From Burkholderiaceae bacterium (lineage in GTDB: Bacteria; Pseudomonadota; Gammaproteobacteria; Burkholderiales; Burkholderiaceae_D), in contig SCTK01000024.1 of assembly GCA_004298905.1 (NCBI GenBank), positions 1-64,000 of the forward strand: 64,000 bases of DNA, given 5' to 3'. The position numbers and the translations under genes are program-made. Below are positions 1 to 64,000 of this stretch, piece by piece. The notes under the pieces were generated by a model that had not been told where the DNA came from, made no database searches, and saw only the letters and a program-made list of their open reading frames with translations. Each line of letters starts with the position of its first letter. The first letter of the stretch is position 1.

Positions 1-493
1 TCGCGAGGATCGACGCGAGCGACGCAATGGCGGTGGTGAGGCGCTGCGCGATGCGCTGCAACCGACCATTCAGACCAGAGCTGGCCGTGTCCGACGCCGG
101 CGCGGTCTCGGTGAGCGCCCCGAGGTACGTGATCTGCGTGTCCTGCTTCGCCGCGGTCGCCCCACCACCCGACGACGACGCCGAACCGCCACCCCCACCA
201 CCCACCGTCTCGTCGGCGCTGCCCGCCTGCACGGTGTACGCCATGGCCGTGCTAGCGATCAGCTTGACGACGGCGGTCCCGTCACGGTTGGCGTCCGCGT
301 CAGGGAAGTGCACCGCCCCGGAAACCGGAATGCAGTCGTCACCGCCGACGGTCGGGACGACACCATCGGTGCGGACCCAAATGTCATCGCCGGACTCGCT
401 GCGGTTGACGACCCACACGCCGAGCAGCGCGTCGGTGACCGTGACGGTGGCCACGGTGTCGGGGGTGAGCGTGTCGCTTTTACTCGTCGCCAC
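1..493 (-). CDS. Virion-associated/fibre-like protein, C-terminus cut by window edge
   Basis: Leftward open frame running off the left edge. I chose the GTG at 493 because GGAGG lies six bases upstream; the product starts VATSKSD. Residues 5-95 are a beta-rich segment, followed by a Gly/Ser linker and then KQDTQITYL...SSGLNGRLQRIAQRLT. That last pattern is common in phage structural proteins near capsid genes. It follows the capsid, decoration and 270-aa genes on the same strand, so a head-fibre or head-tail role is inferred. Exact function is unknown. Confidence 0.6.
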   Translation of the reverse strand, partial: MATSKSDTLTPDTVATVTVTDALLGVWVVNRSESGDDIWVRTDGVVPTVGGDDCIPVSGAVHFPDADANRDGTAVVKLIASTAMAYTVQAGSADETVGGGGGGSASSSGGGATAAKQDTQITYLGALTETAPASDTASSGLNGRLQRIAQRLTTAIASLASILA

Positions 494-580
494 CGGGGGC
501 CTCCGTCGAGGGCTGTGCGGGCATGGGGGCGGGCCCGGCCGTGTCGCGCCAGCCGGGCCCGAGATAGGTGCGGGGAGTGC

Positions 581-1393
581 CTATTCGGCGGTGGTCTTCT
601 TCGCCGTGGTCTTCTTCGCCGGGGCGCGCTTACGCGGCGCCGGGTCCGTGTCGGCCTCGTCGCTTGCCGGGTCCACCTCGGGGAGCTGCTCGCCGGCCTC
701 GTCACCGTCGGCCGGGTCGACCTCGGGGAGCTGCTCGGCGGTGGTGACCGGCTCGGCCTCACCCGCCGCGTTGTCTGCGGTGGCCGCGCCCGCCGGCAGG
801 TCGCCGCCGTTGTCGAGGTCCACCGCGGGTGCGGCGGTGGTGCCGCGGGACAGCACCCCGTCCGGGGACGGGTTTTCCATGTCGTGCATCGCCTGGGCGC
901 GCAGCGCCCGCGTGTCGGTCGGCTTGTCGCCGCTGGTCCGCGACAACACGCCGCCGTGCAGCTTCGCGGAGTCGGCCGCCTGCCGGTCGAGTAGCTCATC
1001 CTGCGTGGGCCCGGCCGGGCCACCATCGCGGGACAGCACCCCATCCGGCGACGCCGGCGACGTCTCGCTCACCAGCGGCACGTCGACGGTGCGCGGGTTG
1101 GCCGGCTCGTAGTGGGTGAGAGTCACCCCGGGCGGGGTGTCGCCATGCTGCGACGTCGCTTCGGCGGCGGCCCGCTCGGCGGTCGCGGCGGCCTTGTCCG
1201 CGGCGTCCTGCGCCCGGGCGGCGGCCGCGGCCTCGATGGACGCGCGTTCGGCGGCGGCACTGTCAGCGGCCCGCGTGTCCACGTGGTCGCTGTCGTCGTC
1301 GATCCGCTCCCAGTTGCGCAGGGCCTCCAGCCGCGGGTGCGGCGCGGCGAACCGCCGGACGTCGCCGGTGTTTTCGTTGCGGTATGCGTACAC
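581..1393 (-). CDS. Head-module protein with repeated DGVLSR motif
   Basis: 270 aa. The N-terminus (MYAYRNENTGDVRRF...PRLEALRNWERI) resembles short proteins that follow capsid genes in actinobacterial siphophages. Residues 45-95 are Ala-rich and probably a coiled coil. The motif DGVLSR or GGVLSR occurs three times in the middle. The sequence EQLPEVDPA occurs twice in the acidic region, and the tail is Lys-rich (KRAPAKKTTAKKTTAE). It lies downstream of the decoration gene beyond a strong hairpin. It is probably a head-tail or capsid accessory protein; function unknown. Confidence 0.6.
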   Translation of the reverse strand: MYAYRNENTGDVRRFAAPHPRLEALRNWERIDDDSDHVDTRAADSAAAERASIEAAAAARAQDAADKAAATAERAAAEATSQHGDTPPGVTLTHYEPANPRTVDVPLVSETSPASPDGVLSRDGGPAGPTQDELLDRQAADSAKLHGGVLSRTSGDKPTDTRALRAQAMHDMENPSPDGVLSRGTTAAPAVDLDNGGDLPAGAATADNAAGEAEPVTTAEQLPEVDPADGDEAGEQLPEVDPASDEADTDPAPRKRAPAKKTTAKKTTAE

Positions 1394-1447
1394 GATTCGC
1401 TCCTGTGTGGGCGCGGGGTCAGTCGGCGTCTGGCAGGGGTGGGGGTG

Positions 1448-1499
1448 TTGGTGTGCCGCGGCGGGTTGCCCCGTGCGCGGTCCCGCCGCAGCACACCAA
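1448..1499 (-). terminator. Strong 18-bp hairpin between head genes
   Basis: TTGGTGTGCCGCGGCGGG at 1448-1465 pairs with 1482-1499 with one mismatch and a 16-nt loop. It sits in the 129-bp gap between the decoration gene and the 270-aa gene. There is no U tract, as is usual in high-GC actinobacteria. It may terminate or attenuate leftward late transcription. Confidence 0.6.
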
Positions 1500-1522
1500 C
1501 CGGGGGAGGGTGCGGGGCTTTG

Positions 1523-1903
1523 TTAGGCGGGCGCGTCGACCTCGAAATCGACCTGCACGAGGATGTCGGTCGGGCTGCCGGCGGTCGAGGCGATCACGAT
1601 GGCCAGGGCGTTGAGTGCGGTCACCGCGGCGTTCTGCACGGTCGTGGTGCCGGCCCACGCGCCAGTGCTCGACGTCAGCGCCGAGGCGAGGACGTTGCTG
1701 CCGCCGTTGGTGACCTGCACGGTGGCGCCGGTGCCGCCGGTGCGGTATACGCGCACGCCGCGGATGTGGCCGGCCTTCGGGGGCTTGGCGAGCTGGTAGG
1801 TGCCGTCGGCGGTGATACCGAAACGGTGCAGCATCTGCGTGCGCTGCGTGGTCAGTACGACGTCACCGGCGTGACCATCGACGGTGTTGACCTTGTAACC
1901 CAT
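1523..1903 (-). CDS. Probable capsid decoration protein
   Basis: 126 aa, small and rich in beta-strand-forming residues (Thr, Val, Gly), with few charged residues after the first 40. It lies directly downstream of the major capsid gene, where siphophages commonly encode a decoration or stabilising protein. Starts MGYKVNTVDG with ATG at 1903. No enzymatic motifs. The assignment rests on position, size and composition. Confidence 0.5.
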   Translation of the reverse strand: MGYKVNTVDGHAGDVVLTTQRTQMLHRFGITADGTYQLAKPPKAGHIRGVRVYRTGGTGATVQVTNGGSNVLASALTSSTGAWAGTTTVQNAAVTALNALAIVIASTAGSPTDILVQVDFEVDAPA

Positions 1904-1954
1904 GGCGGAACTGTCCTTTCAGGACAAGGGGAATGCGGGCGGATGTGGGGGTGT

Positions 1955-1993
1955 GAGGCGGCGCCAACGCCGGGGGTGCTTTGGCGCCGCCTC
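1955..1993 (-). terminator. Perfect 13-bp hairpin after the major capsid gene
   Basis: GAGGCGGCGCCAA (1955-1967) pairs perfectly with TTGGCGCCGCCTC (1981-1993) around a 13-nt loop, just after the capsid stop codon. No U tract follows in the leftward direction. It may be a partial terminator or an mRNA-stabilising 3' structure for the highly expressed capsid message. Confidence 0.6.
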
Positions 1994-2010
1994 GGCTCAC
2001 CGGCGAGGGG

Positions 2011-2916
2011 TCAGGAAACGTCCGCGCCCTTGATGAGGCAGGCACGGTTCGCGTCGATCGTCTTGACGCCGTACAGGCAGTCGATCGACACGACGTCCTG
2101 CTTCTTGTCCATGTCGTAGTCGTAGATCACACGCAGGCCGTAGCCCTTGTAGCCGGCGATGGCGGCGTTGGCCGCACCGCGCGGAAGCGCGAGCGGCCTG
2201 GTTGCGAGCGCGAACGCGGTCTTGTGGAACGTCACACCGACCTCAGTGGTGCTGTTGCCGGTGGTCTGCGCCGGGACGGTGATGTTGTTGGTTTCGAACG
2301 GATCGAACCCGAACAGCCGGGCACCGAGGCGCGCCTCCTGAAGGCCGAGCGTGTCGCCGCGCTCGTTGGCCTTCTGGAGGATGTCGGCCTTCATCCACTC
2401 CGCGCTCATCACGGGGCCGACGGCGGCGTAGCGCTGCGACGCGGGCACCTTGTTCTGAGTGAGCACCCGCCGGGCTGCGATCAGAGAGTTCGGGCTGGAC
2501 CACAGTTCGCCCGAGGTCGTGCCGATCTCGTGGGTGATGTCGTCGCGCAGCGCGAGCAGGTCACGGTCGATCTTCTGCGCGATGGCTTCCATGGCCGGCA
2601 CCAAGAACTGCTCCGAGAAATCCTCGACCTTGAGGGTCAATTCCTCGGCCGTCACCGCGAACGAAACGTCGGCGAAGTGGTTCAGGACCATCGGGACGCC
2701 CTGCTCCGTCGCGTCCTGCACGGTGATGCCGTCGGCGCGCACGTACTCCTGCGCCGTGAACGTCGGGGGCTTGCGGATCGTGATGGTGTCACCGACACGG
2801 CCGGCGAAATCGGCCTCGTAGTCGCGGTACACCAGCGACGCCATCACGCAGGTCTCGTACAGGGTCGCCAGCGCCGACTGCGCGATGACGCTGGGCGTCA
2901 ACAGGGTGTTACTCAT
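2011..2916 (-). CDS. Major capsid protein (P22 coat-like)
   Basis: 301 aa. The opening MSNTLLTPSVIAQSALATL, then YRDYEADFAGRVGDTITIRKP at about residues 30-50, and the mid-protein segment FAVTAEELTLKVEDFSEQFLVPAM fit the P22 gp5-like coat family, which has an HK97 fold. About 300 aa is short for P22 itself but normal for actinophage members. It follows the scaffold gene by 21 bp and precedes the decoration gene, the usual head order. It forms the icosahedral shell. Confidence 0.85.
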   Translation of the reverse strand: MSNTLLTPSVIAQSALATLYETCVMASLVYRDYEADFAGRVGDTITIRKPPTFTAQEYVRADGITVQDATEQGVPMVLNHFADVSFAVTAEELTLKVEDFSEQFLVPAMEAIAQKIDRDLLALRDDITHEIGTTSGELWSSPNSLIAARRVLTQNKVPASQRYAAVGPVMSAEWMKADILQKANERGDTLGLQEARLGARLFGFDPFETNNITVPAQTTGNSTTEVGVTFHKTAFALATRPLALPRGAANAAIAGYKGYGLRVIYDYDMDKKQDVVSIDCLYGVKTIDANRACLIKGADVS

Positions 2917-2937
2917 GCGGGGTCACTCCTCCTGGGG

Positions 2938-3786
2938 TTACCGCCCGCGGCTGTCGCGCAGCCGTTTGCGGTGGTCGTCGACGGTCATTGCCTCGGGATC
3001 GGTTGCTGCGCCGGGCCCGCCGGCGAAATCGCCACCGCTTGGTACTGGTGGTGGTGCAGGTGCTGCGGGTGGTGCGGGGGCCGCCGGCGCCAGGCTGGCG
3101 GCCCTCAGTGACGGGTCTTCGCTGACCGCCTGCGCGATGACGGCGGAAAGCTGCTGATCGAAATCCGTAGCGGCCGGGTCGAGCGCGTCGACTTTCGCCA
3201 TGATTCGGCGCGAGTCGGTCAGCCGCGTCGCGTCGACGCCGGCACTCTGCGCGGCACGCCACGTGGCCAGCTCGACCTGCGTCGCGCGGTGCTGCGCCTG
3301 CGTCGCGCTGATCTGCTCGGTCAGTTGCTTGACCCGTTCCGCCGGGTCGACCGGCGCGTCCTCGGCCGGGGCGAAGCCGAACAGCTTGCCGATCCCGTCG
3401 AGCCATTCGCGTTTCTGCGCGTCGGCGGCTTCCTCGGCGGTCTTCGCCTTCACCCGGTGGTCGCCGGACTCTCTGCGGAGTTCGTCGATCAGCTTGCGGG
3501 CGCCCGGGGGCAGGTCTTCGACGCGCCAGTCCTGCCCGTCCCCACCCGCAGCAGGCGGCGTCGCGGGCGGTGGTGTGGCGGGCTGCCCCGGCGGTGCCGG
3601 CGCTGGCGCCGGTGGGGCGGGGGGCGGCTCGGGTGGTGCGGCGAACGTCGGTACGGCCAGCGGCTGCGCGGGTGCCGGCGGCGCCGGCGGCTCGGCCGGT
3701 GCGGGGGGCGCTACAAACGCCGGCGCGGCGGGTGCTGCGGGTGCGGTGGTGGCTGGCGCGCCCGGCGCCGCCGTGGTGGTGTCCAT
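2938..3786 (-). CDS. Capsid scaffold protein
   Basis: 282 aa. I set the start at ATG 3786 because GGAGG lies just upstream; in-frame sequence further upstream is non-coding in character. Residues 1-85 are almost entirely Ala, Pro and Thr (disordered). Residues 90-200 are helical and charged with coiled-coil character, and the last 15 residues are basic (DDHRKRLRDSRGR). That architecture, directly upstream of the coat gene, is typical of phage scaffolds: a helical core with a basic coat-binding tail. There is no protease motif in it. Confidence 0.75.
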   Translation of the reverse strand: MDTTTAAPGAPATTAPAAPAAPAFVAPPAPAEPPAPPAPAQPLAVPTFAAPPEPPPAPPAPAPAPPGQPATPPPATPPAAGGDGQDWRVEDLPPGARKLIDELRRESGDHRVKAKTAEEAADAQKREWLDGIGKLFGFAPAEDAPVDPAERVKQLTEQISATQAQHRATQVELATWRAAQSAGVDATRLTDSRRIMAKVDALDPAATDFDQQLSAVIAQAVSEDPSLRAASLAPAAPAPPAAPAPPPVPSGGDFAGGPGAATDPEAMTVDDHRKRLRDSRGR

Positions 3787-3926
3787 TGCTTGTGCCCTCC
3801 CGGGGCGATTCGGTGATTGGCGCGCCAGGCGCCCGGAAAACACGCAGCGACCCGCCCCGGGGGTTGGCAATGACGAAGGCGGGCCGCTGGTGGCTTATTG
3901 GTGTCCTGTGTGGACAGTCGTGGGGG

Positions 3927-4139
3927 TCAGTCGTTGTACGACACGCCGCGCGGCGGGCGGCGCCGCAGATACGCCGACACCCACGCCCTGGCGAGCGCCC
4001 GGTCGCGTGGGGTGCCGCTGGCCGGGTGGGGGCAACTGGTCACGTCGAGCCCTTGCCCGGCGGCGAAACTGCCTGCGGTGCGGGCGGCGGCCAGCTCAAC
4101 CGGCGACGGGCCCGCGGGTGCGATTGGTGTGGTGCTCAT
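3927..4139 (-). CDS. Small head-module protein, unknown
   Basis: 70 aa starting MSTTPIAPAGPSPVELAAA. Its ATG overlaps the stop of the upstream 369-aa gene (ATGA), so the two are probably translationally coupled. The C-terminus is Arg-rich (RDRALARAWVSAYLRRRPPRG). No recognised domain. Its place between a minor capsid partner and the scaffold suggests a head role. Confidence 0.6.
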   Translation of the reverse strand: MSTTPIAPAGPSPVELAAARTAGSFAAGQGLDVTSCPHPASGTPRDRALARAWVSAYLRRRPPRGVSYND

Positions 4140-5245
4140 ACGCCGAAATCCCTGCCGTTGCCGGAAAGCCGCGTCATTTCCGCGGCCGCCTTGTCCGCGC
4201 GGCGCCCGAGAACCTGCGCTTTGAACTGCGTATAGGTCAGCCGCGGGTTGTCGTTCCACCACACTTTGAGGTCTTCGCTGGCCCATTTGCGGGCCCGCGC
4301 CGCGTTGCCGCTGAACAGGTCACGCGGGTTGATGCGGGTGTGCTCGCCTTCTTTCGTGAGCATGTGCCCGCGGGTGAACTCCTCAGCGGCGAGGTAGGCC
4401 AGGGTGACGTATTCGTCGTAGTGGCGGCGTACCGCCGCGTCGAGGGTTTCGCCGGCCTGCCGGTCCACCGCCGAGGCGCGTTCCTGCTGCCGCAGCGTCT
4501 CGGGGTCGAGGTGGTGAACTTCGGCGTACGCCTCGACGTAGTCGTAGCCCCGCGCCATGAGCGCGTCTATGCGCGCTTCCTGCTCGGGGTCGGTGTCGCG
4601 CCAGTGCAGCGGGGCCGACGTGTCCGGCCCGTCGGGGATGCCGGAATGCGGGGCGGGGGTGTGTGCGGCTTGTTCGCGGCGGGTCAGCTCATCCCACACG
4701 CGTTGCGACGCGTCGGGGTCGAAACCGTACCGGGTCAGCATGTCCAACAGGCTGTTTTCGTCCACATTGGACAGGTCTTGCGGCAGGGGCGGCAGGTGCT
4801 GCGCGGCGTCGGCCTCGCGGCGCCACATTTCGGTCTGCGCGAGGTTCGCCGTGTTGAGGTCGCCGGCGTTGACCGCGGCGGTGTAGTGGTCGGCGAGGTC
4901 GGCGTCGGTCATGTCGTGCAGGCGCGGCCCGGTGGCGGTGACCGTGCCGGCGGCGTTGACGGCGGCCATGCGTTCGGCGAGCTGCTCGGCCCGCGTTCCT
5001 CGAGGATTGCCTTGGCCGGGTGGCGGGGCGGGGACGCTCGGGTCGGCCGGCGCGTTGCCGTGCGCCTCGATCTGCTGCGCCCGGTGCGCGATGCGGTCCG
5101 CGCGCCCGTGCGGGGCGAGCGTGGCGGGGTGGGCGGCGTAGTACAGGGCGGCCCGGACCGCGCCGTGGCGGGCCCCGTGGCACTCGCACTGGCATACGTG
5201 GCTGGTGGCGGTTTCACACTCGAATGAGTGCGGGTGGGGCACCAT
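4136..5245 (-). CDS. Minor head protein partner with CxCxC motif, unknown function
   Basis: 369 aa. I chose ATG 5245, which lies just inside the gap after the minor capsid gene. The N-terminus has ECETATSHVCQCECHGARHG, a cysteine/histidine-rich knot that could bind zinc. The middle is acidic. The C-terminal part (residues 260-350; HYDEYVTLAYLAAEEFTRGH, then KVWWNDNPRLTYTQF) looks like a folded helical domain. It sits 11 bp after the minor capsid gene. It may be an internal head or ejection protein; I do not recognise a family. Confidence 0.65.
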   Translation of the reverse strand: MVPHPHSFECETATSHVCQCECHGARHGAVRAALYYAAHPATLAPHGRADRIAHRAQQIEAHGNAPADPSVPAPPPGQGNPRGTRAEQLAERMAAVNAAGTVTATGPRLHDMTDADLADHYTAAVNAGDLNTANLAQTEMWRREADAAQHLPPLPQDLSNVDENSLLDMLTRYGFDPDASQRVWDELTRREQAAHTPAPHSGIPDGPDTSAPLHWRDTDPEQEARIDALMARGYDYVEAYAEVHHLDPETLRQQERASAVDRQAGETLDAAVRRHYDEYVTLAYLAAEEFTRGHMLTKEGEHTRINPRDLFSGNAARARKWASEDLKVWWNDNPRLTYTQFKAQVLGRRADKAAAEMTRLSGNGRDFGV

Positions 5246-5255
5246 CGGCGGCGGC

Positions 5256-6494
5256 CTACTTTCGGCGTCGTGGGGTGCGTGGTGGTGGCGCCCACCCACC
5301 GTCGAGCGTTGCCTGGTCGGGTACGCCCAGCTCGGCGGCGAGGTCGTCGACCCGGCCGCGGGTCGGTACGTGCCCGGCGCCGATCTGCTCGCGGTAGCGG
5401 ATGCGTTGCAGGTCGTGCGCGGCGGTGTGCTCGCCGAGCGCCGTATCCCACGCCCGTACTTTCGCGGCCGCCACACGGCGGGCGGCGTCGGTGAGGGCGG
5501 CGGCTTCGCGTTCGCGCCAGGCGCGGATCCCGCGCTCCAGGTAGCGCTGCCGCTGCCGGGCGGCGTCGCCTTCGGGGTCGGGTTTCGCTGCGGCGAGCCG
5601 CGACACGCCGGGCCGGTACTCCCGCATGGTGTGGCGGCAGTTCGGGTGAAACAGCCCGGCGGCCATGGCGTCGGTCAGCGTGGCGGCGACCTCGACGGTG
5701 ACGGGCCGCCCGTCGCGGGCGTGCACTTCGGTTACGGTGCCGGCCGAACCGGTCAGGGCGAGGATTTTGCGCTCCCACGGGCGGCACATTTCGCATTCGC
5801 CGGCAACGTCGTCAACGGACACCAGCCGCACCCCATGGGCGGTGAACTCGTCGACCTGCCCGGTCAGTGCGGCCCGCAGCGCGGCGGTGCGGGTGGCCAT
5901 CTCCACATACGTGTGCAGGCGCCAACGGTGGCCGCGCACGTCGGTGAAGCCGGTTACGCCTTTGTCGGACAGGCGCGCCCACGCGGCTTGCGCGGCCTGC
6001 CTGCGCGACGCGGCGCCGGTGATGTGCCGGGCGGTCGCGCCGGCGATGGCCTGCCGGTACAGGCTCATGGCTTGCGGCAGGATCGCCGAGTGCACCGGCT
6101 CCAGCTCCCGCACGATCGCGTCGGCCAGGGCTTGCACGCTGCGGGCGCGGGCGGCGACAAGGTGCTCAGTGATCCGGGCGGGCGCTGCCAGGCCGGAGGC
6201 GGGGAACATGTGCTGCGCGAGTTCGGCGATGGCGTCGGCGCGGCCGGCCCGGTACGCGGCGGCGACCGTGGCGCGCAGATCCCGCGACCCGGTGGACACC
6301 AGGGCCGTCACGATCGCTTGCGCGGCTTGGCGCAGGGCCGACGTTTCGGCGAGCTTTTTGCGGGCCCAGTCGGACGCGTCGAGGCCGGTCGCGAGGCGGC
6401 GGGCGAGCATTCGCAGCAGCGCGGTTTCGGCTTCGCGGTAGATCGACGCGGCGGTGGCGGCGATGTCGTCGACGCGGTGGACGTCTACGGGCAC
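5256..6494 (-). CDS. Phage minor capsid protein 2 (MuF-type)
   Basis: 412 aa. The hallmark pair is GECEMCRPWERK at about residue 230 and GLFHPNCRHTMREYRPG at about residue 285. In phage minor capsid protein 2 these Cys/His residues surround the domain core. The N-terminal half is helical and the C-terminus basic (RTPRRRK). These proteins join the portal region and are often carried inside the head. Its start overlaps the end of the Ntn-hydrolase gene by 10 bp. Confidence 0.8.
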   Translation of the reverse strand: MPVDVHRVDDIAATAASIYREAETALLRMLARRLATGLDASDWARKKLAETSALRQAAQAIVTALVSTGSRDLRATVAAAYRAGRADAIAELAQHMFPASGLAAPARITEHLVAARARSVQALADAIVRELEPVHSAILPQAMSLYRQAIAGATARHITGAASRRQAAQAAWARLSDKGVTGFTDVRGHRWRLHTYVEMATRTAALRAALTGQVDEFTAHGVRLVSVDDVAGECEMCRPWERKILALTGSAGTVTEVHARDGRPVTVEVAATLTDAMAAGLFHPNCRHTMREYRPGVSRLAAAKPDPEGDAARQRQRYLERGIRAWREREAAALTDAARRVAAAKVRAWDTALGEHTAAHDLQRIRYREQIGAGHVPTRGRVDDLAAELGVPDQATLDGGWAPPPRTPRRRK

Positions 6495-7036
6495 GGGGGC
6501 AGGTGCTCAACTTGCGGGGTGCCACCGCTGCACCGGTCCCGGTTGATGCCGATCTGCACGGCGATCGTGACCGCCTCGGCCGGGTCGACGGCGCTGTACC
6601 TGGTCAGCGCGTCCAGCGCGCCGATGGCGGGGCCCTCACCGGAGCCGAGCGCGCCCATGCCGTCGAGGTGCGCGATCGCACCCATGTGGGTCAGGGTCCA
6701 TAGGCGGCCGCAGGCGCCGAGCAGCACGCGGCCGGCCATCTGCCCGTCTTCGGTGAGGTGTGCGCCCATCGCGATCCGGCTCACTTTGGCGGCGATGGTG
6801 TGCGCCCAGCCGAGCATTTCGCCGGCGTACTGCGGCGGTTCGGTGATGGTGAGGTGCGTGGCCGTTTCAGCGACGAGCCCGGCAAAGCCGGTGAAGCCGA
6901 GCAGTACCTCGCTTGTGCCGGCGGGGTGGCGCAGGATCTTGACCGCGCCGAGGACGGGCCGTTCGTAGACGTTGGTCAGCTCGTCGGCGCCCATCCATAC
7001 GTGGCCGCCCCTTGCCAGGGCCACAATCGTCGTCAC
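6485..7036 (-). CDS. Proteasome/HslV-like Ntn hydrolase in the head module
   Basis: 183 aa. Starts at GTG 7036 with a GGGGG ribosome site. The opening VTTIVALARGGHVWMGAD matches proteasome beta and HslV-like subunits, where a Thr exposed after Met removal is the nucleophile and GAD follows. The segments LLGFTGFAG and HLDGMGALGSGEGPAIGALDALTR match the later beta-fold signature of a folded Ntn core. It lies between the minor capsid and portal genes, where many phages place a maturation protease. A capsid-processing role is inference. Confidence 0.75.
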   Translation of the reverse strand: MTTIVALARGGHVWMGADELTNVYERPVLGAVKILRHPAGTSEVLLGFTGFAGLVAETATHLTITEPPQYAGEMLGWAHTIAAKVSRIAMGAHLTEDGQMAGRVLLGACGRLWTLTHMGAIAHLDGMGALGSGEGPAIGALDALTRYSAVDPAEAVTIAVQIGINRDRCSGGTPQVEHLPPCP

Positions 7037-7057
7037 GACACACCCCCGAGTATTTCC

Positions 7058-7097
7058 GTGACAAATGGTTGCGCAATTCGTGAGGTGTGGGTAACGT
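7058..7097 (+). promoter_or_regulatory. Conserved element promoter, copy 1 (rightward)
   Basis: GTGACAAATGGTTGCG at 7058-7073, with TTGCGC (-35) at 7069-7074, a 17-bp spacer, and TAACGT (-10) at 7092-7097. It drives the single rightward gene at 7147, against the direction of the head operon. It matches nine other full copies in the window. Confidence 0.85.
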
Positions 7098-7146
7098 CGC
7101 GTTCGTGCGGGGCGTTGGGTCCTGCTGAACCGGGAGGGGGCACCCG

Positions 7147-7506
7147 ATGACCACCATCACGACCCGCGCCGACCTGTCAACGCTCGAAACCACCGTGCAC
7201 GGCACCGTCATCGACGGCCGCGACGTCGGCCAGTACGAGCCGATGGGCCAGGGCCCCGGGCACTCGCATTCGCTGTACAACGTGGTCGGGTACGCGGTGC
7301 GCCGTACCGTCGCCGACGGCGTGGTGTTGTGGCGCGGCGAGGGCCCCGACGCGGTGTGCGGGTACGACACGGCCGCGTACGCCGGCTCGGCGTCCTACGG
7401 TCTCGCGCTCGCTGACGCCCGCCGGTACCGGGTGACCGGCAACCCGGGCCGTTCGTGGGCGGTCGTCGACATGCTGTACGGCTGCGGCTGCCGCGGTGGC
7501 CGCTAG
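7147..7506 (+). CDS. Rightward inserted gene (moron), unknown
   Basis: 119 aa, MTTITTRADLSTLETT. ATG has GGGAGGGGG upstream. The product is compact, Gly/Tyr-rich and soluble, and ends CGCGCRGGR. It is the only rightward gene between the Ntn hydrolase and the basic protein and has its own copy of the conserved promoter, so it can be expressed when the head genes are off. This is a classic moron arrangement. No family recognised. Confidence 0.75.
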   Translation: MTTITTRADLSTLETTVHGTVIDGRDVGQYEPMGQGPGHSHSLYNVVGYAVRRTVADGVVLWRGEGPDAVCGYDTAAYAGSASYGLALADARRYRVTGNPGRSWAVVDMLYGCGCRGGR

Positions 7507-7541
7507 CGTTGAGAGCAGCTCGGGGCCGCCCGCGAACGCCT

Positions 7542-7799
7542 TTACTTGGCTTTCCGGGCGGCCTTCTTGGTGCCCTTCGCGGCGAGCGCGGCCATGCCGG
7601 CGGCGCCGTACTTCTTACGCCCAGCCGTAGCAGCGATGGCGGCCGGGTTGCTCGCACCGGATGCGGCTGCGGACTTCGCGACTGCGGCGAAACCCGAGTA
7701 CGTGCCCGCCGCCTTAGCTGCCGTCACTTTCTTCGCCACGGTCGCCGCCGCGCTCGCCTTCTTCGCCGGCGCGGCTTTCTTCGGCGGTGTGCCCATCAT
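7542..7799 (-). CDS. Lys/Ala-rich histone H1-like basic protein
   Basis: 85 aa (84 if the second of two adjacent ATG codons is used). Nearly half Ala and a quarter Lys/Arg: repeated AAPAKKA-type stretches flank a short core (NPAAIAATAGRKKYGAAGM). The start overlaps the portal stop (ATGATG/TGA). The composition suggests a DNA-binding or head-internal protein that neutralises packaged DNA; that is inference from charge and position. Confidence 0.7.
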   Translation of the reverse strand: MMGTPPKKAAPAKKASAAATVAKKVTAAKAAGTYSGFAAVAKSAAASGASNPAAIAATAGRKKYGAAGMAALAAKGTKKAARKAK

Positions 7800-9454
7800 G
7801 CGCCCCCATTGGATACGGCGGCGGGCTGCTGCCCGTCGGCCGGATTGTTGTTGCCGAACGGGTCAGCGTTGGGGTCGCCGGGCAGTGTCTGCCCCGGCTG
7901 CGGCACGTGCGCCGCACCGACCTCGGCCTTGATCTCGATGACCTCACGGTCAATGTCCGCGTCGGACCAGTCCGGGTTGAGAATCCTCACCCGGGTGCGC
8001 GTTGACGCCGCCTCAGCGGCCAGCAGGAGCTGCAACGTGCGCGCCTGCGTCTCCGGGTCGGGCGCCACCCGGTCGGGCCAGATAGCCCGCGGCGGCACCT
8101 TCGGCGGTTCCTTGCCTTTGAACCAGTACGCGTTGACCTGCAACAAGGTCAGGGCGTTGCGGGCCATCGGCTGCCGCGCGTACCCGATTTTCCGGCCCCG
8201 GGTGCGGGTACTGGCCTGGTCGCGTGACACCACCTCGGTTGCGGTCGCCGCGCCGTGGCCCGAGGTGACCCGATCGGCCTCACCGAACGACTGCACGCTG
8301 TACCCGCAGCCCCGCACCGCCTGCCCGAGCAGCGCCGCGGTGGTGCGCTGGTGCTCATCCACCCGGATCTGAAACTGCACGTTGTGGATGGCGAGGCTGT
8401 TGGCGTCGGGGGCGGTCAGCGCGTCGACCGACTCGTACACCTCACGCTCAGGGTCGAACAGGGCGCCGCCGCCGCGCCCCATGGATTGCAGGTAGGAGCG
8501 GGGCACGACGAGTCGGCCTTTACCGAGGCGCAGGTCCCGCATCCATGAGGTCCACGCCTCGTCGAGGGCGTCGAGGATCGGTTCGACGCCGGCGTAGTCC
8601 GACCGGCCGATCGGCTGCCCCCGCAGTGCGCCACGGTTCGGGCGCATGTTCGGCAGGTACTGCACCGCCAGACCGGTCGCCCCGGTCACGACGGACTCTT
8701 TGTCGCGGGCGTCGACGAGCATCGCGAACGGCGCGGTCGCGTCGTGTTCCTCCAGCGGCAGGCGCTGCCCCAACAGGGCCTCATCCGTCGACGCGTACAG
8801 GCCGTGCAACACGCGGCCCGGCTCGTGGCGCTCCAGGTGCCGCCAATGGCGGCTGTCGGGCCGGTCCAGGTCACGCCAGAACGTGACCGCCGTGAGTACC
8901 CCGCCCCGAAACTCGGGGACCGCCGCGTCGGGCGGTATGACGTCCTGCAACGGGTGGTCGGCGATCGTCGGATCCCACCCGACGCGCAGGTACGCGCCGC
9001 CGTACGCGGCGGCGAGCTCGGCGGCCTCCAGCCACACACTGTGCGCCCCGGACCCGTCAATGATGTCGCCGAGCTGCTGCACCAGCGGGTCGTCGCCGGC
9101 GGCGGTGTCGTCGCTGAAACTGAACTGTGGCGGCTCACCGAACAGCAGGTCCGCAGACGTTTGGGCGATGTCCGCGGCGAGCGGCACGTGCAGTTTGTGC
9201 TGACGCACCGTGTTGGACAGTGGGGAGCTGCCCCAAAACCAGCGGGCGGCGGCCTGCCGCATCGACGTGAACACACCACCGGCGGGGGTGGGTTTCAGGT
9301 CGAGGCCGGGCATGGCCGTGGCCGCCGTTGCGGCGTACACGCGCCCCAACGCGTCCGGGTCACCGGAGTACCAGGCACCCCACGTGTCGTACGCCTTCAG
9401 CGCGGGCCGCACCGCCGGGGGTGGCCATTCAACGCGGCCGGTGGGTAGCGGCAT
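7796..9454 (-). CDS. Portal protein (SPP1 gp6-like)
   Basis: 552 aa, normal for portals. The N-terminal part has WFWGSSPLSNTVRQHKLHVPLAADIAQ followed by SADLLFGEPPQ. The middle has GRSDYAGVEPILDALDEAWTSWMRD, the characteristic stretch before the crown and stem domains of SPP1-type portals. The C-terminal 60 residues are acidic and Pro/Asn-rich. It forms the dodecameric DNA gate at one capsid vertex and docks the terminase. Confidence 0.85.
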   Translation of the reverse strand: MPLPTGRVEWPPPAVRPALKAYDTWGAWYSGDPDALGRVYAATAATAMPGLDLKPTPAGGVFTSMRQAAARWFWGSSPLSNTVRQHKLHVPLAADIAQTSADLLFGEPPQFSFSDDTAAGDDPLVQQLGDIIDGSGAHSVWLEAAELAAAYGGAYLRVGWDPTIADHPLQDVIPPDAAVPEFRGGVLTAVTFWRDLDRPDSRHWRHLERHEPGRVLHGLYASTDEALLGQRLPLEEHDATAPFAMLVDARDKESVVTGATGLAVQYLPNMRPNRGALRGQPIGRSDYAGVEPILDALDEAWTSWMRDLRLGKGRLVVPRSYLQSMGRGGGALFDPEREVYESVDALTAPDANSLAIHNVQFQIRVDEHQRTTAALLGQAVRGCGYSVQSFGEADRVTSGHGAATATEVVSRDQASTRTRGRKIGYARQPMARNALTLLQVNAYWFKGKEPPKVPPRAIWPDRVAPDPETQARTLQLLLAAEAASTRTRVRILNPDWSDADIDREVIEIKAEVGAAHVPQPGQTLPGDPNADPFGNNNPADGQQPAAVSNGGA

Positions 9455-9517
9455 CGCCGGGGCCCCCTTCCGGCGGCTGGTCGTGGGTATGGCGGTGAGC
9501 GCGCTCGCGCGCGGCGG

Positions 9518-10252
9518 TTACAGGTAGGGGATGGTGACGTCGGCGCGCTGCTTGCGCAGGTACTCCCAGTCGTCCAACCGGATGCGGAAGCTACCGCCGA
9601 CGCCCCAGCCGGCAGACCAGGAGTTGTCGCACAGCAGATACGGGCGGTGGGTGCGCATGTCGATGTCCCAGCCGCGGATCAGGTACTCGTGGCCGCCCCG
9701 CACGTCGCCGTCGACGGTGACGTATCCGTCATGGGCGGTGTCTTCCATGCCGGTAAGCCACACCGTGCCGACGATGACCGGGCCGGCGGCGAGGGCGTGC
9801 AGCAGGCCGGCGGTGGTGCGCGCCATGCCGTAGCTGCGGATGGCGTGCTCGCGCTGCGCGGCCTTCGCCACAGCCAACCCCGAGGATCCGGTGTCGTCCG
9901 GGGGGTATATGCCGGGGAAGTGGTCGAGGTGCGTCGCGAGTTCGTACAGCTCCAGCGCGGCGGCCTCGTCCCAGCGGGCGCCGCTGGCCGCGTCGCGGCT
10001 GAACGGCTCGGTCCCGAGCAACCCAGCCATCGCATTGCCCGTGCAACTGCCGATGTTGCCCTGGTCGAGGATCGGGCTGTAACGCTTCCACTCGACCGGT
10101 TTCGGCGCCGGGCCGATTCCCGCCGCGGCCAGCATCACGGCGATGTCACGCTCGATCGCATAGGCCAGCGACCGCGCGTCGTGCTCGATTTTGCGGCCGA
10201 GGCGCCCGACGCCGGGCAGCTCCGGCAACGTCTCCACATAAATACTGCTCAC
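9518..10252 (-). CDS. Papain-like (C1) cysteine protease
   Basis: 244 aa. Catalytic signatures are all present: DQGNIGSCTGNAMAG (oxyanion Gln64, nucleophile Cys70), GGHEYLIRGW (His188) and CDNSWSAGWG (Asn210 followed by the papain SW.GWG motif). No signal peptide or pro-domain of normal length is visible, so it probably acts inside the cell or virion. It sits between the DNA methyltransferase and portal genes. It may process virion proteins or a host target. Confidence 0.85.
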   Translation of the reverse strand: MSSIYVETLPELPGVGRLGRKIEHDARSLAYAIERDIAVMLAAAGIGPAPKPVEWKRYSPILDQGNIGSCTGNAMAGLLGTEPFSRDAASGARWDEAAALELYELATHLDHFPGIYPPDDTGSSGLAVAKAAQREHAIRSYGMARTTAGLLHALAAGPVIVGTVWLTGMEDTAHDGYVTVDGDVRGGHEYLIRGWDIDMRTHRPYLLCDNSWSAGWGVGGSFRIRLDDWEYLRKQRADVTIPYL

Positions 10253-10284
10253 TGTTTCCCCCGTTGGATGTGCGTGGTTGCGGT

Positions 10285-11082
10285 TTATGCGGCGCTGCCC
10301 GGCATTTCGGCGAACAGGTCGCCCTGATCCGCAGCCGGGAGCGCTTCGGCGGCTGCCTGCCGTAGCCGGGCGGCGCCGTTGGTGAGGTGCTCGGGGTCGC
10401 GCTCGAAACCCAGGAACTGCCGCCCCTCAGCCAGCGCCGCAACGCCGGTGGTGGCGGCACCAGCGAACGGGTCGAGGACCACACCGCCGGCGGGTGCGAC
10501 GCGCACCAGTACCCGCATCACCTCGACCGGTTTCTGCGCGATGTGGACCCGTCGGCGGGTCGTGTTGCACTGAATGAAGCCGGGGAGGGTTTCGTATTCG
10601 TCGTCGTTGCCGCGCCCGCCGGCGGTACCCCACACCGCGTATTCGCAGGTGTTCGCCGGGCGGCCGTAGGTGCGCCGCCCGTCGGGCTTGTTCCATGGGA
10701 CGATGCCGCGCCACACGAAACCGCCGGCCTGCAACGCGTCTGTTGTGGTGGGGAGCTGCCGCCAGTCGGTGAACAGCACGCAGATACCGCCGGGTTTCGT
10801 GACGCGCAGCGCCTCGGAAAGCCACAGGGCGCACCAGTATGCGTAGGCGCGCTGGTCGCGGGTGTCACCGCCGAAATCGGGCAGTGCCTGACCGCTGACG
10901 CTCGACGATTTGACGTACTTGATTTTCGTGTCCTGCGTGCGGTCGCCGCGCATCATGCCGCCCGAGCTGTACGGCGGGTCAGTGACCACCGCGTCGACGC
11001 TGGCGGCGGGCAGTTCTTGCAGCAGGGCGAGGGCTTCCCCGCCGAGCAGGCGCCACCCGGCGCCGACGTGTTCGATGGTCAC
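10285..11082 (-). CDS. DNA methyltransferase, beta-class N6-adenine/N4-cytosine
   Basis: 265 aa from a GTG whose GTGA overlaps the upstream stop. Catalytic DPPY at residues 35-38, followed by an actinophage-type insertion (SSGGMMRGDRT), and the AdoMet motif DPFAGAATTG near residue 210. Motif order (DPPY first, FxG later) marks the beta class. The conserved motif between is WKPDG-like (VPWNKPDGRR). Likely protects phage DNA from restriction or marks it for packaging. No partner endonuclease is next to it. Confidence 0.85.
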   Translation of the reverse strand: MTIEHVGAGWRLLGGEALALLQELPAASVDAVVTDPPYSSGGMMRGDRTQDTKIKYVKSSSVSGQALPDFGGDTRDQRAYAYWCALWLSEALRVTKPGGICVLFTDWRQLPTTTDALQAGGFVWRGIVPWNKPDGRRTYGRPANTCEYAVWGTAGGRGNDDEYETLPGFIQCNTTRRRVHIAQKPVEVMRVLVRVAPAGGVVLDPFAGAATTGVAALAEGRQFLGFERDPEHLTNGAARLRQAAAEALPAADQGDLFAEMPGSAA

Positions 11083-11282
11083 GCTGCGGCGGCCAGCTCG
11101 GCGTCGGCGACGAGGCGCCGGCACCAGTCGGCCAGCACCGTGTCGGGGAGTTTCCCGGCGAAGTAGGCGACGCACCGGTCGACCGCGCCCGCCTCGGTGA
11201 GTTGCAGGATGCGCCCGCCGGTGTGCGGGTCGTGCGCCCATTGCTGCGCCCGGTCCAGTGTCGGCGATTGTGTGGTGACCAT
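11079..11282 (-). CDS. Small protein coupled to methyltransferase, unknown
   Basis: 67 aa from ATG 11282 (GAGGGGGAC eight bases upstream); an in-frame ATG at 11309 is an alternative. Helical and soluble, ending ADAELAAAA. Its stop overlaps the GTG of the methyltransferase. No recognised domain. Confidence 0.6.
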   Translation of the reverse strand: MVTTQSPTLDRAQQWAHDPHTGGRILQLTEAGAVDRCVAYFAGKLPDTVLADWCRRLVADAELAAAA

Positions 11283-11330
11283 GGCCGTCCCCCTCTTGCT
11301 TCGGCTCACGGGTGGTGACGCACCACGCCC

Positions 11331-11336
11331 GTACGA
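11331..11336 (+). promoter_or_regulatory. Leaderless-type -10 box (TACGAT)
   Basis: TACGAT lies eight bases before the GTG at 11345, the spacing seen when transcription begins at the start codon. No ribosome binding site precedes that GTG. No clear -35. Confidence 0.5.
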
Positions 11337-11344
11337 TCAGGGGC

Positions 11345-11950
11345 GTGGGAAATGACGAACTGGCGGTGACTGGCGACCCGGTATTCGATTGGGTCCTAAA
11401 CCGCCCGGAGCGCAAAGAGCTTGAGGCGCGATGGGCGCAAGAGCGCGTCGACCAGCGTGCAGCCCCGGGCCTTGGCGAATGGGGGCCAGCATGGCGGCCC
11501 GATTTCACAATGCGCCTGCGCTACATCAAGGAGCGCGACCATTGGGAAATCGACCTGCGCCACCGCATTAGCGGCCGCGTCGGTTCGATCACCGTGACCG
11601 GCGAGCTTTCCGGATCGGCACTGGAGCGCGAATCTCTCCGCGAACTGGCGGACCGTCTTTCCGCCGGGCAGGAGCAGGCAATGAACGGGTTGCCCGACGG
11701 GGTGCGTGTCGTGGTCGTCGTGGGCGCGGCGGCCGCCGCCGCGCAATGGCGGGAGTGGACCGGGGTTGCCGAGCGGGCGACGATTCTGGTCAACGACCCG
11801 AGGCGCCTATACCGGCTGCGCGGCCTCGACGGTCAGTGCGCGGCGATCGTGGTGCTTGACGGGGAGCTGGTAGCCGACCCGGAGATTCAGCAGGCGATCG
11901 GGTACCTACGCGCCCGGGGCGCAGTCGACTTGACCGCGCCAGCTAGATGA
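11345..11950 (+). CDS. Second rightward inserted gene, unknown
   Basis: 201 aa from GTG 11345 (VGNDELAVTGD), preferred to an in-frame ATG at 11312 because of the leaderless -10 box just upstream. Contains a basic beta-rich middle (RLRYIKERDHWEIDLRHR) and a hydrophobic VRVVVVVGAAAA strand followed by an alpha/beta segment that may be a Rossmann-like half. Runs against the head operon and overlaps the end of the 49-aa gene by eight bases. Probably a moron expressed in the lysogen. Confidence 0.65.
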   Translation: MGNDELAVTGDPVFDWVLNRPERKELEARWAQERVDQRAAPGLGEWGPAWRPDFTMRLRYIKERDHWEIDLRHRISGRVGSITVTGELSGSALERESLRELADRLSAGQEQAMNGLPDGVRVVVVVGAAAAAAQWREWTGVAERATILVNDPRRLYRLRGLDGQCAAIVVLDGELVADPEIQQAIGYLRARGAVDLTAPAR

Positions 11951-12092
11951 CCCAGCCGCGCTCGCAGTGCGTGCACACGTAGAACTTGCGGTAGTCGATG
12001 ATGCTCTGCCGGATCCAGCTCTCGCGGGTCTTCAGGTTGTGGTGAAAGCAGTTACGCCGATCGCGGCGCCGTTCGAGCCAACGCTTGACCAT
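11943..12092 (-). CDS. 49-aa basic protein with CxxC
   Basis: MVKRWLERRRDRRN... ending VCTHCERGWVI. ATG at 12092 with GGGAGG eight bases upstream. Very basic N-terminus and a C-terminal CxxC, so a small nucleic-acid-binding or Zn-ribbon half is possible. It lies in the gap between the WhiB gene and the inserted rightward gene, in the same orientation as the head operon. Confidence 0.6.
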   Translation of the reverse strand: MVKRWLERRRDRRNCFHHNLKTRESWIRQSIIDYRKFYVCTHCERGWVI

Positions 12093-12119
12093 GGTGCCGC
12101 CTCCCTGCGGGGTCGGCGG

Positions 12120-12503
12120 CTACGCCGACACGAGTTCGCCGTCGACGGCCGCAGCCCGCTCGGCGTCGAGCAGGCGCCGCCACGCGACGATCATCGGGTT
12201 ACGGTCCGCCGGGGTGGTGCACCCCATCACCGCGAACAGGTCACCCGTGTCCAGTGCGCGGGCGAGGCATGGCGTCTGCACCGGGCAACGCTGGCACGTC
12301 ATCATCGCGGCATACTGCAACCCGGCCGGGTTGCCCATGCCCATGCCCTCTGTGTAGAACAGCTCAGGGTCGACGTCTTTGCAGGCGGCCCGGTCGCGCC
12401 ACATCGGGTCGACGTCGCTGCGGGTAGCGAAAGCTTCCAGCACACGCGGGTCGCGCATCGCGGCCTGGACGTGGATCTCGGGGGGCGCTTTACGTGCCGT
12501 CAT
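12120..12503 (-). CDS. WhiB-family iron-sulfur regulator (copy 1)
   Basis: 127 aa from ATG 12503; a GTG at 12563 is an alternative and neither has a strong ribosome site. WhiB features: MWRDRAACKDVDPELFY (first Cys) and CQRCPVQTPCL (CX2CX5C). The fourth feature, normally GVWGG, is altered to AVMGCTTPADR. WhiB proteins bind a 4Fe-4S cluster and sigma factor to steer promoters. It lies between the terminase genes and the methyltransferase, so a role in late-gene control is possible. Confidence 0.8.
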   Translation of the reverse strand: MTARKAPPEIHVQAAMRDPRVLEAFATRSDVDPMWRDRAACKDVDPELFYTEGMGMGNPAGLQYAAMMTCQRCPVQTPCLARALDTGDLFAVMGCTTPADRNPMIVAWRRLLDAERAAAVDGELVSA

Positions 12504-12585
12504 CGCCGGTGGGCGCCGCGGCGGCGCGGCCACAGTACGGACAGGGCGTAGAGCGGATACCACGCCAGGCGGCGGGGCCGGCGGC

Positions 12586-12858
12586 TCATAGCAGGGTCAC
12601 CAGCTCGCCGACGCGTTCCCGTTCGGGGGGCCGCGCGATAGCCGACGTGACGGTGTAGGCGAGCCCTTCGGTGTACGTCAGCGGCTGCCCGGCCTGCCAG
12701 CCGTGGTCGCGGACGAACACGCGCTCACCCCACGCGATGACCTCCGGGGGGTTGCCGTTCGCGGCCATGAGCGCAATCACGAGTGACTGCACGTCGCACA
12801 CCGGCCGGCCATCCATGGTGGACAGGCGGGCGGCGTCGGGGGGCTGCTCGCGGGTCAC
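12586..12858 (-). CDS. Small protein, unknown
   Basis: 90 aa from the GTG whose GTGA overlaps the stop of the upstream gene (VTREQPPDAARLSTMDG). Contains ALMAANGNPPEVIAWGERVF and ends RERVGELVTLL. Helical, soluble, no motifs recognised. One of four coupled small genes between the terminase and WhiB. Confidence 0.6.
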   Translation of the reverse strand: MTREQPPDAARLSTMDGRPVCDVQSLVIALMAANGNPPEVIAWGERVFVRDHGWQAGQPLTYTEGLAYTVTSAIARPPERERVGELVTLL

Positions 12859-13241
12859 GCCCACTCGCATCCCTCGCCGGCATGCCACGTACCGCCGACC
12901 TGCGTTGCCTCCGTCCAACCACACCGGCAGTACCGAAACGGGTTGCCGTGGGTATCCGCCATCGGGCAGCCGGCCGCACCCGGGGTCTCGCCGCCGGCGT
13001 CGAAACGCACATGCTGCGGGAAGAACAAACCAGTCGGGTTGATCACGAGCAGGTGCGCGCATGGTTCGCCGAGGTGCTCCGTGTCGCGGCAAACCTCGGT
13101 GACGTCGGCGAGGCGGCACGTCTTCGGGTACTTCCCGTCGGCGGTGCCGTACGCGACGTAGTGCACGCGCCGCCCGAGGAACAGCGCCGGCATAACGGGC
13201 CCGGTCGGGGTGCCGGACGGTACCGGCTCGGCGGTGGTCAC
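12855..13241 (-). CDS. Cys/His-rich small protein, unknown
   Basis: 128 aa from GTG 13241, which overlaps the stop of the upstream gene (GTGA). Has scattered Cys and His (KTCRLADVTEVCRDTEHLGEPCAHLL, then RYCRCGW and GEGCEWA) that could form a zinc site. No enzymatic motif recognised. Both ends are translationally coupled to neighbours. Confidence 0.6.
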   Translation of the reverse strand: MTTAEPVPSGTPTGPVMPALFLGRRVHYVAYGTADGKYPKTCRLADVTEVCRDTEHLGEPCAHLLVINPTGLFFPQHVRFDAGGETPGAAGCPMADTHGNPFRYCRCGWTEATQVGGTWHAGEGCEWA

Positions 13242-13465
13242 TGGTCGGCCGTGGGCGGGTTGAAAACCTGCGGGGCGCCGGCGATCGTCGCGCCGAGCTG
13301 CCGCCACTGGTCAGCGATCGCAATCAGTGCGGTTGACCAATGCTCGGGGGCGTGCGCACCGCAGCTCATCGCCTCGTCGAGCGCCTGCGCAGCCTCGGCG
13401 GCGCACTGCCCGGCGGTGATGCCCGTTCGGTCTGTCGCGGTGGTCTCTGTGGTGCTGGTGCTCAT
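13238..13465 (-). CDS. Small helical protein, unknown
   Basis: 75 aa, MSTSTTETTATDRTG. ATG with GGGGG upstream. An Ala-rich helix (QCAAEAAQALDEAMSCGAH) then ALIAIADQWRQLGATIAG. First gene after the large terminase, 33 bp away. No recognised family. Confidence 0.6.
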   Translation of the reverse strand: MSTSTTETTATDRTGITAGQCAAEAAQALDEAMSCGAHAPEHWSTALIAIADQWRQLGATIAGAPQVFNPPTADQ

Positions 13466-13498
13466 GGTGCGGTGATTCCCCCTGTGATGGTGCCGCCT

Positions 13499-14833
13499 CT
13501 ACGCGGCGAGGTCGTACATGTATGGGCGCCACAGCGCCTCGGGTGTGTAAACGCCGTACCGCAGCGCGTCGATACTGTGATCGGCGGCCTTGATCGGAAC
13601 GTCGTGGCCTTTCTCGCGTTCCTTGTCGTCCCAGCAGTAGCCGGGCAGCTCATCAATCAGCCCACGGCACGACTTGTGGACTTTCAGCCGGTGATTCGCC
13701 AGGAGCGATGCCAGCACCCGGATACCGTCGTTCACGCTGTTACGGGCCGATGCTGGCGACAGGCCGTCACGCTGAAGCTGCGTAATGTACGACTTCGCTG
13801 ACGGGTCGACGCATATCCATTCGGGTGTGACGCCGACGCGTGGCACGCGCCGGCCGGTGTGCGGGTCGAGGATCGTCGCGCCGGGCATCGGTGTGGTGTC
13901 GAGCCATGCCCGCATCGCGGCGCTGTACTCTTCGTCGCTTTTGCTGCGGTGGTGCTGGCGGGAGTCGTACCGGTACTCGCTGACGGCGTACAGGGCCCGG
14001 TCGACGCCCAGCCCGAGCAGGATCGCGGCGAACGGGTTGGTTGTGCCGTAGTCCACGCCGACGCTCATCCATCGGTCGATTAGTGGCAGTTCGGCGACGA
14101 CGTGGGTTTCCTCGTCCCACATGTCGAATATGGCGCCCTCAGCCGCGACCCAGTGGCCGAGGATGAAACGCCGATACCACAGGCCGACGAATTGGACTTT
14201 CCACGCTTCAATTTGCTGCTGCGAGATTGCGGGGTTATCGTCGATGGTGAAGTGCCACCACCGCAGCCCCATCGCCGGTTCGTAGTCGCGCAGCAGGTAG
14301 TCGCGGCGTAGCCAATGGCTCGGGTTGTCGGGGTTGGTCGTGGCGAACAGCCGAGCGCCGGCGACCGACATGCGGCCCAGTAGCTGCATCCAGAACTCAT
14401 GCGGCACGAGGGTGGCCTCGTCGACATAGGCGCCGGCGCAGGTCATGCCCCGCAGCCGGGACTCAGCGCGGGCGTCGTTCGCGCCGATGATGTCGACGAC
14501 CCGACCAAAGATGAAAGCGACGTTCGCGCCGGGCGTGTACTTCACCTCGTCCACGAGGTCGCCGAACAGGGCCCGGTCCGTCAACACACTGAAAAGGTTG
14601 CGGTTGATCGTGTCTTTCGTCCGGCCGATCATGACCAGCCGGCCGCCGAGCGGGGCGGTACGCACGTACAGCAGCCACCGCAGCAGACTCGCGACGGTCT
14701 TACCGCTACGGATAGCGCCGGTCCACACGTTGATGCGGGCCCGCGACTGGCGGATCGACCTGACCTGCGGGTCGGACAGGGCCGGCTCGATCGGCGCGGC
14801 CGCGGCGACCGACTCGACCGCCGTGATCGTCAC
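13499..14833 (-). CDS. terL: Terminase large subunit
   Basis: 444 aa. ATPase: Walker A TGAIRSGKT at residues 38-46, Walker B in AGAYVDEATLVP at about 130-140, and coupling motif ATTNPDNP. Nuclease: acidic residues in SVGVDYGTTNP and ADHSIDALRYG near the C-terminus, typical of the RNase H-fold nuclease. It pumps and cuts DNA at the portal. The start overlaps the small terminase stop by four bases. Confidence 0.93.
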   Translation of the reverse strand: MTITAVESVAAAAPIEPALSDPQVRSIRQSRARINVWTGAIRSGKTVASLLRWLLYVRTAPLGGRLVMIGRTKDTINRNLFSVLTDRALFGDLVDEVKYTPGANVAFIFGRVVDIIGANDARAESRLRGMTCAGAYVDEATLVPHEFWMQLLGRMSVAGARLFATTNPDNPSHWLRRDYLLRDYEPAMGLRWWHFTIDDNPAISQQQIEAWKVQFVGLWYRRFILGHWVAAEGAIFDMWDEETHVVAELPLIDRWMSVGVDYGTTNPFAAILLGLGVDRALYAVSEYRYDSRQHHRSKSDEEYSAAMRAWLDTTPMPGATILDPHTGRRVPRVGVTPEWICVDPSAKSYITQLQRDGLSPASARNSVNDGIRVLASLLANHRLKVHKSCRGLIDELPGYCWDDKEREKGHDVPIKAADHSIDALRYGVYTPEALWRPYMYDLAA

Positions 14834-15414
14834 GGGGACGCCTCGACGACGGGCGGTGCGGTCTGCTCGGGGAGCTGCTCGGCGTGGTCGCGCGGCGGTT
14901 CGGGTGTTGGGTACCCGTCGTCAGCGTCCGGGTTGTCCAGGTCGAACGCGGCGGCGAGCCGGTCGACGAGCGACAGGGCCCCGGCGTTGCCGGCTTCCTT
15001 CGTGTCGAACCGGATCAGCGCCATGTGCTTGTCGACGGCGATACCCAGCGCCGTCATGGCCTGCCGCACCTCACCCAGCGGCGGCTCGTCATAGGTGACG
15101 GGGTGCACGTCGTCTTTCGTGGCGAGGTAGACCGTGTACGACTCGCGGGCCCGGGCGGCGAACCGGTCGGCCAGGTCCAGCATCGTCTCGGCGATCGACG
15201 CGCGGCGGGCCGCGAGGTCCACCACGCGCGCGCGGGTCGCGTTTTCGGTGCGTGACCGATCAAACGCGTTTGTCTTGCCGGCGGCGCGGATGATGTTGGT
15301 GACGCTGCCGGCGGATATTTGCAGGTCGCGGGCTATTTGGTTGCGGCTGACGCCTTGTTCGGCGAGGTCGAGGACGCGTTGTCGGGTGGCGTCGTCGATG
15401 CGGGGGCTGGACAT
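14830..15414 (-). CDS. terS: Terminase small subunit
   Basis: 194 aa. N-terminal helix-turn-helix (RQRVLDLAEQGVSRNQIARD, then SAGSVTNIIRAAG), a central helical oligomerisation region and an acidic Pro-rich tail. Directly upstream of the large terminase with a four-base overlap. It recognises the packaging site. First gene of the leftward late operon. Confidence 0.8.
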   Translation of the reverse strand: MSSPRIDDATRQRVLDLAEQGVSRNQIARDLQISAGSVTNIIRAAGKTNAFDRSRTENATRARVVDLAARRASIAETMLDLADRFAARARESYTVYLATKDDVHPVTYDEPPLGEVRQAMTALGIAVDKHMALIRFDTKEAGNAGALSLVDRLAAAFDLDNPDADDGYPTPEPPRDHAEQLPEQTAPPVVEASP

Positions 15415-15768
15415 GGTTTGACCACCGGGCCCTACCGCGACGGGGGCGTGGTGGTCGCTTCACGGTTGTTCGGTGGCGGCGACCCGGTGCCCGACCGGGA
15501 CTACGCACCCGGCGCCGGGCCGGGGCTGTGTAACGCAGATAACGCAGGAAGCGCCCGGGCTGCCGGTGTGTGGGCAGACTTCGGGCGCTTCGTGTGGCGT
15601 CGGAATTAGTGTGTAGTAGCGGGTGTGACCGGTCAAGTGTTGTCAGTGACCGGTCAAGTGTGTCGGGTAGCGTCGTGTGGCCGGCGGCGGTCCGACCCCG
15701 TGTGAGCGGGGGCACCGCGGAGCACTCCACGACCATCCGGTAGCCGTGGGCGTCGCCGGCGCGTTCGG
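15415..15768. other. Non-coding region upstream of terminase, 354 bp
   Basis: Contains a perfect 8-bp outer stem (AGCGCCCG at 15550-15557 with CGGGCGCT at 15582-15589) enclosing an inner GGCTGCC/GGGCAG-type stem, and two direct copies of a 16-bp element (next entry). It is the natural place for the late promoter and perhaps the packaging initiation (cos/pac) site. No ORF here looks genuine. Confidence 0.5.
15625..15661 (-). promoter_or_regulatory. Paired operators with TTGACC boxes upstream of terS
   Basis: GTGACCGGTCAAGTGT occurs at 15625-15640 and again at 15646-15661. Each contains the perfect palindrome TGACCGGTCA and they are exactly 21 bp apart, two helical turns, so proteins bound to both would face the same side. 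On the minus strand each also provides TTGACC, a good -35, facing the terminase operon. Likely operator/promoter of the late genes. Confidence 0.65.
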
Positions 15769-16077
15769 CTATGGGTCGCGGCGGCGTCGGCGGCCGGCGG
15801 GTGCGATACGGCGGGCCCGTTCGCACGCCACGACGTCGGCCCACCGGTACACGTTCACGTGGCGGCCGCGTACGTGTATCCGGGCTGGGGCGTCACCATC
15901 CACGCCCACGGGTACCGGCTCGCCGAGCGCGGCGGCGAGCTCGGCGACGGTGACACGGTGCAGGTACTCAACGTCGGCCCAGCCGCGCAGCATCGCCGGG
16001 GTGACATCGCCGTACCCGGTCTCGTACTGGACGTCGGACGCGCCGATGTAGCGGTGCCCATCCCGGCCGTCGATCAC
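15769..16077 (-). CDS. Possible small DNA-binding protein
   Basis: 102 aa from the GTG that overlaps the upstream stop (VIDGRDGHRYIGASDVQYE). Middle part TVAELAAALGEPVPVGVD is helical; the C-terminus (ARIHVRGRHVNVYRWADVVACERARR plus a run of Arg) resembles the wing and tail of excisionase or MerR-type small regulators. Weak evidence; otherwise unknown. Last gene of a coupled leftward set. Confidence 0.5.
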   Translation of the reverse strand: MIDGRDGHRYIGASDVQYETGYGDVTPAMLRGWADVEYLHRVTVAELAAALGEPVPVGVDGDAPARIHVRGRHVNVYRWADVVACERARRIAPAGRRRRRDP

Positions 16078-16550
16078 TGCGGTGACCAGTGCGGCTGGTA
16101 GCCGGGCATGTGCGCGAATGCGGCGGCGAGGTGGCGCAGTAGCAGCGACCGGCGTTCGTTGAGGCCGCACCGGCACGCGCCGTGTCGGACCCGCGCCATG
16201 ACCTGCCCGCCGCTGTCGGTCACGTCGCGTAGGTCGTCGTCGCGGTCGTCGTGTTCCCACGTGTCGAATGAGGCGAAGATGGCCCGGGTCGCGGCGACGG
16301 TGCCGGGCAGGGCGTTTCGGGCCAGTACGAGCAGCTCAGTGTCGGCCCGGGTGCCGTCGACGCCGATCCACCCGGCGCTGGGGGCGTTGGCGTCGACCGC
16401 GACCTGGTACTTGCCGCTGGGCAGGTGCAGGCCGACGAGCCGCCACGGGGGCGGGGCGCCGACTGCGGCGTCAGCTTCGGTGAGGTATTCGAGGGTCGCG
16501 TGCAGCCATGCGCGCAGCTCGGCGTCGTCGGAGTCGAGTAGCGGCGTCAT
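16074..16550 (-). CDS. Unknown soluble protein
   Basis: 158 aa from ATG 16550, overlapping the previous stop (ATGA). Contains LHLPSGKYQVAVDANAP and TELLVLARNALPGTVAAT, typical of the small alpha/beta proteins found widely in actinophage accessory operons, and a CRCGLNERRSLLLRHL motif near the end. No function assigned. Confidence 0.6.
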   Translation of the reverse strand: MTPLLDSDDAELRAWLHATLEYLTEADAAVGAPPPWRLVGLHLPSGKYQVAVDANAPSAGWIGVDGTRADTELLVLARNALPGTVAATRAIFASFDTWEHDDRDDDLRDVTDSGGQVMARVRHGACRCGLNERRSLLLRHLAAAFAHMPGYQPHWSPQ

Positions 16551-17647
16551 CGGCGCGGCCCGGTGCTGGCGATGCTGGCCTCCAGCCGCTCTATGAAGCC
16601 TTCCAGCCATGCGCGCGTGTCTTCCACCGGCGGGCGCTGCTGCGGGGGTTTCCACGCCGGCGGGTCCGGCATCACCACACCCAGCCGGGCGGCGAGCCCC
16701 GCCGGGCCGGGCCACTCCACCGACGGCCACATGTGGCGGCGCCCGATCCGCAGGGCGCGCCATGGGCGCCCGCATCGGCACCCCGACGCTTTGCACACAC
16801 AGTCGACCGCCATGCACCGGATCACCCACGCGGCGTAATCCTCCGCGCTGACTTCGGCGTACATCTCCCGGGACCGGCACACCGGGCATTCGGCCTTGAG
16901 GCGCCGCCGGTCGGGGCCCGAACCGTCACCGGCGACCCGTTCGGCGGTTTCCGCGGCCGCGTCGAGGGTGTGGGACGCGTCGGCGAGTAGCTCCCTGTTG
17001 AGCGTGTTGAGGTAGTCGCGGATGTGCGCCAACGCCAGGGCGACGAGGACGTCGGAGGCGTCGCAGTCGCATACGGTCAGTGCCCGGCAGGCTAGGCACG
17101 CGACACCCGTGGGGACTTTGCCGGTCGCGTCGCAGCGGGGGCACGGCACCGTTTCCGGCGGCCATGGCCACCGCCACCCGGCCGGGGGGATCGCTTCGCC
17201 GGTGCCGGCGCACCAGCCGCACGGCGCCCACACCTTCCGGGCGGTCGGGTCCGGGACGTGCAGGTCGAGCGGATCGGCGTGCGGGTACACGTGGGCGTGT
17301 AGCCGGGCGGCGAGGGCGGCCAAGTCGCGGGGGATCGCCGCCCGGGCGTTCACGGCGGGGATACGCGCCGCGGCGGGGCGGGGCCCGGACGGTATGCGGC
17401 CTTTCTTCGTCGCGACGCGGGCGGCGGCACGGTCGCGGCGGATCTGCTCGGCCTCGATCTGCTCGGCGCGGGGGCTAGTTTGGCGCTCCAGGTAGATCGC
17501 GGCGCCGGGTTTGCCGGGCATGCGGGCGTCGGCGAGCCACCACCACGCCACACCCACCCGGCCGACGGCGGCGCGTGCCTCTTCGGTCAGCTCGGTGAGT
17601 GTTGGCGGGGCCGTAGCAGTAGACCGCCTTTGCGGTGGTGCTCCCAC
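16547..17647 (-). CDS. Zn-ribbon protein with DnaJ-like cysteine repeats
   Basis: 366 aa from GTG 17647, which overlaps the upstream gene by 61 bases; an in-frame CTG near 17590 would remove the overlap. Cysteine pairs occur as CGWCAGTGEA and CPRCDATGKV, the CxxCxGxG repeat of DnaJ-type zinc fingers, then CLACRALTVCDC and CPVCRSREM, and a CVCKASGCRCG cluster. Residues 60-85 are basic and helical. Probably a nucleic-acid or protein-binding Zn protein; role unknown. Confidence 0.6.
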   Translation of the reverse strand: MGAPPQRRSTATAPPTLTELTEEARAAVGRVGVAWWWLADARMPGKPGAAIYLERQTSPRAEQIEAEQIRRDRAAARVATKKGRIPSGPRPAAARIPAVNARAAIPRDLAALAARLHAHVYPHADPLDLHVPDPTARKVWAPCGWCAGTGEAIPPAGWRWPWPPETVPCPRCDATGKVPTGVACLACRALTVCDCDASDVLVALALAHIRDYLNTLNRELLADASHTLDAAAETAERVAGDGSGPDRRRLKAECPVCRSREMYAEVSAEDYAAWVIRCMAVDCVCKASGCRCGRPWRALRIGRRHMWPSVEWPGPAGLAARLGVVMPDPPAWKPPQQRPPVEDTRAWLEGFIERLEASIASTGPRR

Positions 17648-17967
17648 ATTTCACCCCCGGCGTTGCGTAGCTGCTGGAGCTGGGCGCCTCGGGCCCGGTA
17701 CCACTCCCACTGCGGCATGTCGGGCACCCCGGGCGGCCACGGCTGCGGGTACCAGAGTGATCTCGCGACGCCGGGGCAGCTACGGCCGCCGGCGGCGGTG
17801 ACGCCTTTCGCGCGGCACCCGAGCATCGCCGGTGTCGTCCCTGCGTCGATGTCGATGGTGATGGTGTGCCCGCCGCACTGCTCGCACAGGTACGCGTTGA
17901 GTCTGCCGAGGTAGCCCACCGCGGCGCGTGCGGCGTCGCGCCGGGCGCGTTGGGTACGCCTACCCAC
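17587..17967 (-). CDS. Small CxxC protein, unknown actinobacterial family
   Basis: 126 aa from GTG 17967. Basic N-terminus, then YLCEQCGGHTITIDIDAGTTPAML, Cys 67-ish in GCRAKG, and a C-terminal PQWEWYRARG ... HHRKGGLLLRPR. Similar layouts occur in many actinobacterial phage and mobile-element proteins of unknown function. The start overlaps the 355-aa gene by eight bases. Confidence 0.6.
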   Translation of the reverse strand: MGRRTQRARRDAARAAVGYLGRLNAYLCEQCGGHTITIDIDAGTTPAMLGCRAKGVTAAGGRSCPGVARSLWYPQPWPPGVPDMPQWEWYRARGAQLQQLRNAGGEMWEHHRKGGLLLRPRQHSPS

Positions 17968-19027
17968 CGGCGCGCACGCCGGTGGAGTCGGCGACCCGGC
18001 GGGTCATGGCCCGCGTCGCGTCGTGGACGCCGGCCTGGTACGCCTGGCGGATCAGCAGCCGCTGCGTTTCGTGGGTCTGGCGCAGCAGGGCGGCGATGGG
18101 GGCCAGGCCGGGCGGGTCGGTGTCGCCGAGCAGCTCCCCGGCCGGCGCGCCGGCCGGGTGCGGCACAGTCCACATCTGCCCCACCGGTGTCGGGGCGGGC
18201 GGGGGGATGGTCCGCGTCAACGCCGCCGGCGTCGTGGCGGTGGATGGTGCGTCGCAGCCGCGGACCACGCGGAAACCGATTGTTTCGCTCGGGCACAGCT
18301 CCAAGCCGGCGAACGCGGCGGCGCGCTTGATAGCGGGCACATCCGGCGACCCGGGGTGGTACTCCACCCCCGACGTTTTCAGCCCGACGACGAGCCGCTC
18401 CACCAACGTGCGCGGCCGCCAATCCTCCCCGGGTGGGTTGTCGCTGGTGGTGCCGGGGGTGGCCGCGCCTTCAGCGGCGGGCGCGGCCACCTCCCCGGCG
18501 GTGTTGCGCTCGGGCAGGTCATCCCACGGTGCGGGCGTGGGGCGACCTTCGGCGCGCAGCACCAGCCACGCGGAGTCGACCGCGTTGGCCAGGCGCGTCA
18601 AGTGCGAGCGCATCTGTAACAGGTGAGGATCGCCGAGCATCGCCGAGGTGACGTTCACGGCGGCGGTGAGGGTGCCCGGGTTCGCGGCGGCGAGCTGGTC
18701 GAGCAGGTCCCCGTGTTTGGTGAGTAGCCGGTCGGTGGCCGAGACGAGCACGAGTAGCGCCGACGACGCCTGCGCGTCGGTCACCCCGGGGGCCGGGTTG
18801 ATCCACCCCGAGGCGGTGAGCTGCCGCAGCGCCCCGCCGAGCAGCGCATGGGTCGCCGGGCCTACCGGGATGTCGCCGATTGCGCTGCGGGCGCCTTGTA
18901 GCGCTTCGCGGAGCAGGCCGGGCGGTATTTCGTCGGCGTCACCGTCGAGGTGCCAGGCGGCGGGCGGTACGAGCCTCGGCGGGGGGTAGTCGTCGCCGGC
19001 TGTGCGCGGCTGAGGTGGTGTCGTCAT
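17960..19027 (-). CDS. Unknown 355-aa protein
   Basis: Starts MTTPPQPRTAGDD. N-terminal half is helical and Leu/Ala-rich (residues 35-165). A Pro/Gly linker is followed by LVERLVVGLKTSGVEYHPG and LCPSETIGFRVVRGC, a small folded C-terminal unit, and a last helix. No motif recognised. First gene of the leftward set 15.8-19.0 kb, with a 215-bp upstream gap that should hold its promoter. Confidence 0.55.
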   Translation of the reverse strand: MTTPPQPRTAGDDYPPPRLVPPAAWHLDGDADEIPPGLLREALQGARSAIGDIPVGPATHALLGGALRQLTASGWINPAPGVTDAQASSALLVLVSATDRLLTKHGDLLDQLAAANPGTLTAAVNVTSAMLGDPHLLQMRSHLTRLANAVDSAWLVLRAEGRPTPAPWDDLPERNTAGEVAAPAAEGAATPGTTSDNPPGEDWRPRTLVERLVVGLKTSGVEYHPGSPDVPAIKRAAAFAGLELCPSETIGFRVVRGCDAPSTATTPAALTRTIPPPAPTPVGQMWTVPHPAGAPAGELLGDTDPPGLAPIAALLRQTHETQRLLIRQAYQAGVHDATRAMTRRVADSTGVRAGG

Positions 19028-19242
19028 CGTTGGTGCCCCCGCTCTTGCCCGCCCCGGCCGTTGTTTGTCAACGGCGAAGCGACCGTCCCCCGGCCGTGTG
19101 CGCGCGGGTTACGGTGGTCGTTTGTGCTGGTCACGCACCCGAAACGTGCGCGTGACCCAATGTAGCCGTCCCGTGACGGCGCGTGGTCGGGTGGGGGTGT
19201 CAATCACCCAACGTACGGATTTGTCCGACCCGACCGGGTTGA
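19028..19242. other. Intergenic region with two inverted repeats
   Basis: CCGTTG/CAACGG at 19058-19063 and 19069-19074 overlaps a minus-strand TTGACA (19066-19071), and GTCACGC/GCGTGAC at 19130-19136 and 19150-19156 forms a second dyad. These are candidate operators or promoter parts for the 355-aa gene. No gene seen. Confidence 0.4.
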
Positions 19243-19623
19243 TTAGTTGTTGCCGTGCGTCACCGGCTCCGCGGGGGCGAACACGGGAAACCCCGCACTG
19301 GTGTCGACGATCGCCACGTCACCGCACGTGCCTGCGGGCTGCACCGGGTCGGTGCACACCTTGAGCAGGTCCAGGTGCCGGCAGGGGCGCCCGGCCGGGC
19401 CGAACAGCAGCCACTGCGGGCCGGCGCCCGCTTGGTCGAGGCCACGCACGACGAGCAGCTCAATCGGCCGGGGGGCGAGCATGTGCGGCCACGGCCCGTA
19501 CCGTCCGGCCTTTCTGGTCAGCGCCGCGACGTCAACTTCCAGCCACGCCCGAAACGGCGCCGCCGGCCGGGCCACGAACGCCCGCGGGAACGGGCCACCA
19601 CTGGCCGGCGGGTGAGGTGCCAT
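19243..19623 (-). CDS. Unknown 126-aa protein
   Basis: ATG 19623 overlaps the previous stop (ATGA). Contains LEVDVAALTRKAGRYGPWPH, IELLVVRGLDQAGAGPQWLL and CRHLDLLKVC. Alternating strands and helices suggest a compact alpha/beta fold. No recognised family. Confidence 0.6.
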   Translation of the reverse strand: MAPHPPASGGPFPRAFVARPAAPFRAWLEVDVAALTRKAGRYGPWPHMLAPRPIELLVVRGLDQAGAGPQWLLFGPAGRPCRHLDLLKVCTDPVQPAGTCGDVAIVDTSAGFPVFAPAEPVTHGNN

Positions 19624-20051
19624 CAGTGCTCGCCGCGTTCGTGGCCGAGCGCCAGCACGACGAGTTCGGCGAGGTCGAGGCCGGCCTGGTCCAGCTCCCC
19701 GAGGCGCAGCACCCCACCACCGTCGTCGTCGGGCAGGGGCGTGGCGGTGCCGGCCACCATCCAATGCCCCGGCCCGGGGTGCCGGGAGCATCGCAGCACC
19801 ACCAGCGGCGGCACGTCGGGCAGGTGCCCGTCCGGGTGCGGCGGGTCCATCGGATCACCGAACGCTTTGCCGATCGCCTCGGCGGACACGCTCATCACCT
19901 GGTAGCCGGTGAGCAGGTCCAGCACGCGGGCGGCACCCATCGTGCCCATCCGCCGCGCCGTAGCGGCCAGCTCCCCGGCCCGGTCCGGGTCAGTGTCGGC
20001 GGGGCCGGGCTGCGCTGGTACTACGACTCGGGTATTGACGCTGACGCTCAT
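19623..20051 (-). CDS. Unknown 142-aa protein
   Basis: ATG 20051 overlaps the stop of the 86-aa gene. Helical N-terminal half (AGELAATARRMGTMGAARVL) and an acidic second half (PLPDDDGGGVLRLGELDQAG) ending VLALGHERGEH. Middle of a three-gene coupled set. The neighbour at 19243 shares the ELLVVRGLDQAGAG / LVVLALG-type wording, so the two may be distant paralogues. Confidence 0.55.
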   Translation of the reverse strand: MSVSVNTRVVVPAQPGPADTDPDRAGELAATARRMGTMGAARVLDLLTGYQVMSVSAEAIGKAFGDPMDPPHPDGHLPDVPPLVVLRCSRHPGPGHWMVAGTATPLPDDDGGGVLRLGELDQAGLDLAELVVLALGHERGEH

Positions 20052-20308
20052 GGTTGCACCACTCGAAACCCGATCGAGGCGAGGCTGTCGAAGTGCGGCG
20101 GGCAGGCCCGCCGATTTTCCGTGTACGGCGGTAGGGAGATCGGCATTTCGATCACGCGGTCGTCGATCTCGGACGCGACGCAGCCGGGAACGCAGCACCG
20201 GGCGGGCGGGAAGGTCAGCGGCTCCGTGCGCCTCGGGGCAGGCGAGAGCATCCCTGACCACTTCGGGGGCAGCGGCGGAAGCTGGTGGACGTCACTTTCT
20301 GTAGGCAC
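20048..20308 (-). CDS. Small Cys-containing protein
   Basis: 86 aa from GTG 20308 with GGAGGGG five bases upstream. Contains CCVPGC and a later ACPPHF, a possible metal site. First gene of the coupled set 20308-19243. Function unknown. Confidence 0.6.
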   Translation of the reverse strand: MPTESDVHQLPPLPPKWSGMLSPAPRRTEPLTFPPARCCVPGCVASEIDDRVIEMPISLPPYTENRRACPPHFDSLASIGFRVVQP

Positions 20309-20781
20309 TGGGCCCCTCCGTGTCGGTGCGGTTTGTGTGCATCATCTGGTCCCCCCGCGGATGGTCGAAATGGTGCATTTGTAGAGTGGACCGCGGGATC
20401 TTCCCATGGGCCGCAACCCGCTGGTTTCGTCTGCGTCTGTCACAGGATCGGACCTTGCTGCGGGTCAGGGATTGCGTCATCGGCTCGCCCCGTCGTGGGG
20501 GCGATGAACGCTGGTAATCGCGGCCCGACCACGAGGGGCACAACCCCCACCCCTGGCGCCGGTGGCCGGGGTGGGGTTCCCTCTTTAGTGGCGCCTTGAT
20601 CCGCGGTTCGGGCCGCGACGTGCCGGTCGCCGCGCGTAGTGTTGGCGTCACGCAGCACCAGCCGCGGGGCATGCCGGCCCCGGCTCTTTCGCCTTTCACG
20701 TCACGCCGCGCCGTCGTGCGCCCCTGTTGCCGTGTGCTGCCCGACCGGACCGTTGGGGGTGTGCGCGTGCAGCAATCGGCG
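20309..20781. other. 473-bp non-coding region beside the integrase; likely attP side
   Basis: Lies immediately downstream of the integrase gene, where attP is often found, but I see no tRNA 3' fragment to prove it. It holds a 7-bp inverted repeat CCCGCGG/CCGCGGG (20354-20360, 20391-20397), and a GC-rich hairpin with arms at 20542-20553 and 20568-20578 that should end the leftward integrase transcript. Long ORFs here look like shadows. Confidence 0.45.
20542..20578 (-). terminator. Hairpin downstream of the integrase
   Basis: AACCCCCACCCC pairs with GGGGTGGGGTT with one bulge. It separates the integrase from the 20.3-kb operon. On the plus strand it is followed by CCCTCTTTA. Confidence 0.5.
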
Positions 20782-22335
20782 TCACAGCATCCCCTTAGCG
20801 GTCGCCGATTGCGGGCTGCGGCGTTTGATCTCAGCCCGGTAGAACTTGACCGCGCCACCGTGGGCCCAGCCGAGGGCTTCCTCGACGTCCCAGATGTCGA
20901 CGCCCAGCTCCAGGAGCTGCTGCACGCGCCCGCGCCGCGTCGAGTGGATCGAAAACGTGCGCCAGTTCTTGAGGATCTTCTTACCGGACGCCAACCACGC
21001 GGCCTTAGCGACGAGACGCACCGCCCGGGTCAGGCCGGTCACGTCGGCCATGTACGCCAGCGTGTCGGGTGCGCCGCGCACGATGACCCCGGATTTGTGG
21101 ACCGGCCGGAAAATCGCACCGCCGGTGATGCCGTTCGCGGCGAGCCGGTCAACCCACCGTTCCATGGCGGCCACCCCGCAGTACCGCGACGGTTGCCCCG
21201 TGTGGGCGTCGATGTCTTCGTTGATGGTGCGTTTCTCTTCGTTCCGGTCGCCCCTCGTGGCTTTCGACTGGCTCAGGGTCAGCTCAATACCCCGCGCGGT
21301 CACCAGCTCGCCGTCGTCGTTGAGGTACTCCGTCTCGAATCGTTCAATGTCGGTGATGCGGTACCGGGCGAGGTCGGACGCGCGGCCGCCGGTGTAGAAA
21401 CATGCCAGCACCAGCGCGCGCAGCATGTCGACACGGGCCGGGGCGATCCACACCGGCCCGTCGTCGGTCACCTCGGCGTCGTCGGAATCCTTACCCTTAC
21501 GGGCTTTGCGGGCCTTGCGGTACGCAGCTACTTCCTCAGGCTCAACCGCCGGCATCGCGTCGAGCGCGTCGACCATTGCTCGCACGTCTTTGGGGTACGC
21601 GCGCGGCGCTTTCGTCTGCCGCCACCCGTCGTCTTTGAGCTGCGTGATGTACCCGCGGATCGCGTCGGAGAGCTTCACGCCGCCTTCCCATGGGATCGGC
21701 GGTTCGCCGAGGCCGTGGAACCATTTCATCGCGGAGAACCAGATCCACGCCGCGGACGGCGACGGCCGGTGCCCGGTGCACGGCTTGCCGTCGGCCTGCT
21801 TACGGCCGCTGCAACCGACGTGCACGGGCAGCAGCTCCCACGCGTCGAGCATGCGGATCATGCCGTTCTGCGGCGCGGGCATGATCGTCAACCCGTTCGC
21901 TTTGGCGAACTTCGTCCACCAGCCGAACGCGGCGAGGTACGCCCGCACCGTGTGGGGGCTTTTACCGCGCAGGATCAGCCGCTTCGCACTGTCCGGCAGC
22001 CAGTTGTCGATGACATGCTGCGGGCTGCCAGGCGGCGGGGGGCCATCGCCCCGGTACTGCTCGGGCAGGTACCGTACCGCGGACACGACCAGGGCGCCGC
22101 CCTCATCCTCCGTGGGTGCGGCGCTGGCGAGCACCATGTCGCGGCCGGGCGTCCGCTCGATCTGCCGGGCGAACACGATGCGGCGCACCCCGGCACGGTC
22201 CAGCCCGTACCGGGAGCACAGTTCGTCGAACGTGGCCCCGTCCTGCCACGCCTCGTGAACCGCCCGGTCCCGCTCATCGGTATCGGGGGAGTCGTCGACC
22301 ATCTCCGCGTCGATTACGTCGGCGTCAGTACCCAC
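20782..22335 (-). CDS. int: Tyrosine recombinase/integrase
   Basis: 517 aa from GTG 22335. Catalytic pieces: Arg in YTGGRASDLARYRITDIE, Lys region SKATRGDRNEEKRT, HSTRRG (His464, Arg467), WAH (His492) and FYRAEI (nucleophile Tyr499). A core-binding SAM-like domain covers about residues 110-220. An N-terminal extension (residues 25-60) carries a resolvase-like HTH. It integrates and excises the element. It is long for the family because of that extension. No excisionase is adjacent. Confidence 0.9.
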   Translation of the reverse strand: MGTDADVIDAEMVDDSPDTDERDRAVHEAWQDGATFDELCSRYGLDRAGVRRIVFARQIERTPGRDMVLASAAPTEDEGGALVVSAVRYLPEQYRGDGPPPPGSPQHVIDNWLPDSAKRLILRGKSPHTVRAYLAAFGWWTKFAKANGLTIMPAPQNGMIRMLDAWELLPVHVGCSGRKQADGKPCTGHRPSPSAAWIWFSAMKWFHGLGEPPIPWEGGVKLSDAIRGYITQLKDDGWRQTKAPRAYPKDVRAMVDALDAMPAVEPEEVAAYRKARKARKGKDSDDAEVTDDGPVWIAPARVDMLRALVLACFYTGGRASDLARYRITDIERFETEYLNDDGELVTARGIELTLSQSKATRGDRNEEKRTINEDIDAHTGQPSRYCGVAAMERWVDRLAANGITGGAIFRPVHKSGVIVRGAPDTLAYMADVTGLTRAVRLVAKAAWLASGKKILKNWRTFSIHSTRRGRVQQLLELGVDIWDVEEALGWAHGGAVKFYRAEIKRRSPQSATAKGML

Positions 22336-22338
22336 GGG

Positions 22339-22533
22339 TCAGCCCCCCACCAGAGGTTCACGACCCCCACGCCGAGCCAGCTCGTTGATGACTTCCTCGA
22401 TCGCCGTAGCGACCTTCGGGACATCCTCGGTGGAGTAGTTGTCGGGCAGCCAGTCTTCGCCGCTCTCCAGCGCGGTGAGCGCCACCATCGCTATGCGGAA
22501 ACACGCCTCTTGCTTCGCCGTTCGCTTGTCCAC
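22339..22533 (-). CDS. Small helical acidic protein
   Basis: 64 aa from GTG 22533. Helical and acidic: FRIAMVALTALESGEDWLP then VATAIEEVINELARRGG. Sits four bases upstream of the integrase start codon region, in the same transcript. Function unknown. Confidence 0.55.
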   Translation of the reverse strand: MDKRTAKQEACFRIAMVALTALESGEDWLPDNYSTEDVPKVATAIEEVINELARRGGREPLVGG

Positions 22534-22536
22534 GGG

Positions 22537-22974
22537 TCACCCGCCCGCTTCGATGACGACCGCGCGTGCGGCTTGGACCGCGAGGCAAGCTGGGCAGGCC
22601 GCCAACGTCGCCAGGAAGGTGTGCCGATTCCGGTCGAATGGCACACCAGACTGTCCGCACGCGAGATTCACCAGCGGCACCGGGGACCGGTAGTTCGATT
22701 CCAGCACCAGGCACCGCCGGGCCGTCCATTGCAGACAGTCGGGTGTGCAGTCTTCCGGCTTGTGGGTGGTGAACGGCTGCCCGGACATGGCCGCTGCTGC
22801 GTCGTAGTGGTGATTGTCGAGGGCTTCTTGCGCAGCGTCGGATGCCCACCAGTGGCCGCCGGGGTGCCCGTCTTCGACGTCCCAGCCGGGCGGGATGAAA
22901 CGCCGGCATGGCGCGTCGAGGCCATCGGGGTGCGGTACCGGGCAGGGCACGCCGGGCTGCTGGTCCGGGTTCAT
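22537..22974 (-). CDS. Unknown Cys-containing protein
   Basis: 145 aa from ATG 22974, overlapping the previous stop (ATGA). Cys/His-rich: GVPCPVPHPD, DAPCRRFIPPGWD, PEDCTPDCLQW and ACPACLAVQAARAVV. Resembles actinophage Zn-binding proteins of unknown role. Confidence 0.6.
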   Translation of the reverse strand: MNPDQQPGVPCPVPHPDGLDAPCRRFIPPGWDVEDGHPGGHWWASDAAQEALDNHHYDAAAAMSGQPFTTHKPEDCTPDCLQWTARRCLVLESNYRSPVPLVNLACGQSGVPFDRNRHTFLATLAACPACLAVQAARAVVIEAGG

Positions 22975-23411
22975 GCCGGCGTCCCGTCGCTCTGGTCGTC
23001 CCGGATGAGTTTGACGGGCTGGGCGGTGGCCCAGAACGCGGTCGCGGTGTCCTGCGGGTTCCACATGACCGCCCGGCAGTCGTCGTTGCCGCAGAACGCC
23101 TGGATCTCTGACACGACCATCGGCGACGCTTCGCCGCAACCGGGGCAGCAGTATCCCATCGGCCTCGGACGCCAGCCGAGCGCAAAACCGTCGCACCGTT
23201 CGTGGGGCAGGTGCTGCGACTCGACGACACCGCACCAGTTCTTCGCCGTCGGGGTCGCCGGGCACGGCCGCGCGCCGGCCGGTGTCGGGTACGGCCTGGT
23301 GTCGGGTTGGATCAGCCGCACCCGGCAAGTCCGGCACCTTGCGAGCGTGCCAGCACCAGTCGGTTCGCCGACCGGATCGTGCGAGGCGTGCACCGGGGGA
23401 GTCTCGGCCAC
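22971..23411 (-). CDS. Zn-ribbon protein, unknown
   Basis: 146 aa from GTG 23411. Two zinc-ribbon halves: ARCRTCRVRL near the start and GYCCPGCGEAS with CGNDDC later. Ends IRDDQSDGTPA. Follows the FtsK-gamma-like gene by three bases. Probably binds nucleic acid; role unknown. Confidence 0.6.
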   Translation of the reverse strand: MAETPPVHASHDPVGEPTGAGTLARCRTCRVRLIQPDTRPYPTPAGARPCPATPTAKNWCGVVESQHLPHERCDGFALGWRPRPMGYCCPGCGEASPMVVSEIQAFCGNDDCRAVMWNPQDTATAFWATAQPVKLIRDDQSDGTPA

Positions 23412-23414
23412 GGC

Positions 23415-23792
23415 TCAGCCCGCCAGCGCGACGTCTGAGGCGGCCGGGTCCTCGCCGCAGTGCGGGTGGTGCACGTCGTACGCGCTCGCGCCCACACCAT
23501 CGGAGCTGTCGCACGTGCACGGCCGATCGGTCGGCACTACGACCAACGGGCGCCGACCCTCAGGGTCACGTGGACCGACGACGCCCCGGTCCTCTAACGC
23601 CTCCACCAAGAGGTGCGCTGTGACGAAGCCGACCCGCAGACGGCGTTGCAGCAGCTCCGACGTGGCGTACCCGCGTCGCTGCACGAGGCTGACCGCCGAG
23701 GTGTACATCTCGCCATCGGCCGGAAACCGGTCGCTGTGGGCGTCACTCAGCGCAGCGGAAACCCCCTCGGTTGGTGCTGGTTTTTCGGTCAT
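23415..23792 (-). CDS. Stand-alone FtsK gamma-like winged-helix protein
   Basis: 125 aa from ATG 23792 (GGGG six bases upstream). Residues 28-90 read DGEMYTSAVSLVQRRGYAT, SELLQRRLRVGFVTAHLLVEA and LEDRGVVGP, the pattern of the FtsK gamma domain that reads orienting sequences on the chromosome. No ATPase is attached. A short Cys/His tail follows. It lies first in the leftward set and directly next to a near-perfect 32-bp palindrome, so it is a candidate repressor of this divergent promoter region. Confidence 0.75.
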   Translation of the reverse strand: MTEKPAPTEGVSAALSDAHSDRFPADGEMYTSAVSLVQRRGYATSELLQRRLRVGFVTAHLLVEALEDRGVVGPRDPEGRRPLVVVPTDRPCTCDSSDGVGASAYDVHHPHCGEDPAASDVALAG

Positions 23793-23807
23793 CTGAAACC
23801 CCAATTC

Positions 23808-23839
23808 CCAAGTCGGATAAGGCAAGTTATCAGACTTGG
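23808..23839. promoter_or_regulatory. 32-bp palindromic operator between divergent transcripts
   Basis: CCAAGTCGGATAA (23808-23820) pairs with TTATCAGACTTGG (23827-23839): 13-bp arms, one mismatch, 6-bp centre. It stands between the leftward FtsK-gamma-like gene and the rightward gene at 23956, the natural place for a regulator of both. Confidence 0.8.
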
Positions 23840-23955
23840 ATCACGCCTCGACCGAACGACACGCGGCTCCATCGGGGACTCTCGGCGTCCGTCTTTCGTA
23901 CGCTCCGTGAGGGCACCGATACGGGGAGGGGCGCCCGGTAACGTGTGCGGATCTC

Positions 23956-24561
23956 ATGATCGGAATGCTTCGTGGTAAATCTTGGCGGTTTGGACGTGTC
24001 GGACGATTTGGACATGTGTTGCAGCGTCCGGCGGGTGCGTGGCTCGTGGTGGCGCGGCCTGCTGCGCTGGGCGGGCCGGTCGTGAGCGCGGGTGAGGGCG
24101 CCGCTGGCGCGCCTCCGGCTGGCGACGCTGGTCTGGAGGTTGTGACGGTCGATCCGTTCGCCTCGGCGCTGCCACCCGGGATGGTGCTCGTGCCGCCGTA
24201 CGTCGCGCCGCCGTGGGTGGACGGCGGTAGGGCGTTCGACGAGTATGTGCGGACGCATCCGCTGCCGGCCGCGGACCCGGCGTCACCACCGTTCACCCGG
24301 GATCAGACGACGCTCCGCCAGGAACTGACCGCCCTACTGAACCGGCACAGCGTCGAGCAATTCTCCGACACGCCGGACCATGTGCTCGCCCAGTACCTCA
24401 TCGCGAGCCTGCGGGCCTACGAGAGTGCGGTTCAGGCGCGGACGGCGCTCGCGGCATACGACAACGGCGGGCATCTGCCGTCCGGCGGCGGCATCACCGT
24501 CAACATGACAGGCCAGTCGGTGCCAGTTACGCCGGCGCAGGGCGACCCGGGCCAGCCGTGA
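23956..24561 (+). CDS. Phage protein with DTPD helical domain, unknown
   Basis: 201 aa from ATG 23956; GTG 24082 (VSAGEGAAG) is an alternative. The start region is basic and unlike the rest. Residues 110-165 (RQELTALLNRHSVEQFSDTPD followed by VLAQYLIASLRAYESAV) match a helical domain found in many actinophage proteins of unknown role. TAACGT lies 12 bases before the ATG. Confidence 0.55.
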   Translation: MIGMLRGKSWRFGRVGRFGHVLQRPAGAWLVVARPAALGGPVVSAGEGAAGAPPAGDAGLEVVTVDPFASALPPGMVLVPPYVAPPWVDGGRAFDEYVRTHPLPAADPASPPFTRDQTTLRQELTALLNRHSVEQFSDTPDHVLAQYLIASLRAYESAVQARTALAAYDNGGHLPSGGGITVNMTGQSVPVTPAQGDPGQP

Positions 24562-25007
24562 TTACGGGCGAGGGTCTCTTGGTGCTGGTGGTGTCGGCTG
24601 AGATCGCCGCCGGGGCCGTGGTGGTTGGCTCGGTGGTGTGGATGCTCAGGTGGCGCCGGCGTGAGGTGCGGGCCGCGGAGAGGCGTTGGCGGGCCAATAA
24701 CCGGCGGGCTAAGGCGCGAGGGTGTCAATGTGGCGGGCCGGCCGAGTGTGTGCAGACGTACCCGGTGACTGGTCGGGTACCGATGGAATGGTGGACGTGC
24801 CGGGAGCATGAGGGCGTCACGGGGTGGGTGCGGTGCGGCGATGTGATGGTGCCGACGTACAAGAGGCCGACGCGGTGCGAGGGGTGCCCCGGGTCGTGCG
24901 GGTACAGCATTCGCGGTGGCGAGACGGAGCCTGACGAGTGGCATTGCGAGGCGGGTCCGTATCCGACGGTGCCGGCTGCGCGGTTCGACGAGCGGGCGCG
25001 GCTGTGA
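24558..25007 (+). CDS. Single-TM protein with Cys-rich soluble domain
   Basis: 149 aa from GTG 24558, overlapping the previous stop. One N-terminal TM helix (LLVLVVSAEIAAGAVVVGSVVW), a basic stretch (RWRRREVRAAERRWR), then Cys-rich segments CQCGGPAEC, CREHEGVTGWVRC and CEGCPGSCGY that look like a zinc or disulfide domain. Orientation would leave this domain in the cytoplasm. Function unknown. Confidence 0.6.
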   Translation: MITGEGLLVLVVSAEIAAGAVVVGSVVWMLRWRRREVRAAERRWRANNRRAKARGCQCGGPAECVQTYPVTGRVPMEWWTCREHEGVTGWVRCGDVMVPTYKRPTRCEGCPGSCGYSIRGGETEPDEWHCEAGPYPTVPAARFDERARL

Positions 25008-25204
25008 CCGGGCTGGTGCCGGATTTCTCGGCGATGCTGCGGGCCGAGTTGGACGCGGCGGGGGGCAACCCGTTCGCCGCGGTGTGCAGGCCGCGGCGGG
25101 TGATTTCGGCGGACGGTACGGAGTTCATCGGCCGCGTGGTGGTCGACGAGTACACGGGGCCGGGGTACGTGCACGACGGTGAGCGGTGGGTGGCTCAGTC
25201 GTGA
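25004..25204 (+). CDS. Small unknown protein
   Basis: 66 aa from GTG 25004 (GTGA overlap). VTGLVPDFSAMLRAELDAAG, then beta-like FIGRVVVDEYTGPGYVHDGE. No motif recognised. Confidence 0.5.
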   Translation: MTGLVPDFSAMLRAELDAAGGNPFAAVCRPRRVISADGTEFIGRVVVDEYTGPGYVHDGERWVAQS

Positions 25205-25287
25205 CCGCGCCGGAAGACCCGCAGTGCGGGCAGTCCGCGTGCCGTGGTCGCCGTATGAGCAGCCCGTGCACCTCGGGCAGGCGGTAG
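25201..25287 (+). CDS. Possible 28-aa peptide
   Basis: GTG 25201 overlaps the previous stop in the GTGA pattern used throughout this operon. Product starts VTAPEDPQCG and ends CTSGRR. It overlaps the next gene in another frame, so it may be only a coupling peptide or not translated. Confidence 0.25.
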   Translation: MTAPEDPQCGQSACRGRRMSSPCTSGRR

Positions 25288-25598
25288 CGATCCTCGGGGC
25301 GGGTTGGGCTGGGGCGGCTCAGGTTGGGATCGGTGGACAGCCCATTCCGGCGGCTTATCCGCGGGTTCGCCCCGCCACTCCGCCGGCCGTGCTGGTGCAC
25401 CGCCGCCGGCGGTGGTCGTGGGTGTGGCCGTGGCTGGTGGTGGTGTCGGCTACGGGCTGCGAGATATGGGCCGAGCATGTCGGGGTCGCGACGAGGCCGC
25501 TGCGGGCGGTGTTGTGTCTGATCGTGGCGGGCGTCGCGACGGTGCTGACGCTGCGCGCGAGGGCCGGCCGGAGCCGCTACCACGGAAAGGGCACCTGA
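25239..25598 (+). CDS. Two-TM membrane protein
   Basis: 119 aa from GTG 25239; start uncertain (no good ribosome site). Two hydrophobic helices: WSWVWPWLVVVSATGC and LRAVLCLIVAGVATVLTL, each followed by basic residues. Small membrane protein of unknown function in a cluster of membrane genes. Confidence 0.5.
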   Translation: MPWSPYEQPVHLGQAVAILGAGWAGAAQVGIGGQPIPAAYPRVRPATPPAVLVHRRRRWSWVWPWLVVVSATGCEIWAEHVGVATRPLRAVLCLIVAGVATVLTLRARAGRSRYHGKGT

Positions 25599-25599
25599 C

Positions 25600-26136
25600 G
25601 TGAATCCCGTCTGGTCTTACCTGCTCGCGGCGACCGGGGTGACCGGACTACTGATCGCGGCGAACCGGCCACGGGTCGGTTACTGGTTCAACATCGCCGC
25701 GCAGGGCGCGTGGCTGGCGTACGCAATCGCGACCCGGCAGTGGGGTTTCCTGCTGTCCGTCGTCGCGTACACCGTGGCGTTCGCTCGGCTGCTACGCCGC
25801 GCGTACCGGACGGCTGACGTCAGTACCGCGGATCAACGTGCGGCGCTGCGGGACGAACTCGTGCACCTCTGGCATGACCTGTCCATCGCCTGGAGCTATG
25901 AAAGCCGGGCGGACCCGCGCGAGTCGTCGTCGCGTTGCGAGGGGCTGATCGGTCGTATCCATGCGATCACAAGGCTTGTGGGGCCGGTGTCCTCCGACGA
26001 TGTGTCGATGCCGTTTCTGCTCACGGGCATGTATGAGCAGGTCCATGCCGGCATGGGGATCAGCGTGCAGGTGCCCGAGGAGACGCTGCGGAGGTGTCGC
26101 GAGTACGTCGCCAGCCAAAGGGCGCCGGCGTCGTGA
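25600..26136 (+). CDS. Membrane protein with acidic cytoplasmic tail
   Basis: 178 aa from GTG 25600. Two to three N-terminal TM segments (PVWSYLLAATGVTGLLIAA, GYWFNIAAQGAWLAYAIAT, GFLLSVVAYTVAFARLL), then a soluble helical tail of 100 residues. No catalytic motif. Possibly a membrane anchor or exclusion protein; unproven. Confidence 0.6.
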   Translation: MNPVWSYLLAATGVTGLLIAANRPRVGYWFNIAAQGAWLAYAIATRQWGFLLSVVAYTVAFARLLRRAYRTADVSTADQRAALRDELVHLWHDLSIAWSYESRADPRESSSRCEGLIGRIHAITRLVGPVSSDDVSMPFLLTGMYEQVHAGMGISVQVPEETLRRCREYVASQRAPAS

Positions 26137-26363
26137 GCGCGCAGCGGGCCGGCGCGTTGGCGCTGCTACTCGCCGCAACGCTCGCGGGCTGCGGAGGTCC
26201 GTCGCCGAGGGTCGTCGGCAAGACTCACCCGGCGGCCGGCGTGTGGGAGTTGTGTATCCGTGACGACGCCCATGGTGGGCGCGTCGACTGCCTCGATGTG
26301 CCCGAGGGGACATGGGACGACTACCGGGTCGGCGACCGCTGGCAGCCGTGGGTGGGTGCCTGA
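26133..26363 (+). CDS. Secreted lipoprotein, small
   Basis: 76 aa from GTG 26133 (GTGA overlap). Signal peptide: basic AQRAG, hydrophobic ALALLLAATL, lipobox LAGC at about residue 18. The mature part is 58 aa with one CIRDDAHGGRVDC pair. Cell-surface lipoproteins carried by phages often act in superinfection exclusion; that role is inferred only from type. Confidence 0.7.
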   Translation: MSAQRAGALALLLAATLAGCGGPSPRVVGKTHPAAGVWELCIRDDAHGGRVDCLDVPEGTWDDYRVGDRWQPWVGA

Positions 26364-26704
26364 TGGGCGTAGCCGTGAATCGCTCGGACCAGTGGTGCAT
26401 CGGCGTGGACGAGTCGAGGTGTGGGCGGCTGCCGCATGGGCTGGCGCCCGCTGACGGCCCAGTGCCGCCGGTCGGTACGCCCGAGCGCGCGTGGTGGCAG
26501 CGCGGGGCGGCCGACGAGGCGCGCGCCCGCGACGAGGGGCTCAGCGGCAAGGTCAAAGAGTTCGTCAAGTACGCCGAGGCTCTTGCGGAGAATCGGCCGG
26601 GCGCGACGGCTGCCGAGTTGGCCGAGACGACGGCGTACGTGTTCGCCGGGCCGTTCACGCTGCGGCGGGTGCTGCGCATGTGGTGGCGTTGGAGGCGGGT
26701 GTGA
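26363..26704 (+). CDS. Unknown 113-aa protein
   Basis: ATG 26363 overlaps the previous TGA (TGATG). C-terminal half is helical: SGKVKEFVKYAEALAENRPG, then a Trp/Arg-rich end (RMWWRWRRV). No recognised family. Confidence 0.5.
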   Translation: MGVAVNRSDQWCIGVDESRCGRLPHGLAPADGPVPPVGTPERAWWQRGAADEARARDEGLSGKVKEFVKYAEALAENRPGATAAELAETTAYVFAGPFTLRRVLRMWWRWRRV

Positions 26705-27234
26705 CTGCGCTCGTTGGTAGTGCGATGTTCGGGTGGCGGCCGCCGTTGGATTGCTGGGCGCCGGATTCCCCGCACCGCGACCATGCGGCCGGGGTGGCGT
26801 GGTGGGTGCCGGCGGGTACGGACGTGGCGTGGCCGACGTCGGCGGATGAGGCGCTCGACGGCGGGTGGCGCTACGCCGGGGCGGTCGGTGAGCGCGACGG
26901 GCTGCTCGCGCAGCTCGTGCCCGACGACCCACCGACGGGACTGGGTGACGGGTTGGGCGGCCCCTCCCCCTGGCGTATCCCGCCGCCGATGTCGCCGCGG
27001 CTGCTGGTGAGGTGGCGGGACCTGCACTTGCTGCCGCCAGCGGGCCTAGTCGTGGACCTGGTGCTCGACCACCGAAACCAGCGTGAGCGCGTTGTGATGC
27101 CAGCGGCGCGGATCGGCCCTATGGACGCGAGTCTCAAGGCGGGTCAGCCGGCGACGGGGGTGTCCATTGTGGGCACTGACGGCGGCGCACCGTGGTCGGT
27201 TTACTACGACGCCGCCGAGCTGCGGGCGGAGTGA
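26701..27234 (+). CDS. Unknown 177-aa protein
   Basis: GTG 26701 (GTGA overlap). Middle section SPRLLVRWRDLHLLPPAGLV and HRNQRERVVMPAARIG suggests a beta-rich fold. No transmembrane region. Unknown. Confidence 0.5.
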   Translation: MTALVGSAMFGWRPPLDCWAPDSPHRDHAAGVAWWVPAGTDVAWPTSADEALDGGWRYAGAVGERDGLLAQLVPDDPPTGLGDGLGGPSPWRIPPPMSPRLLVRWRDLHLLPPAGLVVDLVLDHRNQRERVVMPAARIGPMDASLKAGQPATGVSIVGTDGGAPWSVYYDAAELRAE

Positions 27235-27255
27235 CGCGGCCCGTATCGTGTGGTC

Positions 27256-27591
27256 ATGGTTGACCAGATACAGGTCGAGTGCGAGCACGACGACACGCAC
27301 GCGGTGCCGTGCCTATCCAGGGATGGTGCGCGGGCGCTCGTGATGCCGGACCCGGCGCCGCTGGCCGAGGGCGACGAGCCGGTCGACGTTGAGGCGGTCA
27401 CTCCCCCGGCGCCGGTATGTGGTGGCTGCGGCCTCGCACCGGTGGCGCGGCTGGTGGAGTTGGGCGTCACGGTGGGGCCTGCGGACCCGGATGGTCAGGC
27501 GGACCTGGTGCGGGCGGAATCGTTCGCGCGGGTGCCGGTCGGTTCGGTGACGCCGGACGCGCCGCCGCACAGTGGCCTGACCATTGGTTAG
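27256..27591 (+). CDS. Acidic protein with CGGC, leaderless start
   Basis: 111 aa, MVDQIQVECEHDDTHAVPC. ATG 27256 is seven bases after TATCGT (27244-27249), so a leaderless transcript is likely. Acidic, with CGGCGLAPVA in the middle. It starts a new transcript within the rightward cluster. Function unknown. Confidence 0.5.
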   Translation: MVDQIQVECEHDDTHAVPCLSRDGARALVMPDPAPLAEGDEPVDVEAVTPPAPVCGGCGLAPVARLVELGVTVGPADPDGQADLVRAESFARVPVGSVTPDAPPHSGLTIG

Positions 27592-27604
27592 TGCGGGTGG
27601 CGGC

Positions 27605-27874
27605 GTGAGCGCCCCGGACGAGTTCGCGGCCGTCATCGACACTGCTCGTGAGGCGTACCGGCGTCGGGAGCTGTTCGACCAGGCGGTGCGCGGCGAGGTC
27701 GAGGTGCCGCTGTACACGGTGGGCGTCGGGCCGGAGGGCGAGTTCGTGGCCGAGCCCACCGGCGAAGCGTCAGATGACGACATGGCCGTGATCGCCGGGG
27801 ACTGCCGCCGGGCGCCGCTCGCCGCAGCGTGGGCCCGACTCACCAGGAGACGTCCGGTCAGTTGGTCTCAGTAG
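27605..27874 (+). CDS. Unknown 89-aa protein
   Basis: GTG 27605. VSAPDEFAAVIDTAREAYRR is a helix; VPLYTVGVGPEGEFVAEP a hairpin. Soluble. Nothing recognisable. Confidence 0.45.
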   Translation: MSAPDEFAAVIDTAREAYRRRELFDQAVRGEVEVPLYTVGVGPEGEFVAEPTGEASDDDMAVIAGDCRRAPLAAAWARLTRRRPVSWSQ

Positions 27875-28051
27875 ACCATCGCGCACTGACAAGCGGTCTG
27901 ACGATCGGCTAGACACCCCGTTGTGAGTGGCCGCACCCCTTGCGGGGGTGATGGCGGGTGGAGCGCGCCCGGGGCATGCCCGGCGGCCGATAACGTGCGG
28001 TAGCTGGCCCGTTGCGGTCGGTTGCATAGTGGCCGGTCCGGGGGGTGCGTT
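27875..28051. other. Intergenic with terminator-like hairpin
   Basis: A short hairpin (CACCCC, TTGC, GGGGGTG) near 27932-27949 may end transcription from 27.6 kb, and GATAACGTG near 27990 is a possible -10 for the next gene. No gene seen. Confidence 0.35.
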
Positions 28052-28486
28052 GTGGTGGTGGCGCGTGTCGCTGGGGGGCCCGAGGCGGTGCCGGCGGTGT
28101 GCCCGAGGTGCCGGCGCGGGGTCGCTGGCCGGGTAGGGGTGCTGATCGGGTACTGCCTTGGCTGCCACATGTTCGGTTGGGACACCCGCGATACGGGTGC
28201 CGAGTCGGCGTTGGGGCTGCGCGGGCGCATGTTCGATAAGGCGCGGGCGGCGGTGATTCGCCCGCTGGGCCCGTTCTACGTGTACCCGGATGAGGGGTCG
28301 CGGGTGCGGGTGTGGGTGCCCGCAGCGGCGGCGTTGGAGGCTTGCGCGGCGATCGCCGGGGAGCTGTACCGGCGGGTCGCTGCGGTGAGGTCGGGTGCGG
28401 ACCCGTTCAGCGGGTTGTGGTTGCGGTCGACGACGGTGCTTGAGGCGGCCTCTAGCGGTCGCGCGGTGTTGGAGGTTGTGCGTTGA
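28052..28486 (+). CDS. Zn-ribbon protein, unknown
   Basis: 144 aa; I chose GTG 28052 because GGGGGG is seven bases upstream. CPRCRRGVAG and YCLGCHMFGWDTRDTGAE form a zinc ribbon at the N-terminus. Rest is helical and basic. It starts the next small transcript group. Confidence 0.5.
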   Translation: MVVARVAGGPEAVPAVCPRCRRGVAGRVGVLIGYCLGCHMFGWDTRDTGAESALGLRGRMFDKARAAVIRPLGPFYVYPDEGSRVRVWVPAAAALEACAAIAGELYRRVAAVRSGADPFSGLWLRSTTVLEAASSGRAVLEVVR

Positions 28487-28755
28487 GCACTGTGGATGTT
28501 GGTGTGCCGCCGGTTCTGGCGGGGATGCTGGCTGATGAGCGCTGGTCGCCGGAGGTCGTCGACGATGTGTGCCGCGCCGGCGCCATCGTGGACCTCGGCC
28601 GTAAGATCGCCGCCGCCGCGGAGCGCCGCCGCGCGGTCGGGGTTGCGGGTGTCGTAACCCCCGCGCAGCGCATCGCCGAGCAGTTCGCTGACGCTGTGAC
28701 GACGCGTAGCGAGATGGCCGAAGTGTTCGACCTGCCCGCCGGGCGGTCGTTATGA
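28483..28755 (+). CDS. Unknown 90-aa protein, TTG start
   Basis: TTG 28483 with GGAGG nearby and a stop overlap (TTGA). Helical: ERWSPEVVDDVCRAGAIVDL, RKIAAAAERRRAVGVAGV, AEQFADAVTTRSEMAEVFD. No motif. Confidence 0.5.
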   Translation: MSTVDVGVPPVLAGMLADERWSPEVVDDVCRAGAIVDLGRKIAAAAERRRAVGVAGVVTPAQRIAEQFADAVTTRSEMAEVFDLPAGRSL

Positions 28756-29483
28756 CCGACGAAACGCAGCCCGAGCAGGGCCAGGCGCCGGCGCCGGTGT
28801 TCGCAGCGCTTGGGGAGCTGCTGCGCCGGTACCCGTGGGCGCTGGCCGTGCTGGTGGTGTTGGCCGGGGCGGTGGGTGCGTGGGCGCCGCACACGGTGCC
28901 GGCCGAGTACAGCGCGACGGGGCATGTGCTGCTCGTGCCCGCCGCGGCGACGGCACACAACCCGTGGGCCGGGTCGGGTGTGCTCGCGTTGGGGTCGACG
29001 GTTGTGGCCACGCCCGACCCGGCTGCGTCGGGTGGTGACCGGTCGGTGGTGCTTTCGCTGTCGATGGTGGCGCCGCCGGCGGCGATGGTGGAGGTACGCG
29101 CGACGACCCGGGTGTCGGCCGAGGCGGCGGCCCGGGCGGTGGTGCGGGTGCGGGAATGGCTACTTGCGCAGGTGCTGCGGTTGCAGGCTGAGGCGTCCGT
29201 GACGGCGGCGGATCTGGTGCGGGCGCAACTCCCCGACGAGGTGGCGTCCCACCTGGACACGACGGGTGGTCAGCGGCAGCTCGCCGGTGTGGTGTCGGCG
29301 GTGGGTGTGCTGGTGGTGGGTGTGCTCGGGGTGGCGGGGTTGGACCGGCTGCGGGGGCGGTGGCGTGGTCTGCCGCGCCAGCGGACCCGGCGGCGCCGTG
29401 GTGGTGGTTTCGCTGCGGGTGGTGTGGTGCGGCAGCGTACCGGCGCCGCAGACGCGCCGACCGAGTTTCTCCCCCGCGTCTAG
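28752..29483 (+). CDS. Wzz/polysaccharide co-polymerase-like membrane protein
   Basis: 243 aa. N-terminal TM (ALAVLVVLAGAVGAWA), a ~130-residue extracellular domain, then a second TM (VVSAVGVLVVGVLGVAG) and an Arg-rich cytoplasmic tail: the topology of chain-length-determining proteins such as YveK/Wzz. Contains PAEYSATGHVLLVPAAA, the strand following TM1 in that family. It may alter cell-surface glycan of a lysogen; this is inference. Convergent with the exonuclease gene, overlapping by four bases. Confidence 0.55.
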   Translation: MTDETQPEQGQAPAPVFAALGELLRRYPWALAVLVVLAGAVGAWAPHTVPAEYSATGHVLLVPAAATAHNPWAGSGVLALGSTVVATPDPAASGGDRSVVLSLSMVAPPAAMVEVRATTRVSAEAAARAVVRVREWLLAQVLRLQAEASVTAADLVRAQLPDEVASHLDTTGGQRQLAGVVSAVGVLVVGVLGVAGLDRLRGRWRGLPRQRTRRRRGGGFAAGGVVRQRTGAADAPTEFLPRV

Positions 29484-30196
29484 AGCCGGTTCGTCCATCG
29501 GCTGCCCGGGCCCCGCGACACCTGGGCGGCAACGGGTGTGATGCCCGCGACTGGCATGTCGTGCACGACCGAGGCGGGTATCCGCCCGCTGCGGGCCTGC
29601 TCGTCGAGGCGGCGGAGCTGCCACGCGACGGTGCGGGCGTCGTCGATCGCCCGGTGCTTGACGCCCCTACCGACGGGCGGGTTGAGTAGCGGCACCCCGA
29701 GGTGTTCGGCGTACTGGCGTATCTCATTGGTGCGGTCCGGGATTGCGGCGGGTTTCTTCGCCATGGGGCCCCAACAGGTCCAGCACAAACACACGTGGTC
29801 GTACGCGCCGCAGTCGGCCCACAGCTCCAGCGACCCGTCGCCGGGGGTGTCGAGTAGGAACTTGGCGACCTCGGCGGCGATCTGCCTGCGTGGCTTGACG
29901 TACGGCTCGCGGCGGTCGATGTCGGTGCGGCGCTGCGACATGTACCGCTGTTCGCGGGTGAAGGTCGGCAGGTGTGGCAGTACGTTTTCGGCGAGCCACG
30001 GGCGCGACGTGAGGCGTTCGATGCTGATGTCGGCGTTGATCGCGTAGTACTCGACGTCGGGGCCCGTCGCGGTCGCTGGGGCGCTGCGGGGTGGGAGCGC
30101 GTCGACGCGGACGACGCCGATGGACACCAACTCGATTGAGTGTCCGTCCTCGACGAACTCCAGGTCGTAGGTGAGGCGCCGCGGTTTCGTGGTCAC
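29480..30196 (-). CDS. RNase AS-like 3'-5' exonuclease (DEDD superfamily)
   Basis: 238 aa from GTG 30196, leaderless-looking (TACCGT eight bases upstream). DEDD acidic residues: LTYDLEFVEDG (Asp11, Glu13), ELWADCGAYDHV, and a His/Asp pair in HRAIDDARTVAWQL. This matches the mycobacterial polyA-specific RNase AS (Rv2179c) family that trims RNA from the 3' end. It would act on host or phage RNA. Confidence 0.75.
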   Translation of the reverse strand: MTTKPRRLTYDLEFVEDGHSIELVSIGVVRVDALPPRSAPATATGPDVEYYAINADISIERLTSRPWLAENVLPHLPTFTREQRYMSQRRTDIDRREPYVKPRRQIAAEVAKFLLDTPGDGSLELWADCGAYDHVCLCWTCWGPMAKKPAAIPDRTNEIRQYAEHLGVPLLNPPVGRGVKHRAIDDARTVAWQLRRLDEQARSGRIPASVVHDMPVAGITPVAAQVSRGPGSRWTNRL

Positions 30197-30253
30197 GGGC
30201 GTGACGGTACCGGCCGGGTGCGACGCGGTGGGGCGCCTCGCGGGGCACTCCCC

Positions 30254-30272
30254 CCGCCCGGTGTGCGGGCGG
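30254..30272 (-). terminator. Terminator after the beta-lactamase-like gene
   Basis: CCGCCCG pairs with CGGGCGG around a 5-nt loop just past the stop codon. No U tract in the leftward direction. Confidence 0.5.
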
Positions 30273-30276
30273 TTTA

Positions 30277-31110
30277 CTACACGTCGCCGGTGGCGTGCAG
30301 GCCGAGCTGGTGGGCGACGCTCGCGCACGTGTCGGCGCCGCGGGTCAGGCCGAGGGTGGCCGGGTACACCATGAGCACGGCCAGCGACCAGGTGCCGGTG
30401 ATGGCGAGGCACGCAATGTGCCATGTGTTGTCGTCGACGTGCAGCGTCCACCCGTTTTTGACCGCGACGCCGTTGTCGGTGTCGAGGCCGGCGGTGATGC
30501 CCCACCGGCCGGCGCGCAGGTGGCGCATTTCGTTGAGGATCCACGGCGTCCACGTCGGGCCGGCCGCGGCGCCGGTGGTGAGGCACACGCCGATGCGGGC
30601 GGCGTCGGCGGCGGTGACGCGGGTCAGTGACCACCAGCCGGGCACGGTCGTGGTGTCGGTGAGGTGGCACACGGCGGTGAGGCGGGTGATGGTGTCGGTG
30701 GCGCCGTTGGTTTCGTAGAGCTGCTGCGCGGCGGCGTCGTCGCTGTCGCGGATCATGCGGCTGATCGTGGCGAGGTGCGCCGGCGTGGGGTGGGGGTGTC
30801 GGGTCAGGTCATCAGCGGCGAGCCACGGTTTGACCATGGATTCGGTCGTGTACCGGCCGGTGGTGTCGCCGCCGGCGCGTAGCAGCTTCCCCGTGACGGT
30901 GTTTGCAAGGGCCCACGCGGTCGCTGCGGGCACGGTGACGGTTGGGGTGGTGTCGGGTGTGGTGGTGGGGTGTTTCGCGGCCGCTGGCGGCGGTGCGGGG
31001 GTTGTGGTGAGGCCGGCCAGGGCTGCGGCGATCAGTACGGCGATGACGGCGCCGAGTGCGGTGCGGGTGACCCGGGTGGGGTAGCGCGGGGGTGTGCGGT
31101 GCCGACCCAT
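30277..31110 (-). CDS. Secreted serine beta-lactamase-fold protein
   Basis: 277 aa. One N-terminal TM/signal (ALGAVIAVLIAAALAGL) then a Thr/Pro-rich spacer. Active-site motifs of the serine beta-lactamase/PBP fold: SMVK (Ser91-Lys94), SDD at about 123 in place of SDN, and KNGW in place of KTG. ATG is seven bases after TACCGT, so leaderless. It could bind or cleave peptidoglycan or beta-lactams; the altered motifs make a beta-lactamase activity uncertain. Confidence 0.6.
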   Translation of the reverse strand: MGRHRTPPRYPTRVTRTALGAVIAVLIAAALAGLTTTPAPPPAAAKHPTTTPDTTPTVTVPAATAWALANTVTGKLLRAGGDTTGRYTTESMVKPWLAADDLTRHPHPTPAHLATISRMIRDSDDAAAQQLYETNGATDTITRLTAVCHLTDTTTVPGWWSLTRVTAADAARIGVCLTTGAAAGPTWTPWILNEMRHLRAGRWGITAGLDTDNGVAVKNGWTLHVDDNTWHIACLAITGTWSLAVLMVYPATLGLTRGADTCASVAHQLGLHATGDV

Positions 31111-31350
31111 CCCTGTGACGGTAGGTGACTGGTCGGCGACGGTGCGTTACAGCGGCTGGGGGTTCGCCGGATCGGGTGGTGCTCGGCGGATCGGACGCGG
31201 CGGGTGCGGGTGCGGTCGTATGTTCGGAGTTGCCATCGAACCGCGGGGATCGGTCGAGGGGCACCGGGTGATCGTGGCGCTGATTGGCGCGCTGCCTTCC
31301 CCCCGGTCGGATTTTCGCGTACATGCCGCGACCCCGGTGCCCGTCGATCA
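31111..31350. other. Intergenic 240 bp
   Basis: A short rightward ORF (ATG 31220 to 31354, starting MFGVAIEPRGS) is possible but has no ribosome site. The DNA repeats GGATCGG twice. This gap carries the leaderless promoter of the beta-lactamase-fold gene (TACCGT) at its left end. Confidence 0.35.
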
Positions 31351-32418
31351 TTAGCCGTGCCGCAGTACCTTGGCGCCCGCGCGCAGCAGCTCGGTCACGT
31401 AACCGTCGCTGACGTGACTGCCGTTCGTGCCGCGCCATTGGCATTCCTCCGTTGGGTGGTTCTTCATGTAAGCCACCCGCGCGTCAGCGACCACGGACCC
31501 GTCCGGCAGCCGATCGGCGCCTTCGGGTGTCGTTGCCTGCGGCGAGCTGTCGCGGCCGGCGTCGTCGTCGATGGGCGCCACGTCGGCGAGCGGCACTGTG
31601 ATGGTGCCTTCGTTGGACTCGACGTCGATGACCGCCCTGCCGGCTTGGACGCGGGCCGCTGACCGGGTGCGGGCACGCACCAAGGCCGGGGCGCCGAGCC
31701 CGAGGTCGTGGGGGGCGCGCACCCAGCAATGCACCAGCGTGCCCGCCACCGGAAATGCTTTGTTCCACGCCTCGACGCGGCCGGCTGGTGTCCACGTCCC
31801 GACGATCGGCTCAGGCACCACATCGGGATCGCCGGGTGTCGTTGGCTGCTGCGAACTGTCGCGGCCGGCGAGGTTGGCGCGGATGAGCCACGACGCGACG
31901 ACCTGGAGGTACGCCGGGCTTAGCGCCCCGCAGAGAAAGTCGCTCACACGCCTTTCCAGGTCGCTCAGCTCGACGCCCGCGATGAGCAGGGCCTCGGCGA
32001 GCACCACGAGCGGCGCCGTGTCCGACAGGAGGCCGAACGTCGCGGCATTGAACTGCGCTTGCGCCTGCGCCGCGTTGAGATATGGGCCGATGTCGCGGAT
32101 CGGTGTCGGCTCGCCGACGGGTCGCGTCGGTGCGCCAACCATGGCTCTTGTCGTGTCCATGCCGGCGGCCTCTGCCTCGTCGGCGCTGATCGGCTCGACG
32201 TGAGTCAAGGCGACCCCTCCGCTGGTGCCAGTGACCATGACGACCGCGCTGCCGGATGGCAGCACCCACGCCGGCGACCGGGTCTTGCCTATCTTGCCGG
32301 ACCCGCTGCGGACGCGAGGCCAGTACCGTACCGGGGTGCCTATCGGGTGAAACGTGTTCCACGCGGCGACATCGGCGGCTGCCTCGGCGGGGTCGCGGTC
32401 ACTGTCCATTGTGGTCAC
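31351..32418 (-). CDS. Protein with duplicated W-N-[FP] domain
   Basis: 355 aa from GTG 32418 (GTGA overlap). Two copies of a ~65-residue domain: residues 18-78 (AAWNTFHPIGTPVRYWPRV ... EPI) and about 210-285 (EAWNKAFPVAGTLVHCWVRA ... APIDDD). The C-terminus is a third, shorter unit (HPTEECQWRGTNGSHVSDGY). Similar units occur singly in actinophage proteins of unknown role. No enzyme motif. Confidence 0.6.
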   Translation of the reverse strand: MTTMDSDRDPAEAAADVAAWNTFHPIGTPVRYWPRVRSGSGKIGKTRSPAWVLPSGSAVVMVTGTSGGVALTHVEPISADEAEAAGMDTTRAMVGAPTRPVGEPTPIRDIGPYLNAAQAQAQFNAATFGLLSDTAPLVVLAEALLIAGVELSDLERRVSDFLCGALSPAYLQVVASWLIRANLAGRDSSQQPTTPGDPDVVPEPIVGTWTPAGRVEAWNKAFPVAGTLVHCWVRAPHDLGLGAPALVRARTRSAARVQAGRAVIDVESNEGTITVPLADVAPIDDDAGRDSSPQATTPEGADRLPDGSVVADARVAYMKNHPTEECQWRGTNGSHVSDGYVTELLRAGAKVLRHG

Positions 32419-32702
32419 CTGCTGTCGCCGACCGGGATCATGCCGACCACGGTCACCATGTCTGCGGTTATGGGCATTGATTTCTGGCTGCTCGCGTGCC
32501 TGGCGACGTCGCGGCAGATTGCGTTATGCAGCGTCAGCACCGCTTCGGTGCCCTGGACGTCCGTCAGCCGCGCGTCGATTCGGGCGAGGTAGTTGCCCCA
32601 CATTGTGCCGCCGATGGTGTACGCGATGAGGTACTCCCAGCGGCGCACGGGTTGCGGTGGTGTCGTGGCGGGGTTGCTGGTCGGGTCAGTGAACGGTTGC
32701 AT
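32415..32702 (-). CDS. Small protein, unknown
   Basis: 95 aa from ATG 32702. Residues 30-95 (GTMWGNYLARIDARLTDVQ, CRDVARHASSQ) are helical. It overlaps the end of the 147-aa gene by 17 bases and the start of the 355-aa gene. Member of the WhiB-led operon. Confidence 0.55.
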   Translation of the reverse strand: MQPFTDPTSNPATTPPQPVRRWEYLIAYTIGGTMWGNYLARIDARLTDVQGTEAVLTLHNAICRDVARHASSQKSMPITADMVTVVGMIPVGDSR

Positions 32703-33129
32703 CGGACGGTCCTTCCGGCGTGTGGTCGTGCGCGGCGTCGAGCGTTTCGTCGGCGTGCTCGATGGGGCAACGGGTCAGGCTTACCGACGACCACACGTCC
32801 ACCGGCCAGCCGGCAATCGTCGCCGTATCAAGGTTCGTGCGGCCCGCGTTGTATGTCCGCCACGGCCGGGGCGTGTCGGGGTCGAAGACATGGGCGTCGA
32901 ATGACGCCGTCAGCCCTAGATGCGCCGCCCAAGTGTCGACGTCCTCTGGCGCGTCGTCGGTGCAGCGGATCTGCACCGCCACGTTGCCGGAGGTGAACTC
33001 GTGCAGGTCGATACCCATCGGGGCCGGCATTCCCGCGTCTATCGCGTCGACCAGTGCCCGCAGCACCACCGCGCGGCCCGGCGTCGCCTCAGCGCGCGGC
33101 GATTCAAGGCGGATCACGTCACTGTCCAT
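32686..33129 (-). CDS. Unknown 147-aa protein
   Basis: Starts MDSDVIRLESPRAEA. Acidic, mixed alpha/beta; contains GMPAPMGIDLHEFTSGNVAVQ. The first 15 bases match the start of the 355-aa gene (ATGGACAGTGA-like), hinting at a shared leader or a duplication. Function unknown. Confidence 0.55.
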   Translation of the reverse strand: MDSDVIRLESPRAEATPGRAVVLRALVDAIDAGMPAPMGIDLHEFTSGNVAVQIRCTDDAPEDVDTWAAHLGLTASFDAHVFDPDTPRPWRTYNAGRTNLDTATIAGWPVDVWSSVSLTRCPIEHADETLDAAHDHTPEGPSDATVH

Positions 33130-33175
33130 TGTGGGCAGTCCTTCCGATTGGTGTTGTGGGTTGAGCTTGCGGCTG

Positions 33176-33562
33176 TCAGGGCAGCAACTCCGTCATGGCG
33201 TGCGGGTCGATGTGGTCGACGCGGTGGCGCGGCGGGGAGCATTGCGCGCACCACAGGTGGCCGGGCTGGGCGCGGCAGGCCGGCAATGGCAGTCTCCCCC
33301 GCGGGTCGCATTGCGGGCAGGCGGCCGCACCAAGGGTGAGGATGGGCCGCCCGCACGGGCAGGTCGGCAGGGGCTGGCCGGTGGTGTCGTGGGCGACGCC
33401 GGCGCGGATGCGGCTGGCCTTGCCGGGTTTGCGGCGGCAGGCGGTGCGGCGTGGGCAGGCGGTCAGGCAGATGGTGCGGGCGAGGCGGTTACCGTCGTCG
33501 CCGGTGGTCCACCAGTCGGGCTGGCGTTGGCACAGTGTGGTTTCGGGTGTGGGTGTGGGCAT
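33176..33562 (-). CDS. WhiB-like regulator with added Zn ribbon (copy 2)
   Basis: 128 aa from ATG 33562 (GGGGG upstream). WhiB core: LCQRQPDWWTT (Cys11), then ICLTACPRRTACRR, where Cys32, Cys36 and Cys42 give CX3CX5C rather than the usual CX2CX5C. A second part with CPCGRP, ACPQCDPRG and LWCAQC is a zinc ribbon not normal for WhiB. First gene after the conserved promoter at 33621, so a candidate controller of the element. Confidence 0.7.
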   Translation of the reverse strand: MPTPTPETTLCQRQPDWWTTGDDGNRLARTICLTACPRRTACRRKPGKASRIRAGVAHDTTGQPLPTCPCGRPILTLGAAACPQCDPRGRLPLPACRAQPGHLWCAQCSPPRHRVDHIDPHAMTELLP

Positions 33563-33620
33563 GGTGTGCCCCCGATGCGTCTCGTAGTGCCCGGCGGTCA
33601 GCGGTGCCGCCAGACCCGCA

Positions 33621-33660
33621 ACGTTACCCACTCGCCAGTAATTGCGCAACCATTTGTCAC
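33621..33660 (-). promoter_or_regulatory. Conserved element promoter, copy 2 (leftward)
   Basis: Minus strand: GTGACAAATGGTTGCGC, -35 TTGCGC, 17-bp spacer, -10 TAACGT. It overlaps the stop of the FtsK-like gene. Between it and the WhiB start is a GGCGG/CCGCC leader hairpin and a GAGAC motif. Confidence 0.85.
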
Positions 33661-36287
33661 GCACTTTTACGTTTGTATTCGGGCGCCCAGTAGCGGCGCT
33701 TGCGGGCGGCGTTGTTGTGGGCAAGTTCGGCGCGGCCGCCGGTGCGGGCGCCCGTGGCCGCCTCGGTGAGCCACCGGTACACGGTGGCCCGGTCCGGGGC
33801 CGCGTCGCCGTATTTGGCTTTGAGTAGTGCGCGCACCTCGGCGGTGTCGAGGCCGACCCATTTCGCGGCACGCACGACGGCGATCACGTGCCGGTACATG
33901 GCGTCGCGTTCGGGGGTGAGTACCTCGGGCGGGGCGGGGCGGGCGTCGGTGGCGGTGTCGTCGGCGGCCTGCTCGTCAGCGTCGGCGTCGAGCAGGGCGC
34001 GCCGGTAGGCGATTACCTCCGGGTCGTCGTCGATAGTCATGGTCAGGGCTGCGGCGAACGCGTTGTCGACCACGGCCAGCCCCGCAGGCATAGCCGCTGG
34101 GGAGTTGGGGCGGGTCGCGCGGCGGCGGGTCTGCTGCGGCTGCGCGCCGATCATGTGGTGCGGCCGGTACATGGTTTGCCAGCGCTGCGCCCACCCGAAA
34201 TGCGCGTCGCCGGGGCACCCGTCGCCGCCGTTGCCGTCGCTCGCGCGGCAGGTCGCGCACACGTCGAGGTGCTCGCGGCGTTCGCCCGGGTCCTGCGATA
34301 GCGGGCCGTCGCAGGCCGGGCCCCCGTCGCCGCCGGATGCTTGGCAGACGAGGCAGAACTTCCAGTGCGCGTCGCGGGCGCCGGCGTCCATCGCTTCGGC
34401 GGTGCCGTCGTCGAGGTCGGGTGGTATGCACCAGCGGCGGGCGCTGATCGCCGGCACGTCGTCGGCGGGTAGGCGCATGACTTTGCCCGCCATGGCGCGG
34501 TTACTGCCCACGCCGACACCGACGATCGCGCCGCGCATCGCGTCGCCCTCCAGTGCGGCGAGGATCCGGGCGTGCGGTAGCTGCGTCTGGTTGCCGAACA
34601 TGTACGACGCCTCTTGCACGGGGATGCCGCCGCCGCCGAGGCCGTAGCGGTTTTTCGGCTGCGACAGGAAGTCGCCGCCGCCGCTCATCGTGACGGTGCC
34701 GCGCTGGGTGAACACGGCGAAGATGACGCCTTCGCTGCGGCCGAGGGTGACGCCCTGGGTGAATAGGTCATTGAAGTCCGCGGCCTGGGGGCCGCCGGGT
34801 GGCAGGTCGGCGTGCTGGCCGACGAGGGTCGGCAGCTCGTCGACGAACACGAAAACGCCGGGCGCTTTGGGTGTGGCCTCGATTTTCTCGGCGCCACCGA
34901 AACTGACACTGGCCCGGTAGCGGATGCCGGCGATGACCCCGGCGAGTAGGCAGTAGATGCCCATCGGTTCGATGGCGGCGGCGAGTAGCGGCGGGCGTTC
35001 GATTTTGCCGGTCTCGCTGACACCGTACGGGTCATCCGCCGCCTCGTCCCATGGTTGCAGCCACGGTTTGACGAGGCGGCCTTTCGGGTCGATGACGATG
35101 GTGCAGGCGTTTGGCATGCGTGTGGTCTGCGCGATCTGGACGTGCAGGAAGTTGGATTTGCCGCTGCCTGTTGGGGCGAACGTGACCTGGTGCGCTTCGG
35201 CCATGTCGATCTCAAAGTCGGTGGAATCCATGTACTTGCCGACGTTGATCGGGTCGTGGAACGACAAGGGAGTTTCGTCGTCGACGTACGGCAGGTCGGC
35301 CGTCAGAACGTCACTCAGGTCGATGTAGACGGTGAATGTTGCGGATTCTTCGCGGCCGTCGGTGGTGCGGTCGCGTTCTAGGCGCATCGCGCCGACTGGC
35401 CACCGCGCAAACTGCTCAATGTCGGGGACGTTGGCGAGGATCTTGTCGTAGTTGACGCCCTGCTGGGGTAGCCGCCACCGCAGCGCCAGGACTTTGCCGG
35501 CGTCGACGCGGCCTAGGAAACGCAGGCCGGTGATGTCGAACCGTCGCCATAGTCGCCACAGCCGCGCGGCGTCCGGGTCAGCCGGCGGGGTTTCCCGCAC
35601 CCCGGCACTGTCCACATTGGAGGCGGCGAACATGCGGCGGATCAGGTTTTCCTCATGGGTGATCTGCATGGTGCGGGTGTGTGGCCACGCCGCGAAACCG
35701 ACGACGACGGAGGCGACCCACAGCACCCACAGGGGCCATGCGGTGATGCTGGCGGCGATGCTCCAGGCGACGAAGCCACCGCCGGCACCGAAAATCGCCG
35801 CCATGTACCAGCGGGTTGTCGCGGCGAAATACTCGCCCATGGTCAGCAGCAGCCCCACCACCAGGGCCAGGATGAGCACCCCCACGCCGATCAGTGCCTT
35901 GACGCCAGCGCCGGGCACGTGGGCGTGGGTGTTGCTCACGGCCAGCGCGCAGGCCGGGGCGGCGGCCGCCGCGTACGCCCACACGGGGCGGGCCTTAAAC
36001 CACTTCACCGCCACGGCCGCGGCGGGGGCGGCCACGGCAAGCGCCGCTAACGCCAGCACCCACGCGGGGGCTGCCGCGGTGCGGGGGATGCGCCACGCGG
36101 CGACGTGCGCGCCGATGCCGACGGTCGCGGCGGCGAGCAGCCCCGTGACCGGTGCGAAGTAGCTGCGTAGCCGCATCGGTTTGCCCGCCCACGTCGGCAG
36201 GCCGTTGATGTGGCGCGGCAGGCGCTGCGGTGTGACCGGCACCAGCTCGGCGTGCGGCGGCTGCGGCGTTGTGGTCACGGTTCTCAT
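33657..36287 (-). CDS. FtsK/TraB-type membrane DNA-translocase ATPase
   Basis: 876 aa. ATG 36287 or GTG 36278. About six TM segments in residues 40-205, then an FtsK motor: Walker A FAPTGSGKSN at about residue 370, Walker B GVFVFVDELP, and LGRSEGVIFAVFTQRGT typical of FtsK. The C-terminus (residues 780-840) is a winged helix, with a cysteine-rich segment before it. In actinomycete plasmids and integrative elements this layout belongs to TraB/TraSA, which alone moves double-stranded DNA between cells. It neighbours Spd-like genes. Confidence 0.8.
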   Translation of the reverse strand: MRTVTTTPQPPHAELVPVTPQRLPRHINGLPTWAGKPMRLRSYFAPVTGLLAAATVGIGAHVAAWRIPRTAAAPAWVLALAALAVAAPAAAVAVKWFKARPVWAYAAAAAPACALAVSNTHAHVPGAGVKALIGVGVLILALVVGLLLTMGEYFAATTRWYMAAIFGAGGGFVAWSIAASITAWPLWVLWVASVVVGFAAWPHTRTMQITHEENLIRRMFAASNVDSAGVRETPPADPDAARLWRLWRRFDITGLRFLGRVDAGKVLALRWRLPQQGVNYDKILANVPDIEQFARWPVGAMRLERDRTTDGREESATFTVYIDLSDVLTADLPYVDDETPLSFHDPINVGKYMDSTDFEIDMAEAHQVTFAPTGSGKSNFLHVQIAQTTRMPNACTIVIDPKGRLVKPWLQPWDEAADDPYGVSETGKIERPPLLAAAIEPMGIYCLLAGVIAGIRYRASVSFGGAEKIEATPKAPGVFVFVDELPTLVGQHADLPPGGPQAADFNDLFTQGVTLGRSEGVIFAVFTQRGTVTMSGGGDFLSQPKNRYGLGGGGIPVQEASYMFGNQTQLPHARILAALEGDAMRGAIVGVGVGSNRAMAGKVMRLPADDVPAISARRWCIPPDLDDGTAEAMDAGARDAHWKFCLVCQASGGDGGPACDGPLSQDPGERREHLDVCATCRASDGNGGDGCPGDAHFGWAQRWQTMYRPHHMIGAQPQQTRRRATRPNSPAAMPAGLAVVDNAFAAALTMTIDDDPEVIAYRRALLDADADEQAADDTATDARPAPPEVLTPERDAMYRHVIAVVRAAKWVGLDTAEVRALLKAKYGDAAPDRATVYRWLTEAATGARTGGRAELAHNNAARKRRYWAPEYKRKSA

Positions 36288-36308
36288 TCCCCCCGGATCG
36301 GTGATGGG

Positions 36309-36659
36309 TTAGCGGACGTTGAGGGCGGCCTCGTCGGGGCGCGGGTTCTCGACGCGCTCCAGGTGATGCGCATTGAACTTGCGCCACTGCCGATACAGCA
36401 CACGGGTCTGGTTCGCCACGGCGTAGTACTGGCGGCCCACGCCGTGGATGAAGTTGGCGACTGACCGCGGCACGAACGACCGGTGGCTGGCCTGTTCCGC
36501 CATGTGCCACCGCGCCTGCGCGGCCGCTTCGATCACGCCAGCCCATGAGGCGAGCAGTTTGTCGATGAGTACCTGCGCCTCGGCGTCGGGGAGCTGCACC
36601 GCGCCGAGCGTGCGGTCGAGGTCGTCGCAGATGCCTTGTACGAGCGGGTGATATGCCAT
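36309..36659 (-). CDS. Small helical protein beside the ATPase
   Basis: 116 aa. All helical: ICDDLDRTLGAVQLP, IDKLLASWAGVIEAAAQARWH, YYAVANQTRVLYRQWRKFN. Lies between the Gly-rich protein and the ATPase, 22 bp from the latter. Likely an accessory of this module; no recognised family. Confidence 0.6.
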   Translation of the reverse strand: MAYHPLVQGICDDLDRTLGAVQLPDAEAQVLIDKLLASWAGVIEAAAQARWHMAEQASHRSFVPRSVANFIHGVGRQYYAVANQTRVLYRQWRKFNAHHLERVENPRPDEAALNVR

Positions 36660-36702
36660 TGCCGTCTGGCCTTTCTCGGGTATCTGGTCAGGGTCGCGGG
36701 GG

Positions 36703-38652
36703 TTATCTGACGACGTTGAATCGGCGTTCGCCGGGGGCGGGCTGCGCGGCGCGGGCGAGATCAGCCTCCAGCGCGGCGCGGGCGGCGCGTACCACGTCGT
36801 GTTCGCTGGCGTGGGCGATGGCGATCAGCCCGGCGGCGACCTGCCGCATGTACGCGTTGACGCGCTTGTCGACGGGGGTGGAGCTGTCGAACATCGCGGC
36901 GTGGCGGGTCATGATCTCGGCGATTTTCCGGTCGATCCCGCCGAGGCTTTCCAGTAGCCACACGTAGTCGACCTGCGCTTCGGTGTCGGGGCGCTGGTAG
37001 CGGGCGAGGCGGCCCAGCGCGTCGATGGCGAGCTGCGCCTCGCGTAGCGGCACGACCGCGCCGCGGGTGTTGGGGCGTTGGGCGAGTCGTGTGGCCATGG
37101 CGGTGCCTTTCGTGGGTCGTACTGCCGGTGCGGGGCGGTTGACAGTTGCGGCGCCGGCGGTTGGCGCTGGGGCCGGTTTTGGTGCGGGTTTGGCGGCGGG
37201 TGGGGTCTGCGGCGCCGACTTCGCCGCGGGCGCCGGCGGGGCGGGTGTCGGCTGCTGCGCGGCGGGGGGTGGGGTGCCGCCGAACCGGCGGGCCAGCGAC
37301 GCGTGCAGCGCCGCCATGCCGGCGTGGCGGCCTTGGGTGCGCCACGTGCGCCACCACGCGGGGCGGCGTTTGCTGGCCTGGGCGATGCGCTGGCCGGTCT
37401 TGCGTGTGCCTTGGGCGATGCGCCGCCCCGCCCACCGCGCCGGCGTGGCCGCGCGGGTCGCGGCTTTGCGGGCGATGCGGGCGTACAGGGCGCGCGCGTC
37501 GTCGCGGCGTTGGGTGCGCGCTGCGGCGCGGACGTCGCGTCGGGTTAGGCGGCGCTGGTGGCGGTCGGCGCGGCGCTGGTGCTGCTGCCAGTACCGCCAC
37601 TCTTTGCGGTCCAGCGGTGTACCCTTGCGTACCTTGGCGCCGATCTGCGCGGCCCACTTGTTGTGCGCGGGTGCGCGTAGGGCGGCGCGTTGGGCGCGCC
37701 GGTCGGCCCGGTATGCGGTGGCGCGGGCCCCGAACGGCAGCGCCGCCCGGCCCAACTTGGTGCCGTAGTCGGGGGTCTTGCCGCCACCGCGACCACCGCC
37801 ACCGCTGGTGCCGCCTTTGCCCTTGCTCGCCCTGCCGGTCTTGCCGGTGCCGCTCTTGCCGCCGCCCGAGCTGGACCCGCCGCCGCCACCGCCCCGGCCG
37901 ATCAGTTTGCCGAGGCCGAGCGTCGGTAGCCCCCGCCCGCCCGCACCACCACCGGCGGCGTTGCCGGCCTTCCCTGCGTTGGCTGGTTTGCCTACTCCCC
38001 CACGCCCAGCCCCGCCTGCGCGCGGCGTGCTGGCGTTGCGGCCGCCTCGGGGAGCTGCGCCGGCCGGGCCTGCACCCGCGCCTTTACCCTTGCCGCCGCC
38101 GGTGGTGGCCTTGCCGAGCATCTTGCCGAGGTTCGGCAGGTGCGGCCCCCGCCCCGCGGCCGGGCCGCCGTTGGCGCCCCGCCGAGGTGGTGCCGCCGTG
38201 CCGGTGCCGCTGGTCTTGCCGGGCCCTCGGCCCGCCGTACCCGTGCCCTTGCTGGTCGGGGTGGCGCCGCCGGCGGCGGGTGCGGGGGTGCGGGGTTGGC
38301 GCTGCTGCGGGATGATCCCGGCCCGGCGGTCCCGGGCGGCGCGGCGGCTGGCCACGGCGGTACCGCCACCGGCCGCGGCGAGGGCGCCGACGGCGATACC
38401 GGCGACGGGCCCGCCGACCAGGAACGCCAGGAACGTGCTGACGACGGCGAGGCCGCCCACGCCGACCGCGACGTGCGCTGTGGTCGTGCCGTCGCTGTTC
38501 TCCCCCGACGCGGCGGCGACGTACCCGCCGCCGGTGGTGTCGTCGGGGGTGCGGTCGACGACGTAGTGGTGCTGGGCGCCGTCGGGCGACACGGTGACCG
38601 CGGCCGGTTCGTCGTCGGCATCGTCGTCGAGGTGCGCCCACGGGTCGCGCAT
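36703..38652 (-). CDS. Large Gly-rich basic membrane-linked protein
   Basis: 649 aa. Residues 58-105 hold a TM pair (AVGVGGLAVVSTFLAFLVGG, VAGIAVGALAAAGGG). Residues 130-320 are Gly/Ala/Lys-rich low complexity. Residues 330-460 are very basic (RRDVRAAARTQRR) and helical, then a Pro/Ala linker and a helical C-terminal domain. It could bind DNA and bridge to the membrane. Conjugation-type partner by position only. Confidence 0.6.
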   Translation of the reverse strand: MRDPWAHLDDDADDEPAAVTVSPDGAQHHYVVDRTPDDTTGGGYVAAASGENSDGTTTAHVAVGVGGLAVVSTFLAFLVGGPVAGIAVGALAAAGGGTAVASRRAARDRRAGIIPQQRQPRTPAPAAGGATPTSKGTGTAGRGPGKTSGTGTAAPPRRGANGGPAAGRGPHLPNLGKMLGKATTGGGKGKGAGAGPAGAAPRGGRNASTPRAGGAGRGGVGKPANAGKAGNAAGGGAGGRGLPTLGLGKLIGRGGGGGGSSSGGGKSGTGKTGRASKGKGGTSGGGGRGGGKTPDYGTKLGRAALPFGARATAYRADRRAQRAALRAPAHNKWAAQIGAKVRKGTPLDRKEWRYWQQHQRRADRHQRRLTRRDVRAAARTQRRDDARALYARIARKAATRAATPARWAGRRIAQGTRKTGQRIAQASKRRPAWWRTWRTQGRHAGMAALHASLARRFGGTPPPAAQQPTPAPPAPAAKSAPQTPPAAKPAPKPAPAPTAGAATVNRPAPAVRPTKGTAMATRLAQRPNTRGAVVPLREAQLAIDALGRLARYQRPDTEAQVDYVWLLESLGGIDRKIAEIMTRHAAMFDSSTPVDKRVNAYMRQVAAGLIAIAHASEHDVVRAARAALEADLARAAQPAPGERRFNVVR

Positions 38653-38654
38653 GG

Positions 38655-40127
38655 TTACGCCTCTACCCCGAGGCGGTCAGCCTCGATCACGGCGCGGATC
38701 TTGATGAGGGTTTCTTTGCCGGTCCGGGCGTCGGCCGGGGCGAGCGCACCGCCGTCGACGGCGGCGAGCATCGCCGCCTTGATCTCGTCGGACCTGATCG
38801 GGCTGGTGCGGTCTTTCCACGCGCCGGGCTGCTCGTCGGGTTTGTCGAGGTGGAGTTGCACTGCCTCGATCTGGACGGCGTACTGCTCGCGCAGCGCCTC
38901 GACGTCGTAGCTCGCGCCGGCGGGGGCTGGGCTGACCGGGGCCGGGGGTCGGGGTAGCTGACCGGGCCGACCGGGGCCGACTGGGCGCCTGACCGGGGCC
39001 GACCGGTAATGCCGACCCGCGCTGACCGGTCGGCCCGGCCGGGGCTGACCGGGGTAGCTGACCGGGCCTGACCCCGCGTGGACCGGGTTGGCGAGGTCGG
39101 CGGCCCACTGACCGACCGGCGGCTCTGACCCGTCGAGCGGGTCGGCTGACTCGTCGGCCCATGCGCGGCCGTTCACCGCGTCGGGGCTCGTCACCGTGTC
39201 GAGGCGGTACAGGGCGTCGAGCTGGGTGCGGATCTCGGCCTGCGCGTCGTCGTCGAGGTACGCCTGCGCGGCGAGTTTGCACCGGTTGAGGTGGGCGAAC
39301 CGCCCGCGGCGGCGGCGCTTGTTCACGGCAGGGGTCATGTGGGCGCGGTACGCGGCGCGGATGATCCGCTGAATGTGGCGGGCGCGGGCCAGCTCGTCGA
39401 CGCCGAGGCGTTTCGGGTCGGCCAGGCGCAGCCACACGGCGATGCGGCGGGGGGTGAGGCGCCACCCGACGCGTTCGCGGTGCCGGGCGAGGTTGATGGT
39501 GCGCGCCTCGGACGCGATGGACTTTTCGACCGCCCACGCGGCGGACACGGCGGCGACGAGGCGGGCGAGTCCGGTGGCGAAGCCGACGACGGTGCCGTGG
39601 GAGGCGACCGCGGAGTCGATCGCGGCCATGGCGCCGGACAGTGCGGCGAAGACCCACACGGCGAAGCCGTTGCCGTCGAACGGCCATTCGGCGTCGGGGT
39701 CGCTGCGGCGGCTGGCGCGTTTCTCGCCCGCTTCGGCGGCGGCGATTAGTAGCCGGTAGGTGCGGGAGCGGATCGCGCATCCGAGCATGAGAGTTTCGAG
39801 GTAGCCGCAGAACATGGCGCGGATGACCGGGTCGGTGATGCCGAACCAGTCGCCGAAAACGTTCCACGATCCGGTGAGTACGACGCCGGTGGCGAGGACG
39901 GCACCGACGAGCGTGACCACCTTGTCGAGGCGCTGACCGCCGGGGGCGACCGGGCGGCCGGTCGGGGCCTGACCGGCGGCGGCGAGTCGGGCGGTCAGGG
40001 CCCGGTTGCGGCGGCCGGTCAGCCGCAGGGTCAGCACGCCGGTCAGGGCGGCGACCACGATGGCCGCGGCGACGGTCAGCCAGCCCGACCCGGCGCGGGT
40101 CAGGTCGTTGACCTGGGGAAACGTCAT
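38655..40127 (-). CDS. Multi-TM protein, possibly Spd-like
   Basis: 490 aa from ATG 40127 (GAGGTGA upstream). TM helices near residues 14-35, 65-85, 100-120 and 160-205, then a basic cytoplasmic part (RHRERVGWRLTPRRIAVWLRL). The C-terminal third is Pro/Gly-rich with many PVS repeats, encoded by the CTGACC repeat DNA. Its layout recalls SpdB2-type spread proteins of Streptomyces conjugative plasmids, but I cannot confirm homology. Confidence 0.5.
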   Translation of the reverse strand: MTFPQVNDLTRAGSGWLTVAAAIVVAALTGVLTLRLTGRRNRALTARLAAAGQAPTGRPVAPGGQRLDKVVTLVGAVLATGVVLTGSWNVFGDWFGITDPVIRAMFCGYLETLMLGCAIRSRTYRLLIAAAEAGEKRASRRSDPDAEWPFDGNGFAVWVFAALSGAMAAIDSAVASHGTVVGFATGLARLVAAVSAAWAVEKSIASEARTINLARHRERVGWRLTPRRIAVWLRLADPKRLGVDELARARHIQRIIRAAYRAHMTPAVNKRRRRGRFAHLNRCKLAAQAYLDDDAQAEIRTQLDALYRLDTVTSPDAVNGRAWADESADPLDGSEPPVGQWAADLANPVHAGSGPVSYPGQPRPGRPVSAGRHYRSAPVRRPVGPGRPGQLPRPPAPVSPAPAGASYDVEALREQYAVQIEAVQLHLDKPDEQPGAWKDRTSPIRSDEIKAAMLAAVDGGALAPADARTGKETLIKIRAVIEADRLGVEA

Positions 40128-40290
40128 CGGGTCACCTCGCCGGTCAACGGTCGGGTCAGGGGGCTGGTCGGTGCGGCGGTGGTCGGGTCGGGCACGCGGT
40201 CACCTCTGCGGTCAGCGGGTCGGTCAGCGCCCGGTCGGCCCGTCCGGTCAGCCCGCCGGTCGGGCGGGTCGGTCGGTGCGGGTCGGGTGT
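38930..40290. repeat. Dense CTGACC/GGTCAG (GACCGG) repeat region; possible clt locus
   Basis: Roughly two dozen copies of CTGACC or GGTCAG in 1.4 kb, against about one expected per 2 kb per strand. GACCGGGG occurs four times and GACCGGGC twice between 38930 and 39140; GGTCAGCG is repeated at 40211-40230. Streptomyces TraB proteins recognise clusters of 8-bp GACC-type repeats (TRS) in the clt locus. Proximity to the TraB-like gene makes this a candidate transfer site. Confidence 0.5.
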
Positions 40291-40312
40291 GGCACATGGT
40301 GGCCAGTGTGAC

Positions 40313-40342
40313 AGGTACCTCCGGTTAAAGGTAGCTACCCTT
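40313..40342. promoter_or_regulatory. Two palindromes ahead of a HTH gene
   Basis: AGGTACCT at 40313-40320 and AAGGTAGCTACCCTT at 40328-40342, with GGTTAA repeated nearby. Placed between the divergent multi-TM gene and the HTH gene at 40406; a candidate operator for the small regulator. Confidence 0.5.
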
Positions 40343-40405
40343 AGTGTCGATTCGCCGGGGTTAAGGCGGGGCATGGCGGCAGACTCTCCCCCGAAGGGGG
40401 CGTAG

Positions 40406-40645
40406 GTGGGCAAACCAGACGACGGGCGTATGAGCATCGCCGAGGCGGCGGCCCATATGGGCGTCAGTCAGCAGCAGGCGCGTCGCTGGTTCGACTGGGA
40501 TCAGCCCGCCTCGGGTGTGGTGGCCGAGGGCGGGCGGGATGGGTGGCGCCGGGTCGATCCGGCGTGGGCTGAGGCTCAGCGGCTAGCGCGGCTCGATCGG
40601 CTTGCGCGGGGTGGGTGGCGGCGCCCGAGGCGCCGCGCCGGGTAG
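40406..40645 (+). CDS. Small HTH regulator (MerR/excisionase-like)
   Basis: 79 aa from GTG 40406 (GGGGG six bases upstream); ATG 40430 also possible. The motif MSIAEAAAHMGVSQQQARRWFD is a MerR/excisionase-type HTH, with RRVDPAWAEAQR wing-like, and an Arg-rich tail. It stands alone, divergent from the multi-TM gene, with its own operators and a symmetrical repeat cluster just downstream. Confidence 0.65.
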   Translation: MGKPDDGRMSIAEAAAHMGVSQQQARRWFDWDQPASGVVAEGGRDGWRRVDPAWAEAQRLARLDRLARGGWRRPRRRAG

Positions 40646-40656
40646 CCGCTACGGAG

Positions 40657-40800
40657 GGTTGTCGCATGGTTGTCGCACGGGGTTGGTTGTCGCACGGTTG
40701 TCGCGCGATTATGCGACTAAAGGGGGGTGTCTGCGCGTGGCCGCGCTGGACACCCCCCGGGTGCGACTAACGCCCGCACCGTGCGACAACGCGACTAACC
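40657..40800. repeat. Symmetrical cluster of eight GTTGTCGCAC-type repeats around a perfect hairpin
   Basis: Four direct copies of GGTTGTCGCAY: 40657-40667, 40668-40678, 40685-40695, 40696-40706. Four inverted copies (ATGCGACTAA 40711-40720; GTGCGACTAA 40761-40770; GTGCGACAAC 40781-40790; GCGACTAACC 40791-40800). The centre holds a perfect 10-bp stem, GGGGGGTGTC (40722-40731) with GACACCCCCC (40749-40758). No ORF crosses it. Candidate origin, centromere or operator array. Confidence 0.8.
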
Positions 40801-40839
40801 GTCACGATCCGTGACACCCCCACGCGTGCGCGCGGCGGC

Positions 40840-41445
40840 CTACTCGTACGCCCGGCGGTGGCGGATAAGGCGGGCCAGCGCGTTCACGACCGCCACCTTC
40901 AGCCGAAACCGGACGCCCATGCTGCGGATCAGTTCGTCTTTCTCGGCGAGGGTGAGCCACCCACGGTGCCCCGGCGATGGCAGGCACCACAGCGTGTCGA
41001 CGGCCTGCCCGCCGACGATGGGCTCCACAGTGTCGGCGAGGTCGGCGAGCAGCCGCATCCGGGCGGCCAGGTCGGGGGTGCGCGCCATCCGGGCGAGAAC
41101 CTCCCACGCGCAGCTCTCCAGGTCGCTGTGCGGGTCGAGCGTCCGCTGGTGGCCGGGGTCGACGACGGCGTACTCGACGTCGGACAGCAGCCGGTACAGC
41201 GTCGCCGAGTGCCCGCACGACTCCGCCATATCGCGGCCGCCTTCCTCCCGCATCGGGTCCGGGCCGAACGCGTCGCGGTAGACGCGGGCCTGGTCAGACG
41301 CCGCGTCGGCCATCTTGGCGAGCAGCCGGCCGCGCTCGGCGGGGTCGCTGGTCTGCGCGAGGGCGACCGACCCGATGTTGAGCCGTTCCTCGGCGCCGAA
41401 ATAGGTTCCCCGGGCGGCGCTGGTCGTGGTGCCTCGGTTTTTCAT
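40840..41445 (-). CDS. Unknown 201-aa protein
   Basis: Starts MKNRGTTTSAARG. Helical: LLAKMADAASDQARVYRDAF, EVLARMARTPDLAARMRLLA, and a basic end (RLIRHRRAYE). Contains MRLLADLADTVEPIVGG. No motif recognised. Follows the leaderless OB-like gene by 31 bp. Confidence 0.55.
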   Translation of the reverse strand: MKNRGTTTSAARGTYFGAEERLNIGSVALAQTSDPAERGRLLAKMADAASDQARVYRDAFGPDPMREEGGRDMAESCGHSATLYRLLSDVEYAVVDPGHQRTLDPHSDLESCAWEVLARMARTPDLAARMRLLADLADTVEPIVGGQAVDTLWCLPSPGHRGWLTLAEKDELIRSMGVRFRLKVAVVNALARLIRHRRAYE

Positions 41446-41476
41446 GGTCGGGTTTCCTTCCGGGTTGTGTGGCGGG

Positions 41477-42400
41477 TCAGCGGTTCGCGGCGGCCGGTTC
41501 CTCGGCCGGGGTGTGAGAGTCGACGCGGCCCCGGGTCACCTTGGTCTGCTTGACGCCCTCACGCTCGCCCAGTTCTTTGACCGTGGCGGTGATCGTGGTC
41601 GCGTCGCCGCGGCGCAGCGCCCACATGCCCGAGGCGCTGCCCGACCAGACCAGGGTCACGCCTGCGTCGTCGCCGGTGCCCTCGACGACCAGGAACACGC
41701 CGCCGCCGTACGCGGTCTCGTACGGCTTGGCGACCATGACGGTGCCGGTCACGGTGACGCGCTGGCCGGGGTCAGCGGCGTACCGGCTCGCGGTCACCTT
41801 GGCTGCGCGGGCGGCCCGGTCGGCGGCGTCAGCGGCGGCCACCTCGGCGAGCAGGGTCCGCGCCTCGGTCGCCTCGTCGTCGGTCAGGGGCGTTTCGGCC
41901 CGGTCGCGGCATGCCGCGGCGGCCAGTTCGATCAGTGCCCATGGGCGGCGGGTCAGTTTCTCGTCGCGGCGCTGCGCCTCGCCGTCGTGGGTGGTGTGGA
42001 GGTGGTGCTCGCGCTCCAGTGCGGCGAACAGCTCGGCGTTGGCCTCGCGCCATGCGGTTTGCGCGGCGAGGCGCTGCGCGTGGGCGGCCGCGCGGCGGGC
42101 GTCGCGGCGTGCCTTCTCCGCGACGCGGCGGGCGGCGACCTTTTCGGCGTCTTCGACGGTGCCGATGCGGCGGCCGGCGCCGGCGCCGTGGCAGGCGATG
42201 CAGATTCCGCCGAGGCGGTGCAGGTAGCCGCTGATGGTGCCGAACTCGGTTCCGCAGCGGCCGCACAGGTCGTACACGACGCCGGCGATCAGGACGAATA
42301 TGCGGCCGAGGCGCACGAGCGTGGTGGCGTCGACCTTGCTGGGGCCGTGGCCGACGCGTACGGTTTCGCCGTCTTTGAATCCCGCCCAGTTGTCCGTCAT
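41477..42400 (-). CDS. CxxC/coiled-coil protein with C-terminal OB-like part
   Basis: 307 aa. ATG 42400 is seven bases after the -10 TAACGT, so leaderless. N-terminal Zn half: LCGRCGTEFG and CIACHGAGAG. Residues 95-175 are a charged coiled coil. The last 90 residues (VTVTGTVMVAKPYETAYGGG) are strand-rich, like an OB fold that binds single-stranded DNA. Driven by its own conserved promoter. Confidence 0.6.
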   Translation of the reverse strand: MTDNWAGFKDGETVRVGHGPSKVDATTLVRLGRIFVLIAGVVYDLCGRCGTEFGTISGYLHRLGGICIACHGAGAGRRIGTVEDAEKVAARRVAEKARRDARRAAAHAQRLAAQTAWREANAELFAALEREHHLHTTHDGEAQRRDEKLTRRPWALIELAAAACRDRAETPLTDDEATEARTLLAEVAAADAADRAARAAKVTASRYAADPGQRVTVTGTVMVAKPYETAYGGGVFLVVEGTGDDAGVTLVWSGSASGMWALRRGDATTITATVKELGEREGVKQTKVTRGRVDSHTPAEEPAAANR

Positions 42401-42407
42401 GGGAGTG

Positions 42408-42447
42408 ACGTTACCCACCGCGCGATAATTCCGCAACCATTTGTCAC
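42408..42447 (-). promoter_or_regulatory. Conserved element promoter, copy 3 (leftward, leaderless)
   Basis: GTGACAAATGGTTGCGG, -35 TTGCGG, 17 bp, TAACGT, then CACTCCC and ATG. This gives a leaderless mRNA for the 307-aa gene. Confidence 0.85.
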
Positions 42448-42487
42448 GGATTTCTTATCTGGCGTGTCGGGGTGGCGCAAAACGGGC

Positions 42488-42505
42488 GTAAACGCCAACG
42501 TTTAC
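42488..42505. promoter_or_regulatory. Palindromic operator before a regulator gene
   Basis: GTAAACG (42488-42494), CCAA, CGTTTAC (42499-42505), ending five bases before ATG 42510. No ribosome site is present, so expression may be leaderless and repressed by this dyad. Confidence 0.6.
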
Positions 42506-42509
42506 ACCT

Positions 42510-43205
42510 ATGGGTAGGCAAGTTGACCGGGCCGCGGCACTGGCCGCCGCCAGCGCGATCCTCGAGCGTCGCCTTGTCCACGGGCGCCCCGAGGACGCGG
42601 GGCAGCTCCCCGATGACGGCGACCTCGCCGGCGTCGTCCGCTACGTGCGGACCTACCGGCGGGTGCCGGTCGAGGTACTGCGGGCCGACGCGCTCGACGC
42701 GCTGCGCATCGTCGACCACCTGGAGCAGCAGGTCCCCCGCGACCGGTACGCCCTGGCGATGCTGCTGCACGAGCAGTGCGGTTGGCCGCTGCGGCAGCTC
42801 GCCGAGCCGCTCGGGATTCACACCCACCCAGGCGCCGCCCGGCAGGCCGTCAAGGGGGCGCTACAGCGCCTACGGGTCGCCGCGGGTGGTGACAAGGACA
42901 CGGCCGTGGTGGTGGCGTCACCGCGCCGTCAGGCGGTTCAGGGCGCGGCTGCGGTGGTTGCCGTCGCGTCGCTTGTCCGGGCGATCATCACGGCGCTGGT
43001 GCGTTATCGGGCGCTGCTCGACGGGGAGTCCGCGGCCGAGGTCAACGAGCTGGCGTACCGGCGTGGCCGTGCCGTGGACGACGCGGCGGTTGCGGAGCTG
43101 GCGGCGGATCTGCGGATTGTGCTGCTCGGGATGGTGGCGTTGGGTGCGCCCGAGGCGCGGGCCATGGCGCAGCGCTGCCTCGATCGGCTGGACGGGCGCG
43201 CATAG
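42510..43205 (+). CDS. Sigma-region-4-like or HTH regulator
   Basis: 231 aa, MGRQVDRAAALAAAS. A central segment, ALAMLLHEQCGWPLRQLAEP followed by GIHTHPGAARQAVKGALQRL, resembles HTH region 4 of sigma factors. The C-terminal half is a membrane-free helical bundle (two Ala/Val-rich helices). Preceded by a palindrome. Convergent with the 43259 gene, separated by a strong terminator. Likely a regulator of the element. Confidence 0.5.
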   Translation: MGRQVDRAAALAAASAILERRLVHGRPEDAGQLPDDGDLAGVVRYVRTYRRVPVEVLRADALDALRIVDHLEQQVPRDRYALAMLLHEQCGWPLRQLAEPLGIHTHPGAARQAVKGALQRLRVAAGGDKDTAVVVASPRRQAVQGAAAVVAVASLVRAIITALVRYRALLDGESAAEVNELAYRRGRAVDDAAVAELAADLRIVLLGMVALGAPEARAMAQRCLDRLDGRA

Positions 43206-43209
43206 GGGT

Positions 43210-43240
43210 GCGGGGCGCCCCAAGGGTTGGGGCGCCCCGC
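43210..43240. terminator. Bidirectional terminator, perfect 14-bp stem
   Basis: GCGGGGCGCCCCAA (43210-43223) pairs with TTGGGGCGCCCCGC (43227-43240), loop GGG. It separates two convergent genes. Confidence 0.8.
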
Positions 43241-43258
43241 TGGCGGGTGAGGAAGGTC

Positions 43259-43540
43259 TTAGGCGTTGCGGGCGGCGGCGAAGCACCACGCGGAGCAGCA
43301 GCCGAGGCCGACGAGTAGCACCACGGCAACCGACGCCGCGATGGTGCGTCCTTGTACCGCCGAGTTCGCCCCGACCGCTACGAGTAGGAGCATCGGCGGG
43401 AGTTGCGCGGCGCCGAGTAGCCGCAGAATCCAGCGGCGTTGCCGGCGGGCGGGCATCGCGGCGATTTCGCCGGCGTACTGCTCGGGGGTCAGGCCGTACG
43501 TGGCGGCGGCGGCGTTGCGGATGCGTGCGTCAACGGGCAC
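43259..43540 (-). CDS. Two-TM small protein
   Basis: 93 aa from GTG 43540 (overlaps stop of the 134-aa gene). Residues 1-30 soluble (ATYGLTPEQYAGEIAAMP), basic hinge, then TM helices ILRLLGAAQLPPMLLLVAVGA and TIAASVAVVLLVGLGCC. Unknown; coupled to another membrane protein. Confidence 0.6.
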   Translation of the reverse strand: MPVDARIRNAAAATYGLTPEQYAGEIAAMPARRQRRWILRLLGAAQLPPMLLLVAVGANSAVQGRTIAASVAVVLLVGLGCCSAWCFAAARNA

Positions 43541-43934
43541 TGTCGGCCCCTTCCGTGCGGGGGCTGGTGATGGCTGGCCACAGTCGGGCGCCGGTCGCGG
43601 CGTAGAGCAGGGCGGCGGCGGTCCACCATGCGGCGGTGACCGGGGCCGAGCTGGTGCCGTGCCGGGCGGCGAGTAGCGCGCCGGCGGCGACGTCGAGGCC
43701 GAGTAGGACCAGCGCCACCACCGCGCAAAGGATGGGTGTAGTGGGCCCATAAAACGCGGTGGCGGCGCTGGTGTGCTGGCGACCCCCGACCTGGGTATGG
43801 GTTCGATCCGTTGCGGCGGTCGAAGTACCCGGGTCGGGGGTCGCAGACCTGACGACAGTACCGGCCCGTGGGTACGGGCTGGGGGCGCTGCCGGGCGCGC
43901 GGGTGCCGGGGATGGCGTCACGCGTCGCGGTCAT
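43530..43934 (-). CDS. Membrane protein, leaderless
   Basis: 134 aa, MTATRDAIPGTRAPG. ATG seven bases after TAACGT. N-terminal 55 residues are disordered; two TM helices (ILCAVVALVLLGLDVAAGALL, APVTAAWWTAAALLYAATGA). No function assigned. Confidence 0.6.
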   Translation of the reverse strand: MTATRDAIPGTRAPGSAPSPYPRAGTVVRSATPDPGTSTAATDRTHTQVGGRQHTSAATAFYGPTTPILCAVVALVLLGLDVAAGALLAARHGTSSAPVTAAWWTAAALLYAATGARLWPAITSPRTEGADSAR

Positions 43935-43941
43935 GCCGGCG

Positions 43942-43983
43942 ACGTTACCCCTACGCCACGTGAGGCGCAACCATATGTGTCGG
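43942..43983 (-). promoter_or_regulatory. Conserved element promoter, copy 4 (variant, leaderless)
   Basis: GACACATATGGTTGCGC, -35 TTGCGC, 17 bp, TAACGT, then CGCCGGC and ATG. Upstream box differs from consensus at a few positions. Confidence 0.75.
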
Positions 43984-43996
43984 AAATGTTGGCGGG

Positions 43997-44761
43997 CTAG
44001 GTAATGAGGTGGGCGTCCTCGGGTTTTTCGGCGTCGGCGACGCCGAGCAACCACGCCCGGCCCGTGTCGGTACGCACCTCGTACACGGCGGTTCCGACGC
44101 CGATCGTGAGGATCTTCGCCCGGGCGGCGAAGTTCGGGTCGCCGGTGAACTTGGCGCCCTCACCGGTGGGGATGAACCGGGCCCACCCGTGCTCGTGGGC
44201 GATGACCATGGCGCGTAGTAGCCGCAGCCCGGCCGGTTCGTACGGCATCGCGGCGACGGGCCGCACAAGGTCGGGCAGGTCGGCGGGGTCGTCGGTGACG
44301 ATGTGCCACGCGCCGCCCGCTATGCCCATGAGCGTGTCGGCCCGGTCGGCGATCAGGTACTCGGGGGCGCCCCACCGCAGCATCGACGTAACGGTCTTGG
44401 GTGTGACGTCGAGGCGCTGCGCGATCCGTTCCCGGGTCACGCCGGCGGCGGCGATGGCGTGGCGTAGCTGTGTGCGCATGAGGTCGGGCAGGGTCGGGTG
44501 TACCAGTACCCGGCGGATCGCGGCGACTGGTGCGGGGTCGGGTTTGGTGGGCGGGTCGTTGTCGGCGTCGACGCGGGCGGTGTAGCCGGCCAGCCACGCC
44601 CGCGCCTGCTCGGGGGTGGTGAAGTCGCGCCGGTCGTGGGTTTCGGTGACGACGACGTGGTGGCCGGTGTCCGGGTCGCGGCCTTGGTAGCGGTACCAGC
44701 CGTGGTCTTTGTCGCCGGCGGTGAGGTCGCGGGTTAGCCGCGCCTCGGTTGTGGGATTCAC
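43997..44761 (-). CDS. XRE/Cro-type HTH regulator, leaderless
   Basis: 254 aa from GTG 44761, seven bases after the variant -10 TAACCT. Residues 95-135 (LRHAIAAAGVTRERIAQRLD, then VTPKTVTSMLRWG) form a Cro/C1-type helix-turn-helix. The N-terminus is a charged small domain; the C-terminal half resembles a folded ligand or dimerisation domain. Possible repressor of the element-wide promoters. Confidence 0.55.
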   Translation of the reverse strand: MNPTTEARLTRDLTAGDKDHGWYRYQGRDPDTGHHVVVTETHDRRDFTTPEQARAWLAGYTARVDADNDPPTKPDPAPVAAIRRVLVHPTLPDLMRTQLRHAIAAAGVTRERIAQRLDVTPKTVTSMLRWGAPEYLIADRADTLMGIAGGAWHIVTDDPADLPDLVRPVAAMPYEPAGLRLLRAMVIAHEHGWARFIPTGEGAKFTGDPNFAARAKILTIGVGTAVYEVRTDTGRAWLLGVADAEKPEDAHLIT

Positions 44762-44768
44762 GCCGACG

Positions 44769-44806
44769 AGGTTACCCACCGGTCACGTTATGCACCACTT
44801 TCTGCG
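44769..44806 (-). promoter_or_regulatory. Degenerate copy of the conserved promoter
   Basis: GTGGTGCATAACG with TAACCT and the GGTGGGTAACCT context of the others, but with three bases fewer between the boxes. Start is leaderless (GTG seven bases on). Confidence 0.5.
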
Positions 44807-45172
44807 GAGAGTGCCCCGTCGCCGCGTCCACGCCGCGGCAGGCGGGGCATATGGGTTGGCCGCCGTCGCCGTACCGGTGGTGCGGCTGGCGGCAGCGCAT
44901 GCACGGGCCGACCTGGTGCGCGGGTACGCCGAGGCGCTGCGCGACAACCTCCGTGGGGCACTGGTGTCGCCCGTACCAGTAGCCGGGCCCGGCGGGTGGG
45001 TGGTGCCGGTCGGGCAGGTGTAGGTCCAGCCGCCGCCGCTGGTGCGGGCGGCGAACACATCGCCGGCGCCTACCGGGTCAGGGTCGACGGTGACGGGCCG
45101 CCCGCCGGCGGTGGTTACGTGGGTGACGGTTTGCCCACATGGTTCGCAGGTGGCCTTTTCGGTGGTGTTCAC
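44783..45172 (-). CDS. Small Zn-site protein
   Basis: 129 aa from GTG 45172 (GTGA overlap with the initiator stop). CEPCGQTVTHV and TCPTGTTHPPG, then a basic Arg/Ala-rich tail. Function unknown; coupled to the replication gene. Confidence 0.5.
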   Translation of the reverse strand: MNTTEKATCEPCGQTVTHVTTAGGRPVTVDPDPVGAGDVFAARTSGGGWTYTCPTGTTHPPGPATGTGDTSAPRRLSRSASAYPRTRSARACAAASRTTGTATAANPYAPPAAAWTRRRGTLRRKWCIT

Positions 45173-46377
45173 GACGCGCGCCGCTGCTGGGCGACCAGCA
45201 CCCGGCCTTCGCCTGGGCGGGGGTCTGACGGTGGTGGGGTGAGCGTCAGGGTTTTACCGGCGTCGGTGGCGGCGGCGAGCTGGCGGGCGTGGGCGTCGGG
45301 GCAGCAGTGCGGGCAGGCCAGGGCACAGTCCTTGCCGTCGATGAACCCGAGGACCAGCCCGTTTCGGCAGTGCGGGCAGTGTCCGCGCGGCTGCTGCGAC
45401 GGCACCACGCGCGGTGCGCGTGGTGGCGGCGGTGGGGGTAGATCGTCGAGCCGTGACAGCAGCACCGCGCCGGGGTCGTTGGCGTCGTCGAGGGGCCGTG
45501 ACAGGGCGTCGGTGAGGTCGTCGGGTGTCCACCCGGCGAGCAGCTCGCGTGTCACCGCGGCGGTCAGTTTCGCGGTGGTACGCCGGCCGGGGCGGCGAGT
45601 GTGGTGCAGGTGCGTGACCCGGTACACCTCGGCGAGGACCCCCGCCGCCACGTCTGGCGGTGGCGCGCCGGGGGGTGTATCTGTTTCGGGAGCCACCTCC
45701 ACCTCCACCCCATCGGCCTCGACCGGTTCGGCGCTCGCGCTGTCGGCGGGGGGTAGGGGGGGTGGTGGTGTTCTTTTCGTCTTATTCACTTCGTCTTGTT
45801 CCCCCCCCGATTTCGGGGTGATTGTTCCCCCTTTTTCGGGGTTACTTGTACCCCCAAATTCGGGGGTACTGGCGGGGTCGTCTCCTGTTACCCCGATTTC
45901 GGGGGTACTGGCGTTGACCTGCGCTTTCTTCGCCGCCCGCCGCCGGTCGCGGGTCACTTTCGCGGCGTGCTTGCGTTCGGTGATCGCGGGCCGGTGCAGC
46001 TTGTACCAGTCGCCGAGGGTCGTCGGGCCGGTGTAGTCGTTCGGGGGCAGTTCGTGCACGGTGTAGACGTTGCGGCGCGGCATGTCCTCGTGGCTGATGT
46101 CGATAGCGCCTATGTCCTCCAGCTCACGTAGCCATGGCGTGCAGGCGTCGCCTTTCGCCCGGCCCATGAGCGCGGCGAGGGCGTCCTTGCCGGGCCAGAC
46201 AATCGAGTCGCCGCGGAGCTGGTTGACGTGCATCGCGAGTTTGACCCACAAGCTGTGCGCCTGCGGGGAGATGCCCGACAGTGCCACCCAGTCCATCGCC
46301 GGCGTCATCGGTAGTCGCCGCCTGCCGTGGCGGATCTCAGTGTCTACCGGTGGCTGTGTGCTGTTGCGGCGGGTCAC
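45169..46377 (-). CDS. Replication initiator-like HTH protein
   Basis: 402 aa from GTG 46377; ATG 46308 (MTPAMDWVAL) is the alternative. Residues 40-85 hold a WPGKDALAALMGRAKGDACTP-type helix-turn-helix common in phage and plasmid replication proteins. The middle (residues about 158-191) repeats TPExGGT four times; the DNA there forms iterons. The C-terminal part has a Zn ribbon, CPHCRNGLV with CPHCCPDAH. Likely origin-binding initiator and helicase-loader type. Downstream genes are coupled. Confidence 0.65.
   Translation of the reverse strand: MTRRNSTQPPVDTEIRHGRRRLPMTPAMDWVALSGISPQAHSLWVKLAMHVNQLRGDSIVWPGKDALAALMGRAKGDACTPWLRELEDIGAIDISHEDMPRRNVYTVHELPPNDYTGPTTLGDWYKLHRPAITERKHAAKVTRDRRRAAKKAQVNASTPEIGVTGDDPASTPEFGGTSNPEKGGTITPKSGGEQDEVNKTKRTPPPPLPPADSASAEPVEADGVEVEVAPETDTPPGAPPPDVAAGVLAEVYRVTHLHHTRRPGRRTTAKLTAAVTRELLAGWTPDDLTDALSRPLDDANDPGAVLLSRLDDLPPPPPPRAPRVVPSQQPRGHCPHCRNGLVLGFIDGKDCALACPHCCPDAHARQLAAATDAGKTLTLTPPPSDPRPGEGRVLVAQQRRAS
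45805..45905. repeat. Four iteron-like repeats inside the replication gene; candidate origin
   Basis: CCCCGATTTCGGGG (45805-45818), CCCCCTTTTTCGGGG (45827-45841), CCCCCAAATTCGGGGG (45851-45866) and CCCCGATTTCGGGGG (45891-45905). Each is a short palindromic AT-core unit; they code the repeated TPExGGT peptides. An origin within the initiator gene is a familiar arrangement (lambda O). Confidence 0.7.
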
Positions 46378-46418
46378 GGCGTCACCGCCGGTGCCCGGTC
46401 GTCGGGCATGAGTGCGTA

Positions 46419-46433
46419 CCGGGGGAGAGTCCC
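46419..46433 (-). terminator. Small hairpin in the replication-gene leader
   Basis: GGGGG, AGAG, (T)CCCCC about 45 bases before the GTG start; could act as attenuator or be part of the control region. Confidence 0.35.
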
Positions 46434-46481
46434 CCGTCGGATGATGACCATGCGTCACCCCTCCAAGGGTGTGTCCGTATG

Positions 46482-46560
46482 GCGAGGCATCAAACGACCA
46501 GATACGATCGACGATGAAAACGTGAAGTGCCGTCGAGTCGTGGTCGTTTGGTTGCCTCGC
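46482..46560. repeat. Long inverted repeat ahead of the replication gene
   Basis: GCGAGGCATCAAACGACCA (46482-46500) and its reverse complement at 46541-46560 (one bulge, one extra base); loop 40 nt. It covers the presumed mRNA leader of the initiator. Either DNA operator or RNA folding element. Confidence 0.75.
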
Positions 46561-46605
46561 TTGACTTCCCCGGGTCACCGCGTGCGGCGGTGACCCGGGA
46601 TTCGT
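46515..46605 (+). ncRNA. Candidate rightward antisense RNA with intrinsic terminator
   Basis: TACGAT at 46503-46508 is a rightward -10 candidate. At the other end, a perfect 13-bp stem (46569-46581 with 46587-46599, loop GTGCG) is followed by ATTCGTTTT, a classic terminator in the rightward direction. Between them lies DNA antisense to the RHH-rep leader. No ORF. Resembles copy-control antisense RNAs. The terminator may instead just end the RHH transcript. Confidence 0.45.
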
Positions 46606-46623
46606 TTTAGTTGCCCTCCCGGG

Positions 46624-46851
46624 TCAGGCTGCGATGGGCCGCTGCTCGTTCACCTCGGCGGCGGCCTCGGCGGCGAGTACCGGCGTCAACACCGACCGGA
46701 TCAGTTCAGCGTCGCTCAACCCGTCGCGCTCAACCACGCGGTCGAGCAGACGCCGCTCGGTAGAGGTAACCCGCATGTGAATCCACTTATCGCGCGGCTC
46801 ATCGCCGACGATCGGGCGGCCGGTTCGCCGGCGAGCGGTGATTTCAGCCAT
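46624..46851 (-). CDS. Ribbon-helix-helix (CopG/Arc-like) regulator
   Basis: 75 aa from ATG 46851 (AGGGAC seven bases upstream). Residues 25-60, RVTSTERRLLDRVVERDG then LSDAELIRSVLTPVL, fit a ribbon-helix-helix fold preceded by the strand KWIHMRV. Such small proteins often repress plasmid replication genes. It lies directly upstream of the initiator in the same direction. Confidence 0.7.
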   Translation of the reverse strand: MAEITARRRTGRPIVGDEPRDKWIHMRVTSTERRLLDRVVERDGLSDAELIRSVLTPVLAAEAAAEVNEQRPIAA

Positions 46852-46970
46852 CGGTGTCCCTGACTGTTCGGTGATACGTAACAAGTGACGGTACCGCCGT
46901 GACCGGCGGTTTCTTCGGATCGCCGCGCGCGAATTGTCGGACGTGTCGGGTAACCTGATGTTGCCCCGTG

Positions 46971-47106
46971 CACGTCGCGGAGCGGAAAGTCCGGGCGCTG
47001 GTGCTGCAACTTGTGCCCGAGGGGTCGTTAGGCGCGACCCGACTCCGCACCACGCAACGACACGGACCCCGGCCCCCACCCCGCCATGGCGGTATGGGGG
47101 CCGGCG
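46971..47106 (+). ncRNA. Candidate structured RNA with four-way junction
   Basis: All stems perfect or nearly so: outer GCGGAG (46977-46982) with CTCCGC (47043-47048); CGGA/TCCG (46983-46993); GGCGC/GTGCC (46994-47017); GGGTCG/CGACCC (47022-47040). TAACCT (46951-46956) lies about 15 bases before, in the context GGGTAACCT, and a hairpin at 47071-47102 follows. It holds GGAAAGTCCGGGC, the same 13 bases as the RNase P RNA CR-I motif. No protein gene crosses it. Confidence 0.5.
47071..47102. terminator. Hairpin downstream of the Sak4-like gene and the RNA
   Basis: GGCCCCCA pairs with TGGGGGCC and encloses an inner CCGCCATGGCGG palindrome. It may serve both the leftward gene and the rightward RNA. 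Confidence 0.6.
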
Positions 47107-47120
47107 GCATTTCAGCGGCC

Positions 47121-48620
47121 CTAGTTCGACTCCGCGCTGCCGGGCAGTCTCGCGTCGATCTGCGACGTCATCGCCCGCAACGCCGCAAGGGGATCAGCGG
47201 CGGCCGCAGCCGGCGTCGGCGCGGGCTGCTCTACCACCTCAACCCGTTGTGGCGTAACCGGTTGAGGCTGCTCGGGCTCCCTGTTTGGCGTGGTTTGCTC
47301 TACCACCCTGCCGACCGGCGCGGTCGCCTGGAGCTGCTCGACGACGGCGGGCGCAGTAGCGGCGGCGAGCAGCTCCCCACTGACCTCGACGAGCTGGTCG
47401 ACCGCGGCGGCGGCGAACTGCCCGTCGGTCACCCCCAGTGCGGGCGCCGCAGCACGGGCCAGCTCGGCGAGCCCAGCGGCCGCCGCGGGGCTGACTGCGG
47501 CCGCAATGTCAGCGTCGGTCGGTATCGCTGCGGGCGTGGGCGCAGGACGCTGCGCGGGTACCGTCTCGACCGCGTGGGGTTGCCCCGGCGCCTCGGTAGC
47601 GCCGTCGCCCGTACCGAGCTCCGGCCGCACCTCGGGGTCGACGGAGCTCGCCCGCACATCACGCACATGCGCCGTCGCCGGGTCGAACTTGAGCACGCTG
47701 AAAATCAGCCACTCCAGCGAGAAATCCGGCAACGCGGGGCGGCCGCCGTGCGGCTTACCGTCGAAAATCAGCGGCTCATCCCGGCCGGGCCGCACGCCGC
47801 CTTTTGCCAGACGCGCGCCGAGCACCATCGGCGGCTCCAGCCGGTCGAGACGTACGTAAACCGTTGACATGTAAGGGAAATACTTCTCAGCCTCGGGTTT
47901 GAAGACCTTAGATGCGCCGGGAATCGGTTTTCCGTCGTCCCCCACCTGAGTTATCTCACCGCCACGGGCGGTGCACACCACGACGGCGTGCATGGTGACC
48001 AGCCGCGTGACGATGTGCCGCCACGGTTTCTTGACCGAGTTCCAGTGCAGTTGACCGACGTGAATGTTCGCGTACGGGTCGCGGGCCAGCTCGTCGCGCG
48101 CCTCGATGCTGCCTAGCGCGCGCGCCTCGGCGATCTCCGACAACATGCCCCACAGCACCGACATCGAATCGACGACCACGAGGTGCGGCTTGTCGCCGGC
48201 GTTGTGCGCGGCCTCGGCGGCGTCGGCGATCTGGTCGACGGCAGACGCGATCTGGTACACCGAACCGTCGTGGTTGACGATGTCGTAGTCGGGGATCAGC
48301 GCGGCGTACTGGTCGGGGTCTTCCCCGATCGACAACCACCACACTTTGCCCCACCGGCCGCACGCGGCTAGCTCTGCGGCGGCGTAGCTCTTGCCGCTGT
48401 ACTCGCCGCCGGCGAGCAGGATCAGCGGCCATGCCTGCCCCATCAGTGGTTTGCGGGTTTCCAGCGTGTACGCCTTGCGGGGCGGGCGCTGCGGGCGGGC
48501 CGCGCGCGGCCGGTGTGGCTGCGGCTGCTCGCCGCTGGTGGGCGGTTCGGTCGTCTCGGCGCCGGCCCACGGGTCGTACTCCCCACCCGGGGCGATCTGC
48601 CTAACATCGGTAACAGTCAT
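47121..48620 (-). CDS. Sak4-like RecA-family ATPase (recombination)
   Basis: 499 aa, MTVTDVRQIAPGG. Walker A in LLAGGEYSGKSYAAAEL at about residue 70, Walker B HLVVVDSMSVLWG at about 150, and a later VVVCTARGGEITQV motif. This is the single-domain RecA-like form (Sak4, AAA_24) used by phages for annealing. The C-terminal 180 residues are Ala/Pro/Gln-rich and disordered. Its start is coupled to the upstream YqaJ gene. Confidence 0.8.
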   Translation of the reverse strand: MTVTDVRQIAPGGEYDPWAGAETTEPPTSGEQPQPHRPRAARPQRPPRKAYTLETRKPLMGQAWPLILLAGGEYSGKSYAAAELAACGRWGKVWWLSIGEDPDQYAALIPDYDIVNHDGSVYQIASAVDQIADAAEAAHNAGDKPHLVVVDSMSVLWGMLSEIAEARALGSIEARDELARDPYANIHVGQLHWNSVKKPWRHIVTRLVTMHAVVVCTARGGEITQVGDDGKPIPGASKVFKPEAEKYFPYMSTVYVRLDRLEPPMVLGARLAKGGVRPGRDEPLIFDGKPHGGRPALPDFSLEWLIFSVLKFDPATAHVRDVRASSVDPEVRPELGTGDGATEAPGQPHAVETVPAQRPAPTPAAIPTDADIAAAVSPAAAAGLAELARAAAPALGVTDGQFAAAAVDQLVEVSGELLAAATAPAVVEQLQATAPVGRVVEQTTPNREPEQPQPVTPQRVEVVEQPAPTPAAAAADPLAALRAMTSQIDARLPGSAESN

Positions 48621-49627
48621 CGTTGTTTCGCTGCCTTTCGTTTTCTGGCCGCCGGCGACGGTGGATCGCTAAACCGGCGTGACTTCTGGTCTCCGTAGTA
48701 CGACCAGCACGCGATCGGCTGGCCGTTGTCAGTCGCCATTTCCGCCTGCCTCAGCTCAGCGCGGAAACGGTTTTCGATCAGGTCGATTTCTTCCTGATCG
48801 GCTTTCTGGTGGTCTTTCAGCTCACGCCGCCGCCGCCACAACGCCGCGCAGCCCGGTATTTCGGCCGTCACGTTGGCGAGCTGCGCCGGCGGCGCGGACG
48901 CTTGCAGCAGCGCCTCGCGGGTCGCTTCGGACCCGTCGACGTCGGGCGGGGTGTCGGCGACCACGCGGTCGTACCAGAACGCCTCGGCCTCGCCGAGCAT
49001 CCAGTCGAGGTAGTCGTCTGCGGGGCGCTCGCGGCGCCAGTACCGCAGCCCTTTCGGCCCACCATCGGCGATGATCCACCAGTGCGGGGCGCCGAGTATC
49101 GCCATGCACCAGTCGGCTTGCGCCTGGGCGTGCAGCGCCGGCCCGTACTTCCACGCGTCGGCCCAGTCGTCCGAGTTGGGTGCTTTGGCTTCCAACCCGC
49201 CGCCGTCGGAGGTGAGCCGGTCGGGGTTGACCCGCGCCCAGTCCCAGCCGGGCGCGTCGACCGCCCACGTGCCGGTGCGCCGGCACGCAATGCCGGTCAC
49301 GTCGGCGAACCACTGGACAAGGGCCGGCTCGAGGTAGTGGCCGCGGCGCATCGCCGGCGTTTCGGGGATCGGCGGGCGCCGCCCGGTTTTCGTCAGCCAC
49401 AGCCCGTACAGCGACTCGTACCCGTTGAGGCCGAGGATCACCGAGATGTCGGACCCGCCCACGCCGTCGATGCGGGTGTCGAGCCACGCCTGATGGTGCG
49501 TGGTGTACGCGTCGGGGGGCAGGATCTGCACGGCGCCGGACGGTGTGAGCCAACCGCCAACCGGCGCGTCGACTAGTGACGGCGACGACAGACTGGTGCT
49601 AGCCTCAGCCACAACAGGAGCATTCAT
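48617..49627 (-). CDS. YqaJ-family phage exonuclease
   Basis: 336 aa. YqaJ features: GVGGSDISVILGLNGYESLY, a G-H-YLEPAL motif (MRRGHYLEPALV) and GGGLEAKAPNSDDW, the PD-(D/E)XK core. Resects double-stranded DNA to feed the Sak4-like protein. The leader carries a GAGACCAG motif at 49656-49663 like other regulated genes, though no conserved promoter copy is visible. Confidence 0.85.
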   Translation of the reverse strand: MNAPVVAEASTSLSSPSLVDAPVGGWLTPSGAVQILPPDAYTTHHQAWLDTRIDGVGGSDISVILGLNGYESLYGLWLTKTGRRPPIPETPAMRRGHYLEPALVQWFADVTGIACRRTGTWAVDAPGWDWARVNPDRLTSDGGGLEAKAPNSDDWADAWKYGPALHAQAQADWCMAILGAPHWWIIADGGPKGLRYWRRERPADDYLDWMLGEAEAFWYDRVVADTPPDVDGSEATREALLQASAPPAQLANVTAEIPGCAALWRRRRELKDHQKADQEEIDLIENRFRAELRQAEMATDNGQPIACWSYYGDQKSRRFSDPPSPAARKRKAAKQR

Positions 49628-49749
49628 CGGGTTTCTACGGCCCTCTTGGTTGTTTCTGGTCTCTGTAGTGCGGTGCGTCCCCTTCGTGGCAGCAATCCCG
49701 GGCCCTCAGCAAGCCCTAGGTCACGCGGGGGACGTGTCGAATTTGCGGG

Positions 49750-50349
49750 TCAGGCGACCCGACGCGCCGGGGCGTAGTCATCACTCAGCACTGCGGGCCG
49801 GCCAGACCGCGGCGGGATCACCCCACGGAACCACTCATCCATGCGGGCAACATCCTTATGGCGCGCCCAGCCGCGGATATAGCCCGCAGACCACCCCGGG
49901 TAGCCCTCCCGAACAGCCTGCCCGGCCGTGTTCTTGTCGCGCGTCTTGCCGTACTCGGCGACCGGCCCCATCGGCTTGTCTGGCGGCGGCAACGCGTTTC
50001 GGCCCACCTCACCGGTCGCGAGGTGCTCGGCGCGCCAGTTCTTCGGCCGGCGCTCGCTGACGCCGCACGCCTCAGCAATCTGCTTGAGTACCAGCACCGA
50101 CTGATCGGCGAACATCGCGGCGGCCCACCACTGCGGCGGTTCGCCCTCCAGATTGCCGTGCAACCACCAGTCGGGGCGCGCGCCGTCGAGCACCGTACGC
50201 AGCATGTCGTCGGTCGGGCGGATCGAGACGGTACCGTCATCGTCGACGCGTACCGGCACCGCCGGGTCTGCGCGCCAGGCGTCGATAAGCCAGTCCGGCG
50301 GGTTGAAGCCTTCAGGCAGTTTCGTGGCTGCCGGTTCGCGGGTAGGCAT
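49750..50349 (-). CDS. Unknown 199-aa protein
   Basis: ATG 50349 with GGGAGG at the right spacing. Helical, with WWAAAMFADQSVLVLKQIAE and QAVREGYPGWSAGYIRGWAR. Contains a GVSERRPKNWRAEHL patch that might be HTH-like. Driven by the conserved promoter at 50396. Function unknown. Confidence 0.6.
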   Translation of the reverse strand: MPTREPAATKLPEGFNPPDWLIDAWRADPAVPVRVDDDGTVSIRPTDDMLRTVLDGARPDWWLHGNLEGEPPQWWAAAMFADQSVLVLKQIAEACGVSERRPKNWRAEHLATGEVGRNALPPPDKPMGPVAEYGKTRDKNTAGQAVREGYPGWSAGYIRGWARHKDVARMDEWFRGVIPPRSGRPAVLSDDYAPARRVA

Positions 50350-50395
50350 CGCGCCACCTCCCATCATTCATGTTTCATGCGGGTTTACGGTTGCG

Positions 50396-50435
50396 AGCCT
50401 ACCCACCACCAAGTAATTAAGCAACCATTTGTCAC
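50396..50435 (-). promoter_or_regulatory. Conserved element promoter, copy 5 (leftward)
   Basis: GTGACAAATGGTTGC with TTGCTT (-35), 17 bp, TAGGCT (-10). It lies six bases before the stop of the two-TM gene. Confidence 0.7.
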
Positions 50436-50440
50436 GCAAT

Positions 50441-50662
50441 TTAGTTGCGTGGTGGGGTGACCGGCTGGCCGTGCATGTACTGCACCATCACCCACAGAAC
50501 CGCGATCACACCGGCGGCGATCAGCGCCCCGGTCAGCAGCCGTTTCGCCGTCAACGTCACGTGATACAGCCATGCGATCACGTCGGGCAGCAGCAGCAGA
50601 CCGAACGCCGACCCGGCGGCGAACACGACGACGATCAGCACGACAATCTCCAGCGGAGTCAT
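50441..50662 (-). CDS. Two-TM small membrane protein
   Basis: 73 aa from ATG 50662 (ATGA overlap). LEIVVLIVVVFAAGSAFGLLL then LLTGALIAAGVIAVLWVMVQY; ends VTPPRN. Possibly holin-like, but nothing supports a lysis role here. Confidence 0.55.
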   Translation of the reverse strand: MTPLEIVVLIVVVFAAGSAFGLLLLPDVIAWLYHVTLTAKRLLTGALIAAGVIAVLWVMVQYMHGQPVTPPRN

Positions 50663-51198
50663 CGCAGCACCTCCAGCGCGGTAATGGTGATCGTGACGGC
50701 GCCGAACGGGTACTGGACGCGGGGCACCAGCTCCCGGATGACGACCACCGGCCCGTCGACATACCAGTCGGCGTCGTCGATCAGCAGCGGATAGCCGACG
50801 GTCTGCCCCGCCGGCACCTTGCGTTTCCCGCCGCCGGGCAGATCAATAACCTGCGTCAGCGGTTTCGGTGGGGTCAGCCCGTCCAGCAAGTGTTTCGCCG
50901 TCGGGTAGTAGTTGTGCCGGTCGCGGTCCTGACCGTTGGGGCGCCCACGCGCGTCGACGTCGGGGAAGTGCACCGCCACATCGACGCGTACCCGGTTGCC
51001 GAGCTGGCGGGGTAGATGCTGCTGCCGGGCGGCGGCACACGCGGCGCTGCGCCACTCGCGCACCATGGGCGCCTCAGCGCGCCGGTCGCCCCGGTCGTTC
51101 ATCGACATGAACGGCACGGGGGAGCGCAGCGGGCCCAGTATCCACACAGTGCCAGGCTCGACGACGGTACGGGGCGCCTGCGGCGCTTTCGTGCTCAT
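50659..51198 (-). CDS. RusA-like Holliday junction resolvase
   Basis: 179 aa. Key points: RSPVPFMSMNDRGDRRAEAP (strand, SMN, as in RusA SVN), FPDVDARGRPNGQDRDRHNY with acidic residues, a KHLLDGLTPP helix and a late IDDADWYVDGPVVV with catalytic-type Asp pair. It would resolve recombination junctions before packaging. Overlaps the WhiB gene by four bases. Confidence 0.7.
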   Translation of the reverse strand: MSTKAPQAPRTVVEPGTVWILGPLRSPVPFMSMNDRGDRRAEAPMVREWRSAACAAARQQHLPRQLGNRVRVDVAVHFPDVDARGRPNGQDRDRHNYYPTAKHLLDGLTPPKPLTQVIDLPGGGKRKVPAGQTVGYPLLIDDADWYVDGPVVVIRELVPRVQYPFGAVTITITALEVLR

Positions 51199-51482
51199 GC
51201 CGCACGTCGCTTGAGCTTGCGCCGTTCCCGCTCGGACAGGCCACCCCAAATGCCGAACCGTTCTTCATGGCCGAGGGCGTATTCCAGGCATTCGGCCTTC
51301 ACCTCGCACCGGGCGCAGATACGTTTCGCCTCCCGCGTCGACCCGCCCTTCTCAGGGAAGAAAGCGTCGGGGTCGGTCTGCGAACACAGGGCCCGTTCCT
51401 GCCATTCCGGTACGACGCCGCCGAGCAGGTCAGCGACTGACCCGGGCACCACCGGCCGGCGCTGCTCGGGCATGCCGGTCAC
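51195..51482 (-). CDS. WhiB-family regulator (copy 3)
   Basis: 95 aa from GTG 51482 (GTGA overlap). Canonical WhiB: WQERALCSQTDPDAFFPEKG, CARCEVKAECL, GIWGGLSERERRKLKRR. All four Cys and the GIWGG turn are present, so this is the most conventional of the three copies. Downstream of the 613-aa gene and the promoter at 53373. Confidence 0.85.
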   Translation of the reverse strand: MTGMPEQRRPVVPGSVADLLGGVVPEWQERALCSQTDPDAFFPEKGGSTREAKRICARCEVKAECLEYALGHEERFGIWGGLSERERRKLKRRAA

Positions 51483-53320
51483 GACGTGCCGCCCTGGCGC
51501 TGCGCCGGCACCAACACCCCGCCTGTTCGGTAGAACGGCCCCGCCGGGGCCCTGCCGGTCAGCGGGTCGACCGCCGGCACCACGAGCCACACCCGCCGCA
51601 CGCCTGGGGGCTGCGACGCTTCCTGCGCCGCCTCGACCGCATCGGCCCGCCGGGCGAACTGCGGGTTTCCCGCCATGGGGAACACACCCACCCCGCGGGC
51701 GCGGATCGACGTCGCGGCCGCGTACGCGCCGTCAGCGCGGCACGCCGCAGCCACCCCCGCCGGGTCGGTGACGACCTCGACGACGGTGTGCGGGCCCGGC
51801 TCAGTCACTGCGAGCAGCCCACCAGCGACCGTCGCCGCCGCCCGCGCCGGGCCCTGCGGGTCAACGACGGTCGGGTGCACGCTTGCCCAGTCCCGCGCCG
51901 CGAGCTCCAGCGCCAGGTCGAGTAGTCGCCCTAGCGGCATGGTCGACTGGCGTAGCACCTCGGCCAGGGCGTGACCCATCGCGTCGACCATGCCCGGCGT
52001 CTGCGTATCGCACGCCCGGGCGAGTAGCAGCGCCGCGTCTTCGGTCACGTCCACGCCCGGGCGGCCGCCGCGCAGCCAGTACCAGTGATCGCCGCGCCCG
52101 CCGGCCTGCTTCCGCATCGGGCCCCGTACAACCACGCCGGCGTCGATGAGTGCTCGCAGTGTTTTCGCGGCCGGGTGGTTATCGGCGAACGTCACCGGCC
52201 CGTAGCGGCCCAGCTCCCGTAGCATCGCCGCAGCCGCGTCGGTCGGGCTGTTGGGTGCGTCGCCGGTGTCGTCGAGGCGGGTCACATCCAACGCATGTAC
52301 CTCGCGCTCGTCGTGGTCATCATCGCCGGCGCCGACTGTGACCGTCTGCTTCGCCGGGTCGACCGCCGTGACCTCTACGAGGCGCGGATCGTGATAACCC
52401 CGCCCGTTCAGCATCGGCATAGCCGCAATCACGCTGTCGCCGGGCCGGATCGGCTGCCCGTTAGCGTCGAGCACCTCAGCCGGCGGCAGCGCGATAGCCG
52501 CAGCGACCGCCGCGTCGGCGCGGTGCGCGTCGGCGTACGCGCGCAGCATCGCCGCCCAGTCCCGGGCGTGGGGGAGCTGCTCGGCGGCCCGCTCGTACGC
52601 CTGCGCCCAGTCCTCGCCCGTGGCGCCGCAACCGCGCATGACCAGCACCGCGGCGTCGGGTTTCACGATCAGCAGACCCACGTGCGTGTAGATGTGCACG
52701 TCCGGCACCGCCGGGCCACCCCACACCACGTCGAGAACCTGCACGACGCGCACCACCGGCGGCGTCTGCCCCGGCACGAGGTCATAGGTCGTCAGGTGGT
52801 CGTTGCTGCGCCGGGAAACTAGCACCAGCGCCCCGACCTGCACATCCCTAGCCGGGGTCGGGATCGTGGCGGCGTCGATCGCGACCCGCCGGTGAATGCT
52901 GCCCATCACGCCGGCGACGCTGCGCAGCGCCAACCCTTTCGCTCCCCACCCGCAGCCGGCGCAGGTCACATCGTGGGCGCGGCCGGTTTCGGTCACGGTG
53001 CACGGGTGCTGAAGCGTCGCCAGGGCGGCGAGCACCTCGGCGCTCGGCCGGACAACGCCGGATAGTGCGGCCGTCTCCCAGCCCGCATCGGTCAGGCTGT
53101 AGTGGCTCGGCACGCCGTGCCCGGTTTCGCCGCGGGCGGCGCTGACCAGGCCGGCGACCTCGACCGCGACCCACGTGTTGACCTGGTGCTGGCGGTGCAT
53201 GTCGGCGCGTTGCACGTCGGTGCCGCCGAGGTCGGCGAGGTCGGCGAGTAGCCGCGCCTGCGGGGCGCTCACCTTACGGGCCCTGCGCGCGTTGACGTTG
53301 GTGGCGTTGTTTTCGGCCAT
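51479..53320 (-). CDS. Large unknown protein of early operon
   Basis: 613 aa. ATG 53320, with GAGACCAG (53333-53340) and AAGGG upstream. N-terminus Lys/Arg-rich with a helix pattern. Alternating alpha/beta. Cys pair in VTCAGCGWG. Residues 300-350 carry YDHDEREV-type acidic stretch. No known domain by inspection. Main gene of the transcript driven by promoter copy 6. Confidence 0.6.
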   Translation of the reverse strand: MAENNATNVNARRARKVSAPQARLLADLADLGGTDVQRADMHRQHQVNTWVAVEVAGLVSAARGETGHGVPSHYSLTDAGWETAALSGVVRPSAEVLAALATLQHPCTVTETGRAHDVTCAGCGWGAKGLALRSVAGVMGSIHRRVAIDAATIPTPARDVQVGALVLVSRRSNDHLTTYDLVPGQTPPVVRVVQVLDVVWGGPAVPDVHIYTHVGLLIVKPDAAVLVMRGCGATGEDWAQAYERAAEQLPHARDWAAMLRAYADAHRADAAVAAAIALPPAEVLDANGQPIRPGDSVIAAMPMLNGRGYHDPRLVEVTAVDPAKQTVTVGAGDDDHDEREVHALDVTRLDDTGDAPNSPTDAAAAMLRELGRYGPVTFADNHPAAKTLRALIDAGVVVRGPMRKQAGGRGDHWYWLRGGRPGVDVTEDAALLLARACDTQTPGMVDAMGHALAEVLRQSTMPLGRLLDLALELAARDWASVHPTVVDPQGPARAAATVAGGLLAVTEPGPHTVVEVVTDPAGVAAACRADGAYAAATSIRARGVGVFPMAGNPQFARRADAVEAAQEASQPPGVRRVWLVVPAVDPLTGRAPAGPFYRTGGVLVPAQRQGGTS

Positions 53321-53372
53321 GTTGGTGCCCTTCTGGTCTCTTGCGGGGGCCCAGCTCGCCCCCGCGTACGCG

Positions 53373-53413
53373 ACGTTACCTCACATGGGTTGAATTGCGC
53401 AACCATTTGTCAC
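53373..53413 (-). promoter_or_regulatory. Conserved element promoter, copy 6 (leftward)
   Basis: GTGACAAATGGTTGCGC, -35 TTGCGC, 18-bp spacer (one longer), TAACGT. The leader has a GCGGGGGC/GGCCCCCGC hairpin and GAGACCAG. Confidence 0.85.
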
Positions 53414-53417
53414 GGAC

Positions 53418-54116
53418 TTAGTGGGGGTTGCAGCACCCGCAGCACCACCCGAGCCCATGCCCGGCCTGGCACGCCGCCACGTCCAGCCGACCGTCAGCCA
53501 CGCACCCGAGGTGGGCGCACTGCTCGGGCCGCGCGTCCGGGCACGTCACGTGCCGGCACAGCTCCGCATCGACCGGCCGCAGCCCGTCAACGCCGGGCGT
53601 CCAGCACTCCGCGCAGCAGTCGAGGTGCGCCATGCGCCCGTCGCGGGTCGCGATGATGAGGTACCCGCCGCACTCACAACGCGCGTCCGGCTCATCCGCG
53701 CCGGCATCGCGCAGGTACACCGACAACCACCGCATCGCGTGAGCGCGCGCCGGCTCGGGCTGCGCCAGGTCGAGGGCGACCTGTTTGGCCTCCCACCTCA
53801 GCCGGCCATACGCCTCACCCGACGCGATGTCCGCGCGCGCGTCGGGGAGGTTGCCGTACAGCCCCGATTCCTGCCCGGTCGGCAGGTACTTGACGATCCA
53901 CGGGGTGCCGGTCATCTCCTGCCGGTCGACGCGCCACAAGCCGTCGGCGGACTCCCACGCCCACACCTCGCGCCGCGACGGGCCCGCCGGGTCGGCCGTG
54001 TTGAGTGTCTGCCCGTCCAACTCGCGGCCGGGCGCCAACTCCCGGCCCCCGCGGCGCGCCGCGGGGGCGCCGCTGCGGCGGGCGCCTTTCGGGTCGACGG
54101 TGATGGTGCCGGCCAT
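53418..54116 (-). CDS. Unknown protein with Cys-rich tail
   Basis: 232 aa, MAGTITVDPKGARRSG. N-terminal disordered, mid alpha/beta. The last 70 residues are Cys/His-rich (CECGGYLI, CCAECWT, CRHVTCPD, CCGCCNPH) and probably bind zinc. Preceded by leader with GAGACCAG at 54135-54142 and SD GGGAGG. Confidence 0.6.
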   Translation of the reverse strand: MAGTITVDPKGARRSGAPAARRGGRELAPGRELDGQTLNTADPAGPSRREVWAWESADGLWRVDRQEMTGTPWIVKYLPTGQESGLYGNLPDARADIASGEAYGRLRWEAKQVALDLAQPEPARAHAMRWLSVYLRDAGADEPDARCECGGYLIIATRDGRMAHLDCCAECWTPGVDGLRPVDAELCRHVTCPDARPEQCAHLGCVADGRLDVAACQAGHGLGWCCGCCNPH

Positions 54117-54177
54117 GGTGGGCCTCCCGGTTGTCTGGTCTCAGGTTTCACCGCACAAGTGCGGCGCAGCACACATG

Positions 54178-54217
54178 ACACTACCCGTCATAGGGTAATT
54201 CCGTAACCATTTGTGCC
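54178..54217 (-). promoter_or_regulatory. Conserved element promoter, copy 7 (leftward)
   Basis: GGCACAAATGGTTACGG with TTACGG, 17 bp, TAGTGT. Divergent pair with copy 8. Leader hairpin CCGCAC/GTGCGG. Confidence 0.75.
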
Positions 54218-54241
54218 GGAAATACCCGGCCGAGTGTTTGC

Positions 54242-54281
54242 GTGACAAATGGTTGCGGAATTACGGGGGTGCGGGTAGCGT
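54242..54281 (+). promoter_or_regulatory. Conserved element promoter, copy 8 (rightward)
   Basis: GTGACAAATGGTTGCGG, -35 TTGCGG, 17 bp, TAGCGT at 54276-54281. Starts the main rightward operon 54.3-58.3 kb. Confidence 0.85.
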
Positions 54282-54288
54282 CACCGCC

Positions 54289-54384
54289 ATGACACGACTC
54301 GCCGACTGGGTTACCGTCACAGTTCGTGCCGCACTGAGTGCGGTAGGTGGAATCACGGTCGCGCTCATCCAGCCCCGAGACTGA
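54289..54384 (+). CDS. 31-aa leader peptide, leaderless
   Basis: ATG seven bases after the -10 box; product begins MTRLADWVTVTV and ends LIQPRD. It overlaps a CCGCAC/GTGCGG leader hairpin and ends 18 bases before the next ATG. It may be a regulatory upstream ORF or simply unused. Confidence 0.4.
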   Translation: MTRLADWVTVTVRAALSAVGGITVALIQPRD

Positions 54385-54402
54385 CCAGGAAAGGGGGCAA
54401 CG

Positions 54403-54741
54403 ATGCCCGCGACCCACACCGACGCGACGCTGCACCCCGCAGCCAGCGCCGAGCTGCTCGCCGAGCTGGGCGTACCCGACGACTGCGGACACCGCCACCT
54501 GCCCGGCAACCCGTGCCGCGCCCGCCTCGTCGCAATGGTCGACGTGCGGCAGCTCGCCGCCGAGGTCGCGATCCTGCGCGACCGGGCCGACGAGGAAGCC
54601 GCCAAACCGCGCAGCCGCCGCCGCTACCAGCCCGAGTCGCTGCGCGCCGGCGCGGCCGCCCGCGAAACGCGCGTGCGGGAGCTGGTCGCCGCACTGCCCC
54701 CATGCACACAATCCGCACCCGAGGGAGACCCGACACCGTGA
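54403..54741 (+). CDS. Unknown 112-aa protein
   Basis: ATG with AAAGGGGG upstream. CGHRHLPGNPC near residue 25, then a coiled-coil helix (VRQLAAEVAILRDRADEEAA) and an Arg-rich stretch. First main gene of the operon. No family recognised. Confidence 0.6.
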   Translation: MPATHTDATLHPAASAELLAELGVPDDCGHRHLPGNPCRARLVAMVDVRQLAAEVAILRDRADEEAAKPRSRRRYQPESLRAGAAARETRVRELVAALPPCTQSAPEGDPTP

Positions 54742-55721
54742 CCACACCGCCGCTACTAACCGCCCACGTCGACACCACCGACGCCAACCCGCTACTCGTC
54801 GACGTCGGCGGCTACAGCGGCCGCACCGGCGTCGCCGTCATCCTGCGCATCGACCCGCAATCAGAGCTCCTACGCATGGCGCAGGCCATCGCCACCGCCG
54901 GATCCGGGCGTATGCGGGTCATCCTGGCCCCCGGCGTCGCCCGCGAACACGCACAGGCAGTCGAGCGTCTCGCCGCCGAAATCGACTCCGAAAACGCGGA
55001 GATCTTCACGCGGCTACAGGCGGCCGCCGACGCGTACTCCACCTCGGGCACCATCGTCGACGCGGCCAGCCTGGACGCCGAGCTGGCAGAGACCGCCACC
55101 AAGGCCACCGGCACGATGCAGGAGCTACTCACCGCGCAACTGGAGGACACCCAACCGCCCGATCACACATGGGCGTCGGTAACCGACTTGCTCGCCACGG
55201 TGGCGGCGCTACGCGCCGCGCTCGGCATGACCCCGACCCCGACCGGAACCGCCGTGTACAAGCAATGGCGCGCCGACAACGCAGCCCGCATCGACGAACT
55301 CCGCGCCGCCACCCCCGCCGCCGACGCGCCCACCGAACACGCCCGCGGCTGGCCAGTAACGTACGCGGCGATCACCATCGGCACCCGCGGTACGGCCGTG
55401 CACACCGGGCGGTGGCTACGCGCCATCGGCGGCTACGTACCGCTGTGCGACACCGACGGCGACAGCATCACCCTGTCCGACGAGGCGGTGACATGCCGCA
55501 TCTGCCTGACCACGTACCCGCACCCGTCGCAGGTCGCCAGTACCAGCCACGACCGGCGCCGTGTACCGACCAGCCGCCAACCGACCATCGACCGCAGCAC
55601 CGTCGAGGCGGTTGTCGACATGGATGACCTCGCCGCCCTAAATGATGACTTCCACCGGCGTATGGCCGCCCGGGTCGTCGCGATGCTTAACCGGCACGGC
55701 GTCAAAGTTTCGGGGGAGTGA
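54738..55721 (+). CDS. Unknown 327-aa protein
   Basis: GTG 54738 overlaps the previous stop. N-terminal 200 residues are helical/acidic; a CRICLTTYP motif at about residue 265 may bind zinc. The final part (DMDDLAALNDDFHRRMAARV) is helical. Likely early protein; function unknown. Confidence 0.6.
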   Translation: MTTPPLLTAHVDTTDANPLLVDVGGYSGRTGVAVILRIDPQSELLRMAQAIATAGSGRMRVILAPGVAREHAQAVERLAAEIDSENAEIFTRLQAAADAYSTSGTIVDAASLDAELAETATKATGTMQELLTAQLEDTQPPDHTWASVTDLLATVAALRAALGMTPTPTGTAVYKQWRADNAARIDELRAATPAADAPTEHARGWPVTYAAITIGTRGTAVHTGRWLRAIGGYVPLCDTDGDSITLSDEAVTCRICLTTYPHPSQVASTSHDRRRVPTSRQPTIDRSTVEAVVDMDDLAALNDDFHRRMAARVVAMLNRHGVKVSGE

Positions 55722-56281
55722 CCACAATGGACACTGCACCACCGACCGGCGAGGCCGTGCACCTCACCGCAGTAATCGCCGCAGCGAGGCACCGTAATTG
55801 CTTCTATACCGCCGTCGCGCTACGCGACGCCGCTGACCTACTCGCCGACCTGTACGCCACCGGCCAACGCCACGGCATGCCGCCCGGCCGGTGGGATGTG
55901 GACCTACCCGGCGCGTGCGTCGACGCGCTGACGGTCATGTACATGCGCGCCGTACCCCGCGAAACGGCAGATGCGGTGCTGCTGCTCGACGTGGCGGCCG
56001 ACAAGCTGACCGAAGCCGGCCTACCCTGCCGACGCCAGCCCGGCAGCATCCGCGTCGAAGTGCCGTCACCGGCGGGTGAGCCGGTCGCACTGACACTCGA
56101 CCCCGGCGGGTGGAACCTGCGCCGCGCCGAGGGGCGCACGCAGATCGTGTCGGTGGAGGCACCTTTCAGCGTCCACGGCGCGTGCGCCGTCGCGATCCTC
56201 GTCGAGGCGGTCGCCCGCGGGGAACACGGCGCCCGCAACGGGCACCCGTGGCCACGGTTCGACCTGCCGACAGGGATGTGA
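55718..56281 (+). CDS. Unknown 187-aa protein
   Basis: GTG 55718 (overlap). Begins VTTMDTAPPTGEAVHLTAV, the same GTGACCACAATGGAC start as the leftward 355-aa gene. Middle helix VALRDAADLLADLYAT. No motif. Soluble. Confidence 0.6.
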   Translation: MTTMDTAPPTGEAVHLTAVIAAARHRNCFYTAVALRDAADLLADLYATGQRHGMPPGRWDVDLPGACVDALTVMYMRAVPRETADAVLLLDVAADKLTEAGLPCRRQPGSIRVEVPSPAGEPVALTLDPGGWNLRRAEGRTQIVSVEAPFSVHGACAVAILVEAVARGEHGARNGHPWPRFDLPTGM

Positions 56282-56288
56282 CCTCGCT

Positions 56289-56552
56289 ATGAGCTACCAG
56301 ACCCACGCGTACGACAAGCCCAACGATGACGGGTTTCCCGCCGACCCTGTTGTCGTCATTGTCGCCACCGGAACTCATGACGTGTCACGCCTCATCAACC
56401 TGCTAGTGGGAGCCAACCCCACCAGCGAACAGCGCAGCCTGGGTAAGCAGGTATTGCGGCAGGTTCGGCAGCACAACGCCGGCAGGTCGGCGCTGAGATT
56501 ACTCGCCGAGCACGGCGGCCCGGATCTCCTCGAATCGGCGGCGGCGTCATGA
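56289..56552 (+). CDS. Small unknown protein
   Basis: 87 aa, MSYQTHAYDKPNDDG. Alpha/beta; VVVIVATGTHDVSRLINLLV then helices. Four bases before the ASCH gene start overlap. Confidence 0.55.
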   Translation: MSYQTHAYDKPNDDGFPADPVVVIVATGTHDVSRLINLLVGANPTSEQRSLGKQVLRQVRQHNAGRSALRLLAEHGGPDLLESAAAS

Positions 56553-57130
56553 ACGCAGAGCCACGCGCCGATTTGCTGCCCGACGGTATGCGGATGCTCG
56601 TCGTACGGCAACCGTGGGCGCTGATGATCGCGCTCGGTTTCAAGACCACCGAAAACCGGTCCTGGACCACCCGCCACCGGGGTCCGCTGGCGATCGCCGC
56701 CGGCCTCGCGTGGGACACCGCCGGTGAGCACGACCCGCGGGTGCGGGCCGCGTGGCGCCGATTCGCCGCCGACCTCGCGCGCAAACAGCAGGGCAATGCC
56801 GACCCGGGCCCGTATGGGGTCGCGGGGCAGCTCACCCAGTCGAATCTGTGGTTTGACCGGGGCGCGATCGTCTCCGTGGTCGACCTGGACGACTGCCACC
56901 GGTGGGATTGCACCGACCACGGGCAGGGCTGCGGCGATGGTGTGGCGTGCTGTAGCCCGTGGGGCGACGCGCACGCCAACCACTGGACGGTGAGCAACGC
57001 GCGGCGGCTACCGGAACCGGTGCCGGTGACGGGCCGGCAGGGGCTGACGCTGCTGACCCCGACCGCCCGCGCGCAGGTCGACGAGCAACTCGCCCGCACC
57101 GCCGAGGCGCTCCCGGCTGGAGGCAAGTAA
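56549..57130 (+). CDS. ASCH-domain protein
   Basis: 193 aa. LVVRQPWALMIALGFKTTENRS at residues 17-40 and HRGPLAIAAG are the ASCH core (PUA-like fold, binds RNA or modified bases). Later CCSPWGDAHANHW. Phage ASCH proteins often protect or sense nucleic acids. The stop overlaps the next start (TAATG). Confidence 0.8.
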   Translation: MNAEPRADLLPDGMRMLVVRQPWALMIALGFKTTENRSWTTRHRGPLAIAAGLAWDTAGEHDPRVRAAWRRFAADLARKQQGNADPGPYGVAGQLTQSNLWFDRGAIVSVVDLDDCHRWDCTDHGQGCGDGVACCSPWGDAHANHWTVSNARRLPEPVPVTGRQGLTLLTPTARAQVDEQLARTAEALPAGGK

Positions 57131-57408
57131 TGGACGACGACGGCGGCGAACTGCTCGACGACGAATACGACTACTACGACCCCGACGCCGACTACGACTA
57201 CCGGGCGGGCGAAGACCCGCCCTGGTGCTGCTGGACCTGCCGCGACAGCCGCACCGTACCGGCGCGCCGCGGCCACACACGGCGCTGCCCGAGCTGCGAC
57301 CCTAACTGGCTCGGCCGGCAGCGTCACCGCTGGTGGTGGTGGCGGCTGCGCATGTACCGCAGATGGATGCGGCTACGCCGCCGCCAGCACGACGATCCAC
57401 CGTTCTAA
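57130..57408 (+). CDS. Small acidic-basic protein with CxxC
   Basis: 92 aa. Acidic Tyr/Asp N-terminus (DEYDYYDPDADYDY), a Zn site (CCWTCRDS..CPSC), then a Trp/Arg-rich basic C-terminus. Possibly an RNA- or DNA-binding protein. Unknown. Confidence 0.6.
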   Translation: MDDDGGELLDDEYDYYDPDADYDYRAGEDPPWCCWTCRDSRTVPARRGHTRRCPSCDPNWLGRQRHRWWWWRLRMYRRWMRLRRRQHDDPPF

Positions 57409-57436
57409 TCGACTGTCCACAAAGGAGAATCACCTT

Positions 57437-57880
57437 ATGAGCACGCCGGAATGGCTGGTCGACGAAGTGGCCGCCGTGACCCTACTCGCCGTCGACGGCG
57501 AGGCCGACGAGGTGACCAACCGACTCGAACGCATCGCCAGCGAAGGTGGCTTTCCCGCCATGTTCGGCGCGTGCTACGCGTGGGCGACGGCCGCGGGAAT
57601 CATGTTTGGGATGACGGCGGCGGTCGAATCGACCACCGACGGGATGCTCACCGTGTCATCGACCGACGGTCAGCCCCTCGACGAGACATCCCCCGAAACC
57701 TTCGCCGCCCGGTTCGTCGCGTGCGTCGTCAACGGCGACCGCGACATGGCGTACGCGCTGTTTTCCGCGTCGACGGACGGGCCGGACGACTATCACGAGC
57801 GGTGCGTTATCTCGGTCATTGCGATGATGGCCGAAGCGGGGCGGCACAAGCTCGCACAGAATGCGGCCGGCGATGGATGA
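57437..57880 (+). CDS. Unknown 147-aa protein
   Basis: ATG with AAAGGAG nearby. Helical: VNRLERIASEGGFPAMFG, AWATAAGIMFGMTAAVEST; second half FAARFVACVVNGDRDMAYAL. Soluble. No motif. Confidence 0.6.
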   Translation: MSTPEWLVDEVAAVTLLAVDGEADEVTNRLERIASEGGFPAMFGACYAWATAAGIMFGMTAAVESTTDGMLTVSSTDGQPLDETSPETFAARFVACVVNGDRDMAYALFSASTDGPDDYHERCVISVIAMMAEAGRHKLAQNAAGDG

Positions 57881-58274
57881 CGACGGCGAGATGGAGCTGT
57901 TCGACGCGCAGCACCTGACGATCGTCGTCGCTGAGGCGGGCGAAGACCTGTCCACCGACCAGAAACGCCGGCGCCGCCAAGCTGAGCAGCTCGCCGCCGG
58001 GGTGCACCCCCTGACCGGCGGCAGGTTGCACCCCGACGCGGCGCCGGCAGGTGACCGGCAGGCGGCGGGGCTGCGCTGCGGCGGGTGCAAACATCGGCAG
58101 CTACTCAACCACGACACGGCTAAGACGTACCCGAAGTGTTACCGGGGTGCGGTGCGCGACGACGCGGGGCGGCTGCGTAAGGGCACGGCGATCGTGACCC
58201 GGGGCGCGGCGACGGATGTCCCCGCGTGGTGGAGCGCGTGCGTGCATTGGGAGGCGCCAGACACTCCCGAGTAA
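57873..58274 (+). CDS. Small Zn-site protein
   Basis: 133 aa from ATG 57873, overlapping the previous gene. CGGCKHRQLL and KCYRGAV with WWSACVHWE. A conserved small-phage-protein layout; function unknown. Confidence 0.6.
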   Translation: MDDDGEMELFDAQHLTIVVAEAGEDLSTDQKRRRRQAEQLAAGVHPLTGGRLHPDAAPAGDRQAAGLRCGGCKHRQLLNHDTAKTYPKCYRGAVRDDAGRLRKGTAIVTRGAATDVPAWWSACVHWEAPDTPE

Positions 58275-58278
58275 TTCC

Positions 58279-58318
58279 GTGACAAATGGTTGCGGAATTG
58301 TCTTGTGGTGGGTAACGT
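58279..58318 (+). promoter_or_regulatory. Conserved element promoter, copy 9 (rightward)
   Basis: GTGACAAATGGTTGCGG, TTGCGG, 17 bp, TAACGT (58313-58318). GGGCG/CCGCCC leader hairpin and GAGACCAG follow. Confidence 0.9.
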
Positions 58319-58371
58319 AACTGGTGTTGGGCGGACCGCTGACCCGCCCACCGAGACCAGGAGCGCCCGCC

Positions 58372-58770
58372 ATGACCATCAAGTCGACCGCCGACAACAT
58401 GTCACCCGCGATGCTCGCCGCCGCCAACGCAGTCGCCAACCGCACCCACGACCACGACGGCGAAGGCGAGCGCGCCCTGCGCTTCACCGACGCCACCGTC
58501 AGCACCCTGCGCGCCATGGCCCGCCGCAACTGGGCCGTCATCAACTGGGCCACCATCGACGGGCGCCGCCAGATCACCTCGGCCACCCTGACCGTCCTCG
58601 GGGAGCGCACCCGCGTGCGGGCCAACACGATCGCCGAGGCCAAGCGCATCGAGGCCGCCCGCCTCGCCGCCGCCGCCGGGATCACCGCCGGTACCCCGAG
58701 CATCACCGGCCAGCTCGACCCGTTCGCCGTCATCGCCGGCAGCACCCGCGAAATCACCATTCCGTTCTGA
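58372..58770 (+). CDS. Unknown 132-aa protein
   Basis: ATG with AGGAG nine bases upstream, GAGACCAG at 58353-58360. Helical and Ala-rich; contains RWAVINWATIDGRRQ-like segments. Not recognised. Confidence 0.6.
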   Translation: MTIKSTADNMSPAMLAAANAVANRTHDHDGEGERALRFTDATVSTLRAMARRNWAVINWATIDGRRQITSATLTVLGERTRVRANTIAEAKRIEAARLAAAAGITAGTPSITGQLDPFAVIAGSTREITIPF

Positions 58771-58863
58771 CCCGCCGCGCCCGTACGGGGCAACACACCG
58801 TCACCACCCGGCCACGGGCCGTCACCACCACGCATAGTGATTCAAGACCACGAGGGGGAACGA

Positions 58864-59253
58864 GTGAGGACCGCCGTCGATATGCAAACCGCCCTGATCG
58901 GCGCCGAGGTGCCCTACCAGGCGCCCGCCGACACCCGCCGCGCACCCGCCGCGCCGCGCACCCCGGACGTGCAGCTCGCGCTACTGGCCACCACCACCGG
59001 CGAACTCGACGGGCAACTCACCATCACCACCGACACGCCAACCGTGACCGCGGTACGCCGCCCCGCCCGGCGTGGCCGCATCCGCATCGTCGGCCCCGCC
59101 GCACCGGTGACGCTGCCGCCGGTGCCGTGCCAGGACTGCCACAAGCTGCTACGCACCCCCACCAGCCGCGCACGCGGCCGCGGCCCCGTCTGCGAAAGCC
59201 GCCGAACCGCCAACACCACCGACGGCGACGACCTGCTGGCCGGTGTCGCATGA
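58864..59253 (+). CDS. Small Zn-knuckle protein
   Basis: 129 aa from GTG 58864 (GAGGGGG upstream). N-terminal disordered; C-terminal CQDCHKLLRTPTSRARGRGP followed by C, the phage C..CH motif. The stop overlaps the methyltransferase start. Role unknown. Confidence 0.6.
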   Translation: MRTAVDMQTALIGAEVPYQAPADTRRAPAAPRTPDVQLALLATTTGELDGQLTITTDTPTVTAVRRPARRGRIRIVGPAAPVTLPPVPCQDCHKLLRTPTSRARGRGPVCESRRTANTTDGDDLLAGVA

Positions 59254-60591
59254 CCCGCCCGACCGCGGCATCCCTGTTCGCCGGCATTGGAGGTTTCGAC
59301 CTCGCCTTCAGCCGCGCCGGGTGGAACGTCACCGCCGCCGTCGAAATCGACGAAGCCGCGCGCGGCGTCATCCACGACCAGCTACCCGCAACCCGCCTGT
59401 TCACCGACGTCTGTGAGGTAACCGCCGATGAAATCCGAGCAACTGGCTTTGATCCCCGAAACGGCGTGCTCTGCGCCGGCTGGCCATGCCAAGACCTCTC
59501 CCTCGCAGGACGTCGCGAGGGCTTGGGTGGAGCACGTTCGGGCCTGTTCTGGCAGGTCGTCCGGCTCCTGGCTGACCTCCGTCCCCGCTGGTTCTGCCTC
59601 GAAAACGTCCCTGGCCTCTTGTCGGCCGTGTGCCCCGGTGAACCCAGCGAATCCAGCGGGGGGGGGGTACGCCCAGCACGACATTTTCGGAGACGACGCC
59701 ACCGACGGACTCACGCGCGGTCGAGGCGCCTGCCCCGGCGGGTGCATGGCAGCCCACGGTGGTGCCATGGGCCTCGTCCTCGGGGCGCTGGCTCAGCTCG
59801 GGTATGGCGTCGCCTACCGAGTGCTGGACGCTCAATTCCACGGAGTACCTCAGCAGCGCCATCGAATCGTCTTTGTCGGACATCTTGGAGACTGGGCCGC
59901 ACCTGTCGAGGTACTGCTTGAGCCCGAAAGCGGCGGCGGGGATCCTGCGCCGCGCGGACCGGCGCAGGCGGGTCCTTCCGTCGTCACTGCGCTGCGCGCT
60001 GGAAGCGGTGGCGGGCCAGACGACAACGACGCCCAGGGCGGTCGCCTGATCGTCGGGCCGTTGCAGGCTCAGGGCGCGGGTGGGCGCGGTCACCGCATCG
60101 ACGCGGAGGGCGCCGCGAGTGGTCACCTCGTGCAGGTCGCGGCGGCGCTGACTGCCCGGCAGGGCAAAGGCGTTGATAGTGACGCGATTCAAACTCTCCT
60201 GGTCGATCGGGGTGGGGGCGTCACGCATGCGCTCACCAGCGATGGCAGCGATGGCAGCGAGGATGGTACCGGCCGGGGTACGCCACTGGTCGCGTTCGAC
60301 TGGAAGACCTCGGGAAGCGACCGGACCCGGCCGAACGTCAGCGACAAGCGCACCAGCGCGCTCGGCACCACCAAACAGGACGCGGTGGCCACGGCGGCGG
60401 CGGTACGCCGGCTGACGCCGATGGAATGCGAGCGGCTACAGGGATTCCCCGACGGGTGGACGCTCACGTCATGGGGGAAACCGCAGTCCGACGCGGCCCG
60501 GTACCGACAGACAGGCAACGCCATCGCGGTGCCCGTTTTCGAGCGGGTCGCCCGGCGGATGGCTAGGCACGACCAAGCGGCCGGGCTGTGA
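59250..60591 (+). pseudogene. C5 cytosine DNA methyltransferase, split by a frameshift at a G10 tract
   Basis: Frame 1 from 59250: motif I (FAGIGG, residues 10-15), motif IV CAGWPCQDLS (Cys80) and motif VI CLENV. It runs through the poly-G at 59658-59667 into a wrong end (stop near 59921). The C-terminal half lies in the next frame: AQLGYGVAYRVLDA, motif VIII FHGVPQQRHRI, CERLQGFPDGW and motif X RQTGNAIAVP, to 60591. One G fewer (or two more) rejoins both, giving about 447 aa. It could be phase-variable, programmed or a base-calling error. Confidence 0.8.
59658..59667 (+). repeat. G10 homopolymer at the frame junction
   Basis: GCGGGGGGGGGGT. Homopolymers of this length are prone to slipped-strand changes. 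It stands exactly where the two methyltransferase frames need to be joined. Confidence 0.9.
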
Positions 60592-61067
60592 GGCGCTCGG
60601 CGCTGCGCGCCCGGCCCGCCGACAACCACCTGACCCGCGTCGAGTGGGAGGCGGTACGGCTGACGCTGCTCGTGCGGTCCGGGGCGCTGTGTGAGGCGCG
60701 CACGCCGCACTGTTTGGCCGCCCCGACCGGGTTGCTGTCGCACCGCCCCGACGGGCGCGTGGTGCCGTGCAGCGTCCACCACCGCGTGCCGCAAGGTAGT
60801 GGCGGCACGGACGACCCGGACGCGCACCGATACGACCGGTTGTTGATCTTCTGTGGCGACGGCGTTGCCGGCTGTCACGCGTGGGTCGAGTCGCAACGCG
60901 CGGCCGCGGAGGCGCGGGGGCTGCTGCTGCGCCACGCGGCCAGCCCCGAGGCGACGTCGGCGCTTGCGGAGTCGACGCCGTTGGAGCTGGTTTCGGGTCG
61001 GCTCGTGCTGCTCGACCCGCTGGGCGGGTTCTATGTCGACCATGGGTGGCGCATCCCGACGCGCTAG
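60588..61067 (+). CDS. HNH endonuclease-like protein
   Basis: 159 aa from GTG 60588 (GTGA overlap). CEARTPHCLA, then CSVHHRVPQGSGGTDD and GCHAWVESQR: an HNH variant with metal Cys pair, HH and a GCH. Phage HNH proteins near methyltransferases may assist packaging or restriction. Long C-terminal helices. Confidence 0.75.
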   Translation: MRRSALRARPADNHLTRVEWEAVRLTLLVRSGALCEARTPHCLAAPTGLLSHRPDGRVVPCSVHHRVPQGSGGTDDPDAHRYDRLLIFCGDGVAGCHAWVESQRAAAEARGLLLRHAASPEATSALAESTPLELVSGRLVLLDPLGGFYVDHGWRIPTR

Positions 61068-61075
61068 ATAATTCC

Positions 61076-61115
61076 GTGACAAATGGTTGCGCAATTCGCG
61101 CATGGCGGGTAATGT
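61076..61115 (+). promoter_or_regulatory. Conserved element promoter, copy 10 (rightward)
   Basis: GTGACAAATGGTTGCGC, TTGCGC, 17 bp, TAATGT (61110-61115), the closest to an ideal -10. Leader hairpin GGGGC/GCCCC. Confidence 0.9.
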
Positions 61116-61164
61116 CGTCTCCGTTGGGGCGAGTGCCCCGCGCAGCAAAAGGGGACCGGCGACC

Positions 61165-61521
61165 ATGTACTTCCGCGACTTCACCACCAACGGTGTCACC
61201 TACCGCGTGACCCCCACCGCCAACGACATCGCGGTCGCCATGTTCACCGACGCCATCGCCCGCACCGGCCGCCCCACCGACGTCAACACCCCCGGTATCG
61301 CCAACCTCGCCCGCGCCCTCGGCATCCCCGGCGACAACGCCCGCGCGTGGCTGGTCGGCCGCGCCATGTACCTACGCGGACGCACCCCCGGCTGGCCCTC
61401 GACCTTCCTGCACGCACCGATCGGTGGTGTGCTGCTAGCCGGCATGTACAACGTGGCCCGCTACACCGCCGCCCTGCGCGCCGCCGGCTATGTCAGCGCC
61501 GACGACCAGCTCGCCGCCTGA
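61165..61521 (+). CDS. Unknown 118-aa protein
   Basis: ATG with AGGGGA upstream. MYFRDFTTNGVTYRVTP... with HTH-like ANLARALGIPGDNARAW. It could be a small DNA-binding protein. First gene of the last rightward transcript. Confidence 0.55.
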   Translation: MYFRDFTTNGVTYRVTPTANDIAVAMFTDAIARTGRPTDVNTPGIANLARALGIPGDNARAWLVGRAMYLRGRTPGWPSTFLHAPIGGVLLAGMYNVARYTAALRAAGYVSADDQLAA

Positions 61522-61541
61522 CCTGAAACGGAGAATCCACA

Positions 61542-62012
61542 ATGGACACACCGACCACCGACCACGTGACCGCGCTCGCCAACGCCGTCGCCGCATCCGA
61601 CAAGGCGTGGCCGATCGGCGGCCCATACAGTGGCGAGCAGACCACCAGTGCCGCCCGGCACATCGGCGCACTCGTGCGCTACCTCAACCACGCCACCCAA
61701 GCATGGAACCCCGAGTCGCTGCCCGACCTCGCCACGTGGCACGACACGACCGCGGCGCTGTGGGCTGCGTTGCAGCACCTGCCGCAGATCCTGGCGCAGG
61801 TCGAACGGTTGGCCGAGGCGTTCAGATATGCCCCCGGCCTCGCCGTCGACGACCGGGGCGAACCGCTCCAGCCCGGCGAGGTCGTTAACCTCGCCATCGC
61901 GAGCATGCGCGACGCGGCCGTCACGCTCGACCCGGTGGTGGACGCCTTGTCGTACGCGATGCGGTACACCGGCCGGCTGTACATCCGCGACGCCGAAAGC
62001 GACGAGTCGTGA
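61542..62012 (+). CDS. Unknown 156-aa helical protein
   Basis: GGAG eight bases upstream. Helical throughout (LANAVAASDKAWP, AALWAALQHLPQILAQVERLA, LDPVVDALSYAMRY). Acidic tail. Unknown. Confidence 0.55.
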   Translation: MDTPTTDHVTALANAVAASDKAWPIGGPYSGEQTTSAARHIGALVRYLNHATQAWNPESLPDLATWHDTTAALWAALQHLPQILAQVERLAEAFRYAPGLAVDDRGEPLQPGEVVNLAIASMRDAAVTLDPVVDALSYAMRYTGRLYIRDAESDES

Positions 62013-62530
62013 CGGCCGGGGCCGCACGCGGCAATTTCTGGTGGTGCTCGAACTGCCGCGAGGAAGTCGACCCCGCGCGGGTCACATTCCAGGAGCGGCA
62101 CGACTCATGCGGGCACGCTGTGCGGTGGATCGACGCCAAGCCGACCGCCACGATTCGGGGTACGGACGGGCAGCCCCTCGACCGCAGCGAGTACGCCGAC
62201 CGCCTCGAAGCCCAGGCGTACGGGCCTGCCGACGGTGACCGGGTGCGCCTCACCTACGGCGACGGCAGCACCGTCCAGGGAACGTGGACCACCACCGGCG
62301 ACGGGCCCGTGCTCCACCTCGACGACGAGACACTGCACCACGTGAACGGGGCATCGCAGCGCACGATACTGGCGCGATCCGACGTCGGCCGGCGGGTCGC
62401 CTTGTCGGATGGGGAGGGGCAAGCGATCGCGTCGCTGCTCGACGAGCTGGCCGGCGTGTACCCCGACGAGCCGCTCGGGGAGCTGGCCCGCCGGCTGGCC
62501 GTCATGATGTACGACCGGATGGGTATCTGA
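62009..62530 (+). CDS. Zn-site protein, unknown
   Basis: 173 aa from GTG 62009 (overlap). WWCSNCREEVDPAR and HDSCGHAV form a CxxC-xn-CxH zinc site; then a beta-rich section (VRLTYGDGSTVQGTW) and helical end. Function unknown. Confidence 0.6.
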   Translation: MTAGAARGNFWWCSNCREEVDPARVTFQERHDSCGHAVRWIDAKPTATIRGTDGQPLDRSEYADRLEAQAYGPADGDRVRLTYGDGSTVQGTWTTTGDGPVLHLDDETLHHVNGASQRTILARSDVGRRVALSDGEGQAIASLLDELAGVYPDEPLGELARRLAVMMYDRMGI

Positions 62531-62532
62531 CC

Positions 62533-63171
62533 ATGGGCGCGAACACGCCACCGCCGCCGCCGGACTACCCCGAGTACGCCGAGCTGTGGGCCCGCGCGCA
62601 AGCTGCGGCGCGCGGGCCGATCGACCCGCGGCTGTGCGCCACCGTCGAGCGGATCAGCTACAACCACGAGTGGTGTACCGCCGTACTCGGCCGACCCCAC
62701 CCCGGCGCCCGGAACATCACCACCGCCGAGGCGTACCTGATCCGGTACGCGTTCGACGCCGATATCAATCCGCCCCTGCCCGCGTGGCTGGTCGAGGCGC
62801 GGCAGGCCACCGCCGAGCGGGAGGCCGAACAGCGCCACCAGGCGCAGATAGCGGCGAACCGGGCCGCGGCCGCGTGGGACACGCTACGCACCGCCGCCGC
62901 CGAACGTGGCGTCGTGCTGGAGGTGCGCGCCAACACGCGCAGCGCCACCATCCGCAGTGGTCGCCGGCAGTCCCTCGACCACGCCACACCGGTCAGCAGC
63001 GCCTACCACGGCAAGGGCGCCCGGACGCGCGTGTTTCTGCCGGGCCGGGCGCTGTGCGAAACCGTGAACCGGGCCTATCCGCTCCAGCTCGGCGGACCGC
63101 ACGCCGGGCCCGCGACGTGCGAGCGCTGCCAGGCGTGGGCGGCGCTCGTATGGGGCATCGACACCCCGTGA
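62533..63171 (+). CDS. Unknown 212-aa protein
   Basis: ATG 62533, MGANTPPPPPDYPEY. Central helical stretch (AREAEQRHQAQIAANRAAAAW-like), then basic VFLPGRALCETVNRAYPLQ and CERCQAWAALVW. Last gene of the rightward operon; followed by a terminator. Confidence 0.55.
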   Translation: MGANTPPPPPDYPEYAELWARAQAAARGPIDPRLCATVERISYNHEWCTAVLGRPHPGARNITTAEAYLIRYAFDADINPPLPAWLVEARQATAEREAEQRHQAQIAANRAAAAWDTLRTAAAERGVVLEVRANTRSATIRSGRRQSLDHATPVSSAYHGKGARTRVFLPGRALCETVNRAYPLQLGGPHAGPATCERCQAWAALVWGIDTP

Positions 63172-63177
63172 CGGAGA

Positions 63178-63213
63178 CCGGCCCGACCCCGCTCTCAGTC
63201 GGGGTCGGGCCGG
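63178..63213 (+). terminator. Strong terminator, 13-bp stem
   Basis: CCGGCCCGACCCC (63178-63190) pairs perfectly with GGGGTCGGGCCGG (63201-63213), then TAATAGTTAG. A second small dyad GTTAGC/GCTAAC follows (63219-63234). Ends the 61-63 kb transcript. Confidence 0.8.
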
Positions 63214-63250
63214 TAATAGTTAGCTCACGCTAACGCCTATTCCGTCCGCA

Positions 63251-63345
63251 ATGGAGCCCCGCGCGTGCGGGGAAGCGTGTTCGTTGAAACCCTCGCAGCC
63301 GTAAACGTCTGCGCAGTGTCACCCCCGCCGAGGCGGGGAAGCGGT
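63251..63345. repeat. Pair of CRISPR-repeat-like hairpins
   Basis: GCCCCGCGCGTGCGGGGAAGCG (63256-63277) and ACCCCCGCCGAGGCGGGGAAGCG (63321-63343) share the CCCCGC-GCGGGGAAGCG design of type I-E repeats. They lie 66 bp apart (37-bp 'spacer'). No cas genes. Either degenerate mini-array or solitary repeats. Confidence 0.4.
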
Positions 63346-63484
63346 ACGCGCTGACGCTAGCACCGGGCGACGACACTTTCCCGGGCCCCAGTCGGGTACA
63401 CCCCGCCGGGTCCACCAGCACCCACCACCGCCGGGCACATACGGTGGGGACTCAATCACCATCCGCAACGAAAGCGAGTCCCCC

Positions 63485-63685
63485 ATGAGCGACACTGCCG
63501 TACTCGACGCCAGCACGGACGCCGACGAGCAGCAGCCCGACACCCTCGACGAGGGCACGCAGGACCCGGCCGCCGTCGACATGGCCACCGACGAGCCCGC
63601 CGACAGCACCAACGCCGCCGACGACGGCGCCCCGGTCGAGGGCGACGAGGGCGACGCCGGCGACGGCGACACCCCGGCGGTCTGA
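63485..63685 (+). CDS. Small acidic protein
   Basis: 66 aa, over a third Asp/Glu and no Lys. An 8-bp stem (GGGGACTC 63446-63453 / GAGTCCCC 63476-63483) ends next to the ATG, so translation may be controlled. No ribosome site evident. Overlaps the next gene's start. Unknown. Confidence 0.6.
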   Translation: MSDTAVLDASTDADEQQPDTLDEGTQDPAAVDMATDEPADSTNAADDGAPVEGDEGDAGDGDTPAV

Positions 63686-64000
63686 TGGCCACCGCCGCAT
63701 TTACGGCATGGGTGCAGGCGGGCCGCATCTGGCGGCCCGCCCGACCCCTTAACGCCCTCGCCACCCGCCTACGCGGCTACGGATACACCGTCTACACGCT
63801 CGGGAACGCCCAGCACTTGCAGGCCGACCCGCCCGAGGACCACTGCCCATTCAGCGCGACCGGCTGGCCGATCCGCTCACCGCTGGGCGTCGTGTTCGCA
63901 GGCGACATCATGCCCCCACCCGCCGCGTCCGGCCTGCCGACACTAGACCAGCTCGGCGCGCAGCTCGCCGCAGACAAGAACGCCGGCATACCCGGCGCCA
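63685..64000 (+). CDS. VanY/peptidase-like phage protein, C-terminus cut by window edge
   Basis: Runs off the right edge; 105 aa visible. MATAAFTAWVQAGRIW, then GNAQHLQADPPEDHCPFSAT and FAGDIMPPP. The H...D..H spacing is typical of D-Ala-D-Ala peptidase-type motifs in actinophage proteins that sit between head, tail and lysis genes. Overlaps the acidic protein's stop (TGATG). Confidence 0.5.
   Translation, partial: MATAAFTAWVQAGRIWRPARPLNALATRLRGYGYTVYTLGNAQHLQADPPEDHCPFSATGWPIRSPLGVVFAGDIMPPPAASGLPTLDQLGAQLAADKNAGIPGA

Follow-up and report, generated by a model that had tools for sequence, protein, structure and literature searches.

A putative double-stranded DNA-spread operon in a probable actinobacterial phage genome binned with a Burkholderiales assembly

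The window analyzed here comprises the first 64,000 nucleotides of contig SCTK01000024.1 (assembly GCA_004298905.1) and carries, on the minus strand at 33657-40127, a four-gene operon transcribed in the order S, M, a 116-aa gene and F. Our preferred interpretation, which we regard as reasonably probable, is that this block is a dsDNA-spread operon of an actinobacterial phage, in which the FtsK-fold motor F would pump double-stranded DNA together with membrane partners. S, M and F represent a highly divergent member of a module found in phage-plasmids and phages, here called S-M-F, and not a TraB-Spd system of the kind that an earlier note on this DNA had proposed.

Phage genes of the element

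The phage genes of the window include a structural module on the minus strand. It consists of the small (14830-15414) and large (TerL, 13499-14833) terminase subunits, which as a pair match the Pfam Terminase_3/6N/6C models; a portal protein (7796..9454) of the SPP1_portal family; a minor capsid protein 2, or MuF-like protein (5256..6494); and a P22-like major capsid coat protein (MCP, 2011..2916). These proteins resemble those of the Hiyaavirus phage Galactica, with identities of 52% for TerL, 45% for the portal, 36% for the MuF-like protein (to Galactica gp4) and 65% for the MCP. The Pfam matches and the similarity to Galactica bear out the earlier statement that terminase, portal and capsid genes share the window with the FtsK block. 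Between the terminase and the portal, genes for a papain-like protease domain and an N6/N4 DNA methylase occupy 9518-11082, and a gene for an Rv2179c-like 3'-5' exoribonuclease / RNase H lies at 29480-30196. Tail genes, also syntenic with those of Hiyaavirus phages, are found on the contig beyond the window, and the contig further encodes a RecE-like exonuclease and RusA.

Two additional minus-strand genes were identified in the window. A tyrosine integrase-like protein (20782..22335) is assigned to phrog_1, with PF00589 just under the cut-off, and an O-like replication initiator (45169..46308) contains 24-bp iterons within its gene (2.8 copies, 45804-45870), a region that is the probable origin. 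The scans made detected no ParA/ParB alongside this integrase and initiator, and those window genes that were compared with Pfam include no GntR/Kor-type regulator. The element is probably an actinobacterial phage of temperate type. A search for its integration site in the bin returned, as best near match, 32 bp at 91% inside the integrase gene, which we judged to be due to chance.

The sequence TGACAAATGGTTG occurs in eight exact copies, at 7059, 33647, 42434, 50422, 53400, 54243, 58280 and 61077, when only 0.34 copies would be expected even with two mismatches allowed. The copies sit in a larger conserved element of ~46-60 bp upstream of genes on both strands, and probably serve as operators for a repressor at early promoters; the putative transfer operon has none of the eight upstream of it.

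Source contig and likely host

The contig measures 88,156 bp, and its ends overlap by exactly 100 bp; it therefore represents a circular genome of 88,056 bp, although this circularity is also compatible with a permuted virion genome. Its last 4 kb, outside the window, contain repeats of 190-420 bp that are 77-83% identical (84674-85377 and 87708-88156).

The composition of the contig departs from that of its bin. The 16S sequence of the bin is Burkholderiales-like (about 93% to Cupriavidus), and its GC content is 57.9% in the 12 contigs sampled, compared with 70.1% for the phage contig. Tetranucleotide correlation reaches 0.93 within the bin itself and only 0.50 between contig and bin, compared with 0.77 between the contig and pZL12 and 0.74 with one Streptomyces phage-plasmid; with Hiyaavirus it is only 0.39-0.49. 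Because of these 16S, GC and tetranucleotide data, we infer that the contig was probably mis-binned into, or contaminates, the Burkholderiales assembly, and that its host is probably an actinobacterium and not the Burkholderiales bacterium of the assembly. F and TraB were not found in the relatives and class of the bin, but since these relatives are Burkholderiales, this negative result is uninformative.

Anatomy of the operon

All four reading frames of the operon are intact, and codon statistics support each of them as a gene. The earlier note had located three of these correctly and left the 116-aa gene unnamed. To assess the assignments independently of the window, profiles for F, M and S were built without it and then compared with the full set of contig ORFs. 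The F profile selected the ORF at 33660-36308 (E 4e-47), and the M profile selected that at 36706-38676 (E 1.6e-12), followed by the 116-aa gene (E 8e-7); the S profile selected none. Because window-free profiles single them out among all the ORFs of the contig, the identification of F, M and the 116-aa gene is beyond chance.

F (33657..36287, minus strand) is an 876-aa FtsK/TraB-like DNA translocase. It carries a Walker A motif, APTGSGKS, at residues 371-378 and a Walker B motif, VFVFVDE, at about 478-484, and it scores above the Pfam cut-off for DUF87/HerA. In the AlphaFold model, the motor core reaches a pLDDT of ~85-90, for a whole-chain mean of 56, and C-terminal helices at 792-845 reach ~73-86; the last ~50 residues are conserved, helical and winged-helix-like. 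A PDB search by sequence gave no match; by fold, the model is best matched by 6t8b, an FtsK motor (E 1.8e-11), and by 6o1w, which is TcpA, a coupling protein of conjugation. The FtsK motor and winged-helix tail first read from the letters are thus borne out by the Walker motifs, the modeled core and these folds. Of the roughly six transmembrane (TM) segments claimed for the protein, hydropathy places five, with low confidence, in the N-terminal region, whereas the sixth peak (434-452) falls within the motor.

M (36703..38652, minus strand) is a 649-aa protein rich in Ala, Gly and Arg (20, 16 and 12 percent), with two TM segments near residues 61-101 and a conserved C-terminal domain, and corresponds well to the glycine-rich basic membrane protein described earlier. 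The 116-aa protein (36309..36659, minus strand) is a paralogue of this C-terminal domain, matching the M C-terminal profile built without the window at E 1.5e-7.

S (38655..40127, minus strand) comprises 490 aa and has about five TM segments by hydropathy. It occupies the slot held in related operons by DUF2637 or other polytopic proteins, yet profile comparison with SpdB, DUF2637 and other S proteins gave no match, so that its identification as DUF2637 or SpdB is unsupported. The quality of its AlphaFold model (pLDDT 47) does not permit a comparison of folds. S is multi-TM, as had been observed, and Spd-like by position and topology only. A period-10 tandem repeat within this gene region (38960-39073) was considered as a clt site and rejected as low-complexity sequence coding for Pro, Gly and Ala.

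Family placement of F

Profile-profile alignment with hhalign relates the F family to TraB at 99.2% (E 2e-19, 332 columns), the match beginning about 130 residues ahead of Walker A, and to chromosomal FtsK slightly more weakly, at 98.6% (E 8e-16). In the tree, F sequences form their own clade with support of 99/97, one aberrant row falling outside it, and the link between this clade and TraB is unsupported (39/39). The NCBIfam model plasmid_TraB (NF041214) does not match the window F. On its sequence, F therefore belongs to a clade separate from chromosomal FtsK as well as from classical TraB. In view of the negative TraB family test, we do not file the operon as a TraB-Spd system, and the TraB/TraSA membership first assigned to it does not hold. 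Neither are its closest homologues host FtsK proteins, and no phage ejection ATPase emerged as a relative, two outcomes that had been named as grounds for abandoning a transfer role.

A single-protein scan of viral and genome collections detected no close homologues of F, and the F alignment is too divergent for pattern scans. Searches with tblastn recovered distant relatives only: circular Streptomyces plasmids of ~86-99 kb, Streptomonospora phiM2, Frankia pFQ12 and, among phages, FtsK-like genes of Hiyaavirus members and of Tomas.

The Tra/TraB proteins of Streptomyces rolling-circle plasmids, such as pIJ101 Tra, nonetheless share with F an FtsK-fold motor and a C-terminal helix-turn-helix, and the profile similarity spans the motor and the region preceding it. 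In contrast to the window, the partners in TraB systems are SpdA and SpdB, in the gene order tra-spdA-spdB instead of S-M-F.

Recurrence of the S-M-F unit

The profile work revealed a recurrent unit in which a polytopic protein is followed by M and then by F. In 33 of the 36 related loci fetched, an overlapping set whose members are not all independent, M is the gene immediately upstream of F; in 25 of the 36, a terminase lies downstream of F within the fetched stretch, and in many elements this distance is 2-8 kb. A polytopic protein with three or more hydrophobic segments is found further upstream in most loci scanned. In several of the ~86-99-kb Streptomyces circular plasmids, terminase and capsid genes adjoin F, which marks them as phage-plasmids. 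The window fits this pZL12-type module: its F is homologous to the clade, an M homologue lies upstream with the small paralogue between the two, a polytopic protein precedes M, and the carrier is a circular element bearing terminase and capsid genes.

pZL12 itself (Streptomyces phage ZL12, NC_013420) is a circular element of ~90 kb that shares with the window the S-M-F order (gp073-gp072-gp071) and an operon adjoining phage head genes. Unlike the window, where the scans made found neither, it has ParA/ParB and a GntR regulator. The two F proteins align over 94 residues only (BLAST E 2.6), and the link between them is made through profiles. In the literature pZL12 is described as conjugative by means of a major tra gene and two neighbours, and these three genes are presumably gp071-073. 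The idea of a conjugation-like module in a phage consequently finds a precedent in this plasmid-phage, even though the family names given to the module stand only in part.

The M-F pair also occurs in Frankia plasmid pFQ12 and in integrated elements of S. niger, S. violens and S. diacarni. These resemble the window in having a polytopic protein upstream of the pair and differ from it in that no terminase was found nearby. The pair sits beside an integrase in S. niger and S. diacarni (loci L031 and L033), and a search of the genomes of these two for the phage-plasmid type of terminase found none.

The Hiyaavirus phages Galactica, Hiyaa, Keanu and Spocter, which are isolated plaque-forming phages, have a structural module syntenic with that of the window (with the identities given above) and carry S, M and an FtsK-like F in the same order; in Galactica these are genes 96, 98 and 99. 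Hiyaa also has a small M paralogue (gene 101; match E 5e-18) just before F (gene 102), as in the window. The F proteins, however, are only 24-26% identical to that of the window, and Galactica has neither an annotated integrase nor an annotated partition gene. Ten structural proteins of Galactica have a BLAST counterpart in the contig; of the 16 non-structural ones that were tested, F alone does. Thus, the combination of particle genes with such a block, previously considered unusual, is carried by pZL12, by many catalogued phage-plasmids and by isolated Hiyaavirus phages.

Two further observations concern individual phages. Hiyaa gene 100 (33528-34856 in locus L090) was probably annotated on the wrong strand, since the opposite strand there holds an open frame with a match to M. 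In Saccharomonospora phage PIS 136 (33971-37784 in locus L106), the FtsK-like gene is split over two frames upstream of the terminase.

Candidate recognition sites

Upstream of the operon, at 40657-40798, five copies of TTGTCGC and three of TTAGTCGC flank a GGGGGGTGTC/GACACCCCCC hairpin, and the TTAGTCGC copies are found nowhere else in the window. This cluster may represent a cis-acting clt/TRS-like site. The paper that describes pZL12 as conjugative presents clt sites as variable short repeats, which in pWTY27 lie right next to tra.

In L031-L034, pFQ12 and phiM2, a cluster of short repeats immediately follows F, a placement expected of clt sites, with the repeats TACCCACT in S. niger, TGACGCAA in pFQ12 and CCCGTGCC in phiM2. 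Clusters of 8-bp repeats follow the F stop codon at 12222-12344 in L031, 12219-12341 in L032, 12211-12323 in L033, 12208-12322 in L034, 6940-7076 in L006 and 6272-6439 in L007. The repeats differ between elements, and each cluster could be the cognate recognition site of its own F. The cluster of the window sits 5' of the operon and not 3' of F. Because most Streptomyces phage-plasmids show no repeat cluster after F, this line of evidence is suggestive only.

Possible roles of the operon

In the mechanism that we propose, F would act as a membrane-anchored FtsK-fold motor, probably a hexameric ring, whose C-terminal winged helix would bind repeated motifs on its own genome, with 40657-40798 as the candidate site. 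At septa or where cells touch, the motor would pump double-stranded DNA through the envelope in unprocessed form, while S, M and the small M paralogue would serve as membrane partners forming or opening the passage. The phage genome would thereby be carried to other cells, as by Streptomyces TraB and, presumably, by pZL12. The lack of a plasmid_TraB match and of a supported grouping with TraB, the absence of Spd homology in S and the 5' position of the repeat cluster count against this interpretation, as does the retention of the operon in Hiyaavirus. Since neither an integrase nor a partition gene is annotated in Hiyaavirus, the operon can be retained without a plasmid stage; in these phages the pump may be used during lytic growth, for example in spread through the mycelium, or may itself have a lytic role.

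Such a role, in which the motor would serve the lytic or virion cycle within the infected cell through concatemer handling ahead of packaging, DNA uptake after ejection or displacement of host DNA, seems to us unlikely. It would agree with the Hiyaavirus data, including the finding that F is the sole non-structural protein shared by Galactica and the contig, with the position of F upstream of the terminase in many elements, and with phage Tomas, which has a lone FtsK-like gene. However, the M-F pair persists in pFQ12 and in integrated elements where, as far as seen, there is nothing to package, and the multi-TM partners and the transfer data reported for pZL12 suit transport across the envelope better. 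A translocase for segregation or dimer resolution of an episomal prophage, comparable to FtsK with XerCD, is quite improbable: chromosomal FtsK is nearly as close to F as TraB is, and a tyrosine recombinase is encoded at 20782-22335, yet F accompanies M and the polytopic S and not the integrase, pZL12 has a separate ParA/ParB, and Hiyaavirus has no annotated plasmid stage. That the operon is a passenger no longer working in this element is very improbable. F, M and S are indeed very divergent, S beyond recognition, and the element lacks the repeat cluster that some relatives have 3' of F, but the four intact frames show clear codon bias, and F retains its Walker motifs and its winged helix. 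A dsDNA-spread module remains the most likely reading, given the gene anatomy, the motor fold, the conserved synteny between M and F, and the presence of the operon in pZL12, in integrated elements without a terminase found nearby and in Hiyaavirus without an annotated integrase.

Implications

We consider it possible, though doubtful, that a TraB-like dsDNA operon is a standing part of many actinobacterial phages, among them the plaque-forming Hiyaavirus relatives that lack an annotated integrase, spreading their genomes through septa and hyphal contacts in the course of infection, also without virions. Because some carriers of the operon are isolated phages forming plaques on laboratory Streptomyces, the question of spread is directly testable. 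If the module works, such phages would have two routes of spread, by particles and by cell-to-cell DNA pumping, which, if true, would change models of host range, immunity and gene flow in actinobacterial phages.
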